This document shows positions 1 through 64,000 of a DNA stretch of 64,000 nt, piece by piece. The notes beneath the pieces are model-generated. The model made no database searches, was not told the origin of the DNA, and saw nothing but the letters and a program-made list of their open reading frames with translations. The position numbers and the translations under genes were made by a program. Origin of the DNA: Chitinophagaceae bacterium (GTDB lineage: Bacteria; Bacteroidota; Bacteroidia; Chitinophagales; Chitinophagaceae); contig CANGYR010000002.1 of the NCBI GenBank assembly GCA_947458275.1, positions 124,001 to 188,000 on the forward strand, read 5' to 3'. Within the stretch, counting starts at the first letter, position 1, and each line of letters starts with the position of its first letter.

Positions 1-909
1 CTGAGCCACTTTAATAATCTCATCATTTTCTTTCAATTCGCCGCTTTTCCACGCGGGGCCTCCACTAACCAAACTGGCAATTTTAATTTTTCCGTCATCT
101 TCCTTCAGCTGCGCACCAATTCCAAAAAAGCGACCGCTCATGGATTCATTGAATGATCTTAAATCTACAGGAGGAAAATAATTTGTGTGAGGATCCATCA
201 GTGATGTGATCGAGTTGATGAACGTACTGAAATTTTCGTCGGCAGTTTCCTTATTCTGTTTTGTTTTAAAATAGCGCTCCATTTGCCTTTTAATCTGATC
301 CCTCGCTTCTCTTTCGAGTGTACTGTCAGCTTTTAAAACAAAATCTTTTTTATCCTTGTTTTTCTCCCTCTCCTCCTGCAAATCAACAAACTTACTTAAT
401 ACAGCATATTTCATTTTCTTTCTCCATAAATCCTGTCTATCTGATTCCGTTTTGGGGAATGTAGTTTTTTCAGGATCCATTTGCAAGAATTCATCTTTCG
501 TGAAGTCAAATGGCTTGTTAAAAAATCTGGAATAAATCTGCGAAGCTTCAGAAAGTCTTTTTAAATACAAATCATTTATTGCGTAAAAAGAAACCAGATC
601 TTTCCCATGTATCTCATCGTCAATGCTCTGTTCGTATTTTTTCAGCCCATCCAAATCAGTTTGCAATAAAATAGACTTGTCGTTATCAAGTTCTTCCGTA
701 AACTTTTTAAATACCGATTTGCTGAAATTATCGTCAATCTTCTTTGGACTGTAATGCCCTTCTTCCAACAATACCCCTACATTTCTGAGTATTCTTGCAT
801 GCCTTGCCTTTGGATTGTCATCATTTTCATTGCTACCCAGACTTTTAAATGTAAAAAAAAGACTGGCGCCGGTTAAAACAACTATGACAGGAATAAACTT
901 TTTACTCAT
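1..909 (-). CDS. Tail-specific (C-terminal processing) protease, S41 family, N-terminal part
   Basis: This is the first 303 residues of a gene that runs off the left edge of the window. The translation begins with a hydrophobic signal/anchor segment (MSKKFIPVIVVLTGASLFF). A helical region follows that contains DPEKTTFPKTESDRQDLWRK-like and MDPHTNYFPP sequences typical of Prc/Tsp proteases. The beginning of a PDZ domain is near residues 245-303 (FFGIGAQLKEDDGKIKIASL, then a GGPAWKSGELKENDEI stretch). The Ser/Lys catalytic S41 domain would lie outside the window. Family members degrade or trim periplasmic proteins from their C-termini. An in-frame ATG at 933 is an alternative start adding eight residues; I prefer 909 because it places the hydrophobic segment right at the N-terminus. 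Confidence 0.9.
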   Translation of the reverse strand, partial: MSKKFIPVIVVLTGASLFFTFKSLGSNENDDNPKARHARILRNVGVLLEEGHYSPKKIDDNFSKSVFKKFTEELDNDKSILLQTDLDGLKKYEQSIDDEIHGKDLVSFYAINDLYLKRLSEASQIYSRFFNKPFDFTKDEFLQMDPEKTTFPKTESDRQDLWRKKMKYAVLSKFVDLQEEREKNKDKKDFVLKADSTLEREARDQIKRQMERYFKTKQNKETADENFSTFINSITSLMDPHTNYFPPVDLRSFNESMSGRFFGIGAQLKEDDGKIKIASLVSGGPAWKSGELKENDEIIKVAQ

Positions 910-1043
910 AACGAAATCTGCAATTTTTTGCATATTGTAAATATAAAGGAAAATAAGCCTTTTTAGCGGGATAATACGTTGGCAATGAGTATAAACTTTT
1001 GTTAAACAAGGCTCAAAGCAGCAATGAAGACAGCATAAATAAA

Positions 1044-1065
1044 AAATCTCCCTAAAGGGAGATTT
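1044..1065 (-). terminator. Rho-independent terminator of tRNA-His
   Basis: A 9-bp perfect stem (AAATCTCCC/GGGAGATTT) with a four-base loop lies just downstream of the tRNA on the minus strand and runs into a T tract in that direction. It fits termination of the tRNA-His transcript. Confidence 0.75.
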
Positions 1066-1071
1066 CGTTTG

Positions 1072-1146
1072 GGTGGATGATGGGGCTCGAACCCACGACC
1101 CCCAGAATCACAATCTGGTGCTCTAACCAGCTGAGCTACAACCACC
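1072..1146 (-). tRNA. tRNA-His (GTG anticodon)
   Basis: Read on the minus strand, the sequence folds as a complete cloverleaf. The D arm starts with GCTC, the anticodon stem is CCAGA/TCTGG around the loop TTGTGAT (anticodon GTG), and the T loop is TTCGAGC. The extra G at position -1 (base 1146) pairs with discriminator C73 (base 1072), which is the identity mark of tRNA-His. CCA is not encoded. The acceptor stem has one U-U mismatch at pair 5-68. A strong promoter lies upstream and a terminator downstream, so the tRNA appears to be its own transcription unit. Confidence 0.95.
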
Positions 1147-1165
1147 ATTTTTTGTTATCGGACTG

Positions 1166-1196
1166 CAAAAATAAATAAAATATGTTCTAGTACAAA
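1166..1196 (-). promoter_or_regulatory. Bacteroidota-type promoter for tRNA-His
   Basis: On the minus strand a TTTG (1196-1193) is followed after 19 nt by TATTTTTG (1173-1166), a perfect match to the TAnnTTTG -7 element of Bacteroidota sigma factor promoters. Transcription would begin about 10-15 nt before the tRNA 5' end. Confidence 0.7.
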
Positions 1197-1253
1197 ATTA
1201 CATTTTTGCAATAACTGTATTATTCACTTATTTTACTGAAAATATTCATTTAG

Positions 1254-1856
1254 ATGAGTACCGGAAAATACCTTCTTATACTGCTTACGACCACTTTAAG
1301 CGCATGGCTGATAGGGAAAATGACCATTAAATCGATTTTTCATCCTGCCAAAGCCATCAAAACGCCGGCTGGAAAAATCCAGGGAGCCCTGCCTTATTTT
1401 CAGGAAAATCATGCTGAACAGGCAGGTGTGTATGCAAAAGACTTTCTGGTGCCTGATGATGTCATAGAAAGAAAATTATCGGAAAAAGCTATTCTTGATA
1501 AACTAAAACCATCTATAGAAAATCATGTGGACCAGTTCCTGAACGAGAAACTAAGTTCAGTTTTTCCGTTGCTTTATAAATTTATGGGCGAAAAAACACT
1601 GGCGCAGTTTAAGTCGGCATTCCTGACTGAAATAGACAATATTTTACCTGTTTTAATTTCGCAGTTTGCGGTCCAACTGAAAAAAAATATTCCTGTTGAG
1701 CAGCTGGTGCAGGAAAAAATTGAACTTATTGAGCTGGAAAAATTGGAGGCAATTTTTTATGAGAAAGCATCCAGGCAAATATTACTTTATGAACTGACTT
1801 GCGCACTGATAGGCCTGCTAACCGGACTACTGATTGTTCTGATTGTCAGATGGTAA
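1254..1856 (+). CDS. DUF445-like membrane protein
   Basis: This 200-residue protein has a transmembrane helix at each end (about residues 5-22 and 178-198) and a charged, helical middle. The N-terminal IGKMTIKSIFHP resembles the signature of DUF445/YheB proteins (usually with AIKMLFHP). It is short for that family, which often has 400 residues or more, so it may be a minimal or single-repeat version. The function is unknown; I infer an inner-membrane protein with both termini in the bilayer. It converges with glgC with only six bases between the stop codons. The ATG at 1254 is the only reasonable start. Confidence 0.7.
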   Translation: MSTGKYLLILLTTTLSAWLIGKMTIKSIFHPAKAIKTPAGKIQGALPYFQENHAEQAGVYAKDFLVPDDVIERKLSEKAILDKLKPSIENHVDQFLNEKLSSVFPLLYKFMGEKTLAQFKSAFLTEIDNILPVLISQFAVQLKKNIPVEQLVQEKIELIELEKLEAIFYEKASRQILLYELTCALIGLLTGLLIVLIVRW

Positions 1857-1862
1857 ATGTGT

Positions 1863-3143
1863 TTACTTCAACTCAAAGCCGTCATTGATTATAGCACCTT
1901 TCTTGATTACCACAATACCGCTTTTGATCGCAAATAATGAATGATCCATATCTTCAAGATGTGAACCTCCTGTAATCGTAACGTTGTTGCCTATACGACA
2001 ATCTTTATCCGTTATGACATTGGTTAGGTTACAATAATCCCCTATGCCCACCTTAGGTATTCCCCTTTCCTGATTGTGTGCAATCTCTTCGATAGTTTCA
2101 TAAAAATCGTTCCCCATTACATAACAACTAACAATGTTGCTGCCTTTACCGATCCTGCTTCTGATACCAATGACTGAATTGGAAATCTTTTCAGCGTGAA
2201 TGATAGACCCCTCGGCAATGATAGTATGATCAATGGTAGTACCGCTGATTTTTGCAGGAGGCAACATTCTTGCACGACTGAATACCATTTTGTTATTATC
2301 AAAGAGATTGAATGGCGGAATATCCATCGTTAATGCCAGATTTGCTTCAAAAAAAGAATGAATATTACCGATGTCTGTCCAATAGCCATCATATTGATAA
2401 CTGATCACCTTGTAATTGCTGATAGCATCCGGAATGATTTCTTTGCCAAAATCAGTCGCATTTTTCTTCTCTTCATCTAATAACCCAAACAACACTTTTC
2501 TGTTGAAAATATAAATACCCATTGAAGCCAGATAATTTCTGCCTTGCGCAGTCATTTCAGCGCCTGTATTACTAACCCATTGTGGCAATAAATCTTTTGA
2601 AGGTTTTTCAATAAAAGAGGTAATGAAATTTTCTTCATTCGCTTTAAGAATGCCGAATTCAGTCGCTTCACTTTCCCCTACAGGTATAGTGGCAATAGAG
2701 ATATCTGCTCCCACTTTTTGATGATGATCTATCATCTCACCAAAATCCATTTGATACAACTGATCTCCACTCAAAATCAATACATAATCAAACTCATTGT
2801 TTTTTATATGTTTCAATGATTGCCTTACTGCATCTGCGGTCCCCTGAAACCAACCCGGACTGTCGGGAGTTTGTTCTGCAGCCAGAATATCCACGAATCC
2901 GCTGCTGAAGCCACTGAACTGATACGTGTTTTTAATATGTTTGTTTAATGATGCAGAATTGTATTGTGTCAGCACAAACATCCTGTTGATGTTACTATTT
3001 ATGCAATTGGAAATCGGAATATCTACCAGGCGATATTTCCCGGCGATAGGTACAGCAGGCTTGCTTCTGGAAGCTGTAAGCGGATATAATCGCGTTCCGG
3101 CACCACCACCCAAAATCACTGACACTACTTGTTTACTGATCAT
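1863..3143 (-). CDS. glgC: Glucose-1-phosphate adenylyltransferase (ADP-glucose pyrophosphorylase)
   Basis: The 426-residue protein makes ADP-glucose from ATP and glucose-1-phosphate, the committed step of bacterial glycogen synthesis in the cytoplasm. The nucleotidyltransferase signature GGGAGTRLYPLT is at residues 12-23, followed by SKPAVPIAGKYRLVDIPISN. The glucose-1-phosphate binding region (GTADAVRQ, then SGDQLYQMD) comes next, and a left-handed beta-helix forms the C-terminal third. The length is normal for GlgC. It starts six bases after the glgA stop on the same strand, so the two form an operon. No branching enzyme gene is in the window. Confidence 0.96.
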   Translation of the reverse strand: MISKQVVSVILGGGAGTRLYPLTASRSKPAVPIAGKYRLVDIPISNCINSNINRMFVLTQYNSASLNKHIKNTYQFSGFSSGFVDILAAEQTPDSPGWFQGTADAVRQSLKHIKNNEFDYVLILSGDQLYQMDFGEMIDHHQKVGADISIATIPVGESEATEFGILKANEENFITSFIEKPSKDLLPQWVSNTGAEMTAQGRNYLASMGIYIFNRKVLFGLLDEEKKNATDFGKEIIPDAISNYKVISYQYDGYWTDIGNIHSFFEANLALTMDIPPFNLFDNNKMVFSRARMLPPAKISGTTIDHTIIAEGSIIHAEKISNSVIGIRSRIGKGSNIVSCYVMGNDFYETIEEIAHNQERGIPKVGIGDYCNLTNVITDKDCRIGNNVTITGGSHLEDMDHSLFAIKSGIVVIKKGAIINDGFELK

Positions 3144-3149
3144 AAAAAT

Positions 3150-4568
3150 CTATTTATAAATTGAGTTGTAAAGATCGATATATACCTGAGCACTTTTCTC
3201 CCAGCTGTTATTGATTTTCATCATGTGCAACCTTAATTTGGATAAGGTATTGCTATGATTATATAAATAAACCGCTCTTTTTATGGAACTTACAATATCC
3301 TGAATATTTGCATTATTAAAACAAATTCCATAACCATTGTCATCTCCAATATCAATTACCGTATCTGCCAAACCACCTGTTCTTCTTACAACAGGCATCG
3401 TTCCGTAGCGCAAAGCATACAACTGATTCAAACCGCAAGGCTCTACCCTGCTGGGCATTAACAGAAAATCTGCTCCTGCATACATTTGATGGCTTAACTT
3501 CTCATTATATTGAATCTGGGAATGATAGTATCCAAACCATGTTTTATGAATCTGTTCGAGGCTGTGCTCAACAACGGGATCGCCATTGCCTAATACAATA
3601 AAATTAAACTTTTCTTCACTCTGCTCAAATGCAGCATTAATGGCTTCCGGCAATAAATCTGCCGCTTTTTCCGCCACTAACCGTCCAATAAATATAAATA
3701 ACGGCAATTGAACATCAAGCCCGAATTCATCGCATAATTTTTTCTTATTACGAGCTTTCCCGTGATCTGCATCTTTTGTGCTAAAATTATCGAGAATAAA
3801 ACTGTCTTTCTCGGGATCCCACACACTATAATCTATCCCGTTTAAAATTCCGCTGCATTTGCCCTTTTCATATTCAAACAATTTTTCCAGCCCGTTTGCG
3901 GCGTTCATCAACTCTTTCATATACCCTTCACTGACCGTATTTACTTTATCTGCACATCTTACAGCCGAAGCCAGTGGATTGATTTGGCCATTCCAGTCGA
4001 GCATACCCCATTTCCAAACATCCCAATCCGGAATATAGCCTGACTTTTCCCAGTCCATCCAGCCCTGATACTGGGCATTGTGTATGGTAAGAACCGTTCT
4101 GATATTTGAAAGATTCTTGTAAGCATAACTATGCCTGAACATAAACGGAATAAGGCCTGCATGATAATCATGAACATTTATAACATCGGGCCGGTGATTC
4201 CATTTGACCATCCATTCTGCTACGGCAATCTGAAAAGCAAGATATCTTTCACCGTCGTCGTCATACCCATATACTTTCTCTCTGTCAAGCCAGCCATAAA
4301 TATCTACGCAATACAAATCAAAACCAAGCTGATTGCGTTTCTCTTTAATGATGGTAAAATTCAACGGTATGTTACCCATAATAAAAGCACCTTTATGCAC
4401 CACCTCCCATTCATTTGCATGCAAGAATGATGTACGATGCATGGGCATTACCACTTTAGCGATATGTCCGAGTTTGTTTTGGTACTTAGGCAAAGACCCC
4501 ACTACATCCGCCAATCCGCCCACTTTGGCCATTGGATAACACTCCGCACTCACATGCAAAATCTCCAT
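3150..4568 (-). CDS. glgA: Glycogen synthase (ADP-glucose type, GT5)
   Basis: The 472-residue enzyme elongates alpha-1,4-glucan chains using ADP-glucose. The ADP-glucose binding signature KVGGLADVVGSLPK lies at residues 15-28. The GT5 domain continues through NVHDYHAGLIPF and LTIHNAQYQGW. The GT-B C-terminal lobe carries the conserved MPSRVEPCGLNQLYALRYGT-like nucleotide-sugar site and RRTGGLADTV. The length and domain order are normal. It is the first gene of a glgA-glgC operon on the minus strand, divergent from queG. No clear promoter box was found upstream of it. Confidence 0.96.
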   Translation of the reverse strand: MEILHVSAECYPMAKVGGLADVVGSLPKYQNKLGHIAKVVMPMHRTSFLHANEWEVVHKGAFIMGNIPLNFTIIKEKRNQLGFDLYCVDIYGWLDREKVYGYDDDGERYLAFQIAVAEWMVKWNHRPDVINVHDYHAGLIPFMFRHSYAYKNLSNIRTVLTIHNAQYQGWMDWEKSGYIPDWDVWKWGMLDWNGQINPLASAVRCADKVNTVSEGYMKELMNAANGLEKLFEYEKGKCSGILNGIDYSVWDPEKDSFILDNFSTKDADHGKARNKKKLCDEFGLDVQLPLFIFIGRLVAEKAADLLPEAINAAFEQSEEKFNFIVLGNGDPVVEHSLEQIHKTWFGYYHSQIQYNEKLSHQMYAGADFLLMPSRVEPCGLNQLYALRYGTMPVVRRTGGLADTVIDIGDDNGYGICFNNANIQDIVSSIKRAVYLYNHSNTLSKLRLHMMKINNSWEKSAQVYIDLYNSIYK

Positions 4569-4665
4569 AAAGAAAAATTTATGATGAATATAGGAAGGAT
4601 TGTTATAATAAAAAATTTAGTCTTACAACAAATCAGTATGACACCTCATTAAAACATCATGTCAA

Positions 4666-4673
4666 TATTTTTG
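4666..4673 (+). promoter_or_regulatory. -7 promoter element upstream of queG
   Basis: TATTTTTG matches TAnnTTTG exactly, 23 bases before the queG ATG. I found no convincing -33 element at the expected distance. Confidence 0.45.
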
Positions 4674-4696
4674 CAATCATTTATCTTTATTGCTGA

Positions 4697-5635
4697 ATGA
4701 GCACACAATACGCCACTGATTTTATTAAAAAAACTGCCATCCGACTGGGCTTTGACTTTTGTGGAATCGCCAAAGCGGGGTATTTAGACGAGGACGCCCG
4801 AAGGTTGGAGGCATGGCTGAACAAGGGTATGCATGGCTCTATGCAATACATGGGAAACCATTTTGATTTACGTGTAGATCCCGTCAAACTGGTTCCCGGC
4901 GCAAAGTCTGTCATAACATTCTTGTTCAATTATTTTCCAAAAGAAAAACAAGCGCACCCAACTCCAAAAATTTCGAAATACGCATGGGGGAAGGACTATC
5001 ATACAGTCATAAAAAATAAACTGCATGAACTCATGGAAGAAATTCGAAGAAATATTGGAGAAGTAAACGGACGTGGATTTGTAGACAGTGCTCCTGTACT
5101 GGAAAGAAGTTGGGCGCAAAAAGCGGGATTGGGTTGGATAGGAAAAAACGGCAACCTCATCAACAAACAGCAGGGTTCATTTTTATTCATTGCCACACTC
5201 ATAATAGACCTTGAGTTGAGCTACGATTCTCCGAGTGTAAAAGATTATTGTGGCACGTGCACCAAATGCATAGACGAATGTCCTACGGAAGCAATACTTC
5301 CTAACAAAGTAATTGACGGCAGTAAATGCATTTCATATTTTACCATTGAACTGAAAGATGCGTTAATTGACGAAAAGATGCAAGGTAAATTTGACAACTG
5401 GCTTTTTGGTTGTGATGCCTGCCAGGATGTATGCCCCTGGAATAGATTTTCAAAGCCCACGAGGGAGGAGGGATTCAATCCATTAAATGAAATATTGCAT
5501 TTTAATGAAAAAGACTGGGAAGAACTGACCGAAGAAAAATTTAAACTAATCTTTAAAGATTCTCCATTGAAAAGATCCTCTTTCAATGGCATCAAGCGAA
5601 ATCTCAACTTCATCAAAAATTCTGCTAGTGAATAA
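4697..5635 (+). CDS. queG: Epoxyqueuosine reductase QueG
   Basis: The 312-residue iron-sulfur/cobalamin enzyme converts epoxyqueuosine to queuosine in tRNA, the last step of the queuosine pathway. The N-terminal half has the DUF1730 region ([20 protein letters not shown]). The aspartate of [20 protein letters not shown] is in the cobalamin-binding active site. Two 4Fe-4S clusters are indicated by [12 protein letters not shown] near residue 185 and [10 protein letters not shown] near residue 239. The length is slightly short of the E. coli protein, as is usual in Bacteroidota. The 3' end overlaps anmK by eight bases if that gene uses its GTG start. Confidence 0.95.
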
Positions 5636-6830
5636 GCAACTTGAAAAATTATATAACATCGGAAAAAAAGAAAGTCGGATTATCATTGGGCTGATGAGCG
5701 GCACTTCACTTGACGGACTTGATATTGCTTTATGCAAAATACACGGTGCCGGAAAAAACACACGAGTTGAATTACTTAGATTTGAGACAATATCATACGA
5801 GGATACGTATAAAAATGAAGTAAGAGAAGTTTACTCCAAACCATTGATATCTTCAGAAAAAATTTGTTTATTGAATGAATGGATTGGAATGTATCATGCG
5901 GGACTGATTAATGCGTGTTTGAAAAAATGGAATTTAAAAAATGAAGATATTGATTTGATTGCCAGTCATGGCCAAACAATCTATCACGCTCCAAAAAGTC
6001 TGCATAAACATGAAACCTTCGGCAATGGCACGTTGCAGATTGGAGATGGCGACCATATCGCCTGTCATACCGGAATTATTACTTTATCTGATTTCAGACA
6101 AAAACACATTGCAGCGGGAGGCGAAGGAGCGCCTTTGGCAGCTTATGGCGATTATCTTCTTTTTGCCAATAACCCTAAAAGCCTTGTATTACTTAATATC
6201 GGAGGAATAGCCAATTTAACTTTTATTCCGGCAAATAAAGAATTTGAGCATGTTAAAACTACGGACATCGGTCCCGGTAATATTCTAATGGATATATGGA
6301 TCAGAAAACATTTCCCCGGTTTGAATTATGATAAAGATGCCGACATTGCCAGGAGCGGAATGGTTAATAAACAACTACTGAAAATATTGCATCAGCATCC
6401 CTTTATAAAAATTAAATTTCCAAAAACTACGGGGCCTGAAATATTCAACGAATCATTTATCAGAGAAGCTTTAGGATTTTGTGACGACAAGGATATTCCT
6501 GCAGAAGATGTGACTGCAACACTGAATCAATTTACCGCTGATTTAATAACAGCATCGATTGATTACTATATTTCGTCTATGCAAGACTGTGAAATACTGA
6601 TCAGCGGAGGAGGCATACACAATAAATTATTGATGGATAAAATAAAAAAACACTTCACCCATTTGCCGGTCTCCACCACTTTAAACAAAGAGATCTCTCC
6701 TGATGCAAAAGAAGCTATAATATTTGCATTACTAGCAAACGAGTCTGTAAGCGGTAACAGAGATACATTCGGAAAAGGCGGCGCAAAAATGCCGGCGACA
6801 GGGATGGGTAAAATATCTTTCCCGTATTGA
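5628..6830 (+). CDS. anmK: Anhydro-N-acetylmuramic acid kinase
   Basis: The enzyme phosphorylates 1,6-anhydro-MurNAc released during cell-wall recycling, giving MurNAc-6-phosphate. The ATP-binding motif [16 protein letters not shown] follows the N-terminal segment. [46 protein letters not shown] and the late ISGGG motif all fit the family. I chose the GTG at 5628, which gives an N-terminus [12 protein letters not shown] like its Bacteroidota relatives and a product of 400 residues. An upstream in-frame ATG at 5586 would overlap queG by 50 bases and add 14 residues that do not look like the family. No murQ or ampG is nearby. Confidence 0.9.
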
Positions 6831-6832
6831 GT

Positions 6833-7945
6833 TTATTCCCACTTAAAAACCTTCACTGCCATTGCATAGGCCAGTATGCCCCACAATAATAAAATACCAA
6901 TTTCACCTTTTACCTGCCAAAGTGATTGACCTTCAAAGGCAACACTTCTCAATGCTGTATTCAAATGAGTTAATGGCAATGCGCGGGATATAGGCTGTAA
7001 CCAGCCGGGGAAATTATCTATAGAAAAGAAAGTGCCTCCCAATAAGAATTGAGGGAGCGTAATCAGATTAGCAAGAGGCGGAATAGTACTGTCATTTTTG
7101 GCAATACCACTAACTATAAAACCGAAGCCCATAAAAACTACCAACCCAATAAAGCTCAATAACATCATACTAAAAAAAGTCTCAATGCCTTTCACCAAAG
7201 TGAATCCAAAGAAAAAATATCCGACCGTAATAATAACAACAGCCGTTATGAGTTGGAAAAGAACCCTGCTGATGCCTTCTCCCAAAATAATAAATGTCCG
7301 ATTTATAGGAGTAGCAAAAAATCTTTTCAGCACTAAAGTATTTCTGAGATTAAAAAACATAAATGCAACGCCAAATACACCTGCACTGAGGAGAGAAAAC
7401 CCTAATTGTCCTGGTAACACAAAATCAATTGTTTTATATTCTCTTACTTGTGCAATATCCCGTTGAGGATTGAATGAAAATGTGGCAACTGCAGGGCGAT
7501 CGGGATATTTCTGATTACTTAAAATATTGATTTTCTCCTCAATCAATGATTTTACCTGAGGCCATTTGTCGTTCGAAGAAGATGTGCTTTTAAAATAGAT
7601 TACATAAGGACTTCCATTGGCTATCTGAGACTTTTGAATGTTGATAATTCCCGCTACCCTACCCTTTTGAAGATCTGCATTCAATTCTTTTGTTGAGGCA
7701 TATTTTTCAATGATGACTCCGGGTGTCTGAATGATTGCGCGATATAATTCATTGGCCGTATCCGATTGGTTGTCTATAACCACTCTAAAACTTTGCCTTG
7801 CCCCACCGTCTCCAATAAACCCAAAAACAAGGATGAATATGAATGGGAATATGAAACTGAAAATCATGGCAGACGGGCTGCGTGTAATTGCACGAAGGCT
7901 TGCTTTGGTAATGGCCCACATCGCAGTAATCTGACTGTACTTCAT
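6833..7945 (-). CDS. ABC-2 type transporter permease
   Basis: The 370-residue membrane protein has one transmembrane helix near residues 25-45. A large extracytoplasmic domain follows to about residue 175 (substrate-like or DrrB/YhaP-type insertion). Five or six helices fill the C-terminal half (from VLPGQLGFSLLSAGVFGVAF onward). The sequence FLLGGTFFSIDNFPGWLQPI near residue 310 is typical of the ABC2_membrane family. These permeases export drugs, lipids or polysaccharides together with an ATPase, but no ATPase gene is next to it. The gene ends two bases after anmK on the opposite strand. The substrate cannot be told from the sequence. Confidence 0.85.
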   Translation of the reverse strand: MKYSQITAMWAITKASLRAITRSPSAMIFSFIFPFIFILVFGFIGDGGARQSFRVVIDNQSDTANELYRAIIQTPGVIIEKYASTKELNADLQKGRVAGIINIQKSQIANGSPYVIYFKSTSSSNDKWPQVKSLIEEKINILSNQKYPDRPAVATFSFNPQRDIAQVREYKTIDFVLPGQLGFSLLSAGVFGVAFMFFNLRNTLVLKRFFATPINRTFIILGEGISRVLFQLITAVVIITVGYFFFGFTLVKGIETFFSMMLLSFIGLVVFMGFGFIVSGIAKNDSTIPPLANLITLPQFLLGGTFFSIDNFPGWLQPISRALPLTHLNTALRSVAFEGQSLWQVKGEIGILLLWGILAYAMAVKVFKWE

Positions 7946-8046
7946 TATAAGATGTAAAATATGCGTAAAACTATGAGAAAAAAATTAAAAATAATTGGAA
8001 AGGATATTCATCTGTACTATTTTCAATGAATTATATTTTATTGACA

Positions 8047-8538
8047 ATGTCTTTACCAAAAAGAAAAACGTATTTATTATTAGGGAGCAATATAGGTAAG
8101 AGCGAAAAAAACCTTGAAAAAGCAAAAAAATATATTGAAAAAAGTATAGGGAAAATTATCAGATCATCCTCAGTATACACTAGTCAGGCATGGGGCAAAA
8201 AAGATCAGCCGGATTTTTTAAACCAGGTATTGATTGTAAACAATCACCTTACTCCTTCCGAAACCATTCAAACCATACTATCTATTGAAGAAAAAATGGG
8301 GCGGGTCAGAAAACAAAAAAATGAACCCCGTATTATAGATATAGATATTCTTTTTTATGATAAGGAAATAATCAATACTGCCAATCTTACTGTTCCCCAT
8401 CCGTTGATTCAGGAGAGAAACTTTGTACTCAGGCCGTTAAATGAACTTTCTCCTAAATTTATACACCCGATATTAAAAAAAAGCGTGCATACATTATTGA
8501 ATTCATGCAAAGATCCTTTGGCAGTGGAAAAAAAATAA
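8047..8538 (+). CDS. folK: 2-amino-4-hydroxy-6-hydroxymethyldihydropteridine diphosphokinase
   Basis: The enzyme transfers pyrophosphate from ATP to 6-hydroxymethyl-7,8-dihydropterin in folate synthesis. The start YLLLGSNIG, the ATP/pterin site PRIIDIDILFY, and VPHPLIQERNFVLRPLNEL are all diagnostic for HPPK. I chose the ATG at 8047 (163 residues) because LLGSN then sits about 12 residues from the N-terminus as in relatives. The ATG at 8026 would add MNYILLT. It is followed 37 bases later by a deoxynucleoside kinase on the same strand, a pairing seen in other Bacteroidota as far as I recall. Confidence 0.93.
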   Translation: MSLPKRKTYLLLGSNIGKSEKNLEKAKKYIEKSIGKIIRSSSVYTSQAWGKKDQPDFLNQVLIVNNHLTPSETIQTILSIEEKMGRVRKQKNEPRIIDIDILFYDKEIINTANLTVPHPLIQERNFVLRPLNELSPKFIHPILKKSVHTLLNSCKDPLAVEKK

Positions 8539-8575
8539 CCCAGCTAAGCATCTTTAGATTTATTTTGCAGCGGCA

Positions 8576-9208
8576 ATGAAGTATAATTTTGTTACTATAG
8601 AAGGAAATATTGGCGCAGGAAAAACTACCCTTGCCAATTTGCTGAGCAAGCATTACAATGCACGGTTGATACTGGAAGAATTTGCCGAAAATCCTTTCCT
8701 GTCAAAGTTTTATGAAAAACCTGACCAATACGCCTTTCCTGTAGAATTATTCTTTATGGCCGAGAGGTATAAGCAACTAAAAGAGCTGCTACACTCCAAA
8801 GATTTGTTTCATTCAGTTACCGTTTCCGATTACCTTTTCAATAAATGTTTATTATTTGCCAAAGTAAATCTGCCCAAAGAGGAATTTAAACTGTATCAAA
8901 AGCTTTTTGATATCATCAACCCGCAGATTATGCAACCCGATATCCTGATTTACCTGCACAGTCCAATTAACAAACTGCAACAAAATATCAAAATCCGTAA
9001 TCGTGAATATGAACAAAATATTCCTGATAACTACCTTTTAACCCTGCAGGAAACTTACACTCAATATATCAAACAGCAAAACATAAAAACACTTTTTGTG
9101 GATGTTTCTCAGGCAGATTTTATCAAAAATGAAAAGCATTTAAAAATTATCACCGATACCCTTGACCAGGAGTATGAACAGGGGCAACACTATATCACGC
9201 TAAGCTGA
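8576..9208 (+). CDS. Deoxynucleoside kinase
   Basis: The 210-residue protein belongs to the dNK/dGK/dCK family that phosphorylates salvaged deoxynucleosides in the cytoplasm. The P-loop EGNIGAGKTTL is at residues 9-19. EEFAENPFLSKFYEKPDQYA with the catalytic Glu follows, then VELFFMAERYKQ. The LID-like region IKIRNREYEQNIP is near residue 140. The exact substrate (dA, dG or dC) cannot be decided from the motifs. It probably forms a small operon with folK. No frameshift or unusual start is seen. Confidence 0.9.
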   Translation: MKYNFVTIEGNIGAGKTTLANLLSKHYNARLILEEFAENPFLSKFYEKPDQYAFPVELFFMAERYKQLKELLHSKDLFHSVTVSDYLFNKCLLFAKVNLPKEEFKLYQKLFDIINPQIMQPDILIYLHSPINKLQQNIKIRNREYEQNIPDNYLLTLQETYTQYIKQQNIKTLFVDVSQADFIKNEKHLKIITDTLDQEYEQGQHYITLS

Positions 9209-9236
9209 CAGATTATACACACTAAATGATTTTCCG

Positions 9237-10478
9237 TTGGATGAAAACGCTTTAAATACCAGCCCTTATGCGCCGCTGAAGATAACAGAATTCAGAAATT
9301 TTGTTACCGGAAGATTTCTATTCATTATGGCGCTTCGTATGACCGGCACCGTTATTAGCTGGTGGATTTATGAATTAACAAACAGCCCCTTCGCCTTGGG
9401 CCTTGTAGGACTTTCAGAAGTTATCACCGCCGTGTCACTCGCTCTGTATGCCGGACATTACATCGACAAAAATGAAAAAAGAAATATCCTGCTTACATGT
9501 CTTTTATTTTACATGGGCTGCATGGTTGCATTCATTTTCTTATCCTCGGGCATCAGCCCCATAAAAGCCCCCTGGCATATTGCAATGCTCATCTTTACTG
9601 TCATCGCAATTACGGGTGCTATCCGCGCGTTCTCCGGACCAACCTTTCATGCCATCATCGCACAGATAGTACCTAAAGCAATGCTGCCACGCGCAGCGGC
9701 TATCAACTCTTCATCCTGGCTGATTGGTTCCGTACTTGGACATGCTTTAGCCGGATTTCTCATTGCGACAATTGACGTGCATCTCAGCTTTTACGTAATT
9801 CTCGCCTTTGCTCTGACCGGCTTTTTACTGCTGACTACTCTGAAACCCAAAAAAGTATTTGCAACAACCCATCAAAATACCTGGCAGAGTGTTAAAGAAG
9901 GCGTCTCCTATGTTTTTAAAACCAAAGAAATTCTGAGTACTTTATCGCTTGATTTGTTTGCTGTATTATTTGGCGGAGCCATTGCAATGGTGCCTGTCTT
10001 TGCAAAAGATATTTTACATGTAGGCGCCGTTGGTTTCGGATGGCTGAATGCAGCTACTGATATCGGCTCCATTATAACCGTTACCGCACTCACATTATTT
10101 CCTTTAAAAAGAAATCAGGGCATGTGGATGCTTTTAAGTGTTGCCGGATTCGGAGCGTGTATCATTCTTTTTGCTGTTTCAAAAGTTTTCTGGCTGTCGT
10201 TTGCCGCACTGGTAATCAGCGGATGCATGGACGGCGTAAGCGTTATTGTGAGATCAACGATCATTCAACTGAATACTCCAGATGAATTAAGAGGCCGTGT
10301 AATGTCTGTCAACAGTATGTTTATCAATTCATCCAATGAACTGGGACAGTTTGAAAGCGGCATCGCAGCAAAACTAATGGGCGTAGTCCCCTCTGTGATT
10401 TTCGGCGGCTGCATGACCATCGGTGTGGTAATATTCAATTGGATAAAAGTACCTTCGTTGAAGAAGATGGAGTATTGA
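9237..10478 (+). CDS. MFS transporter, probable exporter (enterobactin exporter-like)
   Basis: A 12-helix major facilitator protein of 413 residues. The N-terminal pattern LKITEFRNFVTGRFLFIMALRM and NSPFALGLVGLSEVITAVS resemble the DHA3/EntS type exporters. The loop motif GHYIDKNEKRN between helices 2 and 3 is the family signature. LNTPDELRGRVMSVNSMFI is the second-half repeat signature. The substrate is unknown. The only start giving a full first helix region is TTG at 9237; no in-frame ATG or GTG precedes it, and the out-of-frame ATG at 9241 stops after four codons. It lies 28 bases after the deoxynucleoside kinase. Confidence 0.85.
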   Translation: MDENALNTSPYAPLKITEFRNFVTGRFLFIMALRMTGTVISWWIYELTNSPFALGLVGLSEVITAVSLALYAGHYIDKNEKRNILLTCLLFYMGCMVAFIFLSSGISPIKAPWHIAMLIFTVIAITGAIRAFSGPTFHAIIAQIVPKAMLPRAAAINSSSWLIGSVLGHALAGFLIATIDVHLSFYVILAFALTGFLLLTTLKPKKVFATTHQNTWQSVKEGVSYVFKTKEILSTLSLDLFAVLFGGAIAMVPVFAKDILHVGAVGFGWLNAATDIGSIITVTALTLFPLKRNQGMWMLLSVAGFGACIILFAVSKVFWLSFAALVISGCMDGVSVIVRSTIIQLNTPDELRGRVMSVNSMFINSSNELGQFESGIAAKLMGVVPSVIFGGCMTIGVVIFNWIKVPSLKKMEY

Positions 10479-10490
10479 AGCGCTGCGCGC

Positions 10491-10516
10491 GTTTGTGGTT
10501 TGGGGTTTGGGGTTGG
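10491..10516. repeat. Short GT-rich low-complexity tract
   Basis: A run with repeated TTTGGGG units lies between the MFS gene and the YkgJ-type gene. It is followed by an AT-rich CACATTTACAAATCTTC-like stretch of low complexity. It does not code for anything I can support. Confidence 0.5.
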
Positions 10517-10555
10517 CGCATCAGCTCATCTCCACATTTACAAATCTTCAAATTT

Positions 10556-11035
10556 TCACATCTTCATCAACTTCTCCAAAGTAAAATATACAATCGGACA
10601 AAATTCAGAGTTTTTAATAGTAAGACTCTGGCGTTTGAGTAAAACATCTTCATCTGTATAAGGAAATCTGGAGCAATCTGATGGACGCACATCATAAATG
10701 CTGCAATTATTGGTTGATCCTAAAAACGGACAAGGTTTTGAGTTCAAAACATAATCGCCTTCTTCATCAAGATGCAGATATTTTTCAATAAAAACTCCTT
10801 CTCTAAGATTCAGGTGACGGGAAATTCTTTTTATATCCGGCGTCTTAAATCTTGGTGAATAGTTTTTACAGCAGGCAGCACAATCCAGACAATTTATTTT
10901 TTCAAATGCAGCTTCATGAATATCAGGCAAAGCTTTGAGCAATTTTTTCTTATCCGCCTTTTCAAGAAACTGCTTGTACAATTTTTTCCTTTCAGCAGAT
11001 TTTTTTTGCCAGTTTTTCAGCAGTTCATCACTCAT
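10556..11035 (-). CDS. YkgJ family cysteine cluster protein (zinc/iron-chelating domain)
   Basis: The 159-residue protein has the hallmark cysteines of the YkgJ/UPF0153 family. CLDCAACC lies about one third of the way in, CPFL and CSIYDVRPSDCSRFPY follow, and a last Cys is in NSEFCPIVYF. These residues are thought to bind a metal or an iron-sulfur cluster. The N-terminal 45 residues are lysine-rich and helical. The biological role is unknown. I took the ATG at 11035; a GTG at 11074 would add 13 residues. It is divergent from gcvP. Confidence 0.85.
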   Translation of the reverse strand: MSDELLKNWQKKSAERKKLYKQFLEKADKKKLLKALPDIHEAAFEKINCLDCAACCKNYSPRFKTPDIKRISRHLNLREGVFIEKYLHLDEEGDYVLNSKPCPFLGSTNNCSIYDVRPSDCSRFPYTDEDVLLKRQSLTIKNSEFCPIVYFTLEKLMKM

Positions 11036-11122
11036 TATTGGTAGGTTTTGTTTAATTATACCAGAGTTTTCCACATCACAAATCTAACAAAGATATCAAT
11101 GGTAAATGTTGTTGTGTTGTTG

Positions 11123-11130
11123 TAATTTTG
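11123..11130 (+). promoter_or_regulatory. -7 promoter element of gcvP
   Basis: TAATTTTG is a perfect TAnnTTTG match, 63 bases before the gcvP ATG. No glycine-riboswitch-like structure is apparent in the short leader. Confidence 0.5.
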
Positions 11131-11193
11131 CCGCGAATAATTACAGGATTCTCAGGGTATTTTTCTTTTTAATTAATTGCTATAATCTTTACT

Positions 11194-14067
11194 ATGAATT
11201 TGTTTGAGAAACAAAACAACGAGTTTGCAAACAGGCACATCGGGCCTGACGAAAAAGAGATTGCTTCAATGCTCAAAACAATAGGTATCTCCTCTGTTGA
11301 TGAGCTGATTGAAAAAACGATTCCTTCTGCTATCAGATTGAGCAAACCAATAGAAACTTCATCTCCTGTAAGTGAGTTTGAATATCTATCTGAATTAAAA
11401 AAGATTGCATCCAAAAATTTAGTTTACAAATCTTACATCGGAAAAGGTTACTACAATACCATCACACCAAGTGTGATCTTGAGAAATATTTTTGAAAATC
11501 CGGGATGGTATACCCAATATACTCCTTATCAGGCGGAAATTGCACAAGGTAGATTGGAAAGCCTTTTAAATTACCAGACGATGGTGAGTGATCTTACAGG
11601 ATTGCCAATAGCGAATGCAAGTTTACTCGACGAAGGAACTGCTGCCGCAGAGGCCATGGCCATGTTGTTCAATCACAAAAACAAAGACCACGACCATATC
11701 AGCGCTCCAAAGTTTTTTGTAGATGAAAATATTTTCGAGCAAACTAAAGATATACTCATCACCCGGGCCAAACCAATTAAAATTGAACTGGTATTTGGTG
11801 ATTATAAAACCGCTGTCCTGGATGAACAGTATTTTGGTGCCATCATACAATATCCGAATAGCAATGGATTAATAGAAGATTACAGAGACTTTATCAGCAG
11901 AGCGCATCTGGTAAATGCACAGGTCATTATGGCAACTGATCTGCTGGCCTTAAGTTTACTAACCCCTCCCGGGGAATTAGGTGCAGACGTGGCCGTTGGA
12001 AATGCCCAGCGCTTCGGTGTACCTATTGGTTTTGGCGGACCTCATGCTGCTTTCTTTGCCACAAAGGATGAATTCAAAAGAAATATTCCCGGCCGAATCA
12101 TTGGCGTTAGTATTGATGCGAGTGGCAACCGCTGTCTTCGTATGGCGCTGCAAACAAGAGAACAGCACATCAGAAGAGAGAAAGCAACCAGCAATATATG
12201 CACAGCTCAGGCATTGCTTGCCAATATGGCAGCGATGTATGCTGTTTACCACGGAGCGGAGGGAATCATCAATATTGCCAAAAGAGTGAGTGTGCTTGCC
12301 AGAATCCTAAGTAATGAACTTGAAAAAATTGGCTTCAAAAATGTAAACGATACTTTCTTTGACACCCTGCAGATTCACACCGAAAATTCGGATAAATTAA
12401 AAGCACTGGCAGATTCTCACAAAATCAATTTTGGTTATTCCGGCAATCTTGTAAATATTTCATTAGACGAAACAACTACCAAAAATGATTTGAAAGCCAT
12501 CATTGATTTATTTGCGTCTATTCGTAACAGTAATGCTTCTGAAGTTGACTTTGAAAAAGACAATATACTCAACAATATTCCCACAGCGCTGACCAGAACC
12601 TCCACCTTTCTCACTCATCCTGTATTCAACAGTCACAGAAGTGAGACTCAGATGATGCGATACATCAAAAGCCTGGAGAACAAAGATCTTAGTTTAAATA
12701 CGTCAATGATATCTTTGGGGAGTTGCACCATGAAACTAAATGCCGCTTCCGAGCTGATTCCTGTAAGCTGGCCTGAATTCGGCAGCATTCATCCATTTGC
12801 ACCGGCCAATCAATGGCAAGGTTACCAACAAATCATCAGCGAACTTGAATCCTGGCTGAGCAGTATTACTGGATTTTCTGCCACATCATTACAACCCAAC
12901 AGTGGTGCGCAGGGAGAATATGCGGGATTGCTTACCATAAGAGCGTATCACGAATCAAGAAAAGAAACACATAGAAATATCATCCTCATACCCATTTCTG
13001 CTCATGGCACCAACCCGGCCTCTGCAGTGATGGCTGGATTCAAAGTGATAGTAACCAAATGCGATGAAGCAGGAAATATAGATATTGAAGATTTGAAAGC
13101 TCATGCAGAAAAAAACAAAGAGCACCTTGCAGGTCTAATGATTACTTACCCAAGTACGCATGGTGTATTTGAGGAAAGTGTTAAAGAAATTTGTTCAATC
13201 ATTCATGATAACGGAGGATTGGTTTATATGGACGGAGCCAACATGAACGCGCAAGTGGGGCTGACCAGTCCTGGAAATATAGGTGCAGATGTATGTCATC
13301 TTAACTTACACAAAACTTTTGCCATCCCTCATGGCGGCGGCGGCCCCGGCATGGGACCAATTTGTGTAAATGAAAAACTGGCTCCTTTTCTTCCCGGGCA
13401 CGTTTCATTAAAAAACAGTGAGAATGCCATCAATGCTGTCAGTGCAGCGCCCTACGGAAGTGCAAGCATTCTGCTCATCAGTTATGCATACATTAAAATG
13501 CTTGGTGCAGCCGGAATGAAAAAAAGTACTGAGATAGCCATTCTCAATGCCAACTATATGAAAGCAAGACTGAAAGACGCTTACAAAATATTGTATACAG
13601 GCAAAAACGGTACTTGCGCTCATGAGTTTATTGTTGATTTAAGGCCATTTAAACAAAGTGTGAGCATCGAAGCGGAGGATGTGGCAAAGCGTTTGATGGA
13701 TTATAATTTTCATGCTCCAACGCTTAGTTTCCCTGTTCCAGGTACCATCATGATTGAACCAACCGAAAGTGAAGATAAAGGCGAACTGGACAGATTTTGC
13801 GACGCCATGCTTTCCATCAGGGAAGAAATAAGATTAATTGAAGAAGGTAAAATAGATAAAACTGACAACCCGCTAAAAAATGCACCTCATACGCAGGAGG
13901 TGGTTGTGGCTGACGAATGGAAACATCCTTACAGCAGAAGCGTTGCGGCTTATCCTCTTCCCTATGTTAAGAGTAATAAATTCTGGCCTTCTATCAGCAG
14001 GGTAAACAATACTTATGGCGATCGAAATCTGGTTTGCACCTGCGAACCGGTCAGCGCCTATGCCTAA
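11194..14067 (+). CDS. gcvP: Glycine dehydrogenase (decarboxylating), P protein of the glycine cleavage system
   Basis: The 957-residue single-chain P protein decarboxylates glycine with pyridoxal phosphate and passes the aminomethyl group to lipoylated H protein. The N-terminal start [13 protein letters not shown] and [13 protein letters not shown] are characteristic. The two homologous halves seen in the fused form are both present. The PLP lysine is K707 in [20 protein letters not shown]. Length and ending ([18 protein letters not shown]-like) match E. coli GcvP. The gcvT and gcvH genes are not in the window, so the system is dispersed here. A -7 element precedes it. Confidence 0.97.
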
Positions 14068-14141
14068 TGTAAAATAATTGTAACGACTTTTTTTCGCTGT
14101 GTTTTAAATTATTGTTATTTTCAACGCCTAAAAAACTACTT

Positions 14142-15821
14142 ATGGCGGGAATAACACACCACACAACTGTACCTGAAACGGGAAATAAAAATATTCCTAC
14201 CAATTATGGTGCATTAGGAACACTCGCTACCGTATTTTTTTTCTGGGGATTTATTGCTGCCGGCAATAGCATCTTCATTCCCTTTTGTAAGCATTTTTTC
14301 AAACTAGATCAGTTTCAAAGTCAGTTGATTGATTTCGCTTTTTACACCGCTTATTATATCGGAGCTTTGCTACTATTTGCTTATGGCTCATTCGGGGGGA
14401 AAGATTTAGTAGGAAAATGGGGATATAAAAGGAGTATCATTTATGGCCTGTTGTTTTCCGCTATCGGCGCTGCGGCAATGATTATAGCCGTACAGGCAAA
14501 TACATTTTCCGGTATGTTATTAGGATTATTTATTGTTGCCTTGGGATTTTCGCTGCAACAAACTGCTGCACAACCCTTCGCTATTTCGCTGGGCGACCCC
14601 GCTACCGGCACCAGCAGAGTTAATCTCGGAGGAGGCATTAATTCTTTCGGCACCACAATTGGTCCCATTGTAGTAGCCATTGCGCTATTCGGGTCTACGG
14701 CCGCTGTTACAGATGAACAAATCGCTTCTTTGAGTCTGAGCAAGGTAATCATTCTGTATTCCGCTGTTGGCGGCCTGTTTCTCGCAGCGGCTGCTTTATT
14801 TTTCTTCTCAAAAAAAGTACCATCCGGTATCATGATTGAAGAGACTGAAAATGCAAACAAAGCTTTATATGCTTTGCTCATCATGACAGGACTTTTGATT
14901 ATCATGTTTGTACCCGTTTTCAGAAGTTATAAAACCGATTTATCCAATGCAACTGAAGAAGTTATTCATGCTATGAACGCCTACAGAATGCAATGGCTGC
15001 TTGGTGCTTTGGCTGTTGTTATAGTTGTGTTGCTCTTCTCCGGAATGAGCGCCTCCAAAAAATCTGACGGCTGGGGTGCAATGAAATATCCGCAGCTGGT
15101 TTTAGGTATGCTTGCCATATTCGTTTATGTAGGTGTGGAAGTTTCTATTGGAAGTAATCTCAGCGAATTATTGAAACAGCCTGAGTTTGGTAACATTTCT
15201 TCTTCTGAAGCTGCTCCCTATATTTCCATGTATTGGGGAAGTTTGATGATTGGAAGATGGGCAGGTGCCATCAGCGCATTTTCATTATCAAGAAATACTA
15301 AAATTTTATTACAGTTTATTGTTCCATTGATTGCATTTGGTGTGATTATTGGAGTGAACACCGTTGCTCAATACAACATGAAGCCATTGTATTATTACAT
15401 TGTTTGCGTATTGGTTCAAATTATGGCGTTTTATATTAGCAATGACAAGCCGGCCAGAACCCTCATGATATTTGGATTTCTGGGTATGTTAGCTATGATT
15501 ATCGGCATTCAGACGTCAGGCACTATTGCTACGTATGCATTTTTAAGTGGAGGATTGTGTTGCTCTATCATGTGGCCATGTATTTTTAGTTTATCTATCG
15601 CAGGGCTTGGCAAACATACTACTCAAGGTGCTGCATTTTTGATTATGATGATTTTGGGTGGAGGTATTATACCTCCCATTCAGGGGAAACTGTCAGATGT
15701 TATCACCATTCATCAATCTTACTGGGTGGCAGTATTGTGCTTTGGCTATCTTACTTTTTTTGCAATAGCTGTAAAGAGAATTTTAAAAAGACAGGGCATA
15801 GATTTCGAGAGATCTAAATAA
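14142..15821 (+). CDS. Sugar:H+ symporter, FHS (FucP-like) MFS family
   Basis: The 559-residue, 12-helix protein belongs to the fucose/glucose/galactose:proton symporters. The start [22 protein letters not shown] with a long gap before [20 protein letters not shown] matches FucP relatives. So do [19 protein letters not shown] and [18 protein letters not shown]. The second half has [16 protein letters not shown] chose the ATG at 14142; the upstream in-frame TTG at 14112 adds ten residues that do not look like the family. It stands 61 bases before a ROK kinase gene on the same strand, so it probably imports glucose or a related hexose for that kinase. Confidence 0.9.
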
Positions 15822-15882
15822 CAACTCAATAATTTGTTTATCAATTTTTACTTTTAAATTTTAAATTTATAATTTTTAATTC

Positions 15883-16833
15883 ATGAACGATAAATACAGA
15901 ATAGGAATAGATGTTGGTGGCACAACCACCAAATTTGGAATTGTTGACTACAATGGGGTTATTCTTGAACAAGGAAGAATTCCCAGTAACGACAGAGACT
16001 TTGTTGAAGATTTTATTGATGATCTGTACATCAAACTTCTTCCAATGATAGAGCGAATTGGCGGATTTGAAAAACTAATCGGAATTGGAATGGGTGCACC
16101 CAACGGGAATATTTATTCCGGCACTATAGAATATGCGCCCAACCTCAGATGGAAAGGGATTATTCCGATAGCTGAATTGATGACTAAAAAATTTGGACTT
16201 CCTACCCAACTCACCAATGATGCGAATGCCGCCGCTATGGGTGAGATGATGTACGGATGTACAAAAAACATGAAACATTTTATTACCATTACTTTGGGAA
16301 CAGGAGTAGGAAGTGGTATTGTTATAGATGGAAAAATTGTAGTGGGACATGATGGCTTTGCCGGTGAGCTAGGTCATACCGTTATTCGTCCTGGAGGAAG
16401 AATACATAAAGGCACCGGACTGAAAGGCACGCTGGAATCTTATGCATCGGCAACAGGAGTAAGGGAAACAGCCATCGAATTATTGACAGGATATCCTGAA
16501 AGAGAAAGTCTGCTGAGGAATTATCGTATCAATGACATCACCAGCGAAACCGTTTTTCAATGCGCCATGCAAGGAGATGTGATTGCTAATGAAATATTTG
16601 AATTCACCGGCCAGATACTGGGAGAGTCTTTGGCAAATTTTGTAATGTTTTCTTCACCTGAAGCGATTGTATTGTTTGGTGGACTGACCAAAGCAGGAAA
16701 CCTGTTGATGAATCCAACAAGACACCATATGGAAGCAAACTTATTGCCGATATTTAAAAATAAAGTAAAACTTATCTTCAGCGAGTTGAACGAATCTGAT
16801 GCAGCGATACTTGGAGCAAGTGCGTTAATTTAA
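15883..16833 (+). CDS. ROK family sugar kinase, probable glucokinase
   Basis: The 316-residue cytoplasmic kinase has the ATP-binding motif GIDVGGTTTKFGIVD at the start. The substrate-site sequence LTNDANAAAMGEMMYG and GTGVGSGIVIDGKI follow. The family motif GFAGELGHTVIRPGG has the conserved His. The usual zinc-binding cysteine cluster (CxCGxxGC) after that His is absent and is replaced by a stretch rich in Gly and Lys. Phosphorylation of glucose is the likely reaction because of the neighbouring FHS symporter and the starch locus, but N-acetylmannosamine or another hexose cannot be excluded. Confidence 0.87.
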   Translation: MNDKYRIGIDVGGTTTKFGIVDYNGVILEQGRIPSNDRDFVEDFIDDLYIKLLPMIERIGGFEKLIGIGMGAPNGNIYSGTIEYAPNLRWKGIIPIAELMTKKFGLPTQLTNDANAAAMGEMMYGCTKNMKHFITITLGTGVGSGIVIDGKIVVGHDGFAGELGHTVIRPGGRIHKGTGLKGTLESYASATGVRETAIELLTGYPERESLLRNYRINDITSETVFQCAMQGDVIANEIFEFTGQILGESLANFVMFSSPEAIVLFGGLTKAGNLLMNPTRHHMEANLLPIFKNKVKLIFSELNESDAAILGASALI

Positions 16834-16864
16834 TAAAGCATCATGTAAGAAAGAAGAAATGTTT

Positions 16865-17608
16865 CTATTGGAATTTCTCTAAAAATTCCAGTCTTCTTCT
16901 GCTTGCTACATCCAGTTCTGTACCATCCTCCATAGTTACAGTGCCTCCCCTTCCCTTCGAATATTTTGTTATTTTATTAAGATTAATGAGATGAGAATTG
17001 TGTATGCGGAAAAATTTCTTTTTGGGAAGTAACAGTTCGTATTCTTTTATGTTTTTTGAGGCTATTATTTTTTCAGGTTTTGTGGTAAAAATATAAGTAT
17101 AGGTACCATTTGCTTCGCAGCGAATTATATCATCAATATCAATAAACACATAGCCGTCACCGGTAGGTATCGCAATTTTTGTATGTATAAGTCCTGAGTT
17201 CTTTACATTTTCAAAAAGCAATTCAAACTGATATTTTGATTTCTTTTCAAGTATTGAACGGGATACTCTTGATATTGCAGATTTTAATTCATTGATGTCC
17301 AATGGCTTCAGTAAATAATGAATGGCTCCATATTTGAATGCAGTCAATGTATGCTTATCATCTTCCGAAATAAAAATTATTTCAAAATTAAGAGGAGTTA
17401 AGCGGTCAAGAAATTCAAATGCATTTTTTTCAGAAACAGATACATTTGAAATAATCAAATCAGGTGAAGATTCATCAATCAACTTGAAAGCGGCCTGGTG
17501 ATCAATTGCTTTTCCTATTAATTCAATCTGTGGGCAATTTTCCTTTAGTAGCTCTTTGAGTTTATCTAAATTTGCATGACTATCCTCTACGATAATAGTT
17601 TTAAGCAT
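16865..17608 (-). CDS. LytTR-type response regulator with non-canonical receiver domain
   Basis: The 247-residue protein has an N-terminal receiver fold and a C-terminal LytTR DNA-binding domain (about residues 145-247, with FFRIHNSHLINLNKI and the late RRRLEFLEKF). The acidic pair is kept (E8, D9 in IIVEDSH) and the conserved Lys is in LLKPLD. The phosphoacceptor aspartate, expected in DLIISNVSV, is an asparagine (N55). It is therefore unlikely to be switched on by ordinary Asp phosphorylation. No histidine kinase gene is adjacent. The ATG at 17608 is preferred over TTG at 17617. The target is unknown; it converges with the ROK kinase. Confidence 0.88.
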   Translation of the reverse strand: MLKTIIVEDSHANLDKLKELLKENCPQIELIGKAIDHQAAFKLIDESSPDLIISNVSVSEKNAFEFLDRLTPLNFEIIFISEDDKHTLTAFKYGAIHYLLKPLDINELKSAISRVSRSILEKKSKYQFELLFENVKNSGLIHTKIAIPTGDGYVFIDIDDIIRCEANGTYTYIFTTKPEKIIASKNIKEYELLLPKKKFFRIHNSHLINLNKITKYSKGRGGTVTMEDGTELDVASRRRLEFLEKFQ

Positions 17609-17617
17609 TAAATACAA

Positions 17618-18070
17618 GTTATAGGGTTAGAATTACGGACTATACAATTTAATGAAAATAAATAATACAAATCCACTATTTAATTTAATTTAAATGTTAA
17701 TCAATATAAATTTTACTCTTTCAACTAAACTTCAGAACTGCATGAGCAGTTATTATCAATAGATTGAGCATTCTTACATATTTAATATTATTTAAATCCA
17801 TAAGCTACATAGTGCAACTAACTACATATATTCTAAAATTGTATGCGTAAATTAACTAACGTGCATTTTGAATTAATAAATGTGCTAAAAATTCTATTTT
17901 AGGATTTTTATTTAATATGAATATTGCAAAAAAGCATATCAATCAATTAAGCCTGGTTCTTCTGCATCAGCTGATTGAGTTGTTTCATTGTGAGATATTT
18001 AGCATTATTTTGCTTGTCAAAATGTAGTCCTGATGATCATGATGAAGAAAAAGTATAAACAACACGAAAA
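17618..18070. other. AT-rich intergenic region between the LytTR regulator and the polysaccharide genes
   Basis: About 450 bases without a gene. It is strongly AT-rich and separates two divergent units. The only open frame of note is a 36-codon ATG frame at 17917-18027 with no recognisable product. I saw no perfect TAnnTTTG box, no tRNA and no mobile-element end. The region probably holds promoters for both sides. Confidence 0.5.
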
Positions 18071-18841
18071 ATGGTGAAATTTTTAAAATATGCGCTTTTT
18101 AAACTTTTAGGAAGGGATAAATATTTAAGACTATTGCATACAGTTTTTTTTATTTTGTATGATACCAATTTACTTAAGCGAAATAAAAATTATCAATTCA
18201 ATTACTTTTTAAAAAAAATAATCAAAGAAGGAGATTATGTCGTTGACATTGGAGCTAATCTAGGTTATTTTTCAAAAATATTTTCTCGTTTAGTTGGAGA
18301 CAGTGGAAAAGTAATTTGCATTGAACCCGTAAAACCTTTCTTTGACGTATTGAATTGGAGTTTAAAAAACAAACAAAATTGTATTCTGTATAATTATGCA
18401 TTGGGCACTGAAAATAAAAAAATTGAATTGGTGTTGCCTAAAACAGAAGGAGTCTTCAGAACAGGTTTATCTCACATCCCTTCAGATGAATCAGAAAAGC
18501 AAAACAGTTATATTTTTGAGACGGAGATGACAACCGGCAGCAGTCTTTTAAAGGATTTACCCAGACTGGATTATATCAAATGCGATATTGAAGGGTACGA
18601 ATTAATAGTACTTACAGAGCTTTCAGATGTAATAAAAAAATACCTTCCAGTATTACAAATCGAAACCTGGGATAACAATAAAAATGATGTAATCACACTG
18701 ATGACTTCATTGAATTATACACCCTATACGCTTTTCAAAAATAAATTACACTCTTATCAATTAAATCAAGCTGCTCCGGGCGATTTTCTATTCCTGCACC
18801 AAAAGCATCTTAAGCTTTATGAATATTTTATTTCAAATTAA
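18071..18841 (+). CDS. FkbM family methyltransferase
   Basis: The 256-residue protein has the SAM-binding motif DYVVDIGANLGYFSKIFS near residue 58. An acidic residue follows in VICIEPVKP, and the FkbM-type motif LDYIKCDIEGYELIVL is near residue 170. FkbM proteins O-methylate sugars or polyketides; here the neighbours suggest a surface glycan. The gene is more AT-rich than the housekeeping genes before it. It is 26 bases before the YfhO-like gene on the same strand and likely shares a transcript with it. Confidence 0.85.
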   Translation: MVKFLKYALFKLLGRDKYLRLLHTVFFILYDTNLLKRNKNYQFNYFLKKIIKEGDYVVDIGANLGYFSKIFSRLVGDSGKVICIEPVKPFFDVLNWSLKNKQNCILYNYALGTENKKIELVLPKTEGVFRTGLSHIPSDESEKQNSYIFETEMTTGSSLLKDLPRLDYIKCDIEGYELIVLTELSDVIKKYLPVLQIETWDNNKNDVITLMTSLNYTPYTLFKNKLHSYQLNQAAPGDFLFLHQKHLKLYEYFISN

Positions 18842-18867
18842 ACAACATTTTTTCTAAAAAATATACC

Positions 18868-21492
18868 ATGAGCTCAATACAAATAAAAAAAATAGTTCCA
18901 CATATCTTAGCCGTTTTAATTTTCCTGACTGTATCTGTCATATTCTGTAAACCCGGTCTTGAGCAAGGTATAGTGCTCAAACAAGGCGACGTTACCAGCT
19001 GGCAAGGGATGAGTCATCAGGCTATGGAATACAAAGAACAACATGGGCACTTACCTCTGTGGATTACAAATATGTTCTGTGGAATGCCTGCCTACCAGAT
19101 TGCGATGGAAGGAGCATGGAGTCCATTGTCAATTTTCGACAAAGCCATTCAGCTTTGGCTTCCTCAGCCGTTTAATTTCTTTTTTCTTGCTTGTATATGC
19201 TTCTATTTCTTATGTATATGCCTGAGGATTCGTCCCTATGCCGCTATAATGGGAGCACTGGCATTCGCTTATTGCAGCTACTCCCCCATTATAGTTACGG
19301 CAGGTCACATTTCAAAAATGCTTGCATTAGGATATGCTCCTGCTGTGATTGGTGCTGCTATTTTAGTTTTTGATAAAAAATATCTCACAGGTTTTGCTTT
19401 ATTGGCGCTTTTCACATCGTTACACATTGCACAGGGTCACCAACAAATCAGCTACTACCTTTTTCTGATTTTAATTGCAGTGAGTATTTCCTATATAGTG
19501 GGATTCATCAGAAAGAAAAAATATACACACCTTTTTAAAACATCCGGATTACTCGTTGCTGCCGGAATTATCGCCATCAGCGTTAACTCGCTGGCTTTCT
19601 TTACAGCATATGATTTCAGTAAATATTCCAAACGAGGTGGACAACTGGTAATGGATGAAAAAAGCGGAAGTAAAGATGCTGTGAAAGACGGCAAAACCAA
19701 GGGGCTTTCTAAAGATTATGCATTCATGTGGAGCTATGGCAAAGCAGAAACCTGGAGCTTGATGTTTCCGGGTGTCATGGGCTATGGCTTCCATCAGGCG
19801 GAGAGAGAAGGCAATGTATATATATTCCCGCAAATTAGCGAGAACGGACCACTGATGAAATATGTGAATGAAAATCTGCCTCAGTTCCCTGCCGAGCAAA
19901 TCGCCGGTCAAATGAATGGTGCGCTGTATTGGGGCAACCAGCCTTTTACCAACGGACCTGTTTATCTCGGCGCAATCGTATGTTTCCTTTTTCTTTTTGG
20001 GATGTTTTATCTGGATAACAAACATAAATGGTGGATATTGGCAACAAGCGTATTGGCGATATTACTTTCCTGGGGTGAAAATTTTCCGTCCTTCAACTAC
20101 TTTATGTTTGACCATTTCCCCTTCTACAATAAATTCAGGGTACCAACAATGATTCTGGTAATTCCTCAAATTTTATTTCCGCTTGCAGCCTCATTAACTA
20201 TTGATAAGTTGATGCAAAATGAAGACAATGATGTATGGAATAAATTCAAACCGGCAGTCTTGGCCACGCTGAGTGCTTTCGCATTAATTCTTTTATTTTA
20301 TTTCACGAGTGATTTCAGCAAAGAGAACAAAGCAAGAACACAGGCATTTAACAGCATTTATAAAGAAGGCGGCAATGATGCAGAACAAAAATTGCAACAG
20401 CTTAATGAACAATACAAACCAGAACTGGATAATCAGATTTATGAAGGTATGATTGGTAATTTCAGCAGAGACCCCAATATTGATGCTGCAAAAACGTCCA
20501 GAGAATTTGTCTCAGCATTGAAAAAGGAAAGAGCCTCGTTTTTACTATCGGATATCTTCCGCTCTTTCATACTTATACTTCTTGCAGGAGCTATAATTGT
20601 ATTGTATTTGAAAAATAAAATCAATGCAACAATATTGGCTGTAGGACTTACTGTATTATCAACCGGTGAGTTATTAAATTTTGGAGCCAAATATCTCAAT
20701 GATAAAAGCTTTGAAAACAAGGAAGCTCAACAAGCGGAAGCGTTTCCCATCACAACAGCTGATAAAATGATTATGGAAGATAAAGATCCGAATTTCAGGG
20801 TGTTTAATACAAACAGTATGGAGGAGTCAAAAACTTCTTATTATCATAAATCCATAGGCGGTTACCACCCTGCCAAACTGGGCATTTATGACGACCTGAT
20901 TGCCTATCAATTCAAGGATAAAATCAATATGTCGGTAATCAATATGCTGAATGCAAAATATTTTATTCAGCAGCAAGGGAACGATAAAGCTGCACAACTT
21001 AACCCCGACGCATTGGGTAATGTTTGGTTTGTAAAAGGCATTCAGTATGTAAAAGGTCCGGCCAATGAAATGCGCGCCATTACCAATTTTAACTCCAAAG
21101 ACACAGCAGTTGTAGATGAAACTTACAAATCTTTAATTGGCAATGTTACAATAGCTGACAGCTCCGAAAGCATCAAAATGAGCAGCTTTGACAATGATGC
21201 CATCAGTTATACCTCAGATACAAAAAACAATCATATCGCTGTATTCAGTGAAGTTTTTTATAAAGACTGGAAAGCCTACATTGACGGCAAGCCTGCTGAT
21301 TATTTCAAAGCAAATTATGTATTAAGAGCCATGCTTATTCCTTCGGGGAAACATACAATAGAATTTAAATTTGAGCCGTCATCATTCAAAATAGGATACA
21401 AACTGAGCAACATTTCATCTTGGTTGCTGATGTTGATTTTAATAGCAAGTATCATACCAGCGGTAATGAAATCAAAGAAAAAGACTTCATAA
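18868..21492 (+). CDS. YfhO family membrane protein (probable glycosyltransferase-like)
   Basis: An 874-residue inner-membrane protein with around 12-13 helices. It begins with one helix (residues 8-28), has an extracytoplasmic loop with KQGDVTSWQGMSHQAMEYK and WITNMFCGMPAYQ, then alternating helices, and ends with a soluble domain and a last helix at 845-865. The motif order matches the YfhO family, related to GT-C type glycosyltransferases. In Gram-positive bacteria YfhO modifies teichoic acids; here a role in decorating lipid-linked or surface glycans is an inference. The C-terminal domain (residues 690-840) resembles the YfhO extracellular part (ISYTSDTKNNHIAVFSEVFY). Confidence 0.82.
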   Translation: MSSIQIKKIVPHILAVLIFLTVSVIFCKPGLEQGIVLKQGDVTSWQGMSHQAMEYKEQHGHLPLWITNMFCGMPAYQIAMEGAWSPLSIFDKAIQLWLPQPFNFFFLACICFYFLCICLRIRPYAAIMGALAFAYCSYSPIIVTAGHISKMLALGYAPAVIGAAILVFDKKYLTGFALLALFTSLHIAQGHQQISYYLFLILIAVSISYIVGFIRKKKYTHLFKTSGLLVAAGIIAISVNSLAFFTAYDFSKYSKRGGQLVMDEKSGSKDAVKDGKTKGLSKDYAFMWSYGKAETWSLMFPGVMGYGFHQAEREGNVYIFPQISENGPLMKYVNENLPQFPAEQIAGQMNGALYWGNQPFTNGPVYLGAIVCFLFLFGMFYLDNKHKWWILATSVLAILLSWGENFPSFNYFMFDHFPFYNKFRVPTMILVIPQILFPLAASLTIDKLMQNEDNDVWNKFKPAVLATLSAFALILLFYFTSDFSKENKARTQAFNSIYKEGGNDAEQKLQQLNEQYKPELDNQIYEGMIGNFSRDPNIDAAKTSREFVSALKKERASFLLSDIFRSFILILLAGAIIVLYLKNKINATILAVGLTVLSTGELLNFGAKYLNDKSFENKEAQQAEAFPITTADKMIMEDKDPNFRVFNTNSMEESKTSYYHKSIGGYHPAKLGIYDDLIAYQFKDKINMSVINMLNAKYFIQQQGNDKAAQLNPDALGNVWFVKGIQYVKGPANEMRAITNFNSKDTAVVDETYKSLIGNVTIADSSESIKMSSFDNDAISYTSDTKNNHIAVFSEVFYKDWKAYIDGKPADYFKANYVLRAMLIPSGKHTIEFKFEPSSFKIGYKLSNISSWLLMLILIASIIPAVMKSKKKTS

Positions 21493-21543
21493 AAGAGTCG
21501 TAATTCATAACCCTACAAATTATTTAGCATTAAAAGGGAAGAT

Positions 21544-22659
21544 CTGAAAATATGCGCCATCGTTTCTTACAATATCTATCCTGCCAAAATGGGTGGACAG
21601 AAAGGCATTGCGCTTTTTTACTCATTTTTTTCGAAAGAACTTCCCGTTTCTATTGTTACAACAAAAAATAACGGAACCCCTGAAAATTTATCCGCTGAAT
21701 TTTTACCTGTTTTAAGCATGAATAAATTCAGGTATATCAACCCGCTACTGCTTTTAAGAATCGGCAGAATAATTAGAGAAAGAAATGTGACGCACCTTAT
21801 TTTAGAACAACCATTTTATGGCTGGCTGGGCATTTTGGCTAAATGGTTATTCAAAATAAAACTGATTATTCATTCACACAACATTGAGGGATTGCGATTT
21901 AAGAGTACAGGGAAATGGTGGTGGGGGATTTTATTGAATTATGAGAAAATAACACATAGGTTTGCTGATATAAATTTTTTCATTTCGGATGAAGACAGAC
22001 AATATGCTATTCAGCATTTTAAACTGAATCCTTCAAAATGCAATACCATCACTTATGGTTTTGAAAGACAACAAAAGCCTGAATCGGCTGAAAAAACAGA
22101 AGCAAAAATATTTCTGCAAAAAAAATATGGTATAGCTCCTTCCAAAAAGATTTTATTGTTCAACGGAACACTTGACTACAAACCTAATCTTGATGCCGTT
22201 GATACCATACTCAATCATATCAACCCTCTCCTGCTGAGTGAAAAAAAATTTGATTACACCATTATTATTTGCGGGAAAAATCTACCGGCAACATACAATG
22301 AATTAAAACAGTATCAGTCTCAAAATATCATCTATGCCGGCTTTGTGGATGATATAGATATTTATTTCAAAGGAGCAGATTTATTTATCAATCCTGTTAT
22401 CGACGGAGGAGGGATAAAAACGAAATTGGTTGAAGCACTGGGTTTCAATATACCATGCATCAGTACAGTCAATGGCGCTATTGGAGTGCCATTAACTATC
22501 ACAAATAATCAACTTAAGATTATAGAAAATCAAAACTGGCAAGCATTCGCCAATGCTATCCTTCACTGGCACCCAGAAGGCGAAATGGGCGCCGATTTCT
22601 TCGAACATTTTTACTGGGGAAATATTGCGAGGAAGGCCGCCAAGCTATTAATTGATTAA
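21544..22659 (+). CDS. Glycosyltransferase family 4 (probable CTG start)
   Basis: A GT-B fold glycosyltransferase. The C-terminal donor-binding region has LFNGTLDYKPNLDAVD, IIYAGFVDDIDIYFKGADLF and NPVIDGGGIKTKLVEALGF. The first ATG in frame (21589) starts inside the conserved first strand and loses it. Upstream in frame is CTG AAA ATA TGC GCC, giving KICAIVSYNIYPAKMGGQKG, which is how relatives begin, with an AGGGA sequence just before. I therefore place the start at the CTG (21544), giving 371 residues. An ATT at 21529 is another possibility. The gene ends exactly where the convergent glycosyltransferase gene ends. Confidence 0.8.
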   Translation: MKICAIVSYNIYPAKMGGQKGIALFYSFFSKELPVSIVTTKNNGTPENLSAEFLPVLSMNKFRYINPLLLLRIGRIIRERNVTHLILEQPFYGWLGILAKWLFKIKLIIHSHNIEGLRFKSTGKWWWGILLNYEKITHRFADINFFISDEDRQYAIQHFKLNPSKCNTITYGFERQQKPESAEKTEAKIFLQKKYGIAPSKKILLFNGTLDYKPNLDAVDTILNHINPLLLSEKKFDYTIIICGKNLPATYNELKQYQSQNIIYAGFVDDIDIYFKGADLFINPVIDGGGIKTKLVEALGFNIPCISTVNGAIGVPLTITNNQLKIIENQNWQAFANAILHWHPEGEMGADFFEHFYWGNIARKAAKLLID

Positions 22660-23661
22660 TTAAAGGACCTTGTATAATCTGCGCTTGTTGGTAACGATGG
22701 ACGGCAAGAATGCCACTAATGAAATTATATTTTTAGTATACCCCGCCCACTGCCCGAAATTAAATCTCGATTTGGATGACTGAAATATTTTTGAAAGAAT
22801 AATGCCAAAGAAGAAGATAAGAATATTTGAAATGTAGAATAACAAGTGAAAAAAATACCAGCCCAGTCCAAACTGTTTTCTTATTCTCAAAAAATTACTC
22901 AACATAATCTGCAGACCCTTTCTATCGAATAAATTGAAGTATCCTTTACCCGAAGAAGCAAACGCCTCATTAGCAGTCTCCCCCTGCAAGTGCAATACTT
23001 TGTATTGACCATAAATACAAAGCTTGCCATATTTTTTTAATCTGCCGCACCATTCGGCCTCTTCCGCATAAAGAAAGAAATCCTCATCCATTAAACCGGC
23101 CTTTTCAATTGCTGATTTTTTAACCATAAGAAAGGCGCCATTTATCCAATCTACTTCCTCCAGTGAGGATGCTTCAGGAAGATTGGTTTTTTTAATATTG
23201 ATGCCTTCAGCAATTTTCTTAAGAAAATTCCCGAGGATTGGCAAAGGCAATAGATTATTCAACGCCCCTTTCATTACATAATTACCAGAAATCTGTGGTG
23301 TGCCATCTTCATTCAATAACTGGACTCCACAAGCTACAAAATCGGAAGAAACAAAAGACTGCAGTGATTTATTAATCGCATCATCTATAACGATTGTATC
23401 TGAATTTAGTAAAAGCACCACCTCTGCTTTTGCTATTCTTATTCCGGCGTTATTCGCTCTTGCAAAACCCGAATTATATCCCATTTGTACAAATCTGACC
23501 TGAGGATATTTTTGTATCAATAATTCTTCGGTATCGTCCTGTGAGAAATTATCAACTACGATTATTTCCAGGTTGGAAATGTCAAAAAGGAGAATTGATT
23601 CAATACAATTGAGCAAGAGATGCGGAGATTTAAAATTAACCAGTACTATACTCAATTCCAT
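22660..23661 (-). CDS. Glycosyltransferase family 2 (rhamnosyltransferase-like)
   Basis: The 333-residue protein has a GT-A domain: the start MELSIVLVNFKSPHLLLNCI, the acidic VDNFSQDDTE, LLLNSDTIV and the later WINGAFLMVKKSAIEKAG with DEDFFLYAEEAEWCGRLK. This is the WbbL/rhamnosyltransferase type pattern. Hydrophobic helices at residues 265-295 suggest attachment to the membrane. It would add a sugar in surface glycan assembly; donor and acceptor are not deducible. Its stop codon directly abuts that of the convergent GT4 gene. Confidence 0.87.
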   Translation of the reverse strand: MELSIVLVNFKSPHLLLNCIESILLFDISNLEIIVVDNFSQDDTEELLIQKYPQVRFVQMGYNSGFARANNAGIRIAKAEVVLLLNSDTIVIDDAINKSLQSFVSSDFVACGVQLLNEDGTPQISGNYVMKGALNNLLPLPILGNFLKKIAEGINIKKTNLPEASSLEEVDWINGAFLMVKKSAIEKAGLMDEDFFLYAEEAEWCGRLKKYGKLCIYGQYKVLHLQGETANEAFASSGKGYFNLFDRKGLQIMLSNFLRIRKQFGLGWYFFHLLFYISNILIFFFGIILSKIFQSSKSRFNFGQWAGYTKNIISLVAFLPSIVTNKRRLYKVL

Positions 23662-23695
23662 AGAAATTCAAAACTAAAGTCAATAAAAAATTAAT

Positions 23696-24631
23696 TTATT
23701 CAAATAAACGAAATCTGACGTAGGAAATTAACATGAGCAATTTGGAAAAAATTCCAATGTTAAGCATTTTAAGAGAAAATCTAAACTGAAATTCCATTAG
23801 CTTTATTAATTGCTGAGGAAGCTTGTTTTCCAAACTTACTTCTGTAACTTCTTTCTTACTCCTTATTTTTAGATTTCTGAATAATCGCCAGTAATAATCG
23901 TAAACTATAATATTGCTTAAAGTTTTTGCACCTAACTTATTAAGCATGTAAATATTTTCCGGAATTTCTACCTTGATGTTTCTAAAAACCTGTTTGGTAA
24001 TTTGCTCTTCGTTATTTCCAACATTTACTAATATTTTAGGTATGCAGTAAAATTTATGATTTTTAAGAAATCTTATGTAAAATTCAAAATCCACGACCCA
24101 TTTCAAATTCGTATCATACCACTCATGTGAGTTGTTTCTTATTAAAACATTACTGGGGTTACCTACATAATTTTTCCTGAATAGATACAGTGGACTTTTA
24201 GATAAAAAAAAAGCATTCAGCTTACTCAATCTGTTGGTCTTTTTTAAATGACCATTTTCATAATCTGCATAATAAGAAAAAATAAAATCAATTTTTGGTT
24301 CAGTAACGAGAGCTATAGAATAGTCCTTTAAACTTTCAGATGAAGCAAACCAATCGTCATCATGCATTAATTTTATCCAAAGGCCTGAAGCTTTCTCGAT
24401 TGCCGTATTCCAATTTAAGGGAGAACCTTTTGCCGGGATGTTTTTAAAATACAGTAATTTAAATTTTTCATTGTATTCTTTACACAATATTTCAACTTCA
24501 TCTCCGGGACTATCATCAGAAACAATCACTTCAAAATCACGAAAAGACTGCTTATCGATTGAGTCGAGTAAATTTCTCAAATAGCCGGCATTTTTATATG
24601 CAGGTATGCAAATTGAAAAAAAAGACGACAT
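23696..24631 (-). CDS. Glycosyltransferase family 2
   Basis: The 311-residue protein begins FFSICIPAYKNAGYLRNLLDSI and has VIVSDDSPGDE and LMHDDDWF, the metal- and nucleotide-binding acidic residues of GT-A glycosyltransferases. The C-terminal 100 residues are basic and helical and do not match a domain I know. It is very AT-rich. It lies 34 bases upstream of the other GT2 gene on the minus strand and the two are probably co-transcribed. Substrate unknown. Confidence 0.85.
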   Translation of the reverse strand: MSSFFSICIPAYKNAGYLRNLLDSIDKQSFRDFEVIVSDDSPGDEVEILCKEYNEKFKLLYFKNIPAKGSPLNWNTAIEKASGLWIKLMHDDDWFASSESLKDYSIALVTEPKIDFIFSYYADYENGHLKKTNRLSKLNAFFLSKSPLYLFRKNYVGNPSNVLIRNNSHEWYDTNLKWVVDFEFYIRFLKNHKFYCIPKILVNVGNNEEQITKQVFRNIKVEIPENIYMLNKLGAKTLSNIIVYDYYWRLFRNLKIRSKKEVTEVSLENKLPQQLIKLMEFQFRFSLKMLNIGIFSKLLMLISYVRFRLFE

Positions 24632-24743
24632 CTTTTATTATTAACTTTAAACAATGATTTACTCAAAAATAATCATTAGTACCCTAAATAAGTTAAATAA
24701 TAACGATTGTTTAAAAGTAATAATTAAATCAAAAGCTGTGAAC

Positions 24744-24767
24744 TAATAAGTTGTATGCAACTTATTA
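24744..24767. repeat. Perfect 10-bp inverted repeat
   Basis: TAATAAGTTG and CAACTTATTA flank a TATG loop in the space between two glycosyltransferase genes. There is no strong T tract after it on either strand, so it may be a weak terminator for the 24803-25696 gene or a regulatory hairpin. Confidence 0.5.
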
Positions 24768-24802
24768 TCAGAAGAGTATTCAGCCGATAAAATTATAGCG
24801 AA

Positions 24803-25696
24803 CTATCGAATCAATCCTATATTTTTTGCTAATGGATAAGCGATAAACGACACTACACTACGAAAGTTTTTTATACAGTTCAAATGCCCAACTTGTTTTA
24901 GCCACTTTAATCGATTTTTAAGACTTATATTTTGCTTCATTAAAAATGAAAGCCAAGTTCTAATAATTTTCTGTTCGTAATAATAAATCTGCTCGGCATT
25001 TATGGTTTTAATAAATAAAGGGGAGTTGGATTTGACAAGAGGTGCTGCTTCCCAGATGAAAGATTGCTCAATCCATCTATCCCCAAAATCACCCCCTTCG
25101 GTAAAATGAATTAAATCCAATTCAAGTGTAACAGCAACATTAGATATAATTGCCGCCCGAAATGAGTAATCTAAATCATAAAAATGAAACCCCTTAATTA
25201 AAGACTCATTAAATCGAACTTTTTCCCAAATATTTTTTTTTGTTGCTATAAATACACCATCAATTACTACCACATGCTCTAACAAATTGCCTTTGACAGG
25301 ATTAAGAAAAATTTTCTGGTGCTTGCCTATTCGGTCGACATGTGTCACATTACAACAATCAACTTCGGATATACCAGTATACCAGCCTGAATGTGCCTTA
25401 CTTTTATATTTAGCACCGGCAATACCAATCACACCCAGATCATCGTTTTCATGAAATAATTTCAGCACTAACTTTCCCCAATTTGATGTTTGAAAAGCAA
25501 CATCTTCATGCACAAAAACCAATACATCAAATTGAGATTTAGCCGCCCCCTCATTATATACTTCAGTTATACTCCTTGAATTTTTACTATTGTCTATAAA
25601 ATTAATTTCACAAGGAACTCCAATTTTATCAGCAATATTCAATTCCAATTTTCGGGCTAATTCAGGATTAACAGAACATACGATGATGGAAATCAT
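24803..25696 (-). CDS. Glycosyltransferase, StrF-like (Glyco_tranf_2_5 type)
   Basis: The 297-residue protein starts MISIIVCSVNPELARKLE and contains FIDNSKNSRSITEVYNEG, VLVFVHEDVAF and VVIDGVFIATKKNIWEKVRF. This is the pattern of the StrF-like branch of GT-A glycosyltransferases, with HED in place of the usual DxD. The C-terminal region after residue 210 is basic. It is divergent from an FkbM methyltransferase gene. The sugar substrate is unknown. Confidence 0.82.
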   Translation of the reverse strand: MISIIVCSVNPELARKLELNIADKIGVPCEINFIDNSKNSRSITEVYNEGAAKSQFDVLVFVHEDVAFQTSNWGKLVLKLFHENDDLGVIGIAGAKYKSKAHSGWYTGISEVDCCNVTHVDRIGKHQKIFLNPVKGNLLEHVVVIDGVFIATKKNIWEKVRFNESLIKGFHFYDLDYSFRAAIISNVAVTLELDLIHFTEGGDFGDRWIEQSFIWEAAPLVKSNSPLFIKTINAEQIYYYEQKIIRTWLSFLMKQNISLKNRLKWLKQVGHLNCIKNFRSVVSFIAYPLAKNIGLIR

Positions 25697-25706
25697 GACA
25701 GTAGCT

Positions 25707-25714
25707 TAATTTTG
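25707..25714 (+). promoter_or_regulatory. -7 promoter element for the second FkbM gene
   Basis: TAATTTTG matches TAnnTTTG, about 54 bases before the FkbM ATG at 25768. No clear -33 element. Confidence 0.35.
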
Positions 25715-25740
25715 AATAATCTAACAAATAAACTAGATTG

Positions 25741-25748
25741 CAAAAATA
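25741..25748 (-). promoter_or_regulatory. -7 promoter element for the StrF-like glycosyltransferase
   Basis: On the minus strand TATTTTTG matches TAnnTTTG exactly and lies 44 bases before the start codon at 25696. The two divergent elements in this 71-bp gap would make overlapping promoters. Confidence 0.35.
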
Positions 25749-25767
25749 AACTAATAAGACTATACCA

Positions 25768-26604
25768 ATGGGAAAGTTTTTTACGAATATAATTAGAGGA
25801 ATCGTGATGCGATTTCAAAAAAAAATAAATCCCTATTATAAAAAGGCAGGATTAAGCTGGTTTAAAATAAAATATCTTAAGCATCTGCCATACAACCATC
25901 GCGGAGTATATAATTTAAACGGCACAAAAATTCATTTCACAAATGGACCGGAACTCCTTCATAGTTTAGAAGAAATTTTTGTATCAGACATCTATAACAT
26001 TCAATTTGATAAACCCAACCCTTATATTATTGACTGTGGAGCAAACATAGGCTTAGCAACTATTTATCTAAAAAAAAGGTATCCTGATGCCAAGATTATT
26101 GCCTTTGAGCCTGATATCAATAATTTCGACTTACTTAAAAAAAATACGAGTCAGCAAAACTGGAAAGATATTGAGTTACGTATGGAAGCAATTTGGAAAG
26201 AAGACACCACACTCAATTTCATAGTCGAAGGAACTATGGGAAGCAAAATAGCATCCAATCCTAATTCTGATGTGGAATATGTTCAAGTAAAAGCATGCCG
26301 ACTTCGAAACTTTCTAAATCGTAATGTTGACTTTGTTAAACTCGATATAGAGGGTGCAGAATATGAAGTGTTAAAAGATTGCGCCGACCTTCTGAATCAA
26401 GTCGATTACCTTTTTATTGAATTCCACGGTCATTTTAGTAAGATGTTTGAGCTAAATTCAATTTTTGAAATTGTTTCAAAAGCGGGTTTTTCATATTACA
26501 TCAAAGAGGCGACCTCAGTATTTGAAACCCCATTTAACCGAAAAGAAACGAGCATTCAGTATGACTTACAGTTAAACATATTTTGTTTCAAATACCCAAA
26601 TTAA
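25768..26604 (+). CDS. FkbM family methyltransferase
   Basis: The 278-residue protein has the SAM motif YIIDCGANIGLATIYLKKRYP near residue 88. IIAFEPDINNFDLLKKN follows, and the motif VDFVKLDIEGAEYEVLKDC is near residue 190. It is only distantly similar to the other FkbM protein at 18071. It probably methylates a sugar of the same glycan. The gene is 19 bases before the flippase gene and in the same direction. Confidence 0.87.
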   Translation: MGKFFTNIIRGIVMRFQKKINPYYKKAGLSWFKIKYLKHLPYNHRGVYNLNGTKIHFTNGPELLHSLEEIFVSDIYNIQFDKPNPYIIDCGANIGLATIYLKKRYPDAKIIAFEPDINNFDLLKKNTSQQNWKDIELRMEAIWKEDTTLNFIVEGTMGSKIASNPNSDVEYVQVKACRLRNFLNRNVDFVKLDIEGAEYEVLKDCADLLNQVDYLFIEFHGHFSKMFELNSIFEIVSKAGFSYYIKEATSVFETPFNRKETSIQYDLQLNIFCFKYPN

Positions 26605-26623
26605 TACAGCCAATAAAACCCAA

Positions 26624-28120
26624 ATGTCCCAAATCAGAAAAAACAGCCTAAAAGCCACCATATGGATATATATCGGCTTTTTTATTGGGGCAATCAACAC
26701 ATACTTTCTTACTCATAAAAACTGGTTCTCAACCGATCAAAACGGTCTAACAAGGACACTGATTGAAACAGGACATTTATTTTGTGCTTTTTCTACCCTG
26801 GGCGTAACCTCCTATCTGTTCAAATTCTTTCCTTATTACGAGGATAATCTCGACTCCAAAAAAAATGATTTACTGGGCATTGCTTTACTAGTAGCCCTTG
26901 GAGGATTTTTACTGACATGCTCCGGTGCTTTTCTTTTAGAGCCACTGATCGTTAGAAAATTCAGTGCCAATTCAATGCTGTTTGTTGAGTATTTCTACTG
27001 GTCAATACCAATGGCCTTCTTAATTCTTCTTTACAATATTCTGGAAAGTTACTCTTACGGCTTCGGCAAAGGTGTACTTACCAGTCTGCTGAAAGAAACC
27101 ATTTTAAGACTCTATACTTTTTGCATCATTATACTAAAAGTATTTGGATACATTAATTTCAAAACTTTCATTACCCTTTTCTCATTTCAATACGCCATCA
27201 TTATTCTAATTCTTGGCATTCACCTCTACCAAAAAGACCAACTGTGGCTAAGCTTCAACATCAGCAGGGTAACTAAAAAATTCCGTAAGAAAATATTCGC
27301 CATTATGGCACTGACTTTTGTTGTGGTGATTGTAGGAGTACTCAGACAAAGCATCGATGGACTGGTTTTAGCTGCCAAACAAAATCTTGGTAAAGTGGGG
27401 ATTTTTGGCCTTGCCACTTACATGGTTTCCATTCTGCAAGCACCTTTCAGAAGCATGATTGCCGTTACTATACCTATTCTGTCAAGAGCATGGAAAAATA
27501 AAGACCACAACGAAATTAATAGAATTTATAAACGTTCTTCGATCAACCTGCTCAGCTTTTCTTTATTGATATTCTTTTGCATCTGGCTGAACTTTACAGA
27601 CGGAATCAATTTTTTAGGAATCAATCCCGACTATCTGGAAGGGAAATGGGTGTTCTTTCTGTTGGGCATGGTTACCATCATTGAAATGGGAACAGGAGTA
27701 AACGCACAAATAATCGGAACCTCCGTATTCTGGAGATTTGAATTATGGACAAGTTTACTGTTAACTTCTTTAATAATCCCATTGAGTTATTTTCTGACAG
27801 TCAAATATGGCATCTTAGGTCCTGCGATTGCCAATTTGATTTCTTTCAGCATATACAACACCGTTAGAGTACTTTTTTTATGGAACAAGTTCCATGTTCA
27901 CCCTTTTTCCATTAAGACATTTGAAGTAATTACAATTGCACTGCTGGCATATGGCAGCAGTTATTTTATTTTCTTTAATCAATCCGGCATATTGGCTATA
28001 ACAGGAAGAATCTTTTTGTTTCTGGCTATCTATACAACAGGAATTTATCAACGCAAAGTAACGCCGGACTTGATTCCGGTTATTAACCAGCTGAAGAAAA
28101 GATTGCGTTTAAGTAAATAA
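26624..28120 (+). CDS. Oligosaccharide flippase (Wzx-like polysaccharide transporter)
   Basis: A 498-residue membrane protein with about 12-14 helices and no large soluble domain. It fits the polysaccharide biosynthesis/MATE-like superfamily: a first helix with ATIWIYIGFFIGAINTYFLT, the region GVTSYLFKFFPYYEDN, and a second half starting AIMALTFVVVIVGVLRQSIDG. Such proteins flip lipid-linked sugars across the inner membrane. The four glycosyltransferases nearby support that role. Its last 12 bases overlap the end of the convergent mqnA gene. Confidence 0.82.
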   Translation: MSQIRKNSLKATIWIYIGFFIGAINTYFLTHKNWFSTDQNGLTRTLIETGHLFCAFSTLGVTSYLFKFFPYYEDNLDSKKNDLLGIALLVALGGFLLTCSGAFLLEPLIVRKFSANSMLFVEYFYWSIPMAFLILLYNILESYSYGFGKGVLTSLLKETILRLYTFCIIILKVFGYINFKTFITLFSFQYAIIILILGIHLYQKDQLWLSFNISRVTKKFRKKIFAIMALTFVVVIVGVLRQSIDGLVLAAKQNLGKVGIFGLATYMVSILQAPFRSMIAVTIPILSRAWKNKDHNEINRIYKRSSINLLSFSLLIFFCIWLNFTDGINFLGINPDYLEGKWVFFLLGMVTIIEMGTGVNAQIIGTSVFWRFELWTSLLLTSLIIPLSYFLTVKYGILGPAIANLISFSIYNTVRVLFLWNKFHVHPFSIKTFEVITIALLAYGSSYFIFFNQSGILAITGRIFLFLAIYTTGIYQRKVTPDLIPVINQLKKRLRLSK

Positions 28121-28879
28121 GTTGTATTCTTTCACTCTGTTCAGAAAAAAAGTTATTGACTCCCTTTTTCTCTCATCTAATTCATAATTGATATTCTGAG
28201 TGAAATATTGATGCAGATTGTATTCAGGAAAAAATATTTCAGAGGAAATCTTTTCTATATTTTTAATGCCTTCCTGATTGGCACGATTGAATAACTCAAT
28301 AAATCCTTTATCAATTTTTTTATTAGCAGCCCATACAGCAAATACGAATGGCTTACCGGTCAATTCTTTCCAGGCCATACCAAGATCATAGATATACTTT
28401 GACATCTTCCTTTGTTTCAGCGCTCTGTCTCCTATGACCAATCCTGCTGTGGTATCAGTTATTTTAGATTCATATCCCTCAGAAGCATTTATCAATTCGG
28501 GAGATATTTTCCAGTAATCTCTGAGGAGAATTTTGAGGAGTGCAACAGAAGTACGGCTTTGATAATCGAGCAGGACAGTTTTAATTTTTTCCAAAGGAAC
28601 GTCACTAAACAAACACACGCTGGCAACTTCTCCTTCTGTTGAAATACAATAATCTGAAATTATGTGATATTCGTTTAAACTCAGCAGCGCTTCAACAGGC
28701 AAAAGAGCTACATCCGCTTTATTCTCAATGAGTCTGGTAGCCACTTCCGAAGGATAAAAGAAATCCAGTTCAATCAAATCTTTTAAATCCCCCGATTCAA
28801 AAGTATATGTCAATGGCTTAGCGTTCAGGTAACTAACCGCCGCTATTTTCGTTTTCACAATCAATTCTTCTGTTTTCAT
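28109..28879 (-). CDS. mqnA: Chorismate dehydratase MqnA (futalosine pathway of menaquinone synthesis)
   Basis: The 256-residue protein has the start KIAAVSYLNAKPLTY and the motif VALLPVEALLSL of the MqnA/MqnD family. VCLFSDVPLEKIKTVLLD, LVIGDRAL and PFVFAVWAANK follow. It removes water from chorismate to give 3-enolpyruvylbenzoate. The presence of MqnA implies menaquinone is made through futalosine rather than the MenF/D route. No other mqn gene is in the window. MqnD is a close relative, but the SYLNAKPL start is more typical of MqnA. Confidence 0.88.
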   Translation of the reverse strand: MKTEELIVKTKIAAVSYLNAKPLTYTFESGDLKDLIELDFFYPSEVATRLIENKADVALLPVEALLSLNEYHIISDYCISTEGEVASVCLFSDVPLEKIKTVLLDYQSRTSVALLKILLRDYWKISPELINASEGYESKITDTTAGLVIGDRALKQRKMSKYIYDLGMAWKELTGKPFVFAVWAANKKIDKGFIELFNRANQEGIKNIEKISSEIFFPEYNLHQYFTQNINYELDERKRESITFFLNRVKEYNLFT

Positions 28880-28971
28880 TCAATGTGCAAAAATAATCAA
28901 TTTAACCTTGAGATTAACGCAACAGTTTATTCAACAAACGTATAAAGCAATTAATAAAAACTAATTTGTTG

Positions 28972-28979
28972 TACTTTTG
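28972..28979 (+). promoter_or_regulatory. -7 promoter element immediately before purB
   Basis: TACTTTTG is a perfect TAnnTTTG match only four bases before the purB ATG at 28984, which would make a leaderless or nearly leaderless transcript if used. Confidence 0.4.
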
Positions 28980-28983
28980 TGAC

Positions 28984-30315
28984 ATGAATATTTCTCCACT
29001 TTTAGCCATCTCTCCGATAGACGGTCGTTATCACAACGCTACCAAAGAATTGTCCGATTATTTTTCCGAATACGCACTGATTAAGTACCGGCTTAAAGTA
29101 GAAATTTTCTACTTTATCTTTTTATCTGAGAAAAAGTTTTTTTCCTTATCCAAAAAACAAAAGGAATCCCTAGTTGCCATATCGAATGGCTTTTCTGTTG
29201 AAGATGCTGATCAAATCAAAGAGACGGAGAAAATTACCAATCATGATGTCAAGGCAGTGGAATATTTTCTGAAAGAAAAACTGGAATTGTTAGGTGCCGG
29301 ACATCTTAAAGAATGGGTTCATTTCGGACTTACATCTCAGGATGTGAACAATACGGCTGTACCGATGCTCTGGAAAGATGCCTTGGAAATGGAGCTGCTT
29401 CCTGCGATACTTAATTTGCAGCAACATATACATCAACTGGCAGTAAGTTGGGAGAAAATACCCATGTTGGCCAGAACACATGGACAACCTGCCTCTCCTA
29501 CCCGTTTGGGTAAAGAATTATTGGTTTTTGTAGAAAGACTTGAAAATCAAATACAGTTATTTAGCTACATCCCGTTTACCGGGAAATTTGGGGGCGCTAC
29601 AGGGAATTTCAACGCTCATCATATTGCATTTCCAAAATACAACTGGATAAAATTTGCCAATGAATTCCTGGAAGACAGACTGGGTTTACAAAGACAGCAA
29701 TATACCACACAAATTGAGCACTATGATATCCTTGCGGCTCATTTTGATGCGATAAAGAGAATCAATACCATCTTCTTAGATCTTTCAAGAGATATCTGGA
29801 GTTATGTGAGTATGGATTACTTCAAACAAAAAACGAAAAAAGGTGAAGTGGGCAGCAGTGCCATGCCTCACAAAGTGAACCCTATAGATTTTGAAAATGC
29901 AGAAGGAAATCTGGGAATTGCCAATGCCCTGCTGGAGCATCTTTCGGCTAAACTCCCCATCTCAAGATTACAAAGAGATTTGACTGATAGCACTGTATTA
30001 AGAAATATCGGAGTGCCGGCGGCGCATACTATCATTGCCCTAAAATCCATAGAGAAAGGATTAAACAAGCTTATTTTGAATGAGGCTAAACTAAAAGAAG
30101 ACTTAGATAACAATTGGGCAGTGGTAGCCGAAGCTATTCAGACTATCCTTCGCAGAGAAAACTATCCCGCTCCTTATGAAGCACTGAAAGAACTCACCAG
30201 AGGAGCTGTTATCGATAAAAAAGCCATCCATCAGTTTATCAGCAAATTAAAAGTCTCCGCAGCTGTAAAAAATGAACTGAAGAAAATTACGCCGTATAAT
30301 TATACTGGGATGTAA
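28984..30315 (+). CDS. purB: Adenylosuccinate lyase
   Basis: The 443-residue enzyme acts twice in purine synthesis: it cleaves SAICAR to AICAR and adenylosuccinate to AMP, each releasing fumarate. ISPIDGRY at the start, HFGLTSQDVNNTA, ARTHGQPASPTRLGKE, and the signature GSSAMPHKVNPIDFENAEGN are conserved. It is the ASL type similar to that of E. coli. I use the ATG at 28984 rather than the TTG at 28966. A repeat-rich region follows it. Confidence 0.96.
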   Translation: MNISPLLAISPIDGRYHNATKELSDYFSEYALIKYRLKVEIFYFIFLSEKKFFSLSKKQKESLVAISNGFSVEDADQIKETEKITNHDVKAVEYFLKEKLELLGAGHLKEWVHFGLTSQDVNNTAVPMLWKDALEMELLPAILNLQQHIHQLAVSWEKIPMLARTHGQPASPTRLGKELLVFVERLENQIQLFSYIPFTGKFGGATGNFNAHHIAFPKYNWIKFANEFLEDRLGLQRQQYTTQIEHYDILAAHFDAIKRINTIFLDLSRDIWSYVSMDYFKQKTKKGEVGSSAMPHKVNPIDFENAEGNLGIANALLEHLSAKLPISRLQRDLTDSTVLRNIGVPAAHTIIALKSIEKGLNKLILNEAKLKEDLDNNWAVVAEAIQTILRRENYPAPYEALKELTRGAVIDKKAIHQFISKLKVSAAVKNELKKITPYNYTGM

Positions 30316-30321
30316 GTTTAA

Positions 30322-30375
30322 GAGGTTGAAAAAGTTGAAGAGGTTGAAGAAGTTGAAGAGGTTCAATATGTTCAA
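30322..30375. repeat. Six 9-bp tandem units after purB
   Basis: Six consecutive 9-base units, mostly GARGTTGAA and ending in GAGGTTCAA and TATGTTCAA, begin seven bases after the purB stop codon. The length is a multiple of three, but no gene uses it. Confidence 0.8.
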
Positions 30376-30475
30376 TTCTCCCTTGTTGGTGTTATCACCA
30401 ACAAGAAATCCTGAAGCAATATTTTTTCTCCCTTGTTGGTGTTATCACCAACAAGGAATCTTGAAGCAATATTTT
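30376..30475. repeat. Two direct 50-bp units, each with a near-perfect hairpin
   Basis: Two adjacent 50-base copies differ at two positions. Each has the dyad CTTGTTGGTG-TTAT-CACCAACAAG (stem of 10 bp in the first copy, 11 bp in the second) followed by a tail ending GAAGCAATATTTT. They resemble REP-type dispersed palindromes. A 92-codon open frame at 30326-30604 crosses them and I regard it as spurious. Confidence 0.85.
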
Positions 30476-30635
30476 CTGCATAGCAATTACTTAGTGGTAT
30501 CTAGAGCTGTTAGAGAAAACAGCAACAGCGGCTATAATAGATCACAATGTTTTTACGGAGTGTTCTCTCTGCGATACCTCTGCGTTCTTATTTCTCAGCG
30601 GTAAAGCATAGGTTTCAACCACCTTCAACATAAAA
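30476..30635. other. Intergenic remainder between the repeats and the susF terminator
   Basis: This stretch contains a CTCTCTGCGATACCTCTGCG-like sequence that I recall as common in intergenic DNA of this group. It contains no gene that I can support. Confidence 0.4.
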
Positions 30636-30663
30636 AAAGGGACCGCCAGATGGCAGTCCCTTT
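30636..30663 (-). terminator. Rho-independent terminator of the susCDEF operon
   Basis: On the minus strand AAAGGGACTGCC pairs with GGCGGTCCCTTT (one G-U) around a four-base loop and runs into a T tract. It lies 22 bases beyond the susF-like stop codon. Confidence 0.8.
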
Positions 30664-30685
30664 ATGATTTAAAAATTACGTTTTA

Positions 30686-31810
30686 TTACAACTTAGTCAA
30701 CCAATAATAATTGGCCGCAAAATCAACTGTAATACGATATTTGCCTGGAGTTTCAGGATTGATGAACGCAGGATCAGCATCTGCTTGTTCTAATTCACCA
30801 AACAAAGCATTTCCGGTTGTTCTGTGGAACTGAGTACCCCAATTACCGAGCTCCTGAATCAATTTGTAAAAACCACCTTCAGTGAAATCAACATCCAAAG
30901 TGAATGAGAATGGACCTGATTTAGTAAATGCATATTTGGTATCTAATGATGCTGAATTGTTCCAGCCATTCAAGTTTCCAACAATATACAAATTAGCAGG
31001 AGTATTAACTCTTTCAGTTGCTGGTGCAACAGTGTAAGTAGCATTTTGGAAATCAACAGTCACTCTGTACCATCCTCCCACAAAAGGCTCAGGGAATGCA
31101 GGATCCGCGTCTTTTTGCTCAAATTGACCACTTAAAGGGCCTCCTCCATCTATCATGTGGTATTGTGTGCTCCAGTTACCCAATTCCTGAATAAGTTTAT
31201 ATGCCCCGCCATCCTGGAAATTAAAGATTCCTGCAAACTGAGTCTCACTGATTTGTGAGAACTGGTATTTGCTTTCCAGTGATGCTGAGTTATTCCATCC
31301 ATTGATATTACCTACAAGCCAGAGTGCAGCCGGTACAGGTATTTTCGGAGGAACTTTGTAAGGAGTGGCAGTTAAACTTACCGTGTTTGAAGTCAGACGC
31401 TCATTGTTATTGGCATAAGAAGAGATAACTCTCGCCTCAATGCCATAAGCAACTCCAAACTTTAGTCCCAGACTCAAAAGAATTGCATTTAAATCTTTGA
31501 CAAGAAATGTTCTTTTTAGTGTACCTGTAAATTCAGCAGAAACTGCTTTTGAGAAATTTCGACCAGCTGAATCGATTTGAAGAATATATTTCGTCTTGGC
31601 TTCATCTGTAGCATATCCCGGAAAAGTCCAGTTAAATGTCACAACTTCAGAGAGAGAGTCTTTTGGCTCCGGTGCAATGGTTGTTGCAGTGGTGGATAAC
31701 TGTGAAGCCTTCCCATTTTGATAAAAAGGTAGATCCGCCACTTTGTTACAAGCAGTCAAAAAAAGCGCTGCCGCAAACAAGAGTGAAGTGATTTTAAATA
31801 TGTGTTTCAT
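30686..31810 (-). CDS. SusF-like outer-membrane starch-binding lipoprotein
   Basis: The 374-residue lipoprotein has the lipobox LTAC with C21. A SusE-type N-terminal Ig-like domain (to about residue 150) is followed by two tandem starch-binding modules of about 105 residues each. Both modules carry very similar motifs: LWLVGNINGWNNSASL and LYIVGNLNGWNNSASL, then YKLIQELGNW with TQYH or TQFH. The Trp residues would stack on glucose units. It binds starch at the cell surface without cutting it. It is the last gene of the susC-D-E-F run, 30 bases after the susE-like gene. SusF is assigned by position and domain count. Confidence 0.85.
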   Translation of the reverse strand: MKHIFKITSLLFAAALFLTACNKVADLPFYQNGKASQLSTTATTIAPEPKDSLSEVVTFNWTFPGYATDEAKTKYILQIDSAGRNFSKAVSAEFTGTLKRTFLVKDLNAILLSLGLKFGVAYGIEARVISSYANNNERLTSNTVSLTATPYKVPPKIPVPAALWLVGNINGWNNSASLESKYQFSQISETQFAGIFNFQDGGAYKLIQELGNWSTQYHMIDGGGPLSGQFEQKDADPAFPEPFVGGWYRVTVDFQNATYTVAPATERVNTPANLYIVGNLNGWNNSASLDTKYAFTKSGPFSFTLDVDFTEGGFYKLIQELGNWGTQFHRTTGNALFGELEQADADPAFINPETPGKYRITVDFAANYYWLTKL

Positions 31811-31840
31811 ATAATTATTGATTTAATTAAAATTGGCTCT

Positions 31841-32662
31841 TTATATTTTTACTATTGTGCATGTTTTGGCGTCCAGATCAACAGTGATTCTATATTTGCC
31901 TGCTTCATCCGGAGTGTTAATTTCTTTGGGATCACTTCCCCCACCTGGATTTTCAGATATACTTCCTCCGGTTGGTTCACAGCCACCCCATTGCGGTTGC
32001 CATGCGCCTCTTTTTGATAGAAACTTGTATTGTCCGCCGGGTTGGAAATCAATTTCAATCTGGAATTTTCTGTCACCCAAATAGGTGAATTCCTGACTGT
32101 CCGGAGGAGAGTTTGTCCAGTTTGATCCCGTTCCAGAACCTGTAATCCACAATCTGGGTTTGTTTAAATCTTCATGAGGAGTTACAACAAAACTGAAAGC
32201 ATTGGAATAAACAGGAGCTGCATTATTTCCAAGCGTTGCTTTGATTCTTACTTCAACTTCATGAGGAATACCTTCTTTCAGTTTAAGTTTTGAACCGGAA
32301 ACCAGGATATCATTAAACTCGCCACTTTTGAAAGTTTTGGTCAGATTGGCAGGAACTGCAATTTCCTGTTTTCTTGGATTGGTAAAATTTGATCCAACAG
32401 TATCTACCTGAATCAAATAGACTACATCGTATGAGCTTGCACCGGTATTGAATTTATATTCAGGATTGTTCCAGTCCAAGGTAAGTACTTCTGCAGATGT
32501 TTTACTAGAATTAAGAATGGTTGGATCGCTGTAGTTGGAAGCGGTTAAAGCTACCGGCTTAGCTGCGCCCTGATACAAAGTTTGGTTTTCATCTTTTTTA
32601 CAAGATGCAAATACCGATACCATTAGAGATAAGAAGAGTATTTGTTTGAGTATCTTTTTCAT
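31841..32662 (-). CDS. SusE-like outer-membrane starch-binding lipoprotein
   Basis: The 273-residue lipoprotein has the lipobox FASC with C21. The N-terminal Ig-like domain (residues about 30-165) contains EVLTLDWNNPEYKF. There is one C-terminal starch-binding module (from RLWITGSGTGSNWTN to the end) with WQPQWGGCEPTGG and GKYRITVDLDAKTCTI. It belongs to the same family as the downstream lipoprotein but has only one binding module. It lies 19 bases after the susD gene and is surely co-transcribed. The role is starch binding at the surface. Confidence 0.85.
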   Translation of the reverse strand: MKKILKQILFLSLMVSVFASCKKDENQTLYQGAAKPVALTASNYSDPTILNSSKTSAEVLTLDWNNPEYKFNTGASSYDVVYLIQVDTVGSNFTNPRKQEIAVPANLTKTFKSGEFNDILVSGSKLKLKEGIPHEVEVRIKATLGNNAAPVYSNAFSFVVTPHEDLNKPRLWITGSGTGSNWTNSPPDSQEFTYLGDRKFQIEIDFQPGGQYKFLSKRGAWQPQWGGCEPTGGSISENPGGGSDPKEINTPDEAGKYRITVDLDAKTCTIVKI

Positions 32663-32681
32663 ATATCAAATTGTTTTTTTA

Positions 32682-34292
32682 TTAGTAACCAATATTTTGA
32701 GTCAAGTTAGGATTGGCTGTTCTGTTGGCTGCAGGAACAGGGAACAGATTGTATTTATCATCCACTGCAGTTCCTGATGCAACACCGCCTTTCCATGGCC
32801 ACAGATATTCTCCTGTTGTCAATTGACCGAAACGAATCAAATCTGTACGACGATGTCCTTCCCAGTACAACTCTCTGGCTCTTTCATCCAATACAAACTG
32901 TGGTGTGATGGTGGCAGCAACGATATTGCCATTGTCATTTCCATATGCTCTTTTTCTGAGATTATTGATATATGTTGTCGCAAGATTGATATCCCCAGCG
33001 CCACCGCGAGCAGTAGCTTCAGCATAAATCAAATACATTTCAGCCAGACGGAAAACAGGAAAATCTACGTCTGATAAATCTAGATTAATATCTGAAACGG
33101 GTTTGCCATCAGAACGAACATTTCTGTATTTAGCTACGGGCAATCCATTGCCCTTAAAATCATCGAGATTTTTGAGTTCAATTTGATCCGGAGTTGGTTT
33201 GTAAACTGGTGTGGTAAAGAGAGCCCTTTGGTCTGTTTGACCGGACAAATCAAAGAATTTATCGGCAAGCCCTTTGGTAGATCTGTAACCGAACCAACCA
33301 CCATTTACACCGTAGTATTGGTTATCGTCTCCAACTGCGCAATGCACAAATAAAGTGGTATTACCATATGAGGTGGATTTCAAACCATCACAGTTGATAG
33401 TGAAAATAAATTCATCCTTGCATTTGTCATTGTCAGCCAGGAATAATTCAGGATACTTGGGATGTAATGAATAACCGGCGTCAATTACTTTTTTTGCATT
33501 GGTCAATGCTTCAGTATATTGTTCAGTCCCGGTATACACTTTCGCATTCAAATAAATTCTTGCAAGCAAAGCCCAGGCTGCGGCTTGATCTGCACGACCA
33601 TATTCAACTGTTTTAGCAGGAGCTAAAGAACTTTCAATTGCCTTCAATTCGTCAACAATATATTTGTAAAGCTCTGGTCTGCTTATCTCACGTGGAGTAA
33701 ATGCTCCTATTTTGTCAGCCTCAGTGATGAAGGTAGATTTACCGAATAAATCCAACATTACCCAGTAGTTGAAAGCTCTTAAGAACCTTGCCTCAGCATT
33801 GGAGTTTCTGATATCTGTAGCTGCCGCACCGGTGATTCCTCTTTCAGCTAATTTTTCAGCAGTAGATTCACGAATATATTCGTTAATCAGAGTTATATTA
33901 TAAATAGGCCTTGCGTACATACCTTTGATAAAAGGATCTGCACTTGTCCATTTCAAAGCGTGAAAGTCTTTGATGGTTTGATCATTCCAAAAAACCACCG
34001 CCTCATCAGTAGGCAATTCCTGCGCATTGAACAGGTTTCTGATGAAAGAGGTTTGTTGCCCCTCATCCAATCCTCCTGCAATGTCAGGGTTTCCGGCTGC
34101 ACCGGTATTCCCGGTAGAATTCAATGTGCCATATATTTTGGCAAGAACACTTTTGTACCCTTCTGGTGTGGCATACACTTTATCAGGCGTCAAATCATTC
34201 ACCGGAAATAAATCCAGTTTTTTGGCACATGAGCTAATGGTAATAACCACTGCACTTGCCAGAATCAGTTTATTTAACATTTTAATTTTCAT
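32682..34292 (-). CDS. susD: SusD-like outer-membrane glycan-binding lipoprotein
   Basis: The 536-residue lipoprotein has its lipobox ISSC ending at C22. The N-terminal SusD-like and C-terminal RagB/SusD domains are both seen: KLDLFPVNDLTPDKVYATPE, NSNAEARFLRAFNYWVMLDL, RADQAAAWALLARIYLNAKV and the ending FPVPAANRTANPNLTQN. It forms the lid of the SusC channel and binds starch oligosaccharides. It is 20 bases from the susC stop. An in-frame ATG at 34280 is an alternative start. The starch specificity is inferred from the surrounding GH13 enzymes. Confidence 0.93.
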   Translation of the reverse strand: MKIKMLNKLILASAVVITISSCAKKLDLFPVNDLTPDKVYATPEGYKSVLAKIYGTLNSTGNTGAAGNPDIAGGLDEGQQTSFIRNLFNAQELPTDEAVVFWNDQTIKDFHALKWTSADPFIKGMYARPIYNITLINEYIRESTAEKLAERGITGAAATDIRNSNAEARFLRAFNYWVMLDLFGKSTFITEADKIGAFTPREISRPELYKYIVDELKAIESSLAPAKTVEYGRADQAAAWALLARIYLNAKVYTGTEQYTEALTNAKKVIDAGYSLHPKYPELFLADNDKCKDEFIFTINCDGLKSTSYGNTTLFVHCAVGDDNQYYGVNGGWFGYRSTKGLADKFFDLSGQTDQRALFTTPVYKPTPDQIELKNLDDFKGNGLPVAKYRNVRSDGKPVSDINLDLSDVDFPVFRLAEMYLIYAEATARGGAGDINLATTYINNLRKRAYGNDNGNIVAATITPQFVLDERARELYWEGHRRTDLIRFGQLTTGEYLWPWKGGVASGTAVDDKYNLFPVPAANRTANPNLTQNIGY

Positions 34293-34312
34293 AAAATTCA
34301 GTTTGTTTTATA

Positions 34313-37300
34313 TTAAAAATCAAGACTTGCTCCAATTGAATATATTCTTGGACGTGGATAGATATTATTATCTACACCAGTTGAATTGGCATTTTCAGGA
34401 TCTGCTCCTGAGTAATTGGTAATGATGAAGGCGTTTTGAATACTGGCAGAAACACGAAGCACCGTATTATTTCGCAATACATCACCCAAATTGTAGCCTA
34501 AGTTAATGTTATCCAATCTGAAGAATGAGGCGTTCTCTATATAATAATCCGACAAATACTGGTTGTTTTGGAATCCTGTTTTCAGATAATCAGCCGATGC
34601 ATTTCCAATGAAAACAATCGGATTTTTTATGGTTCTCAAAACACCGTTGTTAGAATTGAAGTTATTATACAAATAATTGCCTAACATTCCATGACCAGCC
34701 AAACCTACACTGAATTTTTTCAAAGTCAATGTTGTGTTTAAACCAAAGAGGAAATCAGGGGCAGGTTTCTTGTACAGATACCTGTCAGCATCATCGATTC
34801 TGCCGTCTCTGTTCAAATCATCATACAATCCTTCAATTGGTTTACCGGTAGTTGCATCATATACTTGCTTAAATACGTTGTAAACGTATGGAGCATGACC
34901 AACAAGAAACTTACCAATGTTGTTACCTGTACCGCCACTGATACCACTTACTTCTATTCCGGTAAATTTGGGATCTTGTTGTTTTAACAAGTTCGTGATT
35001 TTATTTTCATTGTAAGTAAGGTTGAATCCTAACTCCCAAGTCAAATTACTGCGTTTAACCGGTACCGTATTAACCGTCAACTCCACCCCTCTGTTTTCAA
35101 TACTTCCCACATTGGTTAATAAATCAATACCGAAGTTAGCACCGGGAGCTACAGGAACAACGCTCAATAAATCTTTAGTTTTCTTTCTGTAAACATCCAC
35201 CGAACCTGTTATTCTGTTATTGATAAATCCGAAATCTAAGCCGATGTTTTCAGTTGTGGTAGTTTCCCATTTGATATTGGCATCAAATGCAGATGGACGA
35301 AGGAAACTGTAGAAAGTATTTCCAAGTTGATATTGGGCCGTTGGAGAACTTTGTGAATAAACAGGAAGATATGAATAATATGCTATCCCATCCTGTTGTC
35401 CGGTAATACCCCAGCCTAAACGCAATTTTAAATCAGAAACAGCCGAACTGTTTTTGAAGAACTCATCTTTTAATTTCCAAGCCACCGCTAATGCAGGGAA
35501 AATACCCTTTCTGTTATCAGGAGAGAATTTAGAACTCGCATCCTGACGAACTGATGCTGTAATCAGGTATTTATCTGCCAGTGAAAAGTTAACCCTTCCA
35601 ATGTAAGAGTTTAGTCTGTATTGAGGTCTGTCAGTAGCAAAAACAGGTTGCGATCCTGGAATCTGAACTCCGTTCTGACCAAAAGCAGCGAAGTTAAACA
35701 CATCCGTATAGAAGTCCTGATAACTGTGCGTGAGCAACACATCCATTTTAGAGTTGATGCTTTTTAATTCTTTGGTATAGAATAGAGAAAGATCAGCTAT
35801 ATAGTTTTTCTTTTTTTGTTCGTAGTGAGAAAATCTTCCTTTGGTTCTGAAATTGGTGGCTGAGGTAGAATCTATATTATCATTACCCCACCCTGTTGAA
35901 TTATCTAAACCAAAGTTTGCCATCAAATGTAAATCAGGGAAGAAATGCAGTTTGTAATCCAACTGAACATTTCCGATGTATCTGTTTACAAGTGATTGGT
36001 TACTTCTTTGATTCAGTAATCCCAAAGGATTACGGGTTGCTAATTGAATAGGATTCAGATCCGCTTGCAACCATTCATAGTAACCGCTGTTTTTTGAAGG
36101 ATTACCACTGAATACAGGTTTGGTTGGGTCAAATGCAACAGCAGATCCAATCGCCCCACCATCCGCAAAAGTATTTCTGGTATGACTTAATTTGAAGTTC
36201 ACATTGACAGCCAGATGATCGTCAAAGAATTTAGGGGAGAGATTCAATGAAGTGGAAACCCTGTCGAATTTGTCTGTTTTCAATACCCCCTCTTGATAAT
36301 AATATCCTACTGAGAATCTGTATGGCACATTCAGCTTGCCTTGACCAAAACTACTTGCAGCGCTGAAGTTGGTATTTTTACCAAGTGCTCTCTGGTATAT
36401 TTGTTTCTGCCAATCAGTATTGGCAGTACCCAATAATTTTTTATAAGTATCTATTCCTGTTGCAGCTGCATCAGCATTGATTACGTTTCTGATCTGATCA
36501 GCGGATAGTACATCCACATATCTGTTTGCAGGAACTTCATTGAGAGAGAACTGTGTATTGAAATTATATTTTGCTTTACCGCCACGACTTTTTTTAGTTG
36601 TTACAATCAACACACCATTGGAAGCTCTTGAACCATACAATGCGGTTGCAGAGGCGTCCTTCAAAACAGAGATTGATTCAATATCATCAGGATTGATGGT
36701 ATTCAGGAAGTTTGCAGAACCTGCGATGCCGTTGCTTTCTACAGGAACTCCGTCAACAACAATCAATGGATCATTACTTGCATTTAGTGAAGCGCCGCCA
36801 CGAATACGGATTTTACTTCCGCCACCGGGTGCACCACCGCCGCTTGTAATCTCAAGACCGGCAACTTTACCCACCAGCAACTGATCTGTTGATGCAATGT
36901 TTCCTTTTTGGAAATCTTTTGCATTAACCTGAACAACTGATCCGGTCAAATCTGTTTTCTTTCTGGTTCCGTAAGCAACAACTACAACCTCATCCATCTT
37001 TCTTTCTGATGGAGACAGTTTGATGTTTACTTTGTTGCCACTGAATGAAACTTGAGATGTTTCGTAGTTCACAGAAGAAACAACAAGTGTTCCCGATGTA
37101 GTTGGCGTTGAAATACTGAAAGAACCATCTGATCCTGTTTGAACAGCTTTGCTGGTACCTTTCAATGTAACCGTAACACCCGATAATCCTGCTCCGCTTT
37201 TTGCGTCAGTCACAACCCCTGCGAGTTGATTCTGTGCCATAGCTGAAAAACTCAGCAATGACAATAACAGCGAAGACAATAAAATTCCGGAAAATTTCGT

Positions 37301-37315
37301 AATAGATCTTCTCAT
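34313..37315 (-). CDS. susC: SusC-like TonB-dependent starch oligosaccharide transporter
   Basis: The 1000-residue outer-membrane protein has a signal peptide (residues 1-27, ending AMA). A carboxypeptidase-D-like regulatory domain (about 30-105) follows, then VVVVAYGTRKKTDLTGSV and a plug domain with IRIRGGASLNASNDPLIVVD. The rest is a 22-strand barrel ending in a terminal Phe (IYSIGASLDF). It imports oligosaccharides with energy from TonB. It is the first gene of the susCDEF operon. A 15-bp dyad sits 30 bases upstream of the start and is a candidate operator. Confidence 0.95.
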   Translation of the reverse strand: MRRSITKFSGILLSSLLLSLLSFSAMAQNQLAGVVTDAKSGAGLSGVTVTLKGTSKAVQTGSDGSFSISTPTTSGTLVVSSVNYETSQVSFSGNKVNIKLSPSERKMDEVVVVAYGTRKKTDLTGSVVQVNAKDFQKGNIASTDQLLVGKVAGLEITSGGGAPGGGSKIRIRGGASLNASNDPLIVVDGVPVESNGIAGSANFLNTINPDDIESISVLKDASATALYGSRASNGVLIVTTKKSRGGKAKYNFNTQFSLNEVPANRYVDVLSADQIRNVINADAAATGIDTYKKLLGTANTDWQKQIYQRALGKNTNFSAASSFGQGKLNVPYRFSVGYYYQEGVLKTDKFDRVSTSLNLSPKFFDDHLAVNVNFKLSHTRNTFADGGAIGSAVAFDPTKPVFSGNPSKNSGYYEWLQADLNPIQLATRNPLGLLNQRSNQSLVNRYIGNVQLDYKLHFFPDLHLMANFGLDNSTGWGNDNIDSTSATNFRTKGRFSHYEQKKKNYIADLSLFYTKELKSINSKMDVLLTHSYQDFYTDVFNFAAFGQNGVQIPGSQPVFATDRPQYRLNSYIGRVNFSLADKYLITASVRQDASSKFSPDNRKGIFPALAVAWKLKDEFFKNSSAVSDLKLRLGWGITGQQDGIAYYSYLPVYSQSSPTAQYQLGNTFYSFLRPSAFDANIKWETTTTENIGLDFGFINNRITGSVDVYRKKTKDLLSVVPVAPGANFGIDLLTNVGSIENRGVELTVNTVPVKRSNLTWELGFNLTYNENKITNLLKQQDPKFTGIEVSGISGGTGNNIGKFLVGHAPYVYNVFKQVYDATTGKPIEGLYDDLNRDGRIDDADRYLYKKPAPDFLFGLNTTLTLKKFSVGLAGHGMLGNYLYNNFNSNNGVLRTIKNPIVFIGNASADYLKTGFQNNQYLSDYYIENASFFRLDNINLGYNLGDVLRNNTVLRVSASIQNAFIITNYSGADPENANSTGVDNNIYPRPRIYSIGASLDF

Positions 37316-37345
37316 AAATTGTTAGTCATTTTGTTAATAAAGAGT

Positions 37346-37360
37346 GTGTAATTAAGACAC
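37346..37360. promoter_or_regulatory. Candidate operator upstream of susC (GTGTA-N5-GACAC)
   Basis: GTGTAATTAAGACAC is a dyad of two 5-base half-sites separated by five bases, 30 bases before the susC ATG. It matches the geometry of two sites in the amylase/symporter divergent region. A lone half-site GTGTA is at 37487. It is proposed to be the target of the Nudix-type regulator at 37531. Confidence 0.5.
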
Positions 37361-37530
37361 AATATAGGAGAATTTTATTAACAAAAAATTAATGTTGGGA
37401 AAAAAATTTGTGAGGGTAATCATGTTGTAAAAAAAACCTCTACAAAAACCAAATACAATAATTATATATTCGAAATTATCGAATGTGTGTAAAATTGAGA
37501 AAAAAGATTAAAACAAAGAATAGCGAAGAT

Positions 37531-38295
37531 TTAAAAATCAATTCCGGACCATTTTTTCTTTTTTTGTTCGTACTTATCGTAATCAAAACTGTATAATTTT
37601 CCGGGTCGGTGTGGCACATTGGTTTCGATTTCATTGAGATCAACCAAAAAATCCATTGCAAAGAATTTTTTTCTGAAATTTCTTCTGTCGAGTTTGATGC
37701 CCAGGATGGCTTCATATAAATTCTGTAAATCTCTCAAAGAAAATTTGCTGGGAAGCAGACTAAAACCGAGGGGATGTTCCTGTACTCTTTTTTGAAGCCT
37801 TTGATAACAGGTTTCAAAAATTTCCTGGTGATCGAACGCAAGATTTTTTACTCCAGAAACATCATGCCAATCCAATTCGTTTTCACGAATCTTCAATTTA
37901 TGATGCATGATGTTGATGAGAGAATAATATGCCACTGTGATTACTCTTCCGCCTGGATGGCGATTCACTTTTCCGAAAGTCTGAACCTGCTCTAAATAAA
38001 CATCATCCAGACCGGTTCGTTTTTTCAATATTTTATACGCAGCTTTATCAAGTTCGTCATTGGGACTCAATAAGTCGCCCAACAAAGACAAACGCCCTTT
38101 GTACTCTTTTAAATCAGAGCGTATCAACAAGACCTTTAATTTATTTTCATCAAACCCAAAGATTACACAGTCTACAGAAAGAGCTATTTTATTTAAGCTC
38201 TCTACTTCAGACTGTATAATCTTCAGCGTTTTGACAGTCTTGTTGTTTTTGTTGTCTTTATTCTTAAGCAAAGCAGATCGTGTAACAACCAACAT
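37531..38295 (-). CDS. Nudix-fold transcriptional regulator (NrtR/AraR-like) of the starch locus
   Basis: The 254-residue protein has a Nudix domain (about residues 38-165) and a C-terminal winged helix (about 175-240) with LLPSKFSLRDLQNLYEAILG and LDRRNFRKKFFAMDFL. This is the NrtR/AraR arrangement. The Nudix box is degenerate: where active enzymes have REUXEE, this protein has KILKKR, so the catalytic glutamates are K92 and R93. It should sense a ligand rather than hydrolyse one. It starts 18 bases after the amylase stop and lies between that gene and susC. This suggests it controls starch use; no SusR-type regulator is in the window. The N-terminal 25 residues are Lys/Asn-rich. Confidence 0.85.
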   Translation of the reverse strand: MLVVTRSALLKNKDNKNNKTVKTLKIIQSEVESLNKIALSVDCVIFGFDENKLKVLLIRSDLKEYKGRLSLLGDLLSPNDELDKAAYKILKKRTGLDDVYLEQVQTFGKVNRHPGGRVITVAYYSLINIMHHKLKIRENELDWHDVSGVKNLAFDHQEIFETCYQRLQKRVQEHPLGFSLLPSKFSLRDLQNLYEAILGIKLDRRNFRKKFFAMDFLVDLNEIETNVPHRPGKLYSFDYDKYEQKKKKWSGIDF

Positions 38296-38313
38296 AAATC
38301 CAAAATTATTTAT

Positions 38314-41211
38314 TTACTGTAAAGTCAAATTGCCGGGAATCAGCAACTTCTCATTTTGCGTAACGGTAAATGATGCATTTTGAGATACAGTATATGGAAT
38401 ATTGAGCGTACAAGTTCCGCCAATTCGTGGATTGATGATCACCCTGCTGTTAGCCGGGAGCGGATTAGGCGGTACTATACCACACTCCCAATTTGCTGGG
38501 CTGTTAAAATTTCCATCTCCTACAAATCGGTAAACATTATCAGTGAATCCATCGCAGTCATCATCAGCGCCATTTCCACATATTTCCTGAGGGCCACAGT
38601 TAATATTAGGCCTGTTAACTAAGACCCTATACTGACCGGGATTTAGCGTAAATGAAGAACTATTGCCTGTTACATTGATTGGTTGACTGGTAGGGGTTAA
38701 ATAATTGTACCATAAACCGTTGAAAGGAAAAGGCACTGACCTGGTTTGTGGTACCACATCAAAATTGCCGACCACTACCATTCCTAAGGTGCCGTTGTTA
38801 ACCATGAAAGATTTTATAGCCCCTAAAAATGAAACATCCGATATAAAAATTGGATTGATGCTGTAATCGAATAAGGCTTTAAACGTTTGATTCGTTCTCA
38901 ACCTATTCAAGTCTCCCGCGACTTTATACACCGCTCTTCTACCTGTATTGGAGAAATAATCCCAACGGATTGGTTTCGGATCTGTGCGACATTCAGGGGG
39001 ATTGACAACACCTCTGCCCGGACAATGATTGATGGATGAATCATAGCCCAACTCCTGAAACTGCCACATCATTTTAGGTCCGGGAATTGTGAGCAAAAAT
39101 GCATGTGCAATCTGCATTCTACTGATAGCAACATTGGCTGATCTTACATCGTAGTTGATATTACTGTTATTCCCAAAGTTTCTATTTTTATAGTTAATTC
39201 GCTCTTCGTCATGACTCTCCATATAAGTCATTAGATTGTTGTTGGTCCAACCGCGATTCTGAGCTAACCCTGAAGAGAAATCGGCGTTAGAGTTAGTAAA
39301 ACCCATTGAAGCTTCTGCATACCTGCTTTCAAGATTACCCCAAAGCATGAAGCCGATATCGGAAAGTACTTTTTCCTCTTCATTTCTTGCAAAATGCTCC
39401 AGTATTTTGTAACAACCCGGAGATTTAAGCTCAAGAGTATCATAATATCTCCTCCAAATATTAATACGACTTTGATCATACGCATCCCAACCTGCCTGAT
39501 TTCCAAGATTATTTTGTTGAGTGAAGCCTTTTGACAAGTCAAAACGGAATCCATCTACTTTGTAATTCTGCAACCAATGCTCTACCACTCTGCTGAAAAA
39601 TCTTTGAGTGGGTGCTGCCTCATGGTTAAAATCATACCCCACTCCAAACGGATGTCGGTCTGTCTGATTGAACCAGGGGTTATCCGCGGCAGGCCTGTTG
39701 TTGGCGGCATCCCAGTACATTTGTACCATAGGAGACAAACCAAAAGAGTGGTTTAATGCAATATCTAATGTGACAGCAATACCATTTTCATGACAAACAT
39801 CTATGAATCTTTTCATGTCTTCTTCGGGACCATAATATTTGTCGGGAGCAAAATAGAACATCGGATTATATCCCCAGCTGTTGTTTCCTTCAAATTCATT
39901 CACAGGCATCAACTGAATGACATTGACACCGAGATTTTTTAAATACCATAAAGTATCAGTTAAAGATTTCCAGTTATGAGATTTGAAAAAGTCTCTAAGG
40001 TGCAATTCATACACCACGATGTTGGTTTGATTTGGCCTTTGATACCCTGTGGTTACAAAATTGTAAGGAGTTTTGTTGGTCTGGAAAGTACCTACAATAC
40101 CGGTGGTAAATCCTTCCGGATAGGGTTTTAAATTGGGATAAACTTCCGGCTCGATAAATTTATCATTCCATGGATCCAGCACTTTCTCTACATATGGATC
40201 TGTGACTGCCAGATTTCCGTCTATTAAATACTGGAACGAGTATTCCACTCCGGGCGTCAACCCGGTTATTCTTAACCACCAAAAGCCGGTGGCATCTTTT
40301 TTCATTTGATAGGTAGGCGTTTCTTCCCAGTTGCTGCCGGGAATATCTCCAATAATACAAATCCTAGATTTTCCGGGAGCAAACAAACAAAATGTAGCTG
40401 CGGTTTTATCTGCTTCATAGGTGATTCCGTCTCTTAATGAAGCAGGCTTATTTTCATTCACTACAGTTCCAGGCACAAAAAATTTAATCGTATCATATTT
40501 GGTTACTCCCGATGCTGACGCTTCCAAAACAATTTGCTGGGTTCCCGCAACTGAAATAGATGCATTAGCTGTGATAGAGGTATTGTTGCTTACTGTATTA
40601 ATTGTAGCGCCGTTTAAATATAATTTAAGGTTCGCAGAAATATTAGCATTGCCGGTAACAGAAATTGAACTTCCTACAGTTGCGGTTATTGGCTCGGCCT
40701 TTTGATTGAATGTAGGCTGTTTTGGTGGCTGTACCAAGCTTGCCGCAAGTGCAGATGAGTAAATAGGTATATACATATCGCTTCCATCGATATTTCTTTG
40801 TACCAGCGTCCCAGCAGTATTACGAAACAGCATTGTTATTTTTAAAATGGTTTCGCCGGCTGGCACACCATAAAAGGCGCGAATTCCGCCTGTAATGGTA
40901 AAAGACCATTTATTGTTGCCAAGTGAAGTAGCCTGAAGTGCAGGAACAGCAGTATTAAAATTAGCATTATTCTTCACATACTTCCAGTCTGAATTGGATG
41001 TGCTTGAATTAGTAATTACGCCGGTATGTACATAAATAGGAGTCGTAGTTCCAATCACTCCGTTCAATCCCTTATTACCCTTTGTGGCATCCACAGTAAT
41101 GGTTAACGGGGTTGTAGATTCTGTGGGGAAATTATTGCTTAAAGAAAGTAACTGAGCCATGCCATTTGCTCCAATCGTAAGGCTGAATAAAACAACAAGT
41201 AGTTTTTTCAT
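38314..41211 (-). CDS. Secreted multidomain GH13 alpha-amylase
   Basis: A 965-residue secreted amylase with a signal peptide (MKKLLVVLFSLTIGANGMAQ). Ig-like and CBM48-like N-terminal domains run to about residue 370 (GDIPGSNWEETPTYQMKKD). The GH13 barrel follows, with catalytic D558 (GFRFDLSKGF), E605 (ILEHFARNEE) and D668 (MESHDEERI). After the barrel comes a metal-binding-like EICGNGADDDCDGFTDN segment. The last 70 residues (GNFNSPANWECGIVPPN to the end, closing LLIPGNLTLQ) have no function I know. No T9SS sorting domain is recognisable. It likely cuts starch at or outside the cell surface and leads the operon that continues into the regulator gene. Confidence 0.9.
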   Translation of the reverse strand: MKKLLVVLFSLTIGANGMAQLLSLSNNFPTESTTPLTITVDATKGNKGLNGVIGTTTPIYVHTGVITNSSTSNSDWKYVKNNANFNTAVPALQATSLGNNKWSFTITGGIRAFYGVPAGETILKITMLFRNTAGTLVQRNIDGSDMYIPIYSSALAASLVQPPKQPTFNQKAEPITATVGSSISVTGNANISANLKLYLNGATINTVSNNTSITANASISVAGTQQIVLEASASGVTKYDTIKFFVPGTVVNENKPASLRDGITYEADKTAATFCLFAPGKSRICIIGDIPGSNWEETPTYQMKKDATGFWWLRITGLTPGVEYSFQYLIDGNLAVTDPYVEKVLDPWNDKFIEPEVYPNLKPYPEGFTTGIVGTFQTNKTPYNFVTTGYQRPNQTNIVVYELHLRDFFKSHNWKSLTDTLWYLKNLGVNVIQLMPVNEFEGNNSWGYNPMFYFAPDKYYGPEEDMKRFIDVCHENGIAVTLDIALNHSFGLSPMVQMYWDAANNRPAADNPWFNQTDRHPFGVGYDFNHEAAPTQRFFSRVVEHWLQNYKVDGFRFDLSKGFTQQNNLGNQAGWDAYDQSRINIWRRYYDTLELKSPGCYKILEHFARNEEEKVLSDIGFMLWGNLESRYAEASMGFTNSNADFSSGLAQNRGWTNNNLMTYMESHDEERINYKNRNFGNNSNINYDVRSANVAISRMQIAHAFLLTIPGPKMMWQFQELGYDSSINHCPGRGVVNPPECRTDPKPIRWDYFSNTGRRAVYKVAGDLNRLRTNQTFKALFDYSINPIFISDVSFLGAIKSFMVNNGTLGMVVVGNFDVVPQTRSVPFPFNGLWYNYLTPTSQPINVTGNSSSFTLNPGQYRVLVNRPNINCGPQEICGNGADDDCDGFTDNVYRFVGDGNFNSPANWECGIVPPNPLPANSRVIINPRIGGTCTLNIPYTVSQNASFTVTQNEKLLIPGNLTLQ

Positions 41212-41301
41212 ACAATCTGATTTGTTTTTCTGTTGGTTAATTTTTTTCCGATTTATTTATAAAAAAAAATACGGAGTGGTTTAAGGAGAATATTTATGAA
41301 C

Positions 41302-41316
41302 GTGTAAAATAAACAC
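41302..41316. promoter_or_regulatory. Candidate operator on the amylase side (GTGTA-N5-AACAC)
   Basis: GTGTAAAATAAACAC has the same spacing as the susC site. It lies 90 bases before the amylase start codon, inside its probable leader. Confidence 0.45.
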
Positions 41317-41424
41317 ATTATTCCAATTTTCCTCAAAGCGTATAAAAGATTTTTTTAAAAACATTAAAAAATTATACATTAAAACCAACCTCCCGGAAGT
41401 ACGGAAATATAAAAAGATAAAAAT

Positions 41425-41454
41425 TTTGTCAACCCGATTTTTATTGTATTTTTA
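41425..41454 (+). promoter_or_regulatory. Promoter of the maltose symporter operon
   Basis: TTTG (41425-41428), an 18-base spacer and TATTTTTA (41447-41454) match the Bacteroidota consensus except for the last base. Transcription would start about where the downstream dyad begins. Confidence 0.5.
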
Positions 41455-41459
41455 GCAAA

Positions 41460-41474
41460 GTGTATATTTTACAC
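41460..41474. promoter_or_regulatory. Candidate operator on the symporter side (perfect dyad)
   Basis: GTGTATATTTTACAC is a perfect dyad, and with flanking A and T is 17 bp. It lies 29 bases before the symporter ATG and overlaps the predicted transcription start, a position suited to repression. Confidence 0.55.
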
Positions 41475-41503
41475 TATCTTATATTCATTTAAAACTGATT
41501 ATC

Positions 41504-43060
41504 ATGTCAATGCAGCAAACTTCTCCGCAAAAAAAACTATCATTTTGGGACTTGTGGAACATGAGTTTTGGATTTTTTGGAATACAGTTCGGCTTTGAGT
41601 TGCAAAACTCCAATGTCAGCAGGATATTTGAAACGCTGGGTGCCAACAAAGATGAGATACCCATCCTGTGGATTGCTGCACCATTGACAGGTCTTCTTGT
41701 TCAGCCTATTATTGGTTATCTGAGCGACAGAACCTGGCATCCTTTCTGGGGCAGAAGAAGAATCTTCTTTTTTATAGGCGCCATATTATCTACGATCGCA
41801 TTGTTTGTAATGCCCAACTCCCCTACACTATGGATTGCGGGCGGTATGCTCTGGGTGCTGGATGCTTCCATCAATATTTCCATGGAGCCGTTTAGGGCAT
41901 TTGTGGGCGATAAACTCCCACCAAGCCAGCGCACTTCAGGTTTTGCCATGCAGAGTTTCTTTATTGGAATTGGCTCGGTGATTGCAGCCCTACTCCCCTG
42001 GATTTTTACCAACTGGTTTAATGTAAGTAACACCGCAGAAGCAGGAAAAATCCCCGACTCCGTTAAGTGGTCTTTTTATCTGGGGGGCCTCGCCTTCCTT
42101 ACGTCTGTTTTGTACACCGTGTTTACCACAAAAGAATTCCCGCCGGAAAATCTGGAAGAATTCAGGAAAGAAAAAAAGAATACCACATTTTCTCAGGCGC
42201 TTTCAGAAACATTCGGTGGTATTTTCAAAATGCCTAAAACCATGCGTCAACTGGCTTTTGTACAATTTTTTACGTGGTTTGCCTTGTTCGCGATGTGGAT
42301 CTATGCTACCAATGCCGTTACAGCCAACAAATACAATATGAAAGTCGATAAAATGGTTGTAGATAAAATGGCCAATGCAGTTTCGGCTGAAATACTGAAA
42401 GAAGAAAATCTGAAAGATCCGAAAAAAAGAAAAAATATCGAATCGTTGAAAGGCGATATCGCAGAAATCAGAAAATACCGTTCTGAACAAAATCCTGTTA
42501 CCATTTCTGTCAATCTTGCCAACTATTTTTCCGACAGCCTTAATACTTATGTTTCAGCTGAAGATAAAGCTGAATTGAGAAGAGTGCAGAAAGAATACAA
42601 TGATGGTGCAGACTGGCTGAATGTTTGCTCTTCCGTAAGAAATGGTATTGCTGCTATTTTTGCATTCATCATCCCGCTGATTGCATTCAAGACCAACAGG
42701 AAAATCACCCACATGATTTGTCTGGTTATAGGTGGCCTGGGATTATTGTCTATTTATTTCATCACAGACCCCAAACTCATCATTATTTCAATGGCTATGG
42801 TGGGCATTTCATGGGCAAGTATTTTATCTATGCCTTACGCTATGTTATCCAATGCGCTCCCCTCAAATAAAATGGGTTATTATATGGGTGTGTTTAATTT
42901 TTTCATCGTTATACCGCAAATCGTTGCCGCAAGTATTCTTGGATTCTTTACAATGAAAGTTTTTCATGCCAATACTTTGAACACTGTTGCACTGGGAGGA
43001 GCTTCGATGATTATTGCCGGATTACTTACACTGATTGTTAAAGATGAAGATGATAAGTAA
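41504..43060 (+). CDS. Maltose/sucrose-type MFS symporter (SLC45/GPH-like)
   Basis: A 518-residue membrane protein with about 12 helices. The start LSFWDLWNMSFGFFGIQFGFELQNSNVSRIF resembles plant SUT and SLC45 proteins and bacterial maltose transporters. GYLSDRTWHPFWGRRRIFF is the loop 2-3 motif of this group. A soluble insert of about 100 residues (about 285-375, rich in Lys and Glu) is between helices 6 and 8. It likely moves maltose or maltodextrins from periplasm to cytoplasm. It starts the plus-strand starch operon and is followed 40 bases later by a neopullulanase gene. Confidence 0.87.
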   Translation: MSMQQTSPQKKLSFWDLWNMSFGFFGIQFGFELQNSNVSRIFETLGANKDEIPILWIAAPLTGLLVQPIIGYLSDRTWHPFWGRRRIFFFIGAILSTIALFVMPNSPTLWIAGGMLWVLDASINISMEPFRAFVGDKLPPSQRTSGFAMQSFFIGIGSVIAALLPWIFTNWFNVSNTAEAGKIPDSVKWSFYLGGLAFLTSVLYTVFTTKEFPPENLEEFRKEKKNTTFSQALSETFGGIFKMPKTMRQLAFVQFFTWFALFAMWIYATNAVTANKYNMKVDKMVVDKMANAVSAEILKEENLKDPKKRKNIESLKGDIAEIRKYRSEQNPVTISVNLANYFSDSLNTYVSAEDKAELRRVQKEYNDGADWLNVCSSVRNGIAAIFAFIIPLIAFKTNRKITHMICLVIGGLGLLSIYFITDPKLIIISMAMVGISWASILSMPYAMLSNALPSNKMGYYMGVFNFFIVIPQIVAASILGFFTMKVFHANTLNTVALGGASMIIAGLLTLIVKDEDDK

Positions 43061-43100
43061 GGACAATTTTAATTTTTTACAAATTCAAATCAACAGCAAA

Positions 43101-44951
43101 GTGAAAAGAATCTTATTGACCGCGTTTTTTTTCTTATCTCATTATTTTGTTTTCTCTCAAAACAATGACATCAGCATATACCCTACCAATTGGTGGGTAA
43201 AAATGAAAAACAGCTCCCTTCAATTAATGGTGTACGGAAAGGATATTGCTAACGCTAAAGCATACACGATTAACTATCCGGGAGTAACTATTAAAAAAGT
43301 AAACAAAGTAGAAAACAAAAATTATGTTTTCCTGGACCTCAACATCTCGCCTTCTACAAAGCCCGGAAAATTCACCATCAACATTCAAAATAATTCAGGC
43401 AGCCAACCTGTCTATTATGAATTAAAAAATCGTCGTCCCGGCAAGAGCACTTCTTATGCACAAGGCGTCACTACCAAAGATTTCATTTACCTCATCATGC
43501 CAGACAGGTTCAGCAACGGTGATGAATCCAACGACAGAGTTCCCGGTATGCGTGATCAAACGCTTAGAAGAGATACAGTATTCAACAGACATGGCGGGGA
43601 TTTAAAAGGCATTCAAAATCATCTGGATTATCTAAGCAATCTGGGCGTTACAACTTTATGGTTGAATCCAATTTGGGAAAATGACATGCCAAACAGAACA
43701 GAACATGGATACGCTTTCACCGATCACTATAAAGTAGACCCGCGCTTAGGCGGCAACCAGGCATATCAAAATCTGATCGATGCCGCACATGCCAAAGGAT
43801 TGAAAATAATACAGGATGCTGTTTACAACCATGTTGGTTCATTTCATCACACCATCACCGATATGCCTATGAAGGACTGGGTACACCAATGGGATGAATA
43901 CACCAACACGAGCTATAAAGACCAGACGCTGTTTGATCCTTATGCTTCACAAAAAGATAAAAAGGTTATGTCCGACGGATGGTTTGTACCTCAAATGCCG
44001 GATCTGAATCAAAACAATCCCTACGTAGCCAATTTCCTCATTCAGCATGCCATCTGGTCTGTTGAAGAATTTGGCATCGATGGATGGAGAATCGACACTT
44101 ATGCATACAACAACCTGGATTTCATGAACAGATGCAACAAGTCGTTGGTGGATGAATATCCCAACATCACACTTTTCGGAGAGACTTGGGTTCAGGGTGT
44201 TCCCAATCAAAGTTATTTCTGTGAAAACAATTACAACATTCCCTACAAAAGCAATTTGCAAGGCGTGACAGATTTCCAAACGCTTTGGGGAATCACCGAT
44301 GCAATGACAAAAGATTTTGGATGGAATGATGGCGTAAACAAATTGTATACCACTTTGGCGCAGGACTTTGTGTATAAAAATCCTAATCGCAATGTCATCT
44401 TTTTAGATAACCACGATATATCCCGCTTCTATTCAGTAATTGGAGAAGATGTAAATAAATATCTCTCTTCAATAACCTGGCTGATGACATGCAGAGGCAT
44501 ACCGCAATTATATTACACTGCTGAGTTCGCTACGCCCGGTTTTACCAGTCCTAATGACGGATATGTACGACTCGATTTTCCAGGCGGCTGGAAAAATGAC
44601 AGCATCAATAAATTCAATGCTTCCGGCAGAACGGAGAAAGACAATAGGATTTTCAACCACCTTTCAACACTTGCGAATTACAGAAAAAATTCTAGCGCGT
44701 TGATTAATGGGAAATTCATGCAATACCTTCCGGACGATGGATTGTATGTGTACTTCCGTTATGATAAAAATCAAACCATTATGGTGGTGATGAATACTTC
44801 CAAGACTGATAAGAAAGTAAACATCAATAAATTTGCTGAAAGAACAAAAGGATTTAGCAAATACCTTGATGTCGTAAATAAAATAACCGGCGATTTAAAA
44901 GATTTTTCTGTTGGGTCTTATCAGTCTGTGGTGTATGAGTTGAAGAGATAA
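43101..44951 (+). CDS. Neopullulanase/cyclomaltodextrinase-like GH13 (SusA-like), secreted
   Basis: The enzyme degrades maltodextrins and pullulan in the periplasm, as SusA does. An N-terminal cyclomaltodextrinase domain (ISIYPTNWWVKMKNSSLQLM) precedes the GH13 barrel. With the start used here the catalytic residues are D332 (GWRIDTYAY), E361 (LFGETWVQG) and D439 (LDNHDISRF). I chose the GTG at 43101 because it gives a textbook signal peptide (MKRILLTAFFFLSHYFVFSQ) and no overlap with the symporter gene. ATGs at 43044 or 43050 would put 17-19 extra residues before it. The product has 616 residues. Confidence 0.85.
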   Translation: MKRILLTAFFFLSHYFVFSQNNDISIYPTNWWVKMKNSSLQLMVYGKDIANAKAYTINYPGVTIKKVNKVENKNYVFLDLNISPSTKPGKFTINIQNNSGSQPVYYELKNRRPGKSTSYAQGVTTKDFIYLIMPDRFSNGDESNDRVPGMRDQTLRRDTVFNRHGGDLKGIQNHLDYLSNLGVTTLWLNPIWENDMPNRTEHGYAFTDHYKVDPRLGGNQAYQNLIDAAHAKGLKIIQDAVYNHVGSFHHTITDMPMKDWVHQWDEYTNTSYKDQTLFDPYASQKDKKVMSDGWFVPQMPDLNQNNPYVANFLIQHAIWSVEEFGIDGWRIDTYAYNNLDFMNRCNKSLVDEYPNITLFGETWVQGVPNQSYFCENNYNIPYKSNLQGVTDFQTLWGITDAMTKDFGWNDGVNKLYTTLAQDFVYKNPNRNVIFLDNHDISRFYSVIGEDVNKYLSSITWLMTCRGIPQLYYTAEFATPGFTSPNDGYVRLDFPGGWKNDSINKFNASGRTEKDNRIFNHLSTLANYRKNSSALINGKFMQYLPDDGLYVYFRYDKNQTIMVVMNTSKTDKKVNINKFAERTKGFSKYLDVVNKITGDLKDFSVGSYQSVVYELKR

Positions 44952-45160
44952 AAAATAAGAAATAAGAAATAATTAATAAGAAATAAGGAAGTAAATTATT
45001 GAATGTAAAATTGAGGGTCAATTAGACAATTCGATGATTTGACAATTCGGCAATTAGAGATGCAACCTTTAAACCCTTAAACCAGCGTAGCGACTTAAAC
45101 CCTTAAACCAACGCAGTGATTTAAAACTTTAAACGTTAACCCAAAAAGTCCCGTAGGGAC
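44951..45160. repeat. Mixed repeat region between two amylase genes
   Basis: This gap holds several small repeats. They are AATAAGA units (44954-44987), GACAATTCG twice (45025 and 45041), two 26-base tandem copies starting TTAAACCCTTAAACCA (45069-45120, four differences), and a GTCCC-GTA-GGGAC hairpin (45148-45160). I know similar hairpins as dispersed elements in Bacteroidota from memory. Confidence 0.7.
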
Positions 45161-45175
45161 GATATATCAGTAATT

Positions 45176-46525
45176 ATGAACTTAAAAAAACTCCTCCTCT
45201 CCGCAGCCTGCATCATGGCGCTGCATTGTGTGAATGCGCAAAAAGTCGCGACACGCGGTTCCCACTCCGTATGGAGCAAGCAATCTAATGTGTATGAAGT
45301 CAACCTTCGTCAATACTCCGCCTCCGGCTCCATCAAGGACTTCCAAAAACATCTGCCGCGATTGAAAAAAATGGGTGTAGAAATATTGTGGTTCATGCCC
45401 ATCACGCCTATCGGCATAGAAGGAAGAAAAATGACTTCCGATGAACTGGGCAGCTACTATGCCGTCAGAAATTATCAGGCATTTAATCCCGAGCACGGAA
45501 CACTTGCGGACTTTAAAGCTTTTGTAAAAAAAGCACAAGGCATGGGTTTCAAAGTAATTACCGACTGGGTGGCCAATCACTCGGCACTTGATAATCATTG
45601 GGTAAAAGCACATCCTAATTTTTATGTGAAAGACAGTACAGGAAAATTAATATCGCCATTCGACTGGACGGATGTTTATAAATTAAATTACAAAGACCGC
45701 GAACTGAGAGACAGTATGATTCAGTCGATGAGATTCTGGATCAAAGAAGCCAACATCGACGGCTTCCGTTGTGATGTTGCCGAAGAAGTGCCTGCTGATT
45801 TTTGGAAAGAATGCATCGACAGTCTGAAAAAAAACAAGGATGTATTCATGCTGGCGGAAGGCAACAAAGCATGGTTGCATGAAGTTGGATTTGACCAAAC
45901 CTATGCATGGGATATGATGGGCACAATGACGGATTTGTACGCTAAAAAAATCAATCTCAAACAATTCGATTCAGCTTTGAATGTAAGCATCGCTTCCTTT
46001 CCGAAAAATGCCTACCGTTTATATTTCACCACTAACCATGATGAAAACAGCTGGAACGGTACAGAATTTGAAAAATACGGTGACGCCTACAAGACCTTTG
46101 CCGTATTTACCCAGACCATCTATCAGAGCGTGCCGTTGATTTACAACGGACAGGAAGAGCCCAATAAAAAGAGACTCCGTTTCTTTGTAAAGGACACTAT
46201 CAAATGGGGTAAGTATGCCAATGAGAAGTTTTACAAGGCGTTGCTGACACTCAGAAGGTCGAACCCTGCTCTTGCGGCGGATGCATCCTACAGAAGACTA
46301 TCTACTTCAAATAATGATGCAATATTTTCCTATGTAAGAGAAAAAGGAGGACGTAAAGTTTTAGTTATACTCAATCTCTCAGATAAGGAACAAAAATTTA
46401 CCATCAATGACAAAATCATTGCCGGCAACCCCTATAATATCTTCCTTTATGCCAACGAAAAGGTTGATACCAAACATCAGTTCAATATCGAACCCTGGGG
46501 CCATATCGTTTATGACTATAAATAA
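45176..46525 (+). CDS. Secreted GH13 alpha-amylase, small form
   Basis: A 449-residue secreted alpha-amylase with a signal peptide (residues 1-21, ending VNA) and a compact GH13 barrel. The catalytic residues are D200 (GFRCDVAEEV), E228 (MLAEGNK) and D289 (TTNHDENSW). The short product-side region GIEGRKMTSDELGSYYAV and a C-terminal beta domain (from about residue 370) are normal. It probably hydrolyses maltodextrins in the periplasm. It is the third plus-strand starch gene, after a 224-base repeat-rich gap, so it may have its own promoter. I saw no TAnnTTTG box. Confidence 0.9.
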   Translation: MNLKKLLLSAACIMALHCVNAQKVATRGSHSVWSKQSNVYEVNLRQYSASGSIKDFQKHLPRLKKMGVEILWFMPITPIGIEGRKMTSDELGSYYAVRNYQAFNPEHGTLADFKAFVKKAQGMGFKVITDWVANHSALDNHWVKAHPNFYVKDSTGKLISPFDWTDVYKLNYKDRELRDSMIQSMRFWIKEANIDGFRCDVAEEVPADFWKECIDSLKKNKDVFMLAEGNKAWLHEVGFDQTYAWDMMGTMTDLYAKKINLKQFDSALNVSIASFPKNAYRLYFTTNHDENSWNGTEFEKYGDAYKTFAVFTQTIYQSVPLIYNGQEEPNKKRLRFFVKDTIKWGKYANEKFYKALLTLRRSNPALAADASYRRLSTSNNDAIFSYVREKGGRKVLVILNLSDKEQKFTINDKIIAGNPYNIFLYANEKVDTKHQFNIEPWGHIVYDYK

Positions 46526-46574
46526 CGCTTAAATCGGTCATCAACAACTCGTTAATGACAATCGTCAATATTAG

Positions 46575-46604
46575 TTGTATTCTGTGCATGCTAACCTAAA
46601 TTTG
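46575..46604 (+). promoter_or_regulatory. Promoter of the pullulanase gene
   Basis: TTG (46575-46577), a 19-base spacer and TAAATTTG (46597-46604) match the Bacteroidota consensus. The ATG follows ten bases later, so the leader is very short. Confidence 0.5.
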
Positions 46605-46614
46605 TTCTGTAACT

Positions 46615-48534
46615 ATGTCTCATCATAAACATACAGCCATTCCTGTTGACGATTATCCGGTTTATGATGGAGACGATTTAGGTTTTCGTTATACCCCATC
46701 TCACACAACTTTTCGCTTGTGGGCACCATCGGCACAACATGCTGAATTATTACTCTTCCACAACGGCGAGACTGACTATCCTTTCAGGATTGTGCAAATG
46801 GATGATGACATCAATGGAACCTGGATTGCCAAACTTGAAGGAGACTGGAAAGGTATTTTTTATACATTCAAAGTATCTATCGATTATAATTGGAGCAATG
46901 AAGTTTTGGATCCTTATGCGATAGCATGTGGTGTTAATGGAAAGAGAGGAATGGTCATTAATTTAAATGAAACAAATCCTGAGGGTTGGGATAAAGATTT
47001 GTCGCCAAATTTTTCTGAAAATAATCATCCGCTCGACGCTATCATCTATGAGCTACATATCAGAGATGCAAGCATACATGAAGACTCCGGCATTATTCAT
47101 AAAGGAAAATTCATTGGACTTGCAGAAGAAGAATCTGAAAATAAAAAAGGATTTTCTACCGGCTTGAGTCATATCAAATCACTAGGCGTTACTCATGTAC
47201 ACCTTCTTCCAATATTTGATTTCAACACGGTAGACGAACATCCTCACAGCAAAACACTTTACAATTGGGGATACGATCCAATGAATTATAATATCCCTGA
47301 AGGTTCTTACAGTACTAATCCTTTTGATGGTATTACACGAATTAAAGAGCTGAAAGAAATGATTCAGGCATTTCATAAAAACGGTCTGCGGGTGGTTATG
47401 GATGTTGTGTACAACCATACTGTCTTTGCCGAAAAATCAAATTTCCATCAGCTGGTACCCGGTTATTATTACAGACACCACAGCAATGGTGAATTCTCCG
47501 ATGCATCTTCCTGCGGAAATGAAACTGCGAGTGAAAGGCCTATGATGAGGAAATTTATTTTAGACAGCATCACTTACTGGCTAAAAGAATTTCATATAGA
47601 TGGATTTCGTTTTGATCTTATGGGCATTCACGATATTGAAACCATGAATCTGATTGCCGATACACTTCGATCCATTAAACCAGATATACTGCTGTATGGT
47701 GAAGGATGGGCCGGCGGCAATTCACCGCTGCCGGAATTCATGCGTGCAGTTAAGCACAATGTATCCCGATTAAACAATATTGCTGTATTCAGCGATGAGA
47801 TGAGAGACGCAGTTAAAGGCAGCGTATTTGATGCAGGAGAAAAAGGATTTGTGAGTGGCAATATCTATAAAACAAACACCATAAAATCCGGCATAGTTGC
47901 TTCGTGTACACATCCTCAAGTAGAGAATCATCCATTTGCTACCGACCCGGCACAGGTTATCACCTATTGCGAATGTCACGACAACTATACACTGTGGGAT
48001 AAATTGAATCTGTCAAATCCTGAAACAAAGCCTGAAGACATAAAAAAAATGCATCTGCTGGCATTGACTATTATTCTGACTTCCCAGGGAATTCCTTTTT
48101 TACACGCAGGAACTGAATTTTTCAGAAGCAAAGATTTTGTAGAGAATTCTTACAAATCACCCGACAGCATCAACGCTATTAACTGGAGTGAAAAAAGCAA
48201 AAACATAGAAGCAGTTGAATATATTCAGTCATTAATTGAGTTAAGGAAAAATCATCCAGCATTCAGAATGTATTCAGCAACTCAAATCCAACAACTCATT
48301 ACGTTCGATAACAACACAGAGGAAGGAACAATTGCATACACTATTAATGCAGCGCAAGCAAATGATTCCTGGAAAAAAATATGGATAGCATTTAATGGAA
48401 CACGTGAACAAAAAAGTTTTACATTGCCTAAAGGGAAATGGACTCCTGCCCTCTCAACAGGAAAAAAAATACTGAACTATTCAGATAAATTTACGCTTAC
48501 AAAATTCAACTCCGCAATACTATACATTGCTTAA
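46615..48534 (+). CDS. pulA: Type I pullulanase / debranching enzyme, cytoplasmic GH13
   Basis: The 639-residue enzyme cuts alpha-1,6 branches in pullulan, limit dextrin or glycogen. The CBM48-like N-terminal domain (RLWAPSAQHAELLLF) precedes the GH13 barrel. YNWGYDP, the hallmark of type I pullulanases, is near residue 220. The catalytic residues are D334 (GFRFDLMGI), E363 (LLYGEGWAG) and D456 (YCECHDNYTLWDKL). There is no signal peptide, so it would act inside the cell on imported branched dextrins or stored glycogen. This links the starch genes to glgA and glgC. Confidence 0.92.
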   Translation: MSHHKHTAIPVDDYPVYDGDDLGFRYTPSHTTFRLWAPSAQHAELLLFHNGETDYPFRIVQMDDDINGTWIAKLEGDWKGIFYTFKVSIDYNWSNEVLDPYAIACGVNGKRGMVINLNETNPEGWDKDLSPNFSENNHPLDAIIYELHIRDASIHEDSGIIHKGKFIGLAEEESENKKGFSTGLSHIKSLGVTHVHLLPIFDFNTVDEHPHSKTLYNWGYDPMNYNIPEGSYSTNPFDGITRIKELKEMIQAFHKNGLRVVMDVVYNHTVFAEKSNFHQLVPGYYYRHHSNGEFSDASSCGNETASERPMMRKFILDSITYWLKEFHIDGFRFDLMGIHDIETMNLIADTLRSIKPDILLYGEGWAGGNSPLPEFMRAVKHNVSRLNNIAVFSDEMRDAVKGSVFDAGEKGFVSGNIYKTNTIKSGIVASCTHPQVENHPFATDPAQVITYCECHDNYTLWDKLNLSNPETKPEDIKKMHLLALTIILTSQGIPFLHAGTEFFRSKDFVENSYKSPDSINAINWSEKSKNIEAVEYIQSLIELRKNHPAFRMYSATQIQQLITFDNNTEEGTIAYTINAAQANDSWKKIWIAFNGTREQKSFTLPKGKWTPALSTGKKILNYSDKFTLTKFNSAILYIA

Positions 48535-48568
48535 TCACACAACCTCAACAAGATGTAGAATATCTGAT

Positions 48569-48576
48569 TAACTTTG
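48569..48576 (+). promoter_or_regulatory. -7 promoter element of rsmG
   Basis: TAACTTTG matches TAnnTTTG, 14 bases before the rsmG ATG. No -33 element is evident. Confidence 0.35.
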
Positions 48577-48590
48577 TTGCAGATTTCGTT

Positions 48591-49223
48591 ATGACATACA
48601 TTGACAAATACTTTAGTGAATTTACTGACAATCAGCTCAGTCAGTTCAAATCTCTGCAACCGCTTTATCAGGAATGGAATGAAAAGATAAATGTAATCAG
48701 CAGGAAGGATATGGATAATTTTTATCTGCATCATGTACTTCATTCTCTGGCGATAGCCACACAGTTTGATTTAGGCAATGTTAAATCTGTAATTGATCTT
48801 GGTTGCGGAGGAGGATTCCCCGGAATACCATTGGCTATTTTTTTTCCCGATACCCAATTTCATATGGTTGACAGCATCAATAAAAAACTGATGGTAGTGA
48901 AAGAAGTCGCAGATGCAATCGGCCTGAAAAATGTCACAGTGGAACACACGAGAGTAGAACAAATAAAAAACAGAAAATTTGATGTAGTGGTATCGAGGGC
49001 CGTGGCTCCGTTGGGAGAGCTTTGGAAATGGAGCAAACCATTATTGAACAAGCGCGCCAGTGCGGATGAATCACCGAACGGACTGATTTGCCTCAAGGGA
49101 GGGGACTTAACCAAAGAAATACAGGAAAGTGGCTGCAAGCCTTATATCTGGGAGATAGATAAAATTTTCAATGAAGATTTCTTCAGAGAAAAATTTATGC
49201 TGTATCAGCCAATGAAAAAATAA
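48591..49223 (+). CDS. rsmG: 16S rRNA (guanine(527)-N(7))-methyltransferase RsmG
   Basis: The 210-residue enzyme methylates G527 of 16S rRNA. The start YFSEFTDNQLSQFKSLQPLY and KINVISRKD precede the SAM motif VIDLGCGGGFPGIPL at residues 67-81. HMVDSINKKLMVV and VVVSRAVAPLGELWKWSKPL complete the family pattern. Length is normal. It converges with the M1 peptidase gene with a single base between the stop codons. Confidence 0.95.
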   Translation: MTYIDKYFSEFTDNQLSQFKSLQPLYQEWNEKINVISRKDMDNFYLHHVLHSLAIATQFDLGNVKSVIDLGCGGGFPGIPLAIFFPDTQFHMVDSINKKLMVVKEVADAIGLKNVTVEHTRVEQIKNRKFDVVVSRAVAPLGELWKWSKPLLNKRASADESPNGLICLKGGDLTKEIQESGCKPYIWEIDKIFNEDFFREKFMLYQPMKK

Positions 49224-49224
49224 A

Positions 49225-51156
49225 TTACCAGTTTAATTCAAGCAAATTATTTTTCCGTTCTATATCAGCCATTCTTTTGGAAGGATCAATTTCAATTTTG
49301 TTAATATCTCTCAGTCTAGCTTTAATGCTTAAAGTATAAGTAGGATGTGTCCATTTCCACGGCTCCTCTGCAATCAGTTTGCTATCTGCATTTTCTGTTT
49401 TTTTAGCTCCATACATCAGGTCAAGCGGGATGGTATGCAATTCAGCGCTGCTGTCTTTAAAAGTAAGTTGAACATCTATCGGCATCGGCAACTGTCCTAA
49501 TCGTTTGATACGGATTTTAGATGCTCCGTTTTCTTCCCACAAACTATCAATACTGTAATCTATTGTTTTGGTAGTATTTGTCCAATACATTTTATACCAT
49601 TTCAACTCCATGCCACTAACGGATTCGGATACACGAATAAAATCATCCGGATTAGGATGTTTAAACCGCCATTGATTGTAATACTCCAGCAATATCTTAT
49701 CTCTCACACCGGCACCGACAATATAACCTAGTTGCTCCAGAAATACTTCTCCCTTTGAGTAGGCATCGATACTATAGGCGAAGTTATTGTTGTAATGATC
49801 GGCAAATGTAGTCATCGGCTCTTCCAAACCACTTTTAACCAAAGCAAAATAATTAGCATAGGCTCCAGAATGATTGTCGGGAATTGAATTGATCAACTTT
49901 TTTAACCCTTCATTATTGGGATTTTGTTTCAACGATTCCTTATACTCTGCAATCGCAGGTCTGCTGTTAAAATGAGCCGTAATGAGATCTTCAGCATAAC
50001 TGGTAAACCCTTCGTCCATCCAGGCATGCTGACTTTCATTGGATGCCAGCATCATCTGATACCAACTGTGCATCCATTCATGAAAAGCAGTGCCAAAAGA
50101 TGGCGTACTCATCAATGTGGCCATAGGATACTCCATCCCTCCGTCACCACCATGAATAAATGAATATTGAGGATAAGGATATTTACCAAAATTCTTTTCA
50201 ATAAATGGCAACTCCTTCTCCGCCGCATCAGCAATTTTACCCCAGCTATCATCTACGCTCTTATCTGCCAATGGATTGTTGTAAATAACATGGATGTCCG
50301 GACCATTTTTTATTTTTCTCACAATATGATTGTACTCAGGATCTGCTGCCCACACAAAATCGTGTATCTTTTCTCCCTTGAAATGCCATGATCTTTTTTG
50401 AGACGCAAGCTGCTTCAGTGGCGTTCCCGGCTTGTCATAGCCCCACCCTATTTCAGCTGCATTCAACAAAACACCCGTACCTCCAATTTTATATGTTTTA
50501 TCAATAGATATAGTCACATCATAATCTCCCCAAACTCCATAAAACTCCCTCGCAATGTATGGATTGGCATGCCATCCTTCATAATCATACTCACATAATT
50601 TTGGATACCACTGACTCATGCTGTAGCGAACTCCTGTTTGAGGATTGTCTCTTCCGCTCCTTCTGACTTGCAATGGAACCTGCGCTTCAAATTCCATTTC
50701 AAACACCACTTTTGATTTGGGCAAAATAGGTTTGGTAAGATTCACCTCAAGAATGGTTTCATGATATTTGAATGGCTGAGTCACCCCATTCATTTTTAAG
50801 GATATGATCTTCTGATACCCGATTTCATTTTCTTTTAAATTTTGAATACGGTCTCTCACCCTGCCATCCCAATCCTGTCTGCCATTTATAGTATTCTTTC
50901 CCAATTCCCTGCTCCTCACATCCATGCTGCTATTGGGCTGAAATGCATTCCAATATAAGTGATAAAAAACTCTGTCGAGTTTATCTCCGGAATTGTTGGA
51001 ATATTCCAACTTTTGCTTCCCAACAATATGATTGGTCAACGTATCAACGTCAATGTTCATAGTATACTTTACTTGTTGCTGCCACCTGGAAGGCTGGGCA
51101 GAAGAAGGAATAAGAAATACAAAATAAGAAATACAAAATAAGAAAGTTGATCGCAT
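49225..51156 (-). CDS. M1 family metallopeptidase, secreted
   Basis: The 643-residue protein has a signal peptide ending around residue 20 (SSAQ). The M1 zinc site is HEWMH at residues 359-363, with the third ligand Glu in WMDEGFTSYAED. GGMEYPMA serves as the exopeptidase motif normally written GAMEN. The N-terminal beta domain includes VFYHLYWNAFQPN. It is probably a periplasmic or outer-membrane aminopeptidase. The signal peptide is encoded by two and a half copies of a 14-base direct repeat, which is unusual. It is in front of rsmI on the same strand. Confidence 0.9.
   Translation of the reverse strand: MRSTFLFCISYFVFLIPSSAQPSRWQQQVKYTMNIDVDTLTNHIVGKQKLEYSNNSGDKLDRVFYHLYWNAFQPNSSMDVRSRELGKNTINGRQDWDGRVRDRIQNLKENEIGYQKIISLKMNGVTQPFKYHETILEVNLTKPILPKSKVVFEMEFEAQVPLQVRRSGRDNPQTGVRYSMSQWYPKLCEYDYEGWHANPYIAREFYGVWGDYDVTISIDKTYKIGGTGVLLNAAEIGWGYDKPGTPLKQLASQKRSWHFKGEKIHDFVWAADPEYNHIVRKIKNGPDIHVIYNNPLADKSVDDSWGKIADAAEKELPFIEKNFGKYPYPQYSFIHGGDGGMEYPMATLMSTPSFGTAFHEWMHSWYQMMLASNESQHAWMDEGFTSYAEDLITAHFNSRPAIAEYKESLKQNPNNEGLKKLINSIPDNHSGAYANYFALVKSGLEEPMTTFADHYNNNFAYSIDAYSKGEVFLEQLGYIVGAGVRDKILLEYYNQWRFKHPNPDDFIRVSESVSGMELKWYKMYWTNTTKTIDYSIDSLWEENGASKIRIKRLGQLPMPIDVQLTFKDSSAELHTIPLDLMYGAKKTENADSKLIAEEPWKWTHPTYTLSIKARLRDINKIEIDPSKRMADIERKNNLLELNW
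51109..51145. repeat. 14-bp direct repeat inside the M1 peptidase signal-peptide codons
   Basis: AATAAGAAATACAA occurs twice in tandem (51109-51122, 51123-51136), followed by a partial copy AATAAGAAA. The unit is not a multiple of three, so a gain or loss of one unit would shift the peptidase frame. Confidence 0.85.
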
Positions 51157-51174
51157 TGATTAAATGTTTGACGT

Positions 51175-51846
51175 TTATTTATGCGGAATACCTTCTACAA
51201 CAATCACAATCTCGCCTTTCACCGGCTTTGCATTGAAATAATCGTGAACCTCTTGTAGTGTACCCCGTTTATTTTCCTCGAATTTTTTGGTAAGTTCCCT
51301 TGAAACGCAACATCTTCTTTCAGGTCCAAAATATTCTATAAAATTTGAGAGGGTCTTTACCAGTCTGACCGGACTCTCATAAAAAATCATTGTGCGGGTT
51401 TCCATGGCCATTTTCTTCAGAAAAGTCTGACGACCTTTTTTCAAAGGCAGAAATCCCTCAAAACAAAAGCTATTCATCGGCAGTCCGCTGTTTACGAGAG
51501 CAGGAACAAATGCTGTCGCGCCGGGCAGACAGTGTACTTCTACATTGTGGTCAATACAAGATCTTACCAATAAATATGCAGGGTCGCTAATACCCGGCGT
51601 GCCTGCATCAGTAAGAAGCGCCATTGTTTTCCCTGCCGCCAACTGATCGGTTAAATGACCCACCACCTTATGTTCATTGTGCTGATGATACGGCGTTATC
51701 GGCTTATTGATGTTGTAATGTGAAAGCAAAAAAGAAGAGGTTCTTGTATCTTCCGCCAAAATAATATCTACACTATGAAGCACCTCCACCGCCCTGAAAG
51801 TAAAATCGGCCAGATTACCAATTGGAGTGGGGATAATGTATAACAT
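51175..51846 (-). CDS. rsmI: 16S rRNA (cytidine(1402)-2'-O)-methyltransferase RsmI
   Basis: The 223-residue enzyme methylates the 2'-O of C1402 in 16S rRNA. The start YIIPTPIGNLADFTFRAVEVL, the SAM-binding AEDTRTSSFLLSHY and LLTDAGTPGISDPAYLLV are conserved. LPGATAFVPALVNSGLPM and FEGFLPLKKGRQTFL also match. It lacks the C-terminal extension of the E. coli enzyme, as other Bacteroidota versions do. It follows purS by ten bases on the same strand. Confidence 0.94.
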   Translation of the reverse strand: MLYIIPTPIGNLADFTFRAVEVLHSVDIILAEDTRTSSFLLSHYNINKPITPYHQHNEHKVVGHLTDQLAAGKTMALLTDAGTPGISDPAYLLVRSCIDHNVEVHCLPGATAFVPALVNSGLPMNSFCFEGFLPLKKGRQTFLKKMAMETRTMIFYESPVRLVKTLSNFIEYFGPERRCCVSRELTKKFEENKRGTLQEVHDYFNAKPVKGEIVIVVEGIPHK

Positions 51847-51856
51847 GTATGATTAA

Positions 51857-52102
51857 TTATACTATGGTAACCTCAAAAACTTCCATAACCGGATTGGCCA
51901 GTAATTTTTTTGCAGCTTCTGATGCCATCTGATGCGCTTCTTCTTTGGATTGCGCAGAAATTTGCAAATCAATATGCTTGCCTATTCTCACATCAGCTAT
52001 ATCCTGCAATCCAAGACGCTGAAGACCGCCAAGGACGGCTTTACCCTGAGGATCAAGCAATTCTTTCAAAGGCATCACTTTTATTTGAGCTGTATAATTC
52101 AT
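51857..52102 (-). CDS. purS: Phosphoribosylformylglycinamidine synthase subunit PurS
   Basis: The small 81-residue protein is the PurS subunit that bridges PurL and PurQ in FGAM synthase. It has KVMPLKELLDPQGKAVLGGL, then GLQDIADVRIGKHIDLQI with the typical RIGK, and EAAKKLLANPVMEVFEV. I chose the ATG at 52102, which shares an ATGA overlap with the pssA stop. A longer frame from 52171 would overlap pssA by 70 bases. The purL and purQ genes are elsewhere. The presence of PurS implies a three-part synthase. Confidence 0.9.
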   Translation of the reverse strand: MNYTAQIKVMPLKELLDPQGKAVLGGLQRLGLQDIADVRIGKHIDLQISAQSKEEAHQMASEAAKKLLANPVMEVFEVTIV

Positions 52103-52863
52103 TGAATACTTTTTTTGAAAAACAAAGATAAAATAATGTAGGCGATAAATGTAACCGGAACCGATATCCATCCTAAAAATAATGCAGACAACAAAGCAAC
52201 TGCCAGCAATGCAACCTTGGGTAAATTATCCGATAACTTATAGTTCTTAAATTTCAGAGAAATGATGGGTATTTCACTCAGCATCAGCCCGGAAAGCAAT
52301 AAGATAATAGCATACCAAAACCATTTGCTGGTAAGAAATAAAATAACCATTGCATTATCTGTATGCCAGTAAATAAGTGGAAAAGATGCTATCAACATGC
52401 CCACTGCAGGAGTCGGTACTCCTAAAAAATAATTTTGTTGTCTTACATCCAAATTAAACTTCGCCAAACGGTAGGCTGCCGCCATTGCAATAAAAAATGC
52501 AGGAGCAAGCAACCAATAGGAAGCATCAATGCCGCCGGCATCTTTGGCAAAACTCATGCGTAAAAACTGATAGACAATTACAGAAGGCGCTACGCCAAAG
52601 CTTACTACATCGGAAAGAGAATCAAGCTGCTTTCCTAATTCAGATGTAGCATTCAATAACCTGGCAACAAATCCATCTGCAAAATCTACCAAAGCTGCCA
52701 GTCCAATGAAAAGAGAAGCCATCCATATCTTTTCCGGAATATCTATATACTGAGTGCCTTCCTGACTGTATTGAATAGTAATGCCATTTTGCAACGCGGC
52801 AGTGATGGCCAGGCATCCAAAAAGCAAATTGATTAATGTAAATATATTAGGGAGCTGTTTCAT
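52099..52863 (-). CDS. pssA: CDP-diacylglycerol-serine O-phosphatidyltransferase
   Basis: The 254-residue membrane enzyme makes phosphatidylserine from CDP-diacylglycerol and serine, on the way to phosphatidylethanolamine. The CDP-alcohol phosphatidyltransferase motif is D63-G64-X2-A67-R68-X8-G77-X3-D81-X3-D85. About eight hydrophobic helices are spread along the protein. I chose the ATG at 52863; a GTG at 52890 would add nine residues. The four-base overlap with purS shows that the two genes are translated together. Confidence 0.93.
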   Translation of the reverse strand: MKQLPNIFTLINLLFGCLAITAALQNGITIQYSQEGTQYIDIPEKIWMASLFIGLAALVDFADGFVARLLNATSELGKQLDSLSDVVSFGVAPSVIVYQFLRMSFAKDAGGIDASYWLLAPAFFIAMAAAYRLAKFNLDVRQQNYFLGVPTPAVGMLIASFPLIYWHTDNAMVILFLTSKWFWYAIILLLSGLMLSEIPIISLKFKNYKLSDNLPKVALLAVALLSALFLGWISVPVTFIAYIILSLFFKKSIQ

Positions 52864-52958
52864 GAGTTTATTTTTATTGTTTTTAGCCACATGTTATGCC
52901 ATGAATAATCATTCCCGGTTGGTTTGAGTTGACTCTTATGGGCATTTCATTGAGTTAA

Positions 52959-54254
52959 TTATTTTATTTTTTTCATAAACCCTTCAATCTCTTCAACAGT
53001 GATAGGGATATTTTTCATAAGGTCTTTATTGCCGTTTCGGGTAACCCAAAAATTATTTTCAATACGGATACCCATTTGTTCTTCTTCAATATAAATGCCC
53101 GGCTCAATCGTAAATACCATTCCCGGTTTAATAGGTGAAGTGCGTGTTCCAATATCATGTACATCTATACCTAAATGATGAGAAATTCCATGATATAAAT
53201 ATTTTCGGTAAGCCCTGTTTTGAGGATCCTCATTTTTTATATCAGACTTACGCAACAAACCGATTTTTTGAAAAATTACTGTTGCCTCATCCCCTACTTT
53301 TTCTGTGTAATCAATAATCGAAATTCCGGGCTTTAAGATACTTGCTGCATATTGATGCAAATGAAGACATGCATTGTAAACCGTTTTTTGACGGCGGGTA
53401 AATTTTCCATTCACAGGAATCGTTCTGGTGAGGTCGGCACAATAATTTGCATATTCCGCACCAAAATCCATCAACAGCAATTCTCCGTCTTTACACTCTT
53501 TATTGTTTTCAACATAATGAAGCGTTCTTGCCCTGTCGCCACTGGCAACGATGGATCCGTATGCCGGACCTGATGCACGCTGTGATAAAAACGAATGCCA
53601 TATCTCTGCCTCAATCTCATATTCCATCACTCCTGGCTTGATGAACTGTAATAGTCTTCTGAAAGTATTATCAGTAATATCAATCGCCTTTTGCATCACT
53701 TCAATTTCCAGTGGAGATTTGACAGCCCTTAACTCTTTGATGATTTTTGCACTTCTTTTGTACTCATGTAATGGATAACGCTCTCTCATCATCGCCGCGT
53801 AGCGATAATCTCTTACTGGAACATTGGATGACTTCCGATCGTTTTCGTTGGTATTTAAATAAATGGTATCCGCAAGATGAATCCAGGGCTGTAAAAGTCC
53901 TTCAACCATGTCGAGCCATATAATTGTTTGTACGCCGGAAATTTTTTGTGCCTCATGAACTCTTAAACGACGACCATCCCATTTCTCCTTTGCTTCATTT
54001 GGTCTGACCAAAACCAAAACCTCTCTGAATTTGGGATCAGGATTATCCGGAAAAAGAATAAGCTGGGTGTCTTCCTGCTGAATCCCTGTAAGCCAAATTA
54101 AATCTGAATGCTGTTTGAAAGAATGAAACTGATCAGCGTTAGAAGGTAATTCGTCATTGCTGTTGAAAATTGCAATGCTGTTTTTACTCATCTTTTCGGT
54201 AAACCTTTTCCTATTGGATATAAAAATCTCCGGATTTAAAGGAAGATGCTTCAT
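52959..54254 (-). CDS. pepP: Xaa-Pro aminopeptidase (aminopeptidase P, M24 family)
   Basis: The 431-residue enzyme removes an N-terminal residue before proline. The creatinase-like N-terminal domain runs to about residue 170 (KQHSDLIWLTGIQQEDTQLI). The pita-bread domain supplies the metal ligands D263 (LMDFGAEY), D274 (CADLTRT), H359 (GISHHLGIDVHD), E384 (FTIEPGIYI) and E399 (GIRIENN). All five are present, so the enzyme should be active. It looks cytoplasmic, with no signal peptide. Confidence 0.93.
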   Translation of the reverse strand: MKHLPLNPEIFISNRKRFTEKMSKNSIAIFNSNDELPSNADQFHSFKQHSDLIWLTGIQQEDTQLILFPDNPDPKFREVLVLVRPNEAKEKWDGRRLRVHEAQKISGVQTIIWLDMVEGLLQPWIHLADTIYLNTNENDRKSSNVPVRDYRYAAMMRERYPLHEYKRSAKIIKELRAVKSPLEIEVMQKAIDITDNTFRRLLQFIKPGVMEYEIEAEIWHSFLSQRASGPAYGSIVASGDRARTLHYVENNKECKDGELLLMDFGAEYANYCADLTRTIPVNGKFTRRQKTVYNACLHLHQYAASILKPGISIIDYTEKVGDEATVIFQKIGLLRKSDIKNEDPQNRAYRKYLYHGISHHLGIDVHDIGTRTSPIKPGMVFTIEPGIYIEEEQMGIRIENNFWVTRNGNKDLMKNIPITVEEIEGFMKKIK

Positions 54255-54505
54255 ATGTGTATGTTATTGTTTTTAAGTAAGCTATACATTCAATACAATA
54301 TCAGCAATTTACAATTTAATTACAGCTTCACAAGAATAACTAAAATAGTGCAGGATGCCGCACAAAAATAGTTTGTATTTAATAATTGCTTATTTAACAA
54401 AACTCAGAAAAATTTAAATACTATTCATTAAATAAATAAAATATATTTTAGGTAATTTTTAAAAAATCTTTAGGATAATATGTTTTATTTTAAAAACATC
54501 ACCCC

Positions 54506-54513
54506 TACCTTTG
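54506..54513 (+). promoter_or_regulatory. -7 promoter element of pckA
   Basis: TACCTTTG matches TAnnTTTG exactly, 22 bases before the pckA ATG. The upstream 280 bases are very AT-rich with no gene. Confidence 0.5.
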
Positions 54514-54535
54514 TATTAATTAAACGACGATTGCT

Positions 54536-56140
54536 ATGTCACTAACTACATTGACTGAAGCCCCTTTAAAGGCTTTGGAAAAGCTTGGTTTTCATACTAC
54601 ACAACCGATTCATTACCAATCTAGCCCTGCAGAACTAGCCGCACAAACAGTAAGCCGCAAGGAAGGCCTAATAAATGATACAGGCGCATTGGTTATTAAA
54701 ACCGGAGAATTTACCGGAAGAAGTCCAAAGGACAAGTTTATCGTAAAAGACGATATTACCGCAGACACCATTCACTGGAACGATTTCAACATTCCTATAG
54801 AAGAAAAATATTTTGATCAGCTATACAAGAAAATAGTTGCGCATCTTTCTCAAAAGGAACTATGGGTTAGAGACTGTTATGCCTGTGCAGATTCAAATTA
54901 CCGGTTAAACATCAGGGTTATCAATGAAAATCCATGGAGCAATTTGTTTGCGTACAATATGTTCCTCAGGCCATCAGAAAATGAACTGGAAAATTTTACA
55001 GCAGATTGGCATATCATTCAAGCACCTACTTTCAAAGCGGACCCTGCAGTTGACGGAACAAGACAACATAATTTCGCCATTGTCAGCTTCACAAAGAAGA
55101 CTATCATCATAGGTGGAACCGGATATACCGGAGAGATGAAAAAAGGTATATTTACCATTCTTAATTATATCCTTCCTCATGAAAAAGATGTGCTCAGTAT
55201 GCATTGCTCAGCAAATATGGGCAAATCAGGCGATACAGCTATTTTCTTTGGCTTGAGTGGTACAGGAAAAACAACTTTAAGTGCAGACCCTAACAGAAGT
55301 TTGATTGGCGACGACGAACACGGTTGGACCGGAGAAACGGTATTTAATTTTGAAGGTGGATGCTACGCTAAAACAATCGATTTAAGCGAGGAGAAAGAGC
55401 CGGAAATTTTTCATGCCATTAAACCGGGAGCATTGGTAGAAAACATAACTTTTATTGAAGGCACAGATAAAATTGATTTTGCCAGTAAAGCTATTACTGA
55501 AAATACAAGAGTAAGTTATCCCTTATCATTTATAAGTAACGCACTTAATCCCGCCATTGGAAAAACACCTAAGAATATATTCTTTCTTACGGCTGATGCC
55601 TATGGCATATTACCTCCAATAAGTAAGTTGAGCCCCGGACAGGCAATGTATCAGTTTATCAGCGGTTATACTGCAAAAGTAGCCGGAACTGAAGCCGGAG
55701 TAACTGAACCTAAATCTACTTTCAGTGCCTGCTTTGGCGCGCCTTTTTTACCACTGCATCCTGGGAAATACGCAGAAATGCTGGGAAAAAAAATGAAAGA
55801 GCATAATGTAAATGTATGGATGATTAATACCGGCTGGAGCGGAGGGCCCTACGGTATTGGCAAAAGAATGAAACTATCCTATACCCGAGCTATGATAACT
55901 GCAGCTTTAGAAGGCAAACTGGATAATGTTTCCTATGAAGCGCATCCGGTTTTTGGAATGATGATGCCATTATCATGTGCGGAAGTACCTGCTGAAATAC
56001 TCAACCCACGTAATACCTGGTCCGATAAAGCCAACTATGACGTGAAAGCCAAAGAGCTTGCGAAACAGTTTATTAAAAACTTTGAAAAATACGCTTCCGG
56101 AGTCAGTGAAGAAATTCTATCCGCTGCACCGAAGATTTAA
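54536..56140 (+). CDS. pckA: Phosphoenolpyruvate carboxykinase (ATP)
   Basis: The 534-residue enzyme converts oxaloacetate and ATP to phosphoenolpyruvate and CO2 in gluconeogenesis. TGEFTGRSPKDKFIV binds oxaloacetate. The P-loop GLSGTGKTTL is at residues 239-248. DDEHGWTGETVFNFEGGCYAK, the signature FEGGCYAK region and NTGWSGGPYGIGKRMKLSYTR are conserved. It is the ATP-dependent type. It is separated from the CoA-transferase genes by a shared bidirectional terminator. Confidence 0.97.
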   Translation: MSLTTLTEAPLKALEKLGFHTTQPIHYQSSPAELAAQTVSRKEGLINDTGALVIKTGEFTGRSPKDKFIVKDDITADTIHWNDFNIPIEEKYFDQLYKKIVAHLSQKELWVRDCYACADSNYRLNIRVINENPWSNLFAYNMFLRPSENELENFTADWHIIQAPTFKADPAVDGTRQHNFAIVSFTKKTIIIGGTGYTGEMKKGIFTILNYILPHEKDVLSMHCSANMGKSGDTAIFFGLSGTGKTTLSADPNRSLIGDDEHGWTGETVFNFEGGCYAKTIDLSEEKEPEIFHAIKPGALVENITFIEGTDKIDFASKAITENTRVSYPLSFISNALNPAIGKTPKNIFFLTADAYGILPPISKLSPGQAMYQFISGYTAKVAGTEAGVTEPKSTFSACFGAPFLPLHPGKYAEMLGKKMKEHNVNVWMINTGWSGGPYGIGKRMKLSYTRAMITAALEGKLDNVSYEAHPVFGMMMPLSCAEVPAEILNPRNTWSDKANYDVKAKELAKQFIKNFEKYASGVSEEILSAAPKI

Positions 56141-56157
56141 AAAACAAACTTTAATGA

Positions 56158-56188
56158 AAAATGGCTCAGGATAATCCTGAGCCATTTT
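56158..56188. terminator. Bidirectional terminator between pckA and scoB
   Basis: A 14-bp perfect stem (AAAATGGCTCAGGA and its complement) with a three-base loop has a T tract on each strand and serves both convergent genes. Confidence 0.85.
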
Positions 56189-56208
56189 TTTGTGTTCTGA
56201 TTTATATA

Positions 56209-56865
56209 TCAGAATTGCATTTCTTTGATTTCTCCTTCAACAATCAATTTGCCGGCAGTCTTACTGATAATTTCTTCTACAGAAACTCCCGGTGCTCTTT
56301 CCAGCAGTTTAAAGCCTTCATCAGTTACATCCATCACAGCAAGATCGCTGACTATTTTTTTTACGCATCGTTTACCCGTTAACGGTAGTGTGCATGAAGG
56401 TAGTAGCTTACTCTCTCCTTTTGGATTGGTATGCATCATGGCCACGATAATATTTTTTGCACTTGCCACCAGATCCATCGCACCGCCCATTCCTTTCACC
56501 ATTTTACCGGGAATCTTCCAATTGGCAATATCTCCCTGATCGCTGACCTCCATTGCTCCCAATACAGTCAAATCCACTTTTCCCGAACGAATCATCCCAA
56601 AGCTCATAGCACTATCAAAAAATACAGAACCCGGCAAAGTAGTAATAGTCTGTTTACCTGCATTTATCAAATCCGCATCTTCCTCGCCTTCAAACGGAAA
56701 CGGACCCATCCCCAGTAAACCATTTTCACTTTGTAATTCTACATTCATTCCTTCAGGTATATAATTTGCTACTAACGTAGGTATGCCAATGCCGAGATTT
56801 ACATAAAACCCATCCTTAAGTTCTTTAGCAATTCGTTGTGCAATCTGAAATTTATCAAGCGCCAT
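56209..56865 (-). CDS. scoB: 3-oxoacid CoA-transferase, subunit B
   Basis: The 218-residue subunit carries the catalytic glutamate in LQSENGLLGMGP. The start RIAKELKDGFYVNLGIGIPTLVANYIP and MIRSGKVDLTVLGAMEVSDQ, GMGGAMDLV and VTDEGFKLLERAPG complete the family pattern. With subunit A it moves CoA between succinyl-CoA and acetoacetate or another short 3-oxoacid. It is 49 bases after the subunit A gene. Whether the natural substrate is acetoacetate or 3-oxoadipate is not clear; no aromatic degradation genes are nearby. Confidence 0.92.
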   Translation of the reverse strand: MALDKFQIAQRIAKELKDGFYVNLGIGIPTLVANYIPEGMNVELQSENGLLGMGPFPFEGEEDADLINAGKQTITTLPGSVFFDSAMSFGMIRSGKVDLTVLGAMEVSDQGDIANWKIPGKMVKGMGGAMDLVASAKNIIVAMMHTNPKGESKLLPSCTLPLTGKRCVKKIVSDLAVMDVTDEGFKLLERAPGVSVEEIISKTAGKLIVEGEIKEMQF

Positions 56866-56914
56866 AAATTCATTATATTTTTTTAAAATAATTTTTTGTA
56901 CAAGCTCAGTAATA

Positions 56915-57613
56915 TTATGACTTCTTCCTTATCGTCCTTTGTTCTATTCTTTTTTCGTAGCCGGTTCCCTTAAATATACGATGTACATAAATTCCGGGCG
57001 TGTGAATTTGATTCGGATCGAGTTCTCCTGGCTGAACCAGCTCCTCCACTTCAGCGATGGTTATTTTTCCAGCCATTGCCATCAATGGATTAAAGTTGCG
57101 TGCCGTATCCTTAAAAATAAGATTGCCCATTGTATCACCCTTCCATGCTTTTACAATAGCAAAATCAGCATCAAAAGCTAGTTCAAGTAAATATTCCTTT
57201 CCATTAAAAATACGCACTTCTTTTCCTTCGGCTACTTCGGTGCCAACACCCGCAGGTGTGAAAATTGCAGGCAATCCATAACCTGAAGCCATGCATCTTG
57301 TAGCAAGTGTCCCCTGCGGAATAAGCTCTACCTCCAGCTCCCCTGATAATAGTTGTCTTTCAAATTCAGCATTTTCACCTACATAGGAGGAAATCATTTT
57401 TCTGACTTGTTTTTTCTGCAACATCAATCCTATACCAAAATCATCCACCCCCGCATTATTGGAAATACATGTAAGATGCTTTACACCATTCTTAACCAAA
57501 GCAGCAATGCAATTTTCAGGAATACCGCAAAGGCCAAATCCTCCCAGCATCAGCGTACTGCCGTCTTTGATGTCATTAATTGCCTGATCAGCTCCCGAAT
57601 AAACCTTATTCAT
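56915..57613 (-). CDS. scoA: 3-oxoacid CoA-transferase, subunit A
   Basis: The 232-residue subunit has the CoA-binding region [19 protein letters not shown] and [42 protein letters not shown] and [18 protein letters not shown] are also conserved. The C-terminal [19 protein letters not shown] is common in the ScoA type. It forms a heteromer with subunit B, encoded just downstream. It probably takes part in ketone body or short-chain acid use. Confidence 0.92.
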
Positions 57614-57641
57614 TTTTAAATTTTTAATAAAAAACTAATTT

Positions 57642-58013
57642 CTATTTTTCAAGTATTCTTATTCTTTCTTTTAATAAATTACCAAAATCTGATTTACTTT
57701 TTTTTGAAACCATACTGTCGAGTATTGGCATCATCAAATCCGGGTGAGAAATATAAAAGTTATAGCTTTTGGTAAAATCCTTACTCGTTATCTTATGATG
57801 TTTGAAAATCAGATGCTGAAAAATCATATTTTTTGTAGTGTCATTCACTACCGAGTCTGATTTTAAAACGTAACCGGCATATGAATCTGCGCGAAGATAA
57901 TCCCATAAAACTTCCTGCATTTTGTTTGGAGGCAAAACGTCTTCGGGTATCTTTTCATTTCCCGTGCAGGAAAATAAAAATAATAGTAAAAAAATTAAGT
58001 AACGCCTGTTCAT
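57642..58013 (-). CDS. DUF4296 family lipoprotein
   Basis: The 123-residue protein has a lipoprotein signal (LFSC, C16) and a soluble part with PNKMQEVLWDYLRADSYAGY and the region around FKHHKITSKDFTKSYNFYIS, the pattern of DUF4296. The function is unknown. Its ATG overlaps the stop of the upstream PorD-like gene by four bases (ATGA), so it belongs to the same operon. I infer an envelope role from the lipobox. Confidence 0.85.
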   Translation of the reverse strand: MNRRYLIFLLLFLFSCTGNEKIPEDVLPPNKMQEVLWDYLRADSYAGYVLKSDSVVNDTTKNMIFQHLIFKHHKITSKDFTKSYNFYISHPDLMMPILDSMVSKKSKSDFGNLLKERIRILEK

Positions 58014-58927
58014 TTTAATTCCGCTTTATATCTGCTTGCATTCGTAATATCTATGCGGGAAAGGATATCTGCGGCTTTTGCTTTATCTGCGGATGAAGCT
58101 TTGGAAAATACCTTTATCAATTCAGTCGATTTACCCTGAAAGAAAAATTGATTGATCATTGTATTAGGATTTGTCTTATTAAATTCATCCAGGTTCACCA
58201 ATACTTTCATCAATTCAGCCCTTGCAGTATTTTCATCTTCATATAACTTATCTATTCCTTTTCTGTAATAGTCGTAGTAAACATCATGGATAGAAGTATA
58301 TCTGGAATTAAGTAAATTTTCTGCCAGCCAGTACCTGTTACGAATACCGTCAAATGGCTTCCAGCCGGAAATATTTCTTCCATCAGGAGCATTGTTTACA
58401 ATATTCTGTGCTTTTTGAAAAAACACATCCCCACCATGTGGAGAGAATGACATACCATCAAATCCGATAATCATATAGGCATAATAAGCAAAAATCGCAG
58501 TCAGGTTTGATGCTAATCCGTCATTACCTGACACCCTGTTTTCATTAAATTCCAACTGCTGAAATTCCTGGTACTTAAAAGTGATATTGTCGTCTTTAAA
58601 ATTTATAAGTGGAGACAGATAATTTGTATTAAAAACCGGACGTGCTGCTTGTATCATTAATGAAGAAGTGTAAACATTTAATTCATCTGTAGACTCAAGG
58701 TTAAGAAAGAAATTACACTCAATACGCTCGTTGGGATCATACACATCTGAAGTCCACTTTCTGTTGTTTAAGAAATTAGTCAGCGCAGTCTGCAATGTTT
58801 GAAATGTACTTCTGTTTACATTATTTGAAACTCTTGTGGTGGTTACAGTCACCCTTGCTTTGAGTTCCTGAGCCTGAAGCACAGTAGAACATAGCAACCA
58901 AAATAATATGATATAAATTCTAGGCAT
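58010..58927 (-). CDS. DUF4835 family protein (type IX secretion PorD-like)
   Basis: The 305-residue protein has a signal peptide (to about residue 19, ending VLQAQ). The family motifs EQ/ELKARVTVTTTRVSNN, NRKWTSDVYDPNERIECNFF, AYYAYMIIGFDGMSFSPHGG and YYDYYRKGIDKLYEDE are present. DUF4835 proteins are annotated in some databases as PorD-type components connected with type IX secretion. That is from memory and the exact role is uncertain. The gene overlaps coaBC by eight bases and DUF4296 by four bases. Confidence 0.85.
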   Translation of the reverse strand: MPRIYIILFWLLCSTVLQAQELKARVTVTTTRVSNNVNRSTFQTLQTALTNFLNNRKWTSDVYDPNERIECNFFLNLESTDELNVYTSSLMIQAARPVFNTNYLSPLINFKDDNITFKYQEFQQLEFNENRVSGNDGLASNLTAIFAYYAYMIIGFDGMSFSPHGGDVFFQKAQNIVNNAPDGRNISGWKPFDGIRNRYWLAENLLNSRYTSIHDVYYDYYRKGIDKLYEDENTARAELMKVLVNLDEFNKTNPNTMINQFFFQGKSTELIKVFSKASSADKAKAADILSRIDITNASRYKAELK

Positions 58928-60113
58928 TGTACAATTGGTGGATGGTATTCACGATGTCTGCAGCGACTGCAACTTTTAACTTCGTATCAAATTCATATTC
59001 TTTCCCTGACTTATCAAAAATAGTTATTTTATTGGTGGGGTGCTGAAATCCTGCTCCGGAATCATTTAAAGAATTAAGTACAATCATGTCGGCATTTTTT
59101 GCTGTAAGTTTTTTGAGTGCATTTTCTTTTTCGTTATTGGTTTCAAGAGCAAAGCCAACGAGAAACTGCTTTTCTTTTTTTGAGGCACCCAGTGATTGTA
59201 GAATATCTTTTGTCTTTTCTAATTCAAGCAATAATTTTCCGTCATCTTTTTTTATTTTTTTATCCGCAATATTGGTTATTGTATAATCTGCAACGGCAGC
59301 ACACATGACAGCTATATTAGCATCAGCAAATTCTTTTATGCAGGCATCATACATCTGAGCAGCACTCACCACATTGACAACATGTACTCCCGGGGGGATT
59401 ATTTCAGAGGTAGGACCACAAACCAGTGTAACATCTGCTCCGCGTTTTAAAAATTCTTCCGCAACCGCAATACCCATTTTACCAGATGAATGATTGCCGA
59501 TGAATCTCACCGGATCAATGGCTTCATGTGTAGGACCTGCGGTAATAAGAATTTTTTTTCCGACAAATGATTTTTTTTCTAGAAAATACTCCTGCAACCA
59601 AATAATAATGCTTTCCGGCTCAGCCATTCTTCCTGGTCCTATAAGCCCGCTCGCCAGTTCTCCTTCTTCAACCGGAATAATGCTGTTCCCATTTGAAAGA
59701 ATTTTTTTCAGATTGTCTTTAGTGGTAGCATGATTCCACATATCTTCATCCATCGCAGGGGCAACAACAACGGGACAAATTGCTGACAGATAAACAGCCA
59801 TCAGCAAGTTATCACATAAGCCTGTGGACATTTTTGATAATGTATTGCAACTGAGAGGAGCTATTACCATGATATCGGCCCATCTGCCCAACATGACATG
59901 ATTAGACCAGGAATCGTTGTCAGACAATTCGGAAAGTACCTCATTTTTAGAAAGAGTAGACAAAGTCAGCGGAGCTACAAATTGTTTGGCTGAAGCAGTC
60001 ATTACCACTTTCACCTCGGCGCCGGCCTTGATAAGCAATCTCAGTAAGATTACAGATTTATACGCCGCGATGCTTCCGGAAATTCCAAGTAGTATTTTTT
60101 TACCTTTTAACAT
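58920..60113 (-). CDS. coaBC: Bifunctional phosphopantothenoylcysteine decarboxylase / phosphopantothenate-cysteine ligase
   Basis: The 397-residue enzyme does two steps of CoA synthesis: joining cysteine to 4'-phosphopantothenate (CoaB, C-terminal) and decarboxylating the product (CoaC, N-terminal flavoprotein). LLGISGSIAAYKSVILLRLL is the flavin-binding start. SNHVMLGRWADIMVIAP contains the active-site His, and PAMDEDMWNH is the substrate clamp. CoaB starts near residue 190 with ILITAGPTHEAIDPVRFIGN and contains KIKKDDGKLLLELEKTKDIL. It is in the bamD-rpoZ-coaBC order that is common in Bacteroidota. Confidence 0.96.
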   Translation of the reverse strand: MLKGKKILLGISGSIAAYKSVILLRLLIKAGAEVKVVMTASAKQFVAPLTLSTLSKNEVLSELSDNDSWSNHVMLGRWADIMVIAPLSCNTLSKMSTGLCDNLLMAVYLSAICPVVVAPAMDEDMWNHATTKDNLKKILSNGNSIIPVEEGELASGLIGPGRMAEPESIIIWLQEYFLEKKSFVGKKILITAGPTHEAIDPVRFIGNHSSGKMGIAVAEEFLKRGADVTLVCGPTSEIIPPGVHVVNVVSAAQMYDACIKEFADANIAVMCAAVADYTITNIADKKIKKDDGKLLLELEKTKDILQSLGASKKEKQFLVGFALETNNEKENALKKLTAKNADMIVLNSLNDSGAGFQHPTNKITIFDKSGKEYEFDTKLKVAVAADIVNTIHQLYNA

Positions 60114-60118
60114 AATAA

Positions 60119-60139
60119 AACCCCGTGCTGAACGGGGTT
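60119..60139 (-). terminator. Terminator-like hairpin between rpoZ and coaBC
   Basis: AACCCCGT and ACGGGGTT pair around a five-base loop, with TTTT beginning immediately after on the minus strand. It could end or attenuate the bamD-rpoZ transcript before coaBC. Confidence 0.65.
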
Positions 60140-60191
60140 AAAATTATGACATCTATTTTAAAAGATTTGATAAATTAAAGACAAAATCAAA

Positions 60192-60533
60192 TTAGCTGTA
60201 CAGATTTTCTTCATTTTTTCTGAAAAACACCTTGTCTTCCAGAAATTCAGTAGTTGCAAGCAAAGAAGGATTAGGCATTCTTTCATAAGCACGTGAAATT
60301 TCAATCTGTTCTTTGTTTTCATGAATTTCTTCCAAACTGTCTGTATGGCTGGCGAATTCCTCAAGCTTGTTGTGCAACTCTTCTTTGATAGTTATATTAA
60401 TCTGATTTGCCCTCTTTGCAATAACTGCAATAGACTCATAGAGATTGCCGGTTTTTGATTTTAATTCAGACAATTTTTTAGGCTCTACCGAACTTGAAGT
60501 GTTAGAGCTTAGTTGACGACGTATTTTGCTCAT
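60192..60533 (-). CDS. rpoZ: DNA-directed RNA polymerase subunit omega
   Basis: The 113-residue protein has KTGNLYESIAVIAKRANQI, the conserved helix of omega, and a C-terminal RAYERMPNPSLLATTEFLED that is typical of Bacteroidota omega. It helps assembly of beta-prime into core RNA polymerase. The ATG at 60533 overlaps the bamD stop by 32 bases. The first 25 residues are low in conservation, so a later non-ATG start cannot be ruled out. Confidence 0.85.
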   Translation of the reverse strand: MSKIRRQLSSNTSSSVEPKKLSELKSKTGNLYESIAVIAKRANQINITIKEELHNKLEEFASHTDSLEEIHENKEQIEISRAYERMPNPSLLATTEFLEDKVFFRKNEENLYS

Positions 60534-61329
60534 TTTTTATAATTTTTATTTGATTTTGACTTAATTGTACATATTCCTTTGCTTCATCGAGCAGCTTGCT
60601 GTCAGGATAGCGATCTGCAAAGTCTTGATATTCATTAATCACCTTCTCAAAACGCTCTTCCTGTTTTTCAAAAATACTCAATTTGGCAAACCGATAATAT
60701 GATTTTAGAACCATTAATTTATAAAGGTCCCCTGATAAAGATTCGGGATAACTATTCAACAATGTATTGAAAGCTATGGCGGCTGCCCGATACTCCCCGA
60801 TATTATAATAAAGTTGCGCACCTCTGTATTCCTTCATCTCAAGCTTTAACCTGGACTTATCAATAATATCAGTGGCTTCCTTAATTTTTGGCGAATTTGG
60901 ATGCGTATTAATAAAAGTCTGCATCATTGCCATTGACTTTAGTGTATTAACCTGCTCAAGCTCCAGCTTAGGGGATTGTTTATAGAAACAATAAGCTCTC
61001 ATAAAATCCACCTCTTCTGCCTTGCTGCTGTTGGGAAATACCTCCAGATATCCTTTGAACAGATTTTCAGCATCTTTGTATAATCGATTATTGTAAAAAC
61101 AATAAGCATATTTATAATAAAGATCTTCAAATTTTTGAGTGCCCTTAAAAATCGGAAATAATTCCTCATACAAAACTTGGGCTTTTGAATATTTTCCTTT
61201 CAAGAAAAAATCCTCAGCCATGCTTAGCTTATATTCATAGTCATTACTTTTCTGAATTTTATTAAACTTGTTACAAGCAACTAAGCAAGTTAATAAAAAA
61301 AATAATTTGACAAAAATGAATAAACGCAT
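60502..61329 (-). CDS. bamD: Outer-membrane assembly lipoprotein BamD
   Basis: The 275-residue lipoprotein has the lipobox LVAC with C19. TPR-like repeats follow: YKLSMAEDFFLKGKYSKAQVLYEEL, YYKYAYCFYNNRLYKDAENLF, YYNIGEYRAAAIAFNTLLNSYP and FEKVINEYQDFADRYPDSK. It works with BamA to insert outer-membrane barrels such as SusC. It is the first gene of the bamD-rpoZ run. The porin gene upstream ends in its own terminator. Confidence 0.93.
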   Translation of the reverse strand: MRLFIFVKLFFLLTCLVACNKFNKIQKSNDYEYKLSMAEDFFLKGKYSKAQVLYEELFPIFKGTQKFEDLYYKYAYCFYNNRLYKDAENLFKGYLEVFPNSSKAEEVDFMRAYCFYKQSPKLELEQVNTLKSMAMMQTFINTHPNSPKIKEATDIIDKSRLKLEMKEYRGAQLYYNIGEYRAAAIAFNTLLNSYPESLSGDLYKLMVLKSYYRFAKLSIFEKQEERFEKVINEYQDFADRYPDSKLLDEAKEYVQLSQNQIKIIKNEQNTSSTKL

Positions 61330-61396
61330 AAGAGGACGCGAAGTTAGTGTTTTTCTGTAAAAAAGACAAGTATTTACTCAATGAGGGTACAAACTA

Positions 61397-61424
61397 AAAA
61401 GCTCTCCCTAGTGGGAGAGCTTTT
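61397..61424 (-). terminator. Rho-independent terminator of the OmpA-family gene
   Basis: A 12-bp perfect stem AAAAGCTCTCCC/GGGAGAGCTTTT with a four-base loop lies 24 bases after the porin stop on the minus strand and runs into T residues. Confidence 0.85.
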
Positions 61425-61447
61425 GATAGCAAAAAGTATAGAAAAAA

Positions 61448-63082
61448 TTAATTACCTTTTATGTCAACTGTATTTTTATCGCCACCACCTATTTCATTGT
61501 TAGTGGAAACTCTTTCAGCGCTGATACCTTCTTTTTGTACTAAGTAAAGCTTAACGGCATCTAATCTTTTTTGGCTTACAGCCTGAGAAGCTTTGGATGC
61601 TTCAGGATAACCATTTAAAGTGATGTTGCAGTTAGGATTAGCTTTCAATTTAGCAGCAACAGAAGATAATAAAGCTTTAGCGTCAGCAGGTAAAGTAGAA
61701 GCATTTCCTTTGAAAGATACACTTGGGAAATCTGCAGGACAGTTTACCACAGTTGTTTCGCTGGAAGCTTTTATGTTTTTGCAGCACTCTGGCTCAGGGC
61801 ATTTACCTACTCCATCAACATCAACTGGTTGACACTCAGAAGGAGTGATTAATTGTTTATCTCTGAAGTCAGGTACTCCGTCTCCATCTGTGTCTTTTGA
61901 TACACCATGAGTATCAACAGATGCACCTGCTGGAGTGTTTGGCTCACGATCCAATTGATCAATTACACCATCTCCGTCGGCATCATCGTACGTAGGTTTA
62001 GGGAATTTAGTATGTCTTGGATTGTTTAACTCTCCATAAGCATAATCCAATGGATTCAACCACCATAGAGGCTCAACAGATTTAGAACCAAGGTTGAAAT
62101 TCAATCCTACTGACAAATAGTTGTATGTATCCCAATTGCTTGTAAGTACAGCATCTCCTGTAGGACTCTCCTGCCATTGTTGACCATCCAACAAATCGTC
62201 TTGAACGAATGTATGACGATTTTCGATTGCCAAATTAATTCTTTTACTTAACTTAATGGCAACACCTGCGAGAACAGTAGATGAGAATCTAAGAGTTTGG
62301 TTACCCAATTTTGGTCTGCGTTGGTTATTGAGACCATTCTGTTGAGCAGCTGTTTCATAAGTGTCATCCATGTTATCTTTTAAACTCTTACGAATATCAT
62401 TTCTGTTTTTGTATAGATAATCTTGTTGACTTTGTATACCATTAAACAAAGCGCTGTAGTTTTCTCCTTTAGATTCGTTGTATGCATTAATTCTCGTTTC
62501 GTATGCGGTAGCACCTATACCGGCACCAACATAAAATACAACAGAAGATTTATTCTTGTGAAAACGAACATTATTTAGATTAACAATACCTTGAAGACTT
62601 AAATCCTGTGTTCTATTTTTATAATTATAGTAAACATAGTCAGGAGTGCCAGAAGTTGTACCAGCAGCATTGTATTGATAAGCAGCGGGTAACGAACTAG
62701 TCCAAGCAGAGTTTTTAGCATAATTTTCGGATGCACCCCAATTTAAACCCTTTCCAACTCCGTTCAGGTACTGTAACCTTAAAGAGAATACGTAACCGAG
62801 AGATTTTCTGACGTGTGCAGAAAATCCAAAAGTTGGCAAAAGCGTAGAAACATCACCTGATATAGAAAACATTCCACCAGATACTCCCACTTCCCATTGA
62901 TTGCGTGGTTTAGCAGGGAAATTGTAAGAATTGTTCCAGAATTCATTCTGCTGTGGTAATCTCTTACGGGTAATTACTGTAGAATCATAAACGTCATAGC
63001 CGCTGGTTGATTTTTGAGCATATGTTCCACCGGCGACTAGTAAGAACAGTGCAAACAATAAATTGTACTTTTTGCTTTGCAT
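61448..63082 (-). CDS. OmpA family outer-membrane protein with thrombospondin type-3 repeats
   Basis: The 544-residue protein has a signal peptide (residues 1-22). An N-terminal beta-barrel runs to about residue 340. Two calcium-binding thrombospondin type-3 repeats follow (DADGDGVIDQLD and DTDGDGVPDFRD), then a Cys-rich stretch (CQPVDVDGVGKCPEPECC). A C-terminal OmpA domain of about 90 residues (LPADAKALLSSVAAKLKANP, NITLNGYPEA, SQKRLDAVKLYL) would bind peptidoglycan. It tethers the outer membrane to the wall. It ends in a strong terminator and has TAAATTTG upstream. Confidence 0.9.
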   Translation of the reverse strand: MQSKKYNLLFALFLLVAGGTYAQKSTSGYDVYDSTVITRKRLPQQNEFWNNSYNFPAKPRNQWEVGVSGGMFSISGDVSTLLPTFGFSAHVRKSLGYVFSLRLQYLNGVGKGLNWGASENYAKNSAWTSSLPAAYQYNAAGTTSGTPDYVYYNYKNRTQDLSLQGIVNLNNVRFHKNKSSVVFYVGAGIGATAYETRINAYNESKGENYSALFNGIQSQQDYLYKNRNDIRKSLKDNMDDTYETAAQQNGLNNQRRPKLGNQTLRFSSTVLAGVAIKLSKRINLAIENRHTFVQDDLLDGQQWQESPTGDAVLTSNWDTYNYLSVGLNFNLGSKSVEPLWWLNPLDYAYGELNNPRHTKFPKPTYDDADGDGVIDQLDREPNTPAGASVDTHGVSKDTDGDGVPDFRDKQLITPSECQPVDVDGVGKCPEPECCKNIKASSETTVVNCPADFPSVSFKGNASTLPADAKALLSSVAAKLKANPNCNITLNGYPEASKASQAVSQKRLDAVKLYLVQKEGISAERVSTNNEIGGGDKNTVDIKGN

Positions 63083-63127
63083 AACTTAATGATTGATAAT
63101 TTTCTAAATATACAAGTTGATTAGCCG

Positions 63128-63135
63128 CAAATTTA
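63128..63135 (-). promoter_or_regulatory. -7 promoter element of the OmpA-family gene
   Basis: On the minus strand TAAATTTG matches TAnnTTTG exactly, 45 bases before the porin ATG. No clear -33 element. Confidence 0.45.
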
Positions 63136-63322
63136 TTCAATTGGATTGTAACTGAAAAATTTTTTTTCCAATTTAATACATAGTGCATATTTATATAATC
63201 CATAATTGACTGTTTTAAAAAAACTTATAATTTTATTGGATGTTATAATTCATTTAACATTTTACATAAAATCAACAATTTATTTGATTAAGACGCTAAC
63301 TGCCGTAAATTGCTGAACTTTA

Positions 63323-64000
63323 ATGGACTTCATAAAAAATATCATAGGAAAAGAGCTAACAATATTTGAAAAAAAGTTTTCAGATGCGGTCAGTACTCAA
63401 ACTCCCCTGCTTGATCGTATTATGAAATACATCATCAACAGAAAGGGCAAGCAACTCAGACCTATGTTTGTTTTTCTTTCAGCAAAACTTCATGGTGAAA
63501 TAAACGAGAGCAGTTATCGTGCAGCCGCACTGGTTGAAATTCTTCATACTGCCACATTGGTGCATGATGATGTAGTAGATGAGGCGATGGAAAGAAGAGG
63601 TTTTTTCTCAATCAACGCATTATGGAAAAATAAAATCGCCGTCCTGGTTGGCGACTACCTGCTTTCAAAAGGATTATTACTGGCAACAGAAAATAATGAT
63701 TTTGATCAGTTGCATATTTTATCAGATGCTGTCAGGCAGATGAGCGAAGGCGAGCTGCTTCAGATTGAAAAGTCAAGAAAATTAAATCTGGATGAATCTG
63801 TATATTTTGAAATTATAAAAAATAAAACAGCTTCCCTCTTATCATCAGCATGCGCCTCAGGAGCTTTCAGCACAAGTAATGATAAAGCGATTGCTGAAAG
63901 GATGAAGAAATTCGGAGAAAACGTTGGCATGGCCTTTCAAATAAAAGATGATTTGTTTGATTACGGAAAAGAGGACATCGGAAAGCCTACGGGAAATGAT
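63323..64000 (+). CDS. Polyprenyl synthetase (octaprenyl/heptaprenyl type), N-terminal part
   Basis: The first 226 residues of a gene that runs off the right edge. It starts MDFIKNIIGKELTIFEKKF and contains KGKQLRPMFVFLSAKL. The first aspartate-rich motif is HDDVVDEAMERRG, with VLVGDYLLSKGLLLA after it. The second aspartate-rich motif, KDDLFDYGKEDIGKPTGND, is at the edge. It makes the long isoprenoid chain, here probably for menaquinone. This fits the mqnA gene in the window. Chain length cannot be set from the visible part. Confidence 0.93.
   Translation, partial: MDFIKNIIGKELTIFEKKFSDAVSTQTPLLDRIMKYIINRKGKQLRPMFVFLSAKLHGEINESSYRAAALVEILHTATLVHDDVVDEAMERRGFFSINALWKNKIAVLVGDYLLSKGLLLATENNDFDQLHILSDAVRQMSEGELLQIEKSRKLNLDESVYFEIIKNKTASLLSSACASGAFSTSNDKAIAERMKKFGENVGMAFQIKDDLFDYGKEDIGKPTGND

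Follow-up and report, generated by a model that had tools for sequence, protein, structure and literature searches.

Three matching dyads at the promoters of a Chitinophagaceae starch locus are best explained, with a probability of about 0.85, as operators of an NrtR/AraR-type repressor that is encoded between them. The locus lies in a 64-kb stretch of DNA (the window). On its reverse strand are genes for two SusE-domain proteins (30686–31810 and 31841–32662; both PF14292), a SusD-type starch-binding protein (32682–34292), a SusC-type TonB-dependent receptor (susC, 34313–37315; TIGR04056), the regulator (37531–38295) and a GH13/CBM48 amylase-type protein (38314–41211). The amylase gene is the first of an operon with the regulator gene, which follows 18 bp behind it. 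The forward strand carries genes for a sugar symporter of the MFS/GPH type (41504–43060), a cyclomaltodextrinase-type GH13 protein (43035–44951), a GH13 protein with a SusG C-terminal domain (45176–46525) and a type I pullulanase (46615–48534). The listed reading frame of the cyclomaltodextrinase-type gene overlaps the symporter gene, and this gene probably belongs to the symporter operon.

Exact matches to GTGTA-N6-ACAC were found at three places in the window (four strand matches), all at starch promoters, compared with a mean of 0.14 and a maximum of 1 in 100 shuffled windows, which confirmed the initial annotation's report of three matching dyads before starch genes. The predicted susC operon operator, a GTGT-N7-ACAC sequence (37346–37360, reverse strand, GTGTAATTAAGACAC), stands 30 bases before the susC start, and that of the amylase–regulator operon is located at 41302–41316 (reverse strand, GTGTAAAATAAACAC). 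The predicted symporter operon operator (41460–41474, forward strand, GTGTATATTTTACAC) stands 29 bases before the start codon; both distances agree with those first reported. GTGTATATTTTACAC matches on both strands, so that its arms form a perfect dyad, as had been described. This operator begins 13 bp after the first base of a promoter -7-like element (41447–41454, forward strand, TATTTTTA), the -7 consensus of Bacteroidetes being TAnnTTTG; a scan of sigma-70-type promoters found 15 against 13.8 expected. The proposal that the sites link all starch transcription units starting here held for susC, amylase and symporter, but not for the genes that start at 45176 (GH13) and 46615 (pullulanase), neither of which has an exact site upstream or an operator of its own in the window. 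GTGTA is present at the proposed orphan half-site at 37487, but its ACAC partner is absent and no support was found, and it was dropped as an operator half-site. DNA looping between 41302 and 41460 (158 bp) was also rejected: the spacings in relatives, taken from site start coordinates (e.g. 95, 162, 172, 180 and 300 bp), had no evident constant phase, as judged without statistics.

Loci of relatives were collected by the regulator alone, without the site as a criterion; the relatives in all comparisons are not independent of one another. Ferruginibacter paludis (L032), which can be cultured, has this locus as well. GTGT-N7-ACAC was observed upstream of the symporter gene in 16/16, the amylase gene in 43/44 and susC in 35/42 relatives' genes, and upstream of susD in 0/36. 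Genes of the 45176 GH13 type had a site in 0/9 cases and pullulanase genes in 2/6. In 50 starch-type loci, 103 of the 111 sites fell within the windows upstream of the susC, amylase and symporter genes, spacers other than 7 gave 0–9 sites in the same windows, and GTGT ranked first among 256 dyads in the relatives' starch-type loci. Related starch loci, the comparison suggested by the initial annotation, thus keep the sites upstream of susC, amylase and symporter; this conservation, together with the binding of the same sequence by the family member BtAraR, supports its view of the dyads as an operator set for the 37531–38295 protein. Regulator and symporter also tended to occur together among 78 genomes (34 with both, 7 and 7 with one only, 30 with neither). 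In seven genomes of other families, which carry more distant regulator homologues, the exact symporter site was present in one.

By its profile matches (PF21906, 1.9e-24; PF19368; PF00293, 21.2 bits at a cut-off of 21.1), the regulator is an NrtR/AraR-family member with a degenerate Nudix domain and a winged helix. It aligns over both domains to BtAraR (5bs6, 6.9e-48), its closest solved relative, and to SoNrtR (3gz5, 1.7e-20). By-eye comparison with the published signature revealed that its Nudix signature is impaired, with the catalytic Glu, the catalytic Arg and the first Gly replaced; it scored 125.4 bits against the NCBIfam NtrR equivalog, which requires 400, and its neighbours are starch genes. 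BtAraR (BT0354; PDB 5bs6, 5dd4, 5ddg, 5deq) is described as the L-arabinose repressor of Bacteroides thetaiotaomicron, whose binding oligonucleotides contain GTGT-N7-ACAC and whose K179, R180, N181, K184, K204 and R205 contact DNA (PMC4666351). The positions matching the base-contacting R180, N181, K184 and R205 are identical in 63/63 relatives, and those of K179 and K204 are always R and always H, respectively. The two systems also resemble each other in tandem operators about 24 bp apart and in the control of SusC/SusD-type loci, which is predicted for the window protein.

The two proteins differ in their genomic setting, clade and sugar pocket. R34, R86 and H131 bind arabinose and are given as fully conserved in AraR orthologues (PMC4666351), and the BtAraR pocket residues R34, F36, G48, F49 and L67 correspond to S60, L62, D74, L75 and R93 in the window protein. 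Among 63 relatives the R34 position is S in 60 and C in 3, with R86 and H131 kept. The starch-type regulator forms a clade separate from BtAraR in a tree built without a XylR sequence. Starch genes surround the regulator gene in the window and in relatives' loci, with no linkage to arabinose utilization genes, whereas an AraR-like locus of Prevotella carries araA (L081). As its pocket is unlike that of AraR, arabinose is not expected to be the effector.

SoNrtR, the ADP-ribose-responsive regulator of Shewanella oneidensis, shares the Nudix and winged-helix architecture and, at K76, a basic residue corresponding to R93. It differs in being described as a regulator of NAD metabolism, in contrast to the association of the window protein with starch genes, pfkA and glgP, and in having Arg41 where the latter has S60. 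The residues that bring a phosphorylated glucose to mind are the basic R93, where SoNrtR touches phosphate, and S60 and D74, which replace arabinose-pocket residues. A further sugar-type NrtR of Bacteroidetes is the xylose regulator BtXylR (BT0791; PMC4666351).

Genome-wide counts bear on whether the matches arose by chance in AT-rich promoters. The initial annotation had regarded a motif no more frequent at these promoters than elsewhere as counting against it; in the window's own 2.885-Mb genome the exact core was not enriched (12 strand matches at 10 places, against 13 strand matches of a reversed-core control), but the perfect dyad occurred twice against 0 in the control. Although the frequency of the core thus agrees with chance, the clustering of three sites at three starch promoters within 4.1 kb and a conservation in relatives that is specific for position and spacer make this explanation hardly credible. 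Four Chitinophaga genomes likewise showed no enrichment of perfect dyads, with 14 forward matches and 12 for the control. Another transcription factor than the product of the neighbouring gene might read the sites, as two genomes (G010 and G037; 77% and 88% complete) have the symporter site while the regulator was not detected. However, the motif is the published operator of BtAraR, the contact residues are kept, and among same-genus genomes dyads outnumbered the control in the 27 that carry the regulator (132 to 60) but not in the 19 that lack it (31 to 35), a count that leaves out G039, which has only a 38% homologue (8 dyads against 1 control); we regard this alternative as very unlikely.

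The same protein might instead bind the sites and activate, or activate some promoters and repress others. Sites at some distance upstream of promoters, such as the amylase-side sites of relatives, 139–341 bp before the symporter start, and the varied distances of pfkA and glgP sites would suit such a role. Against it, BtAraR binds DNA as the apo-protein and is released by L-arabinose (PMC4666351), and the proximal symporter sites of relatives lie 12–13 bp past a -7-like element, a blocking position, in 15/16 cases (TAnnTTT at -13 or -12, found at 0/7 distal sites). An activating or mixed role therefore appears unlikely, and repression at the three sites is consistent with the family and with site placement.

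The regulon of the starch-type regulator probably also includes pfkA (phosphofructokinase) and glgP (alpha-glucan phosphorylase). An exact site was found at pfkA in 13/21 genomes with this regulator (shuffle mean 0.02) and in 1/9 without it, and at glgP in 13/23 and 0/7, respectively; one-mismatch sites without the regulator occurred at 3/9 pfkA and 2/5 glgP genes. Other candidates were dropped. The genome's second perfect dyad is followed by the gene for a small CBM48-type protein; this gene had an exact site in 1/13 genomes with the regulator and 0/5 without, in a count where 2/20 rows were dropped for lack of a readable start and some of the starts used were guesses. In two relatives (L235 and L253) a site lies about 200 bp before pckA, but pckA was not counted because the match in Chitinophaga L356 falls inside the coding start and the L353 site sequence is identical. 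CGGGTGTAAAAATTACACCCG in L232 and a near-identical L251 site look like a hairpin instead.

We propose that a dimer of the apo-protein would hold both GTGT half-sites through contacts like those of BtAraR, blocking transcription from the promoters of susC, the amylase–regulator operon and the symporter operon. A starch breakdown product may bind the inactive Nudix domain and cause DNA release, by analogy with L-arabinose and BtAraR. Since its gene follows the amylase gene, the regulator would repress its own synthesis and is probably autoregulated; a regulator gene away from amylase can have its own site (L020, L039, L054, L056, L078 and L079). With pfkA and glgP under the same regulator, starch uptake, phosphorolysis and glycolysis would respond together. 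More tentatively, the protein could represent a third NrtR sugar specificity: as a repressor of starch genes, it would respond to a phosphorylated intermediate of glucose and couple outer-membrane starch import to glgP phosphorolysis and pfkA glycolysis. In certain Chitinophaga, whose regulator gene has no adjoining starch genes, it would also use the same operator to drive a conserved small RNA; we consider this combination possible but doubtful.

The NrtR/AraR family and its GTGT-N7-ACAC operator were already known; a literature search found no NrtR-type regulator of starch or pfkA. Bacteroides starch loci are attributed in print to SusR (PMC3878776). SusR (BT3705) also controls starch utilization operons but, compared by its description only, is a membrane protein and an activator that senses maltose. 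Beside SusR, a family of soluble repressors for which crystal structures and a readable operator are available would be a second logic of starch control, by which such control in environmental Chitinophagaceae may be predicted from sequence. With its altered pocket and its probable targets pfkA and glgP, the regulator would offer a testable case of a dead-enzyme scaffold that shifts its sugar specificity and keeps its DNA site.

The three sites lie in a starch system. Its reverse strand encodes SusC, SusD, two SusE-domain proteins and a GH13/CBM48 amylase, with the gene of the NrtR/AraR-type regulator (37531-38295) 18 bp behind the amylase; its forward strand carries the genes of a sugar symporter, two GH13 enzymes (one of cyclomaltodextrinase type, the other with a SusG C-domain) and a type I pullulanase. 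None of the four scanned edge genes (28109-30315, 48591-51156) encodes a regulator; their matches were menaquinone biosynthesis, adenylosuccinate lyase, RsmG/GidB and M1 peptidase. The initial annotation had placed the dyads at 37346-37360 (susC), 41302-41316 (amylase) and 41460-41474 (symporter), with gaps of 30 and 29 bases to the start codons of susC and symporter, and both positions and gaps were borne out exactly. The core, GTGTA-N6-ACAC, gave 4 exact strand matches at these 3 places and none elsewhere in the 64-kb window (shuffle mean 0.14, maximum 1 in 100 shuffles). On the whole-genome scale, the idea that the motif stands out in frequency held for the perfect dyad, GTGTA-N5-TACAC (2 places versus 0 for the control), but not for the core, with 12 strand matches at 10 places in 2.885 Mb versus 13 for the reversed control; the core by itself thus does not define a regulon. 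The genome's sole other perfect dyad (contig C4, 128417-128431; L002:1501-1515) precedes a small protein with a sub-threshold AMPK1_CBM glycogen-binding match, and the exact site there was found in 1 of 13 regulator-bearing genomes of relatives, namely the window's own. A further exact site of this genome (contig C8, 6258-6272; L008:1501-1515) is followed after 18 bp by the start of a ParA-like gene.

Loci of relatives were chosen by similarity to the regulator only (best 80 of 134 matches), and 50 of the 80 (840,629 bases) carried a susC, amylase or symporter gene at ≥40% identity. The expected presence of the site before susC and the GH13 amylase gene of relatives was confirmed: 103 of 111 occurrences of the general pattern GTGT-N7-ACAC in these 50 loci fell inside the start regions of susC, amylase and symporter genes, each taken from 400 bases before the start to 60 bases within the gene (48,760 bases in total, with overlapping stretches entering twice). 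In the same regions, spacers of 3-13 other than 7 gave 0-9 occurrences, and among the 256 four-base dyads at spacer 7, GTGT ranked first (103) and TTTT second (38). Counted per gene (≥40% identity, with a start no closer than 250 bp to the end of the locus), a site was located upstream of 16/16 symporter, 43/44 amylase and 35/42 susC genes, 2/6 pullulanase genes, and no susD (0/36), cyclomaltodextrinase (0/17) or second GH13 (0/9) gene in these loci. The regulator gene itself had a site in 6 of 76 cases (L020, L039, L054, L056, L078, L079), in none of which, according to the locus map, the amylase directly precedes it, a distribution that fits autoregulation. The proximal symporter operator begins 12 or 13 bp past the first base of TAnnTTT in 15 of 16 rows, and the distal operator in 0 of 7; since we take this element to be the Bacteroidetes -7 consensus, the proximal operator probably falls on the transcription start. 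Right before the symporter, amylase and susC start codons, ATTGC, often CGATTGC, is repeated in many relatives (upstream rows of L012-L080); the window has CTGATTATC at this place. Paired operators 23-25 bp apart occurred in 7 of 35 site-bearing susC loci, with one further pair 48 bp apart; the araM promoter of BtAraR, the L-arabinose repressor of Bacteroides thetaiotaomicron, has an operator pair 24 bp apart (PMC4666351).

The regulator matched NrtR_WHD (1.9e-24), AraR_C (9.7e-11) and, weakly, NUDIX, and is the sole PF21906 match in its genome. BtAraR (5bs6; 6.9e-48) was the top solved structure, followed by Shewanella oneidensis NrtR, SoNrtR (3gz5; 1.7e-20). Compared by eye with the published Nudix signature, the protein has other residues in place of the catalytic Glu and Arg. 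In an 87-row tree, a branch (97/84) set off 56 Ferruginibacter-type rows including the window protein, not all of them with starch genes within the fetched stretch, with Chitinophaga adjoining (100/98), and BtAraR grouped apart with Prevotella rows (100/99); the deep joins are unsure, with long branches. PMC4666351 reports that BtAraR binds oligonucleotides containing GTGTATTTGATACAC, GTGTTACTTTTACAC and GTGTAAAAAAGACAC, each GTGT-N7-ACAC, that base contacts by K179, R180, N181, K184, K204 and R205 seen in the crystal define GTGT, and that the apo-protein binds DNA and L-arabinose releases it. Among 63 regulators (56 Ferruginibacter-type and 7 Chitinophaga), R180, N181, K184 and R205 are identical in all, and K179 and K204 are uniformly replaced by R and H, respectively. 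The pocket differs from that of BtAraR: R34 is replaced by S (60/63) or C (3/63), F49 by L (54/63) or I (9/63), and G48 by D and L67 by R in 63/63; R86, F129 and H131 are retained in 63/63. The L67 equivalent in SoNrtR is K76, a phosphate contact (same source). These substitutions, including R at the L67/K76 position, suggest an effector other than arabinose, and our guess is that it may be a phosphorylated glucose species.

Across 78 genomes, regulator (E ≤1e-20, weak homologues counted) and symporter (E ≤1e-60) occurred together in 34, singly in 7 and 7, and neither in 30 (p=1.6e-8); the corresponding same-genus counts were 24, 4, 5 and 14 (p=5.8e-5), p values being a guide only, as the genomes are related by kinship. 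Upstream regions were read for 24 of 30 fetched symporters (6 lacked an anchor). Among the 14 same-genus genomes with a starch-type regulator, 13 had the exact site (G018 has one mismatch). It was also present in 2 of the 3 genomes that lacked any regulator match (G010, G037) and in 1 of the 7 from other families, whose regulators are more distant. By these counts, the operator scheme is a feature of the window's clade. In 27 regulator-bearing genomes of the same genus, perfect dyads numbered 132 and control matches 60; the 19 genomes lacking the regulator had 31 and 35, with G039 (38% homologue, 8 dyads versus 1) set aside; four Chitinophaga genomes showed no enrichment (14 versus 12).

For part of the exact sites in eight relatives, neighbours were surveyed selectively among the matches listed, with G003 left out and mostly A+T-rich sites picked in G004, G018 and G022. 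Three genomes had a site at glgP and two at symporter paralogues; a GH97 and a GH13 gene each appeared once, and many neighbours were of no clear relation. In three relatives (L224, L240, L259), the site separates a GlyA-like gene from a sugar-nucleotidyltransferase gene that diverges from it. The window's own genome has an exact site before pfkA (C2:51398, GTGTAAATTTGACAC) and a one-mismatch site, ATGTATTAATTACAC, 62 bases upstream of glgP. In 30 of the 69 pfkA-bearing genomes, own genome included, the exact upstream site was found in 13 of 21 with a starch-type regulator (in the full list of 27 such genomes, G014 and G035 count by a regulator fragment) and 1 of 9 without. Within 200 bp, allowing at most one mismatch raised these to 17 and 3 (shuffle means for exact and one-mismatch sites, 0.02 and 0.76 with the regulator, 0.01 and 0.26 without). 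For glgP (30 of 51 genomes bearing it), 11 of 21 regulator-bearing genomes had the exact site, or 13 of 23 once two rows lacking an anchor at first are added, and 18 of 21 had a site at ≤1 mismatch (shuffle mean 1.03). Genomes without a starch-type regulator had no exact glgP site (0/7; 5 + 2) and a one-mismatch site in 2 of 5. The pfkA and glgP near-matches in regulator-less genomes may be relics or chance.

In seven Chitinophaga loci (L061-L066, L069), the regulator has no adjoining starch genes, and an operator about 160 bp behind it is followed by a segment (L061:10863-11122 and the same place in the others; also L357, L358) with a terminator-like hairpin and a 22-base core identical in 7/7. 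Of 396 genomes of the order, 2 contained the core; they belong to a single genus, and in each the core adjoins regulator and operator. No common reading frame was evident in the segment, an Rfam search of L061 and L064 gave no match at threshold, folding was unexceptional (z -1.49), and the covariation term was unfavourable (+0.88; 5 of 28 pairs altered on both sides). The segment may be a small RNA controlled by the same operator system. Similar genes in two other Chitinophaga loci (L350, L352) each have a perfect dyad some 100 bp upstream; the one in L352 encodes a protein with a VWA domain.

In the mechanism we propose, an apo-dimer of the regulator would occupy the operators and block the promoters when starch is absent, and a ligand derived from starch would free them. 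Produced from the amylase operon, the regulator would limit its own level. The comparisons establish the sites, their conservation, the protein family and the contact residues; DNA binding, repression, the ligand and autoregulation are inferred. Sugar-type NrtR proteins with a GTGT-N7-ACAC operator are an already known kind, and the literature searched contained no starch clade of NrtR whose regulon includes pfkA and glgP.
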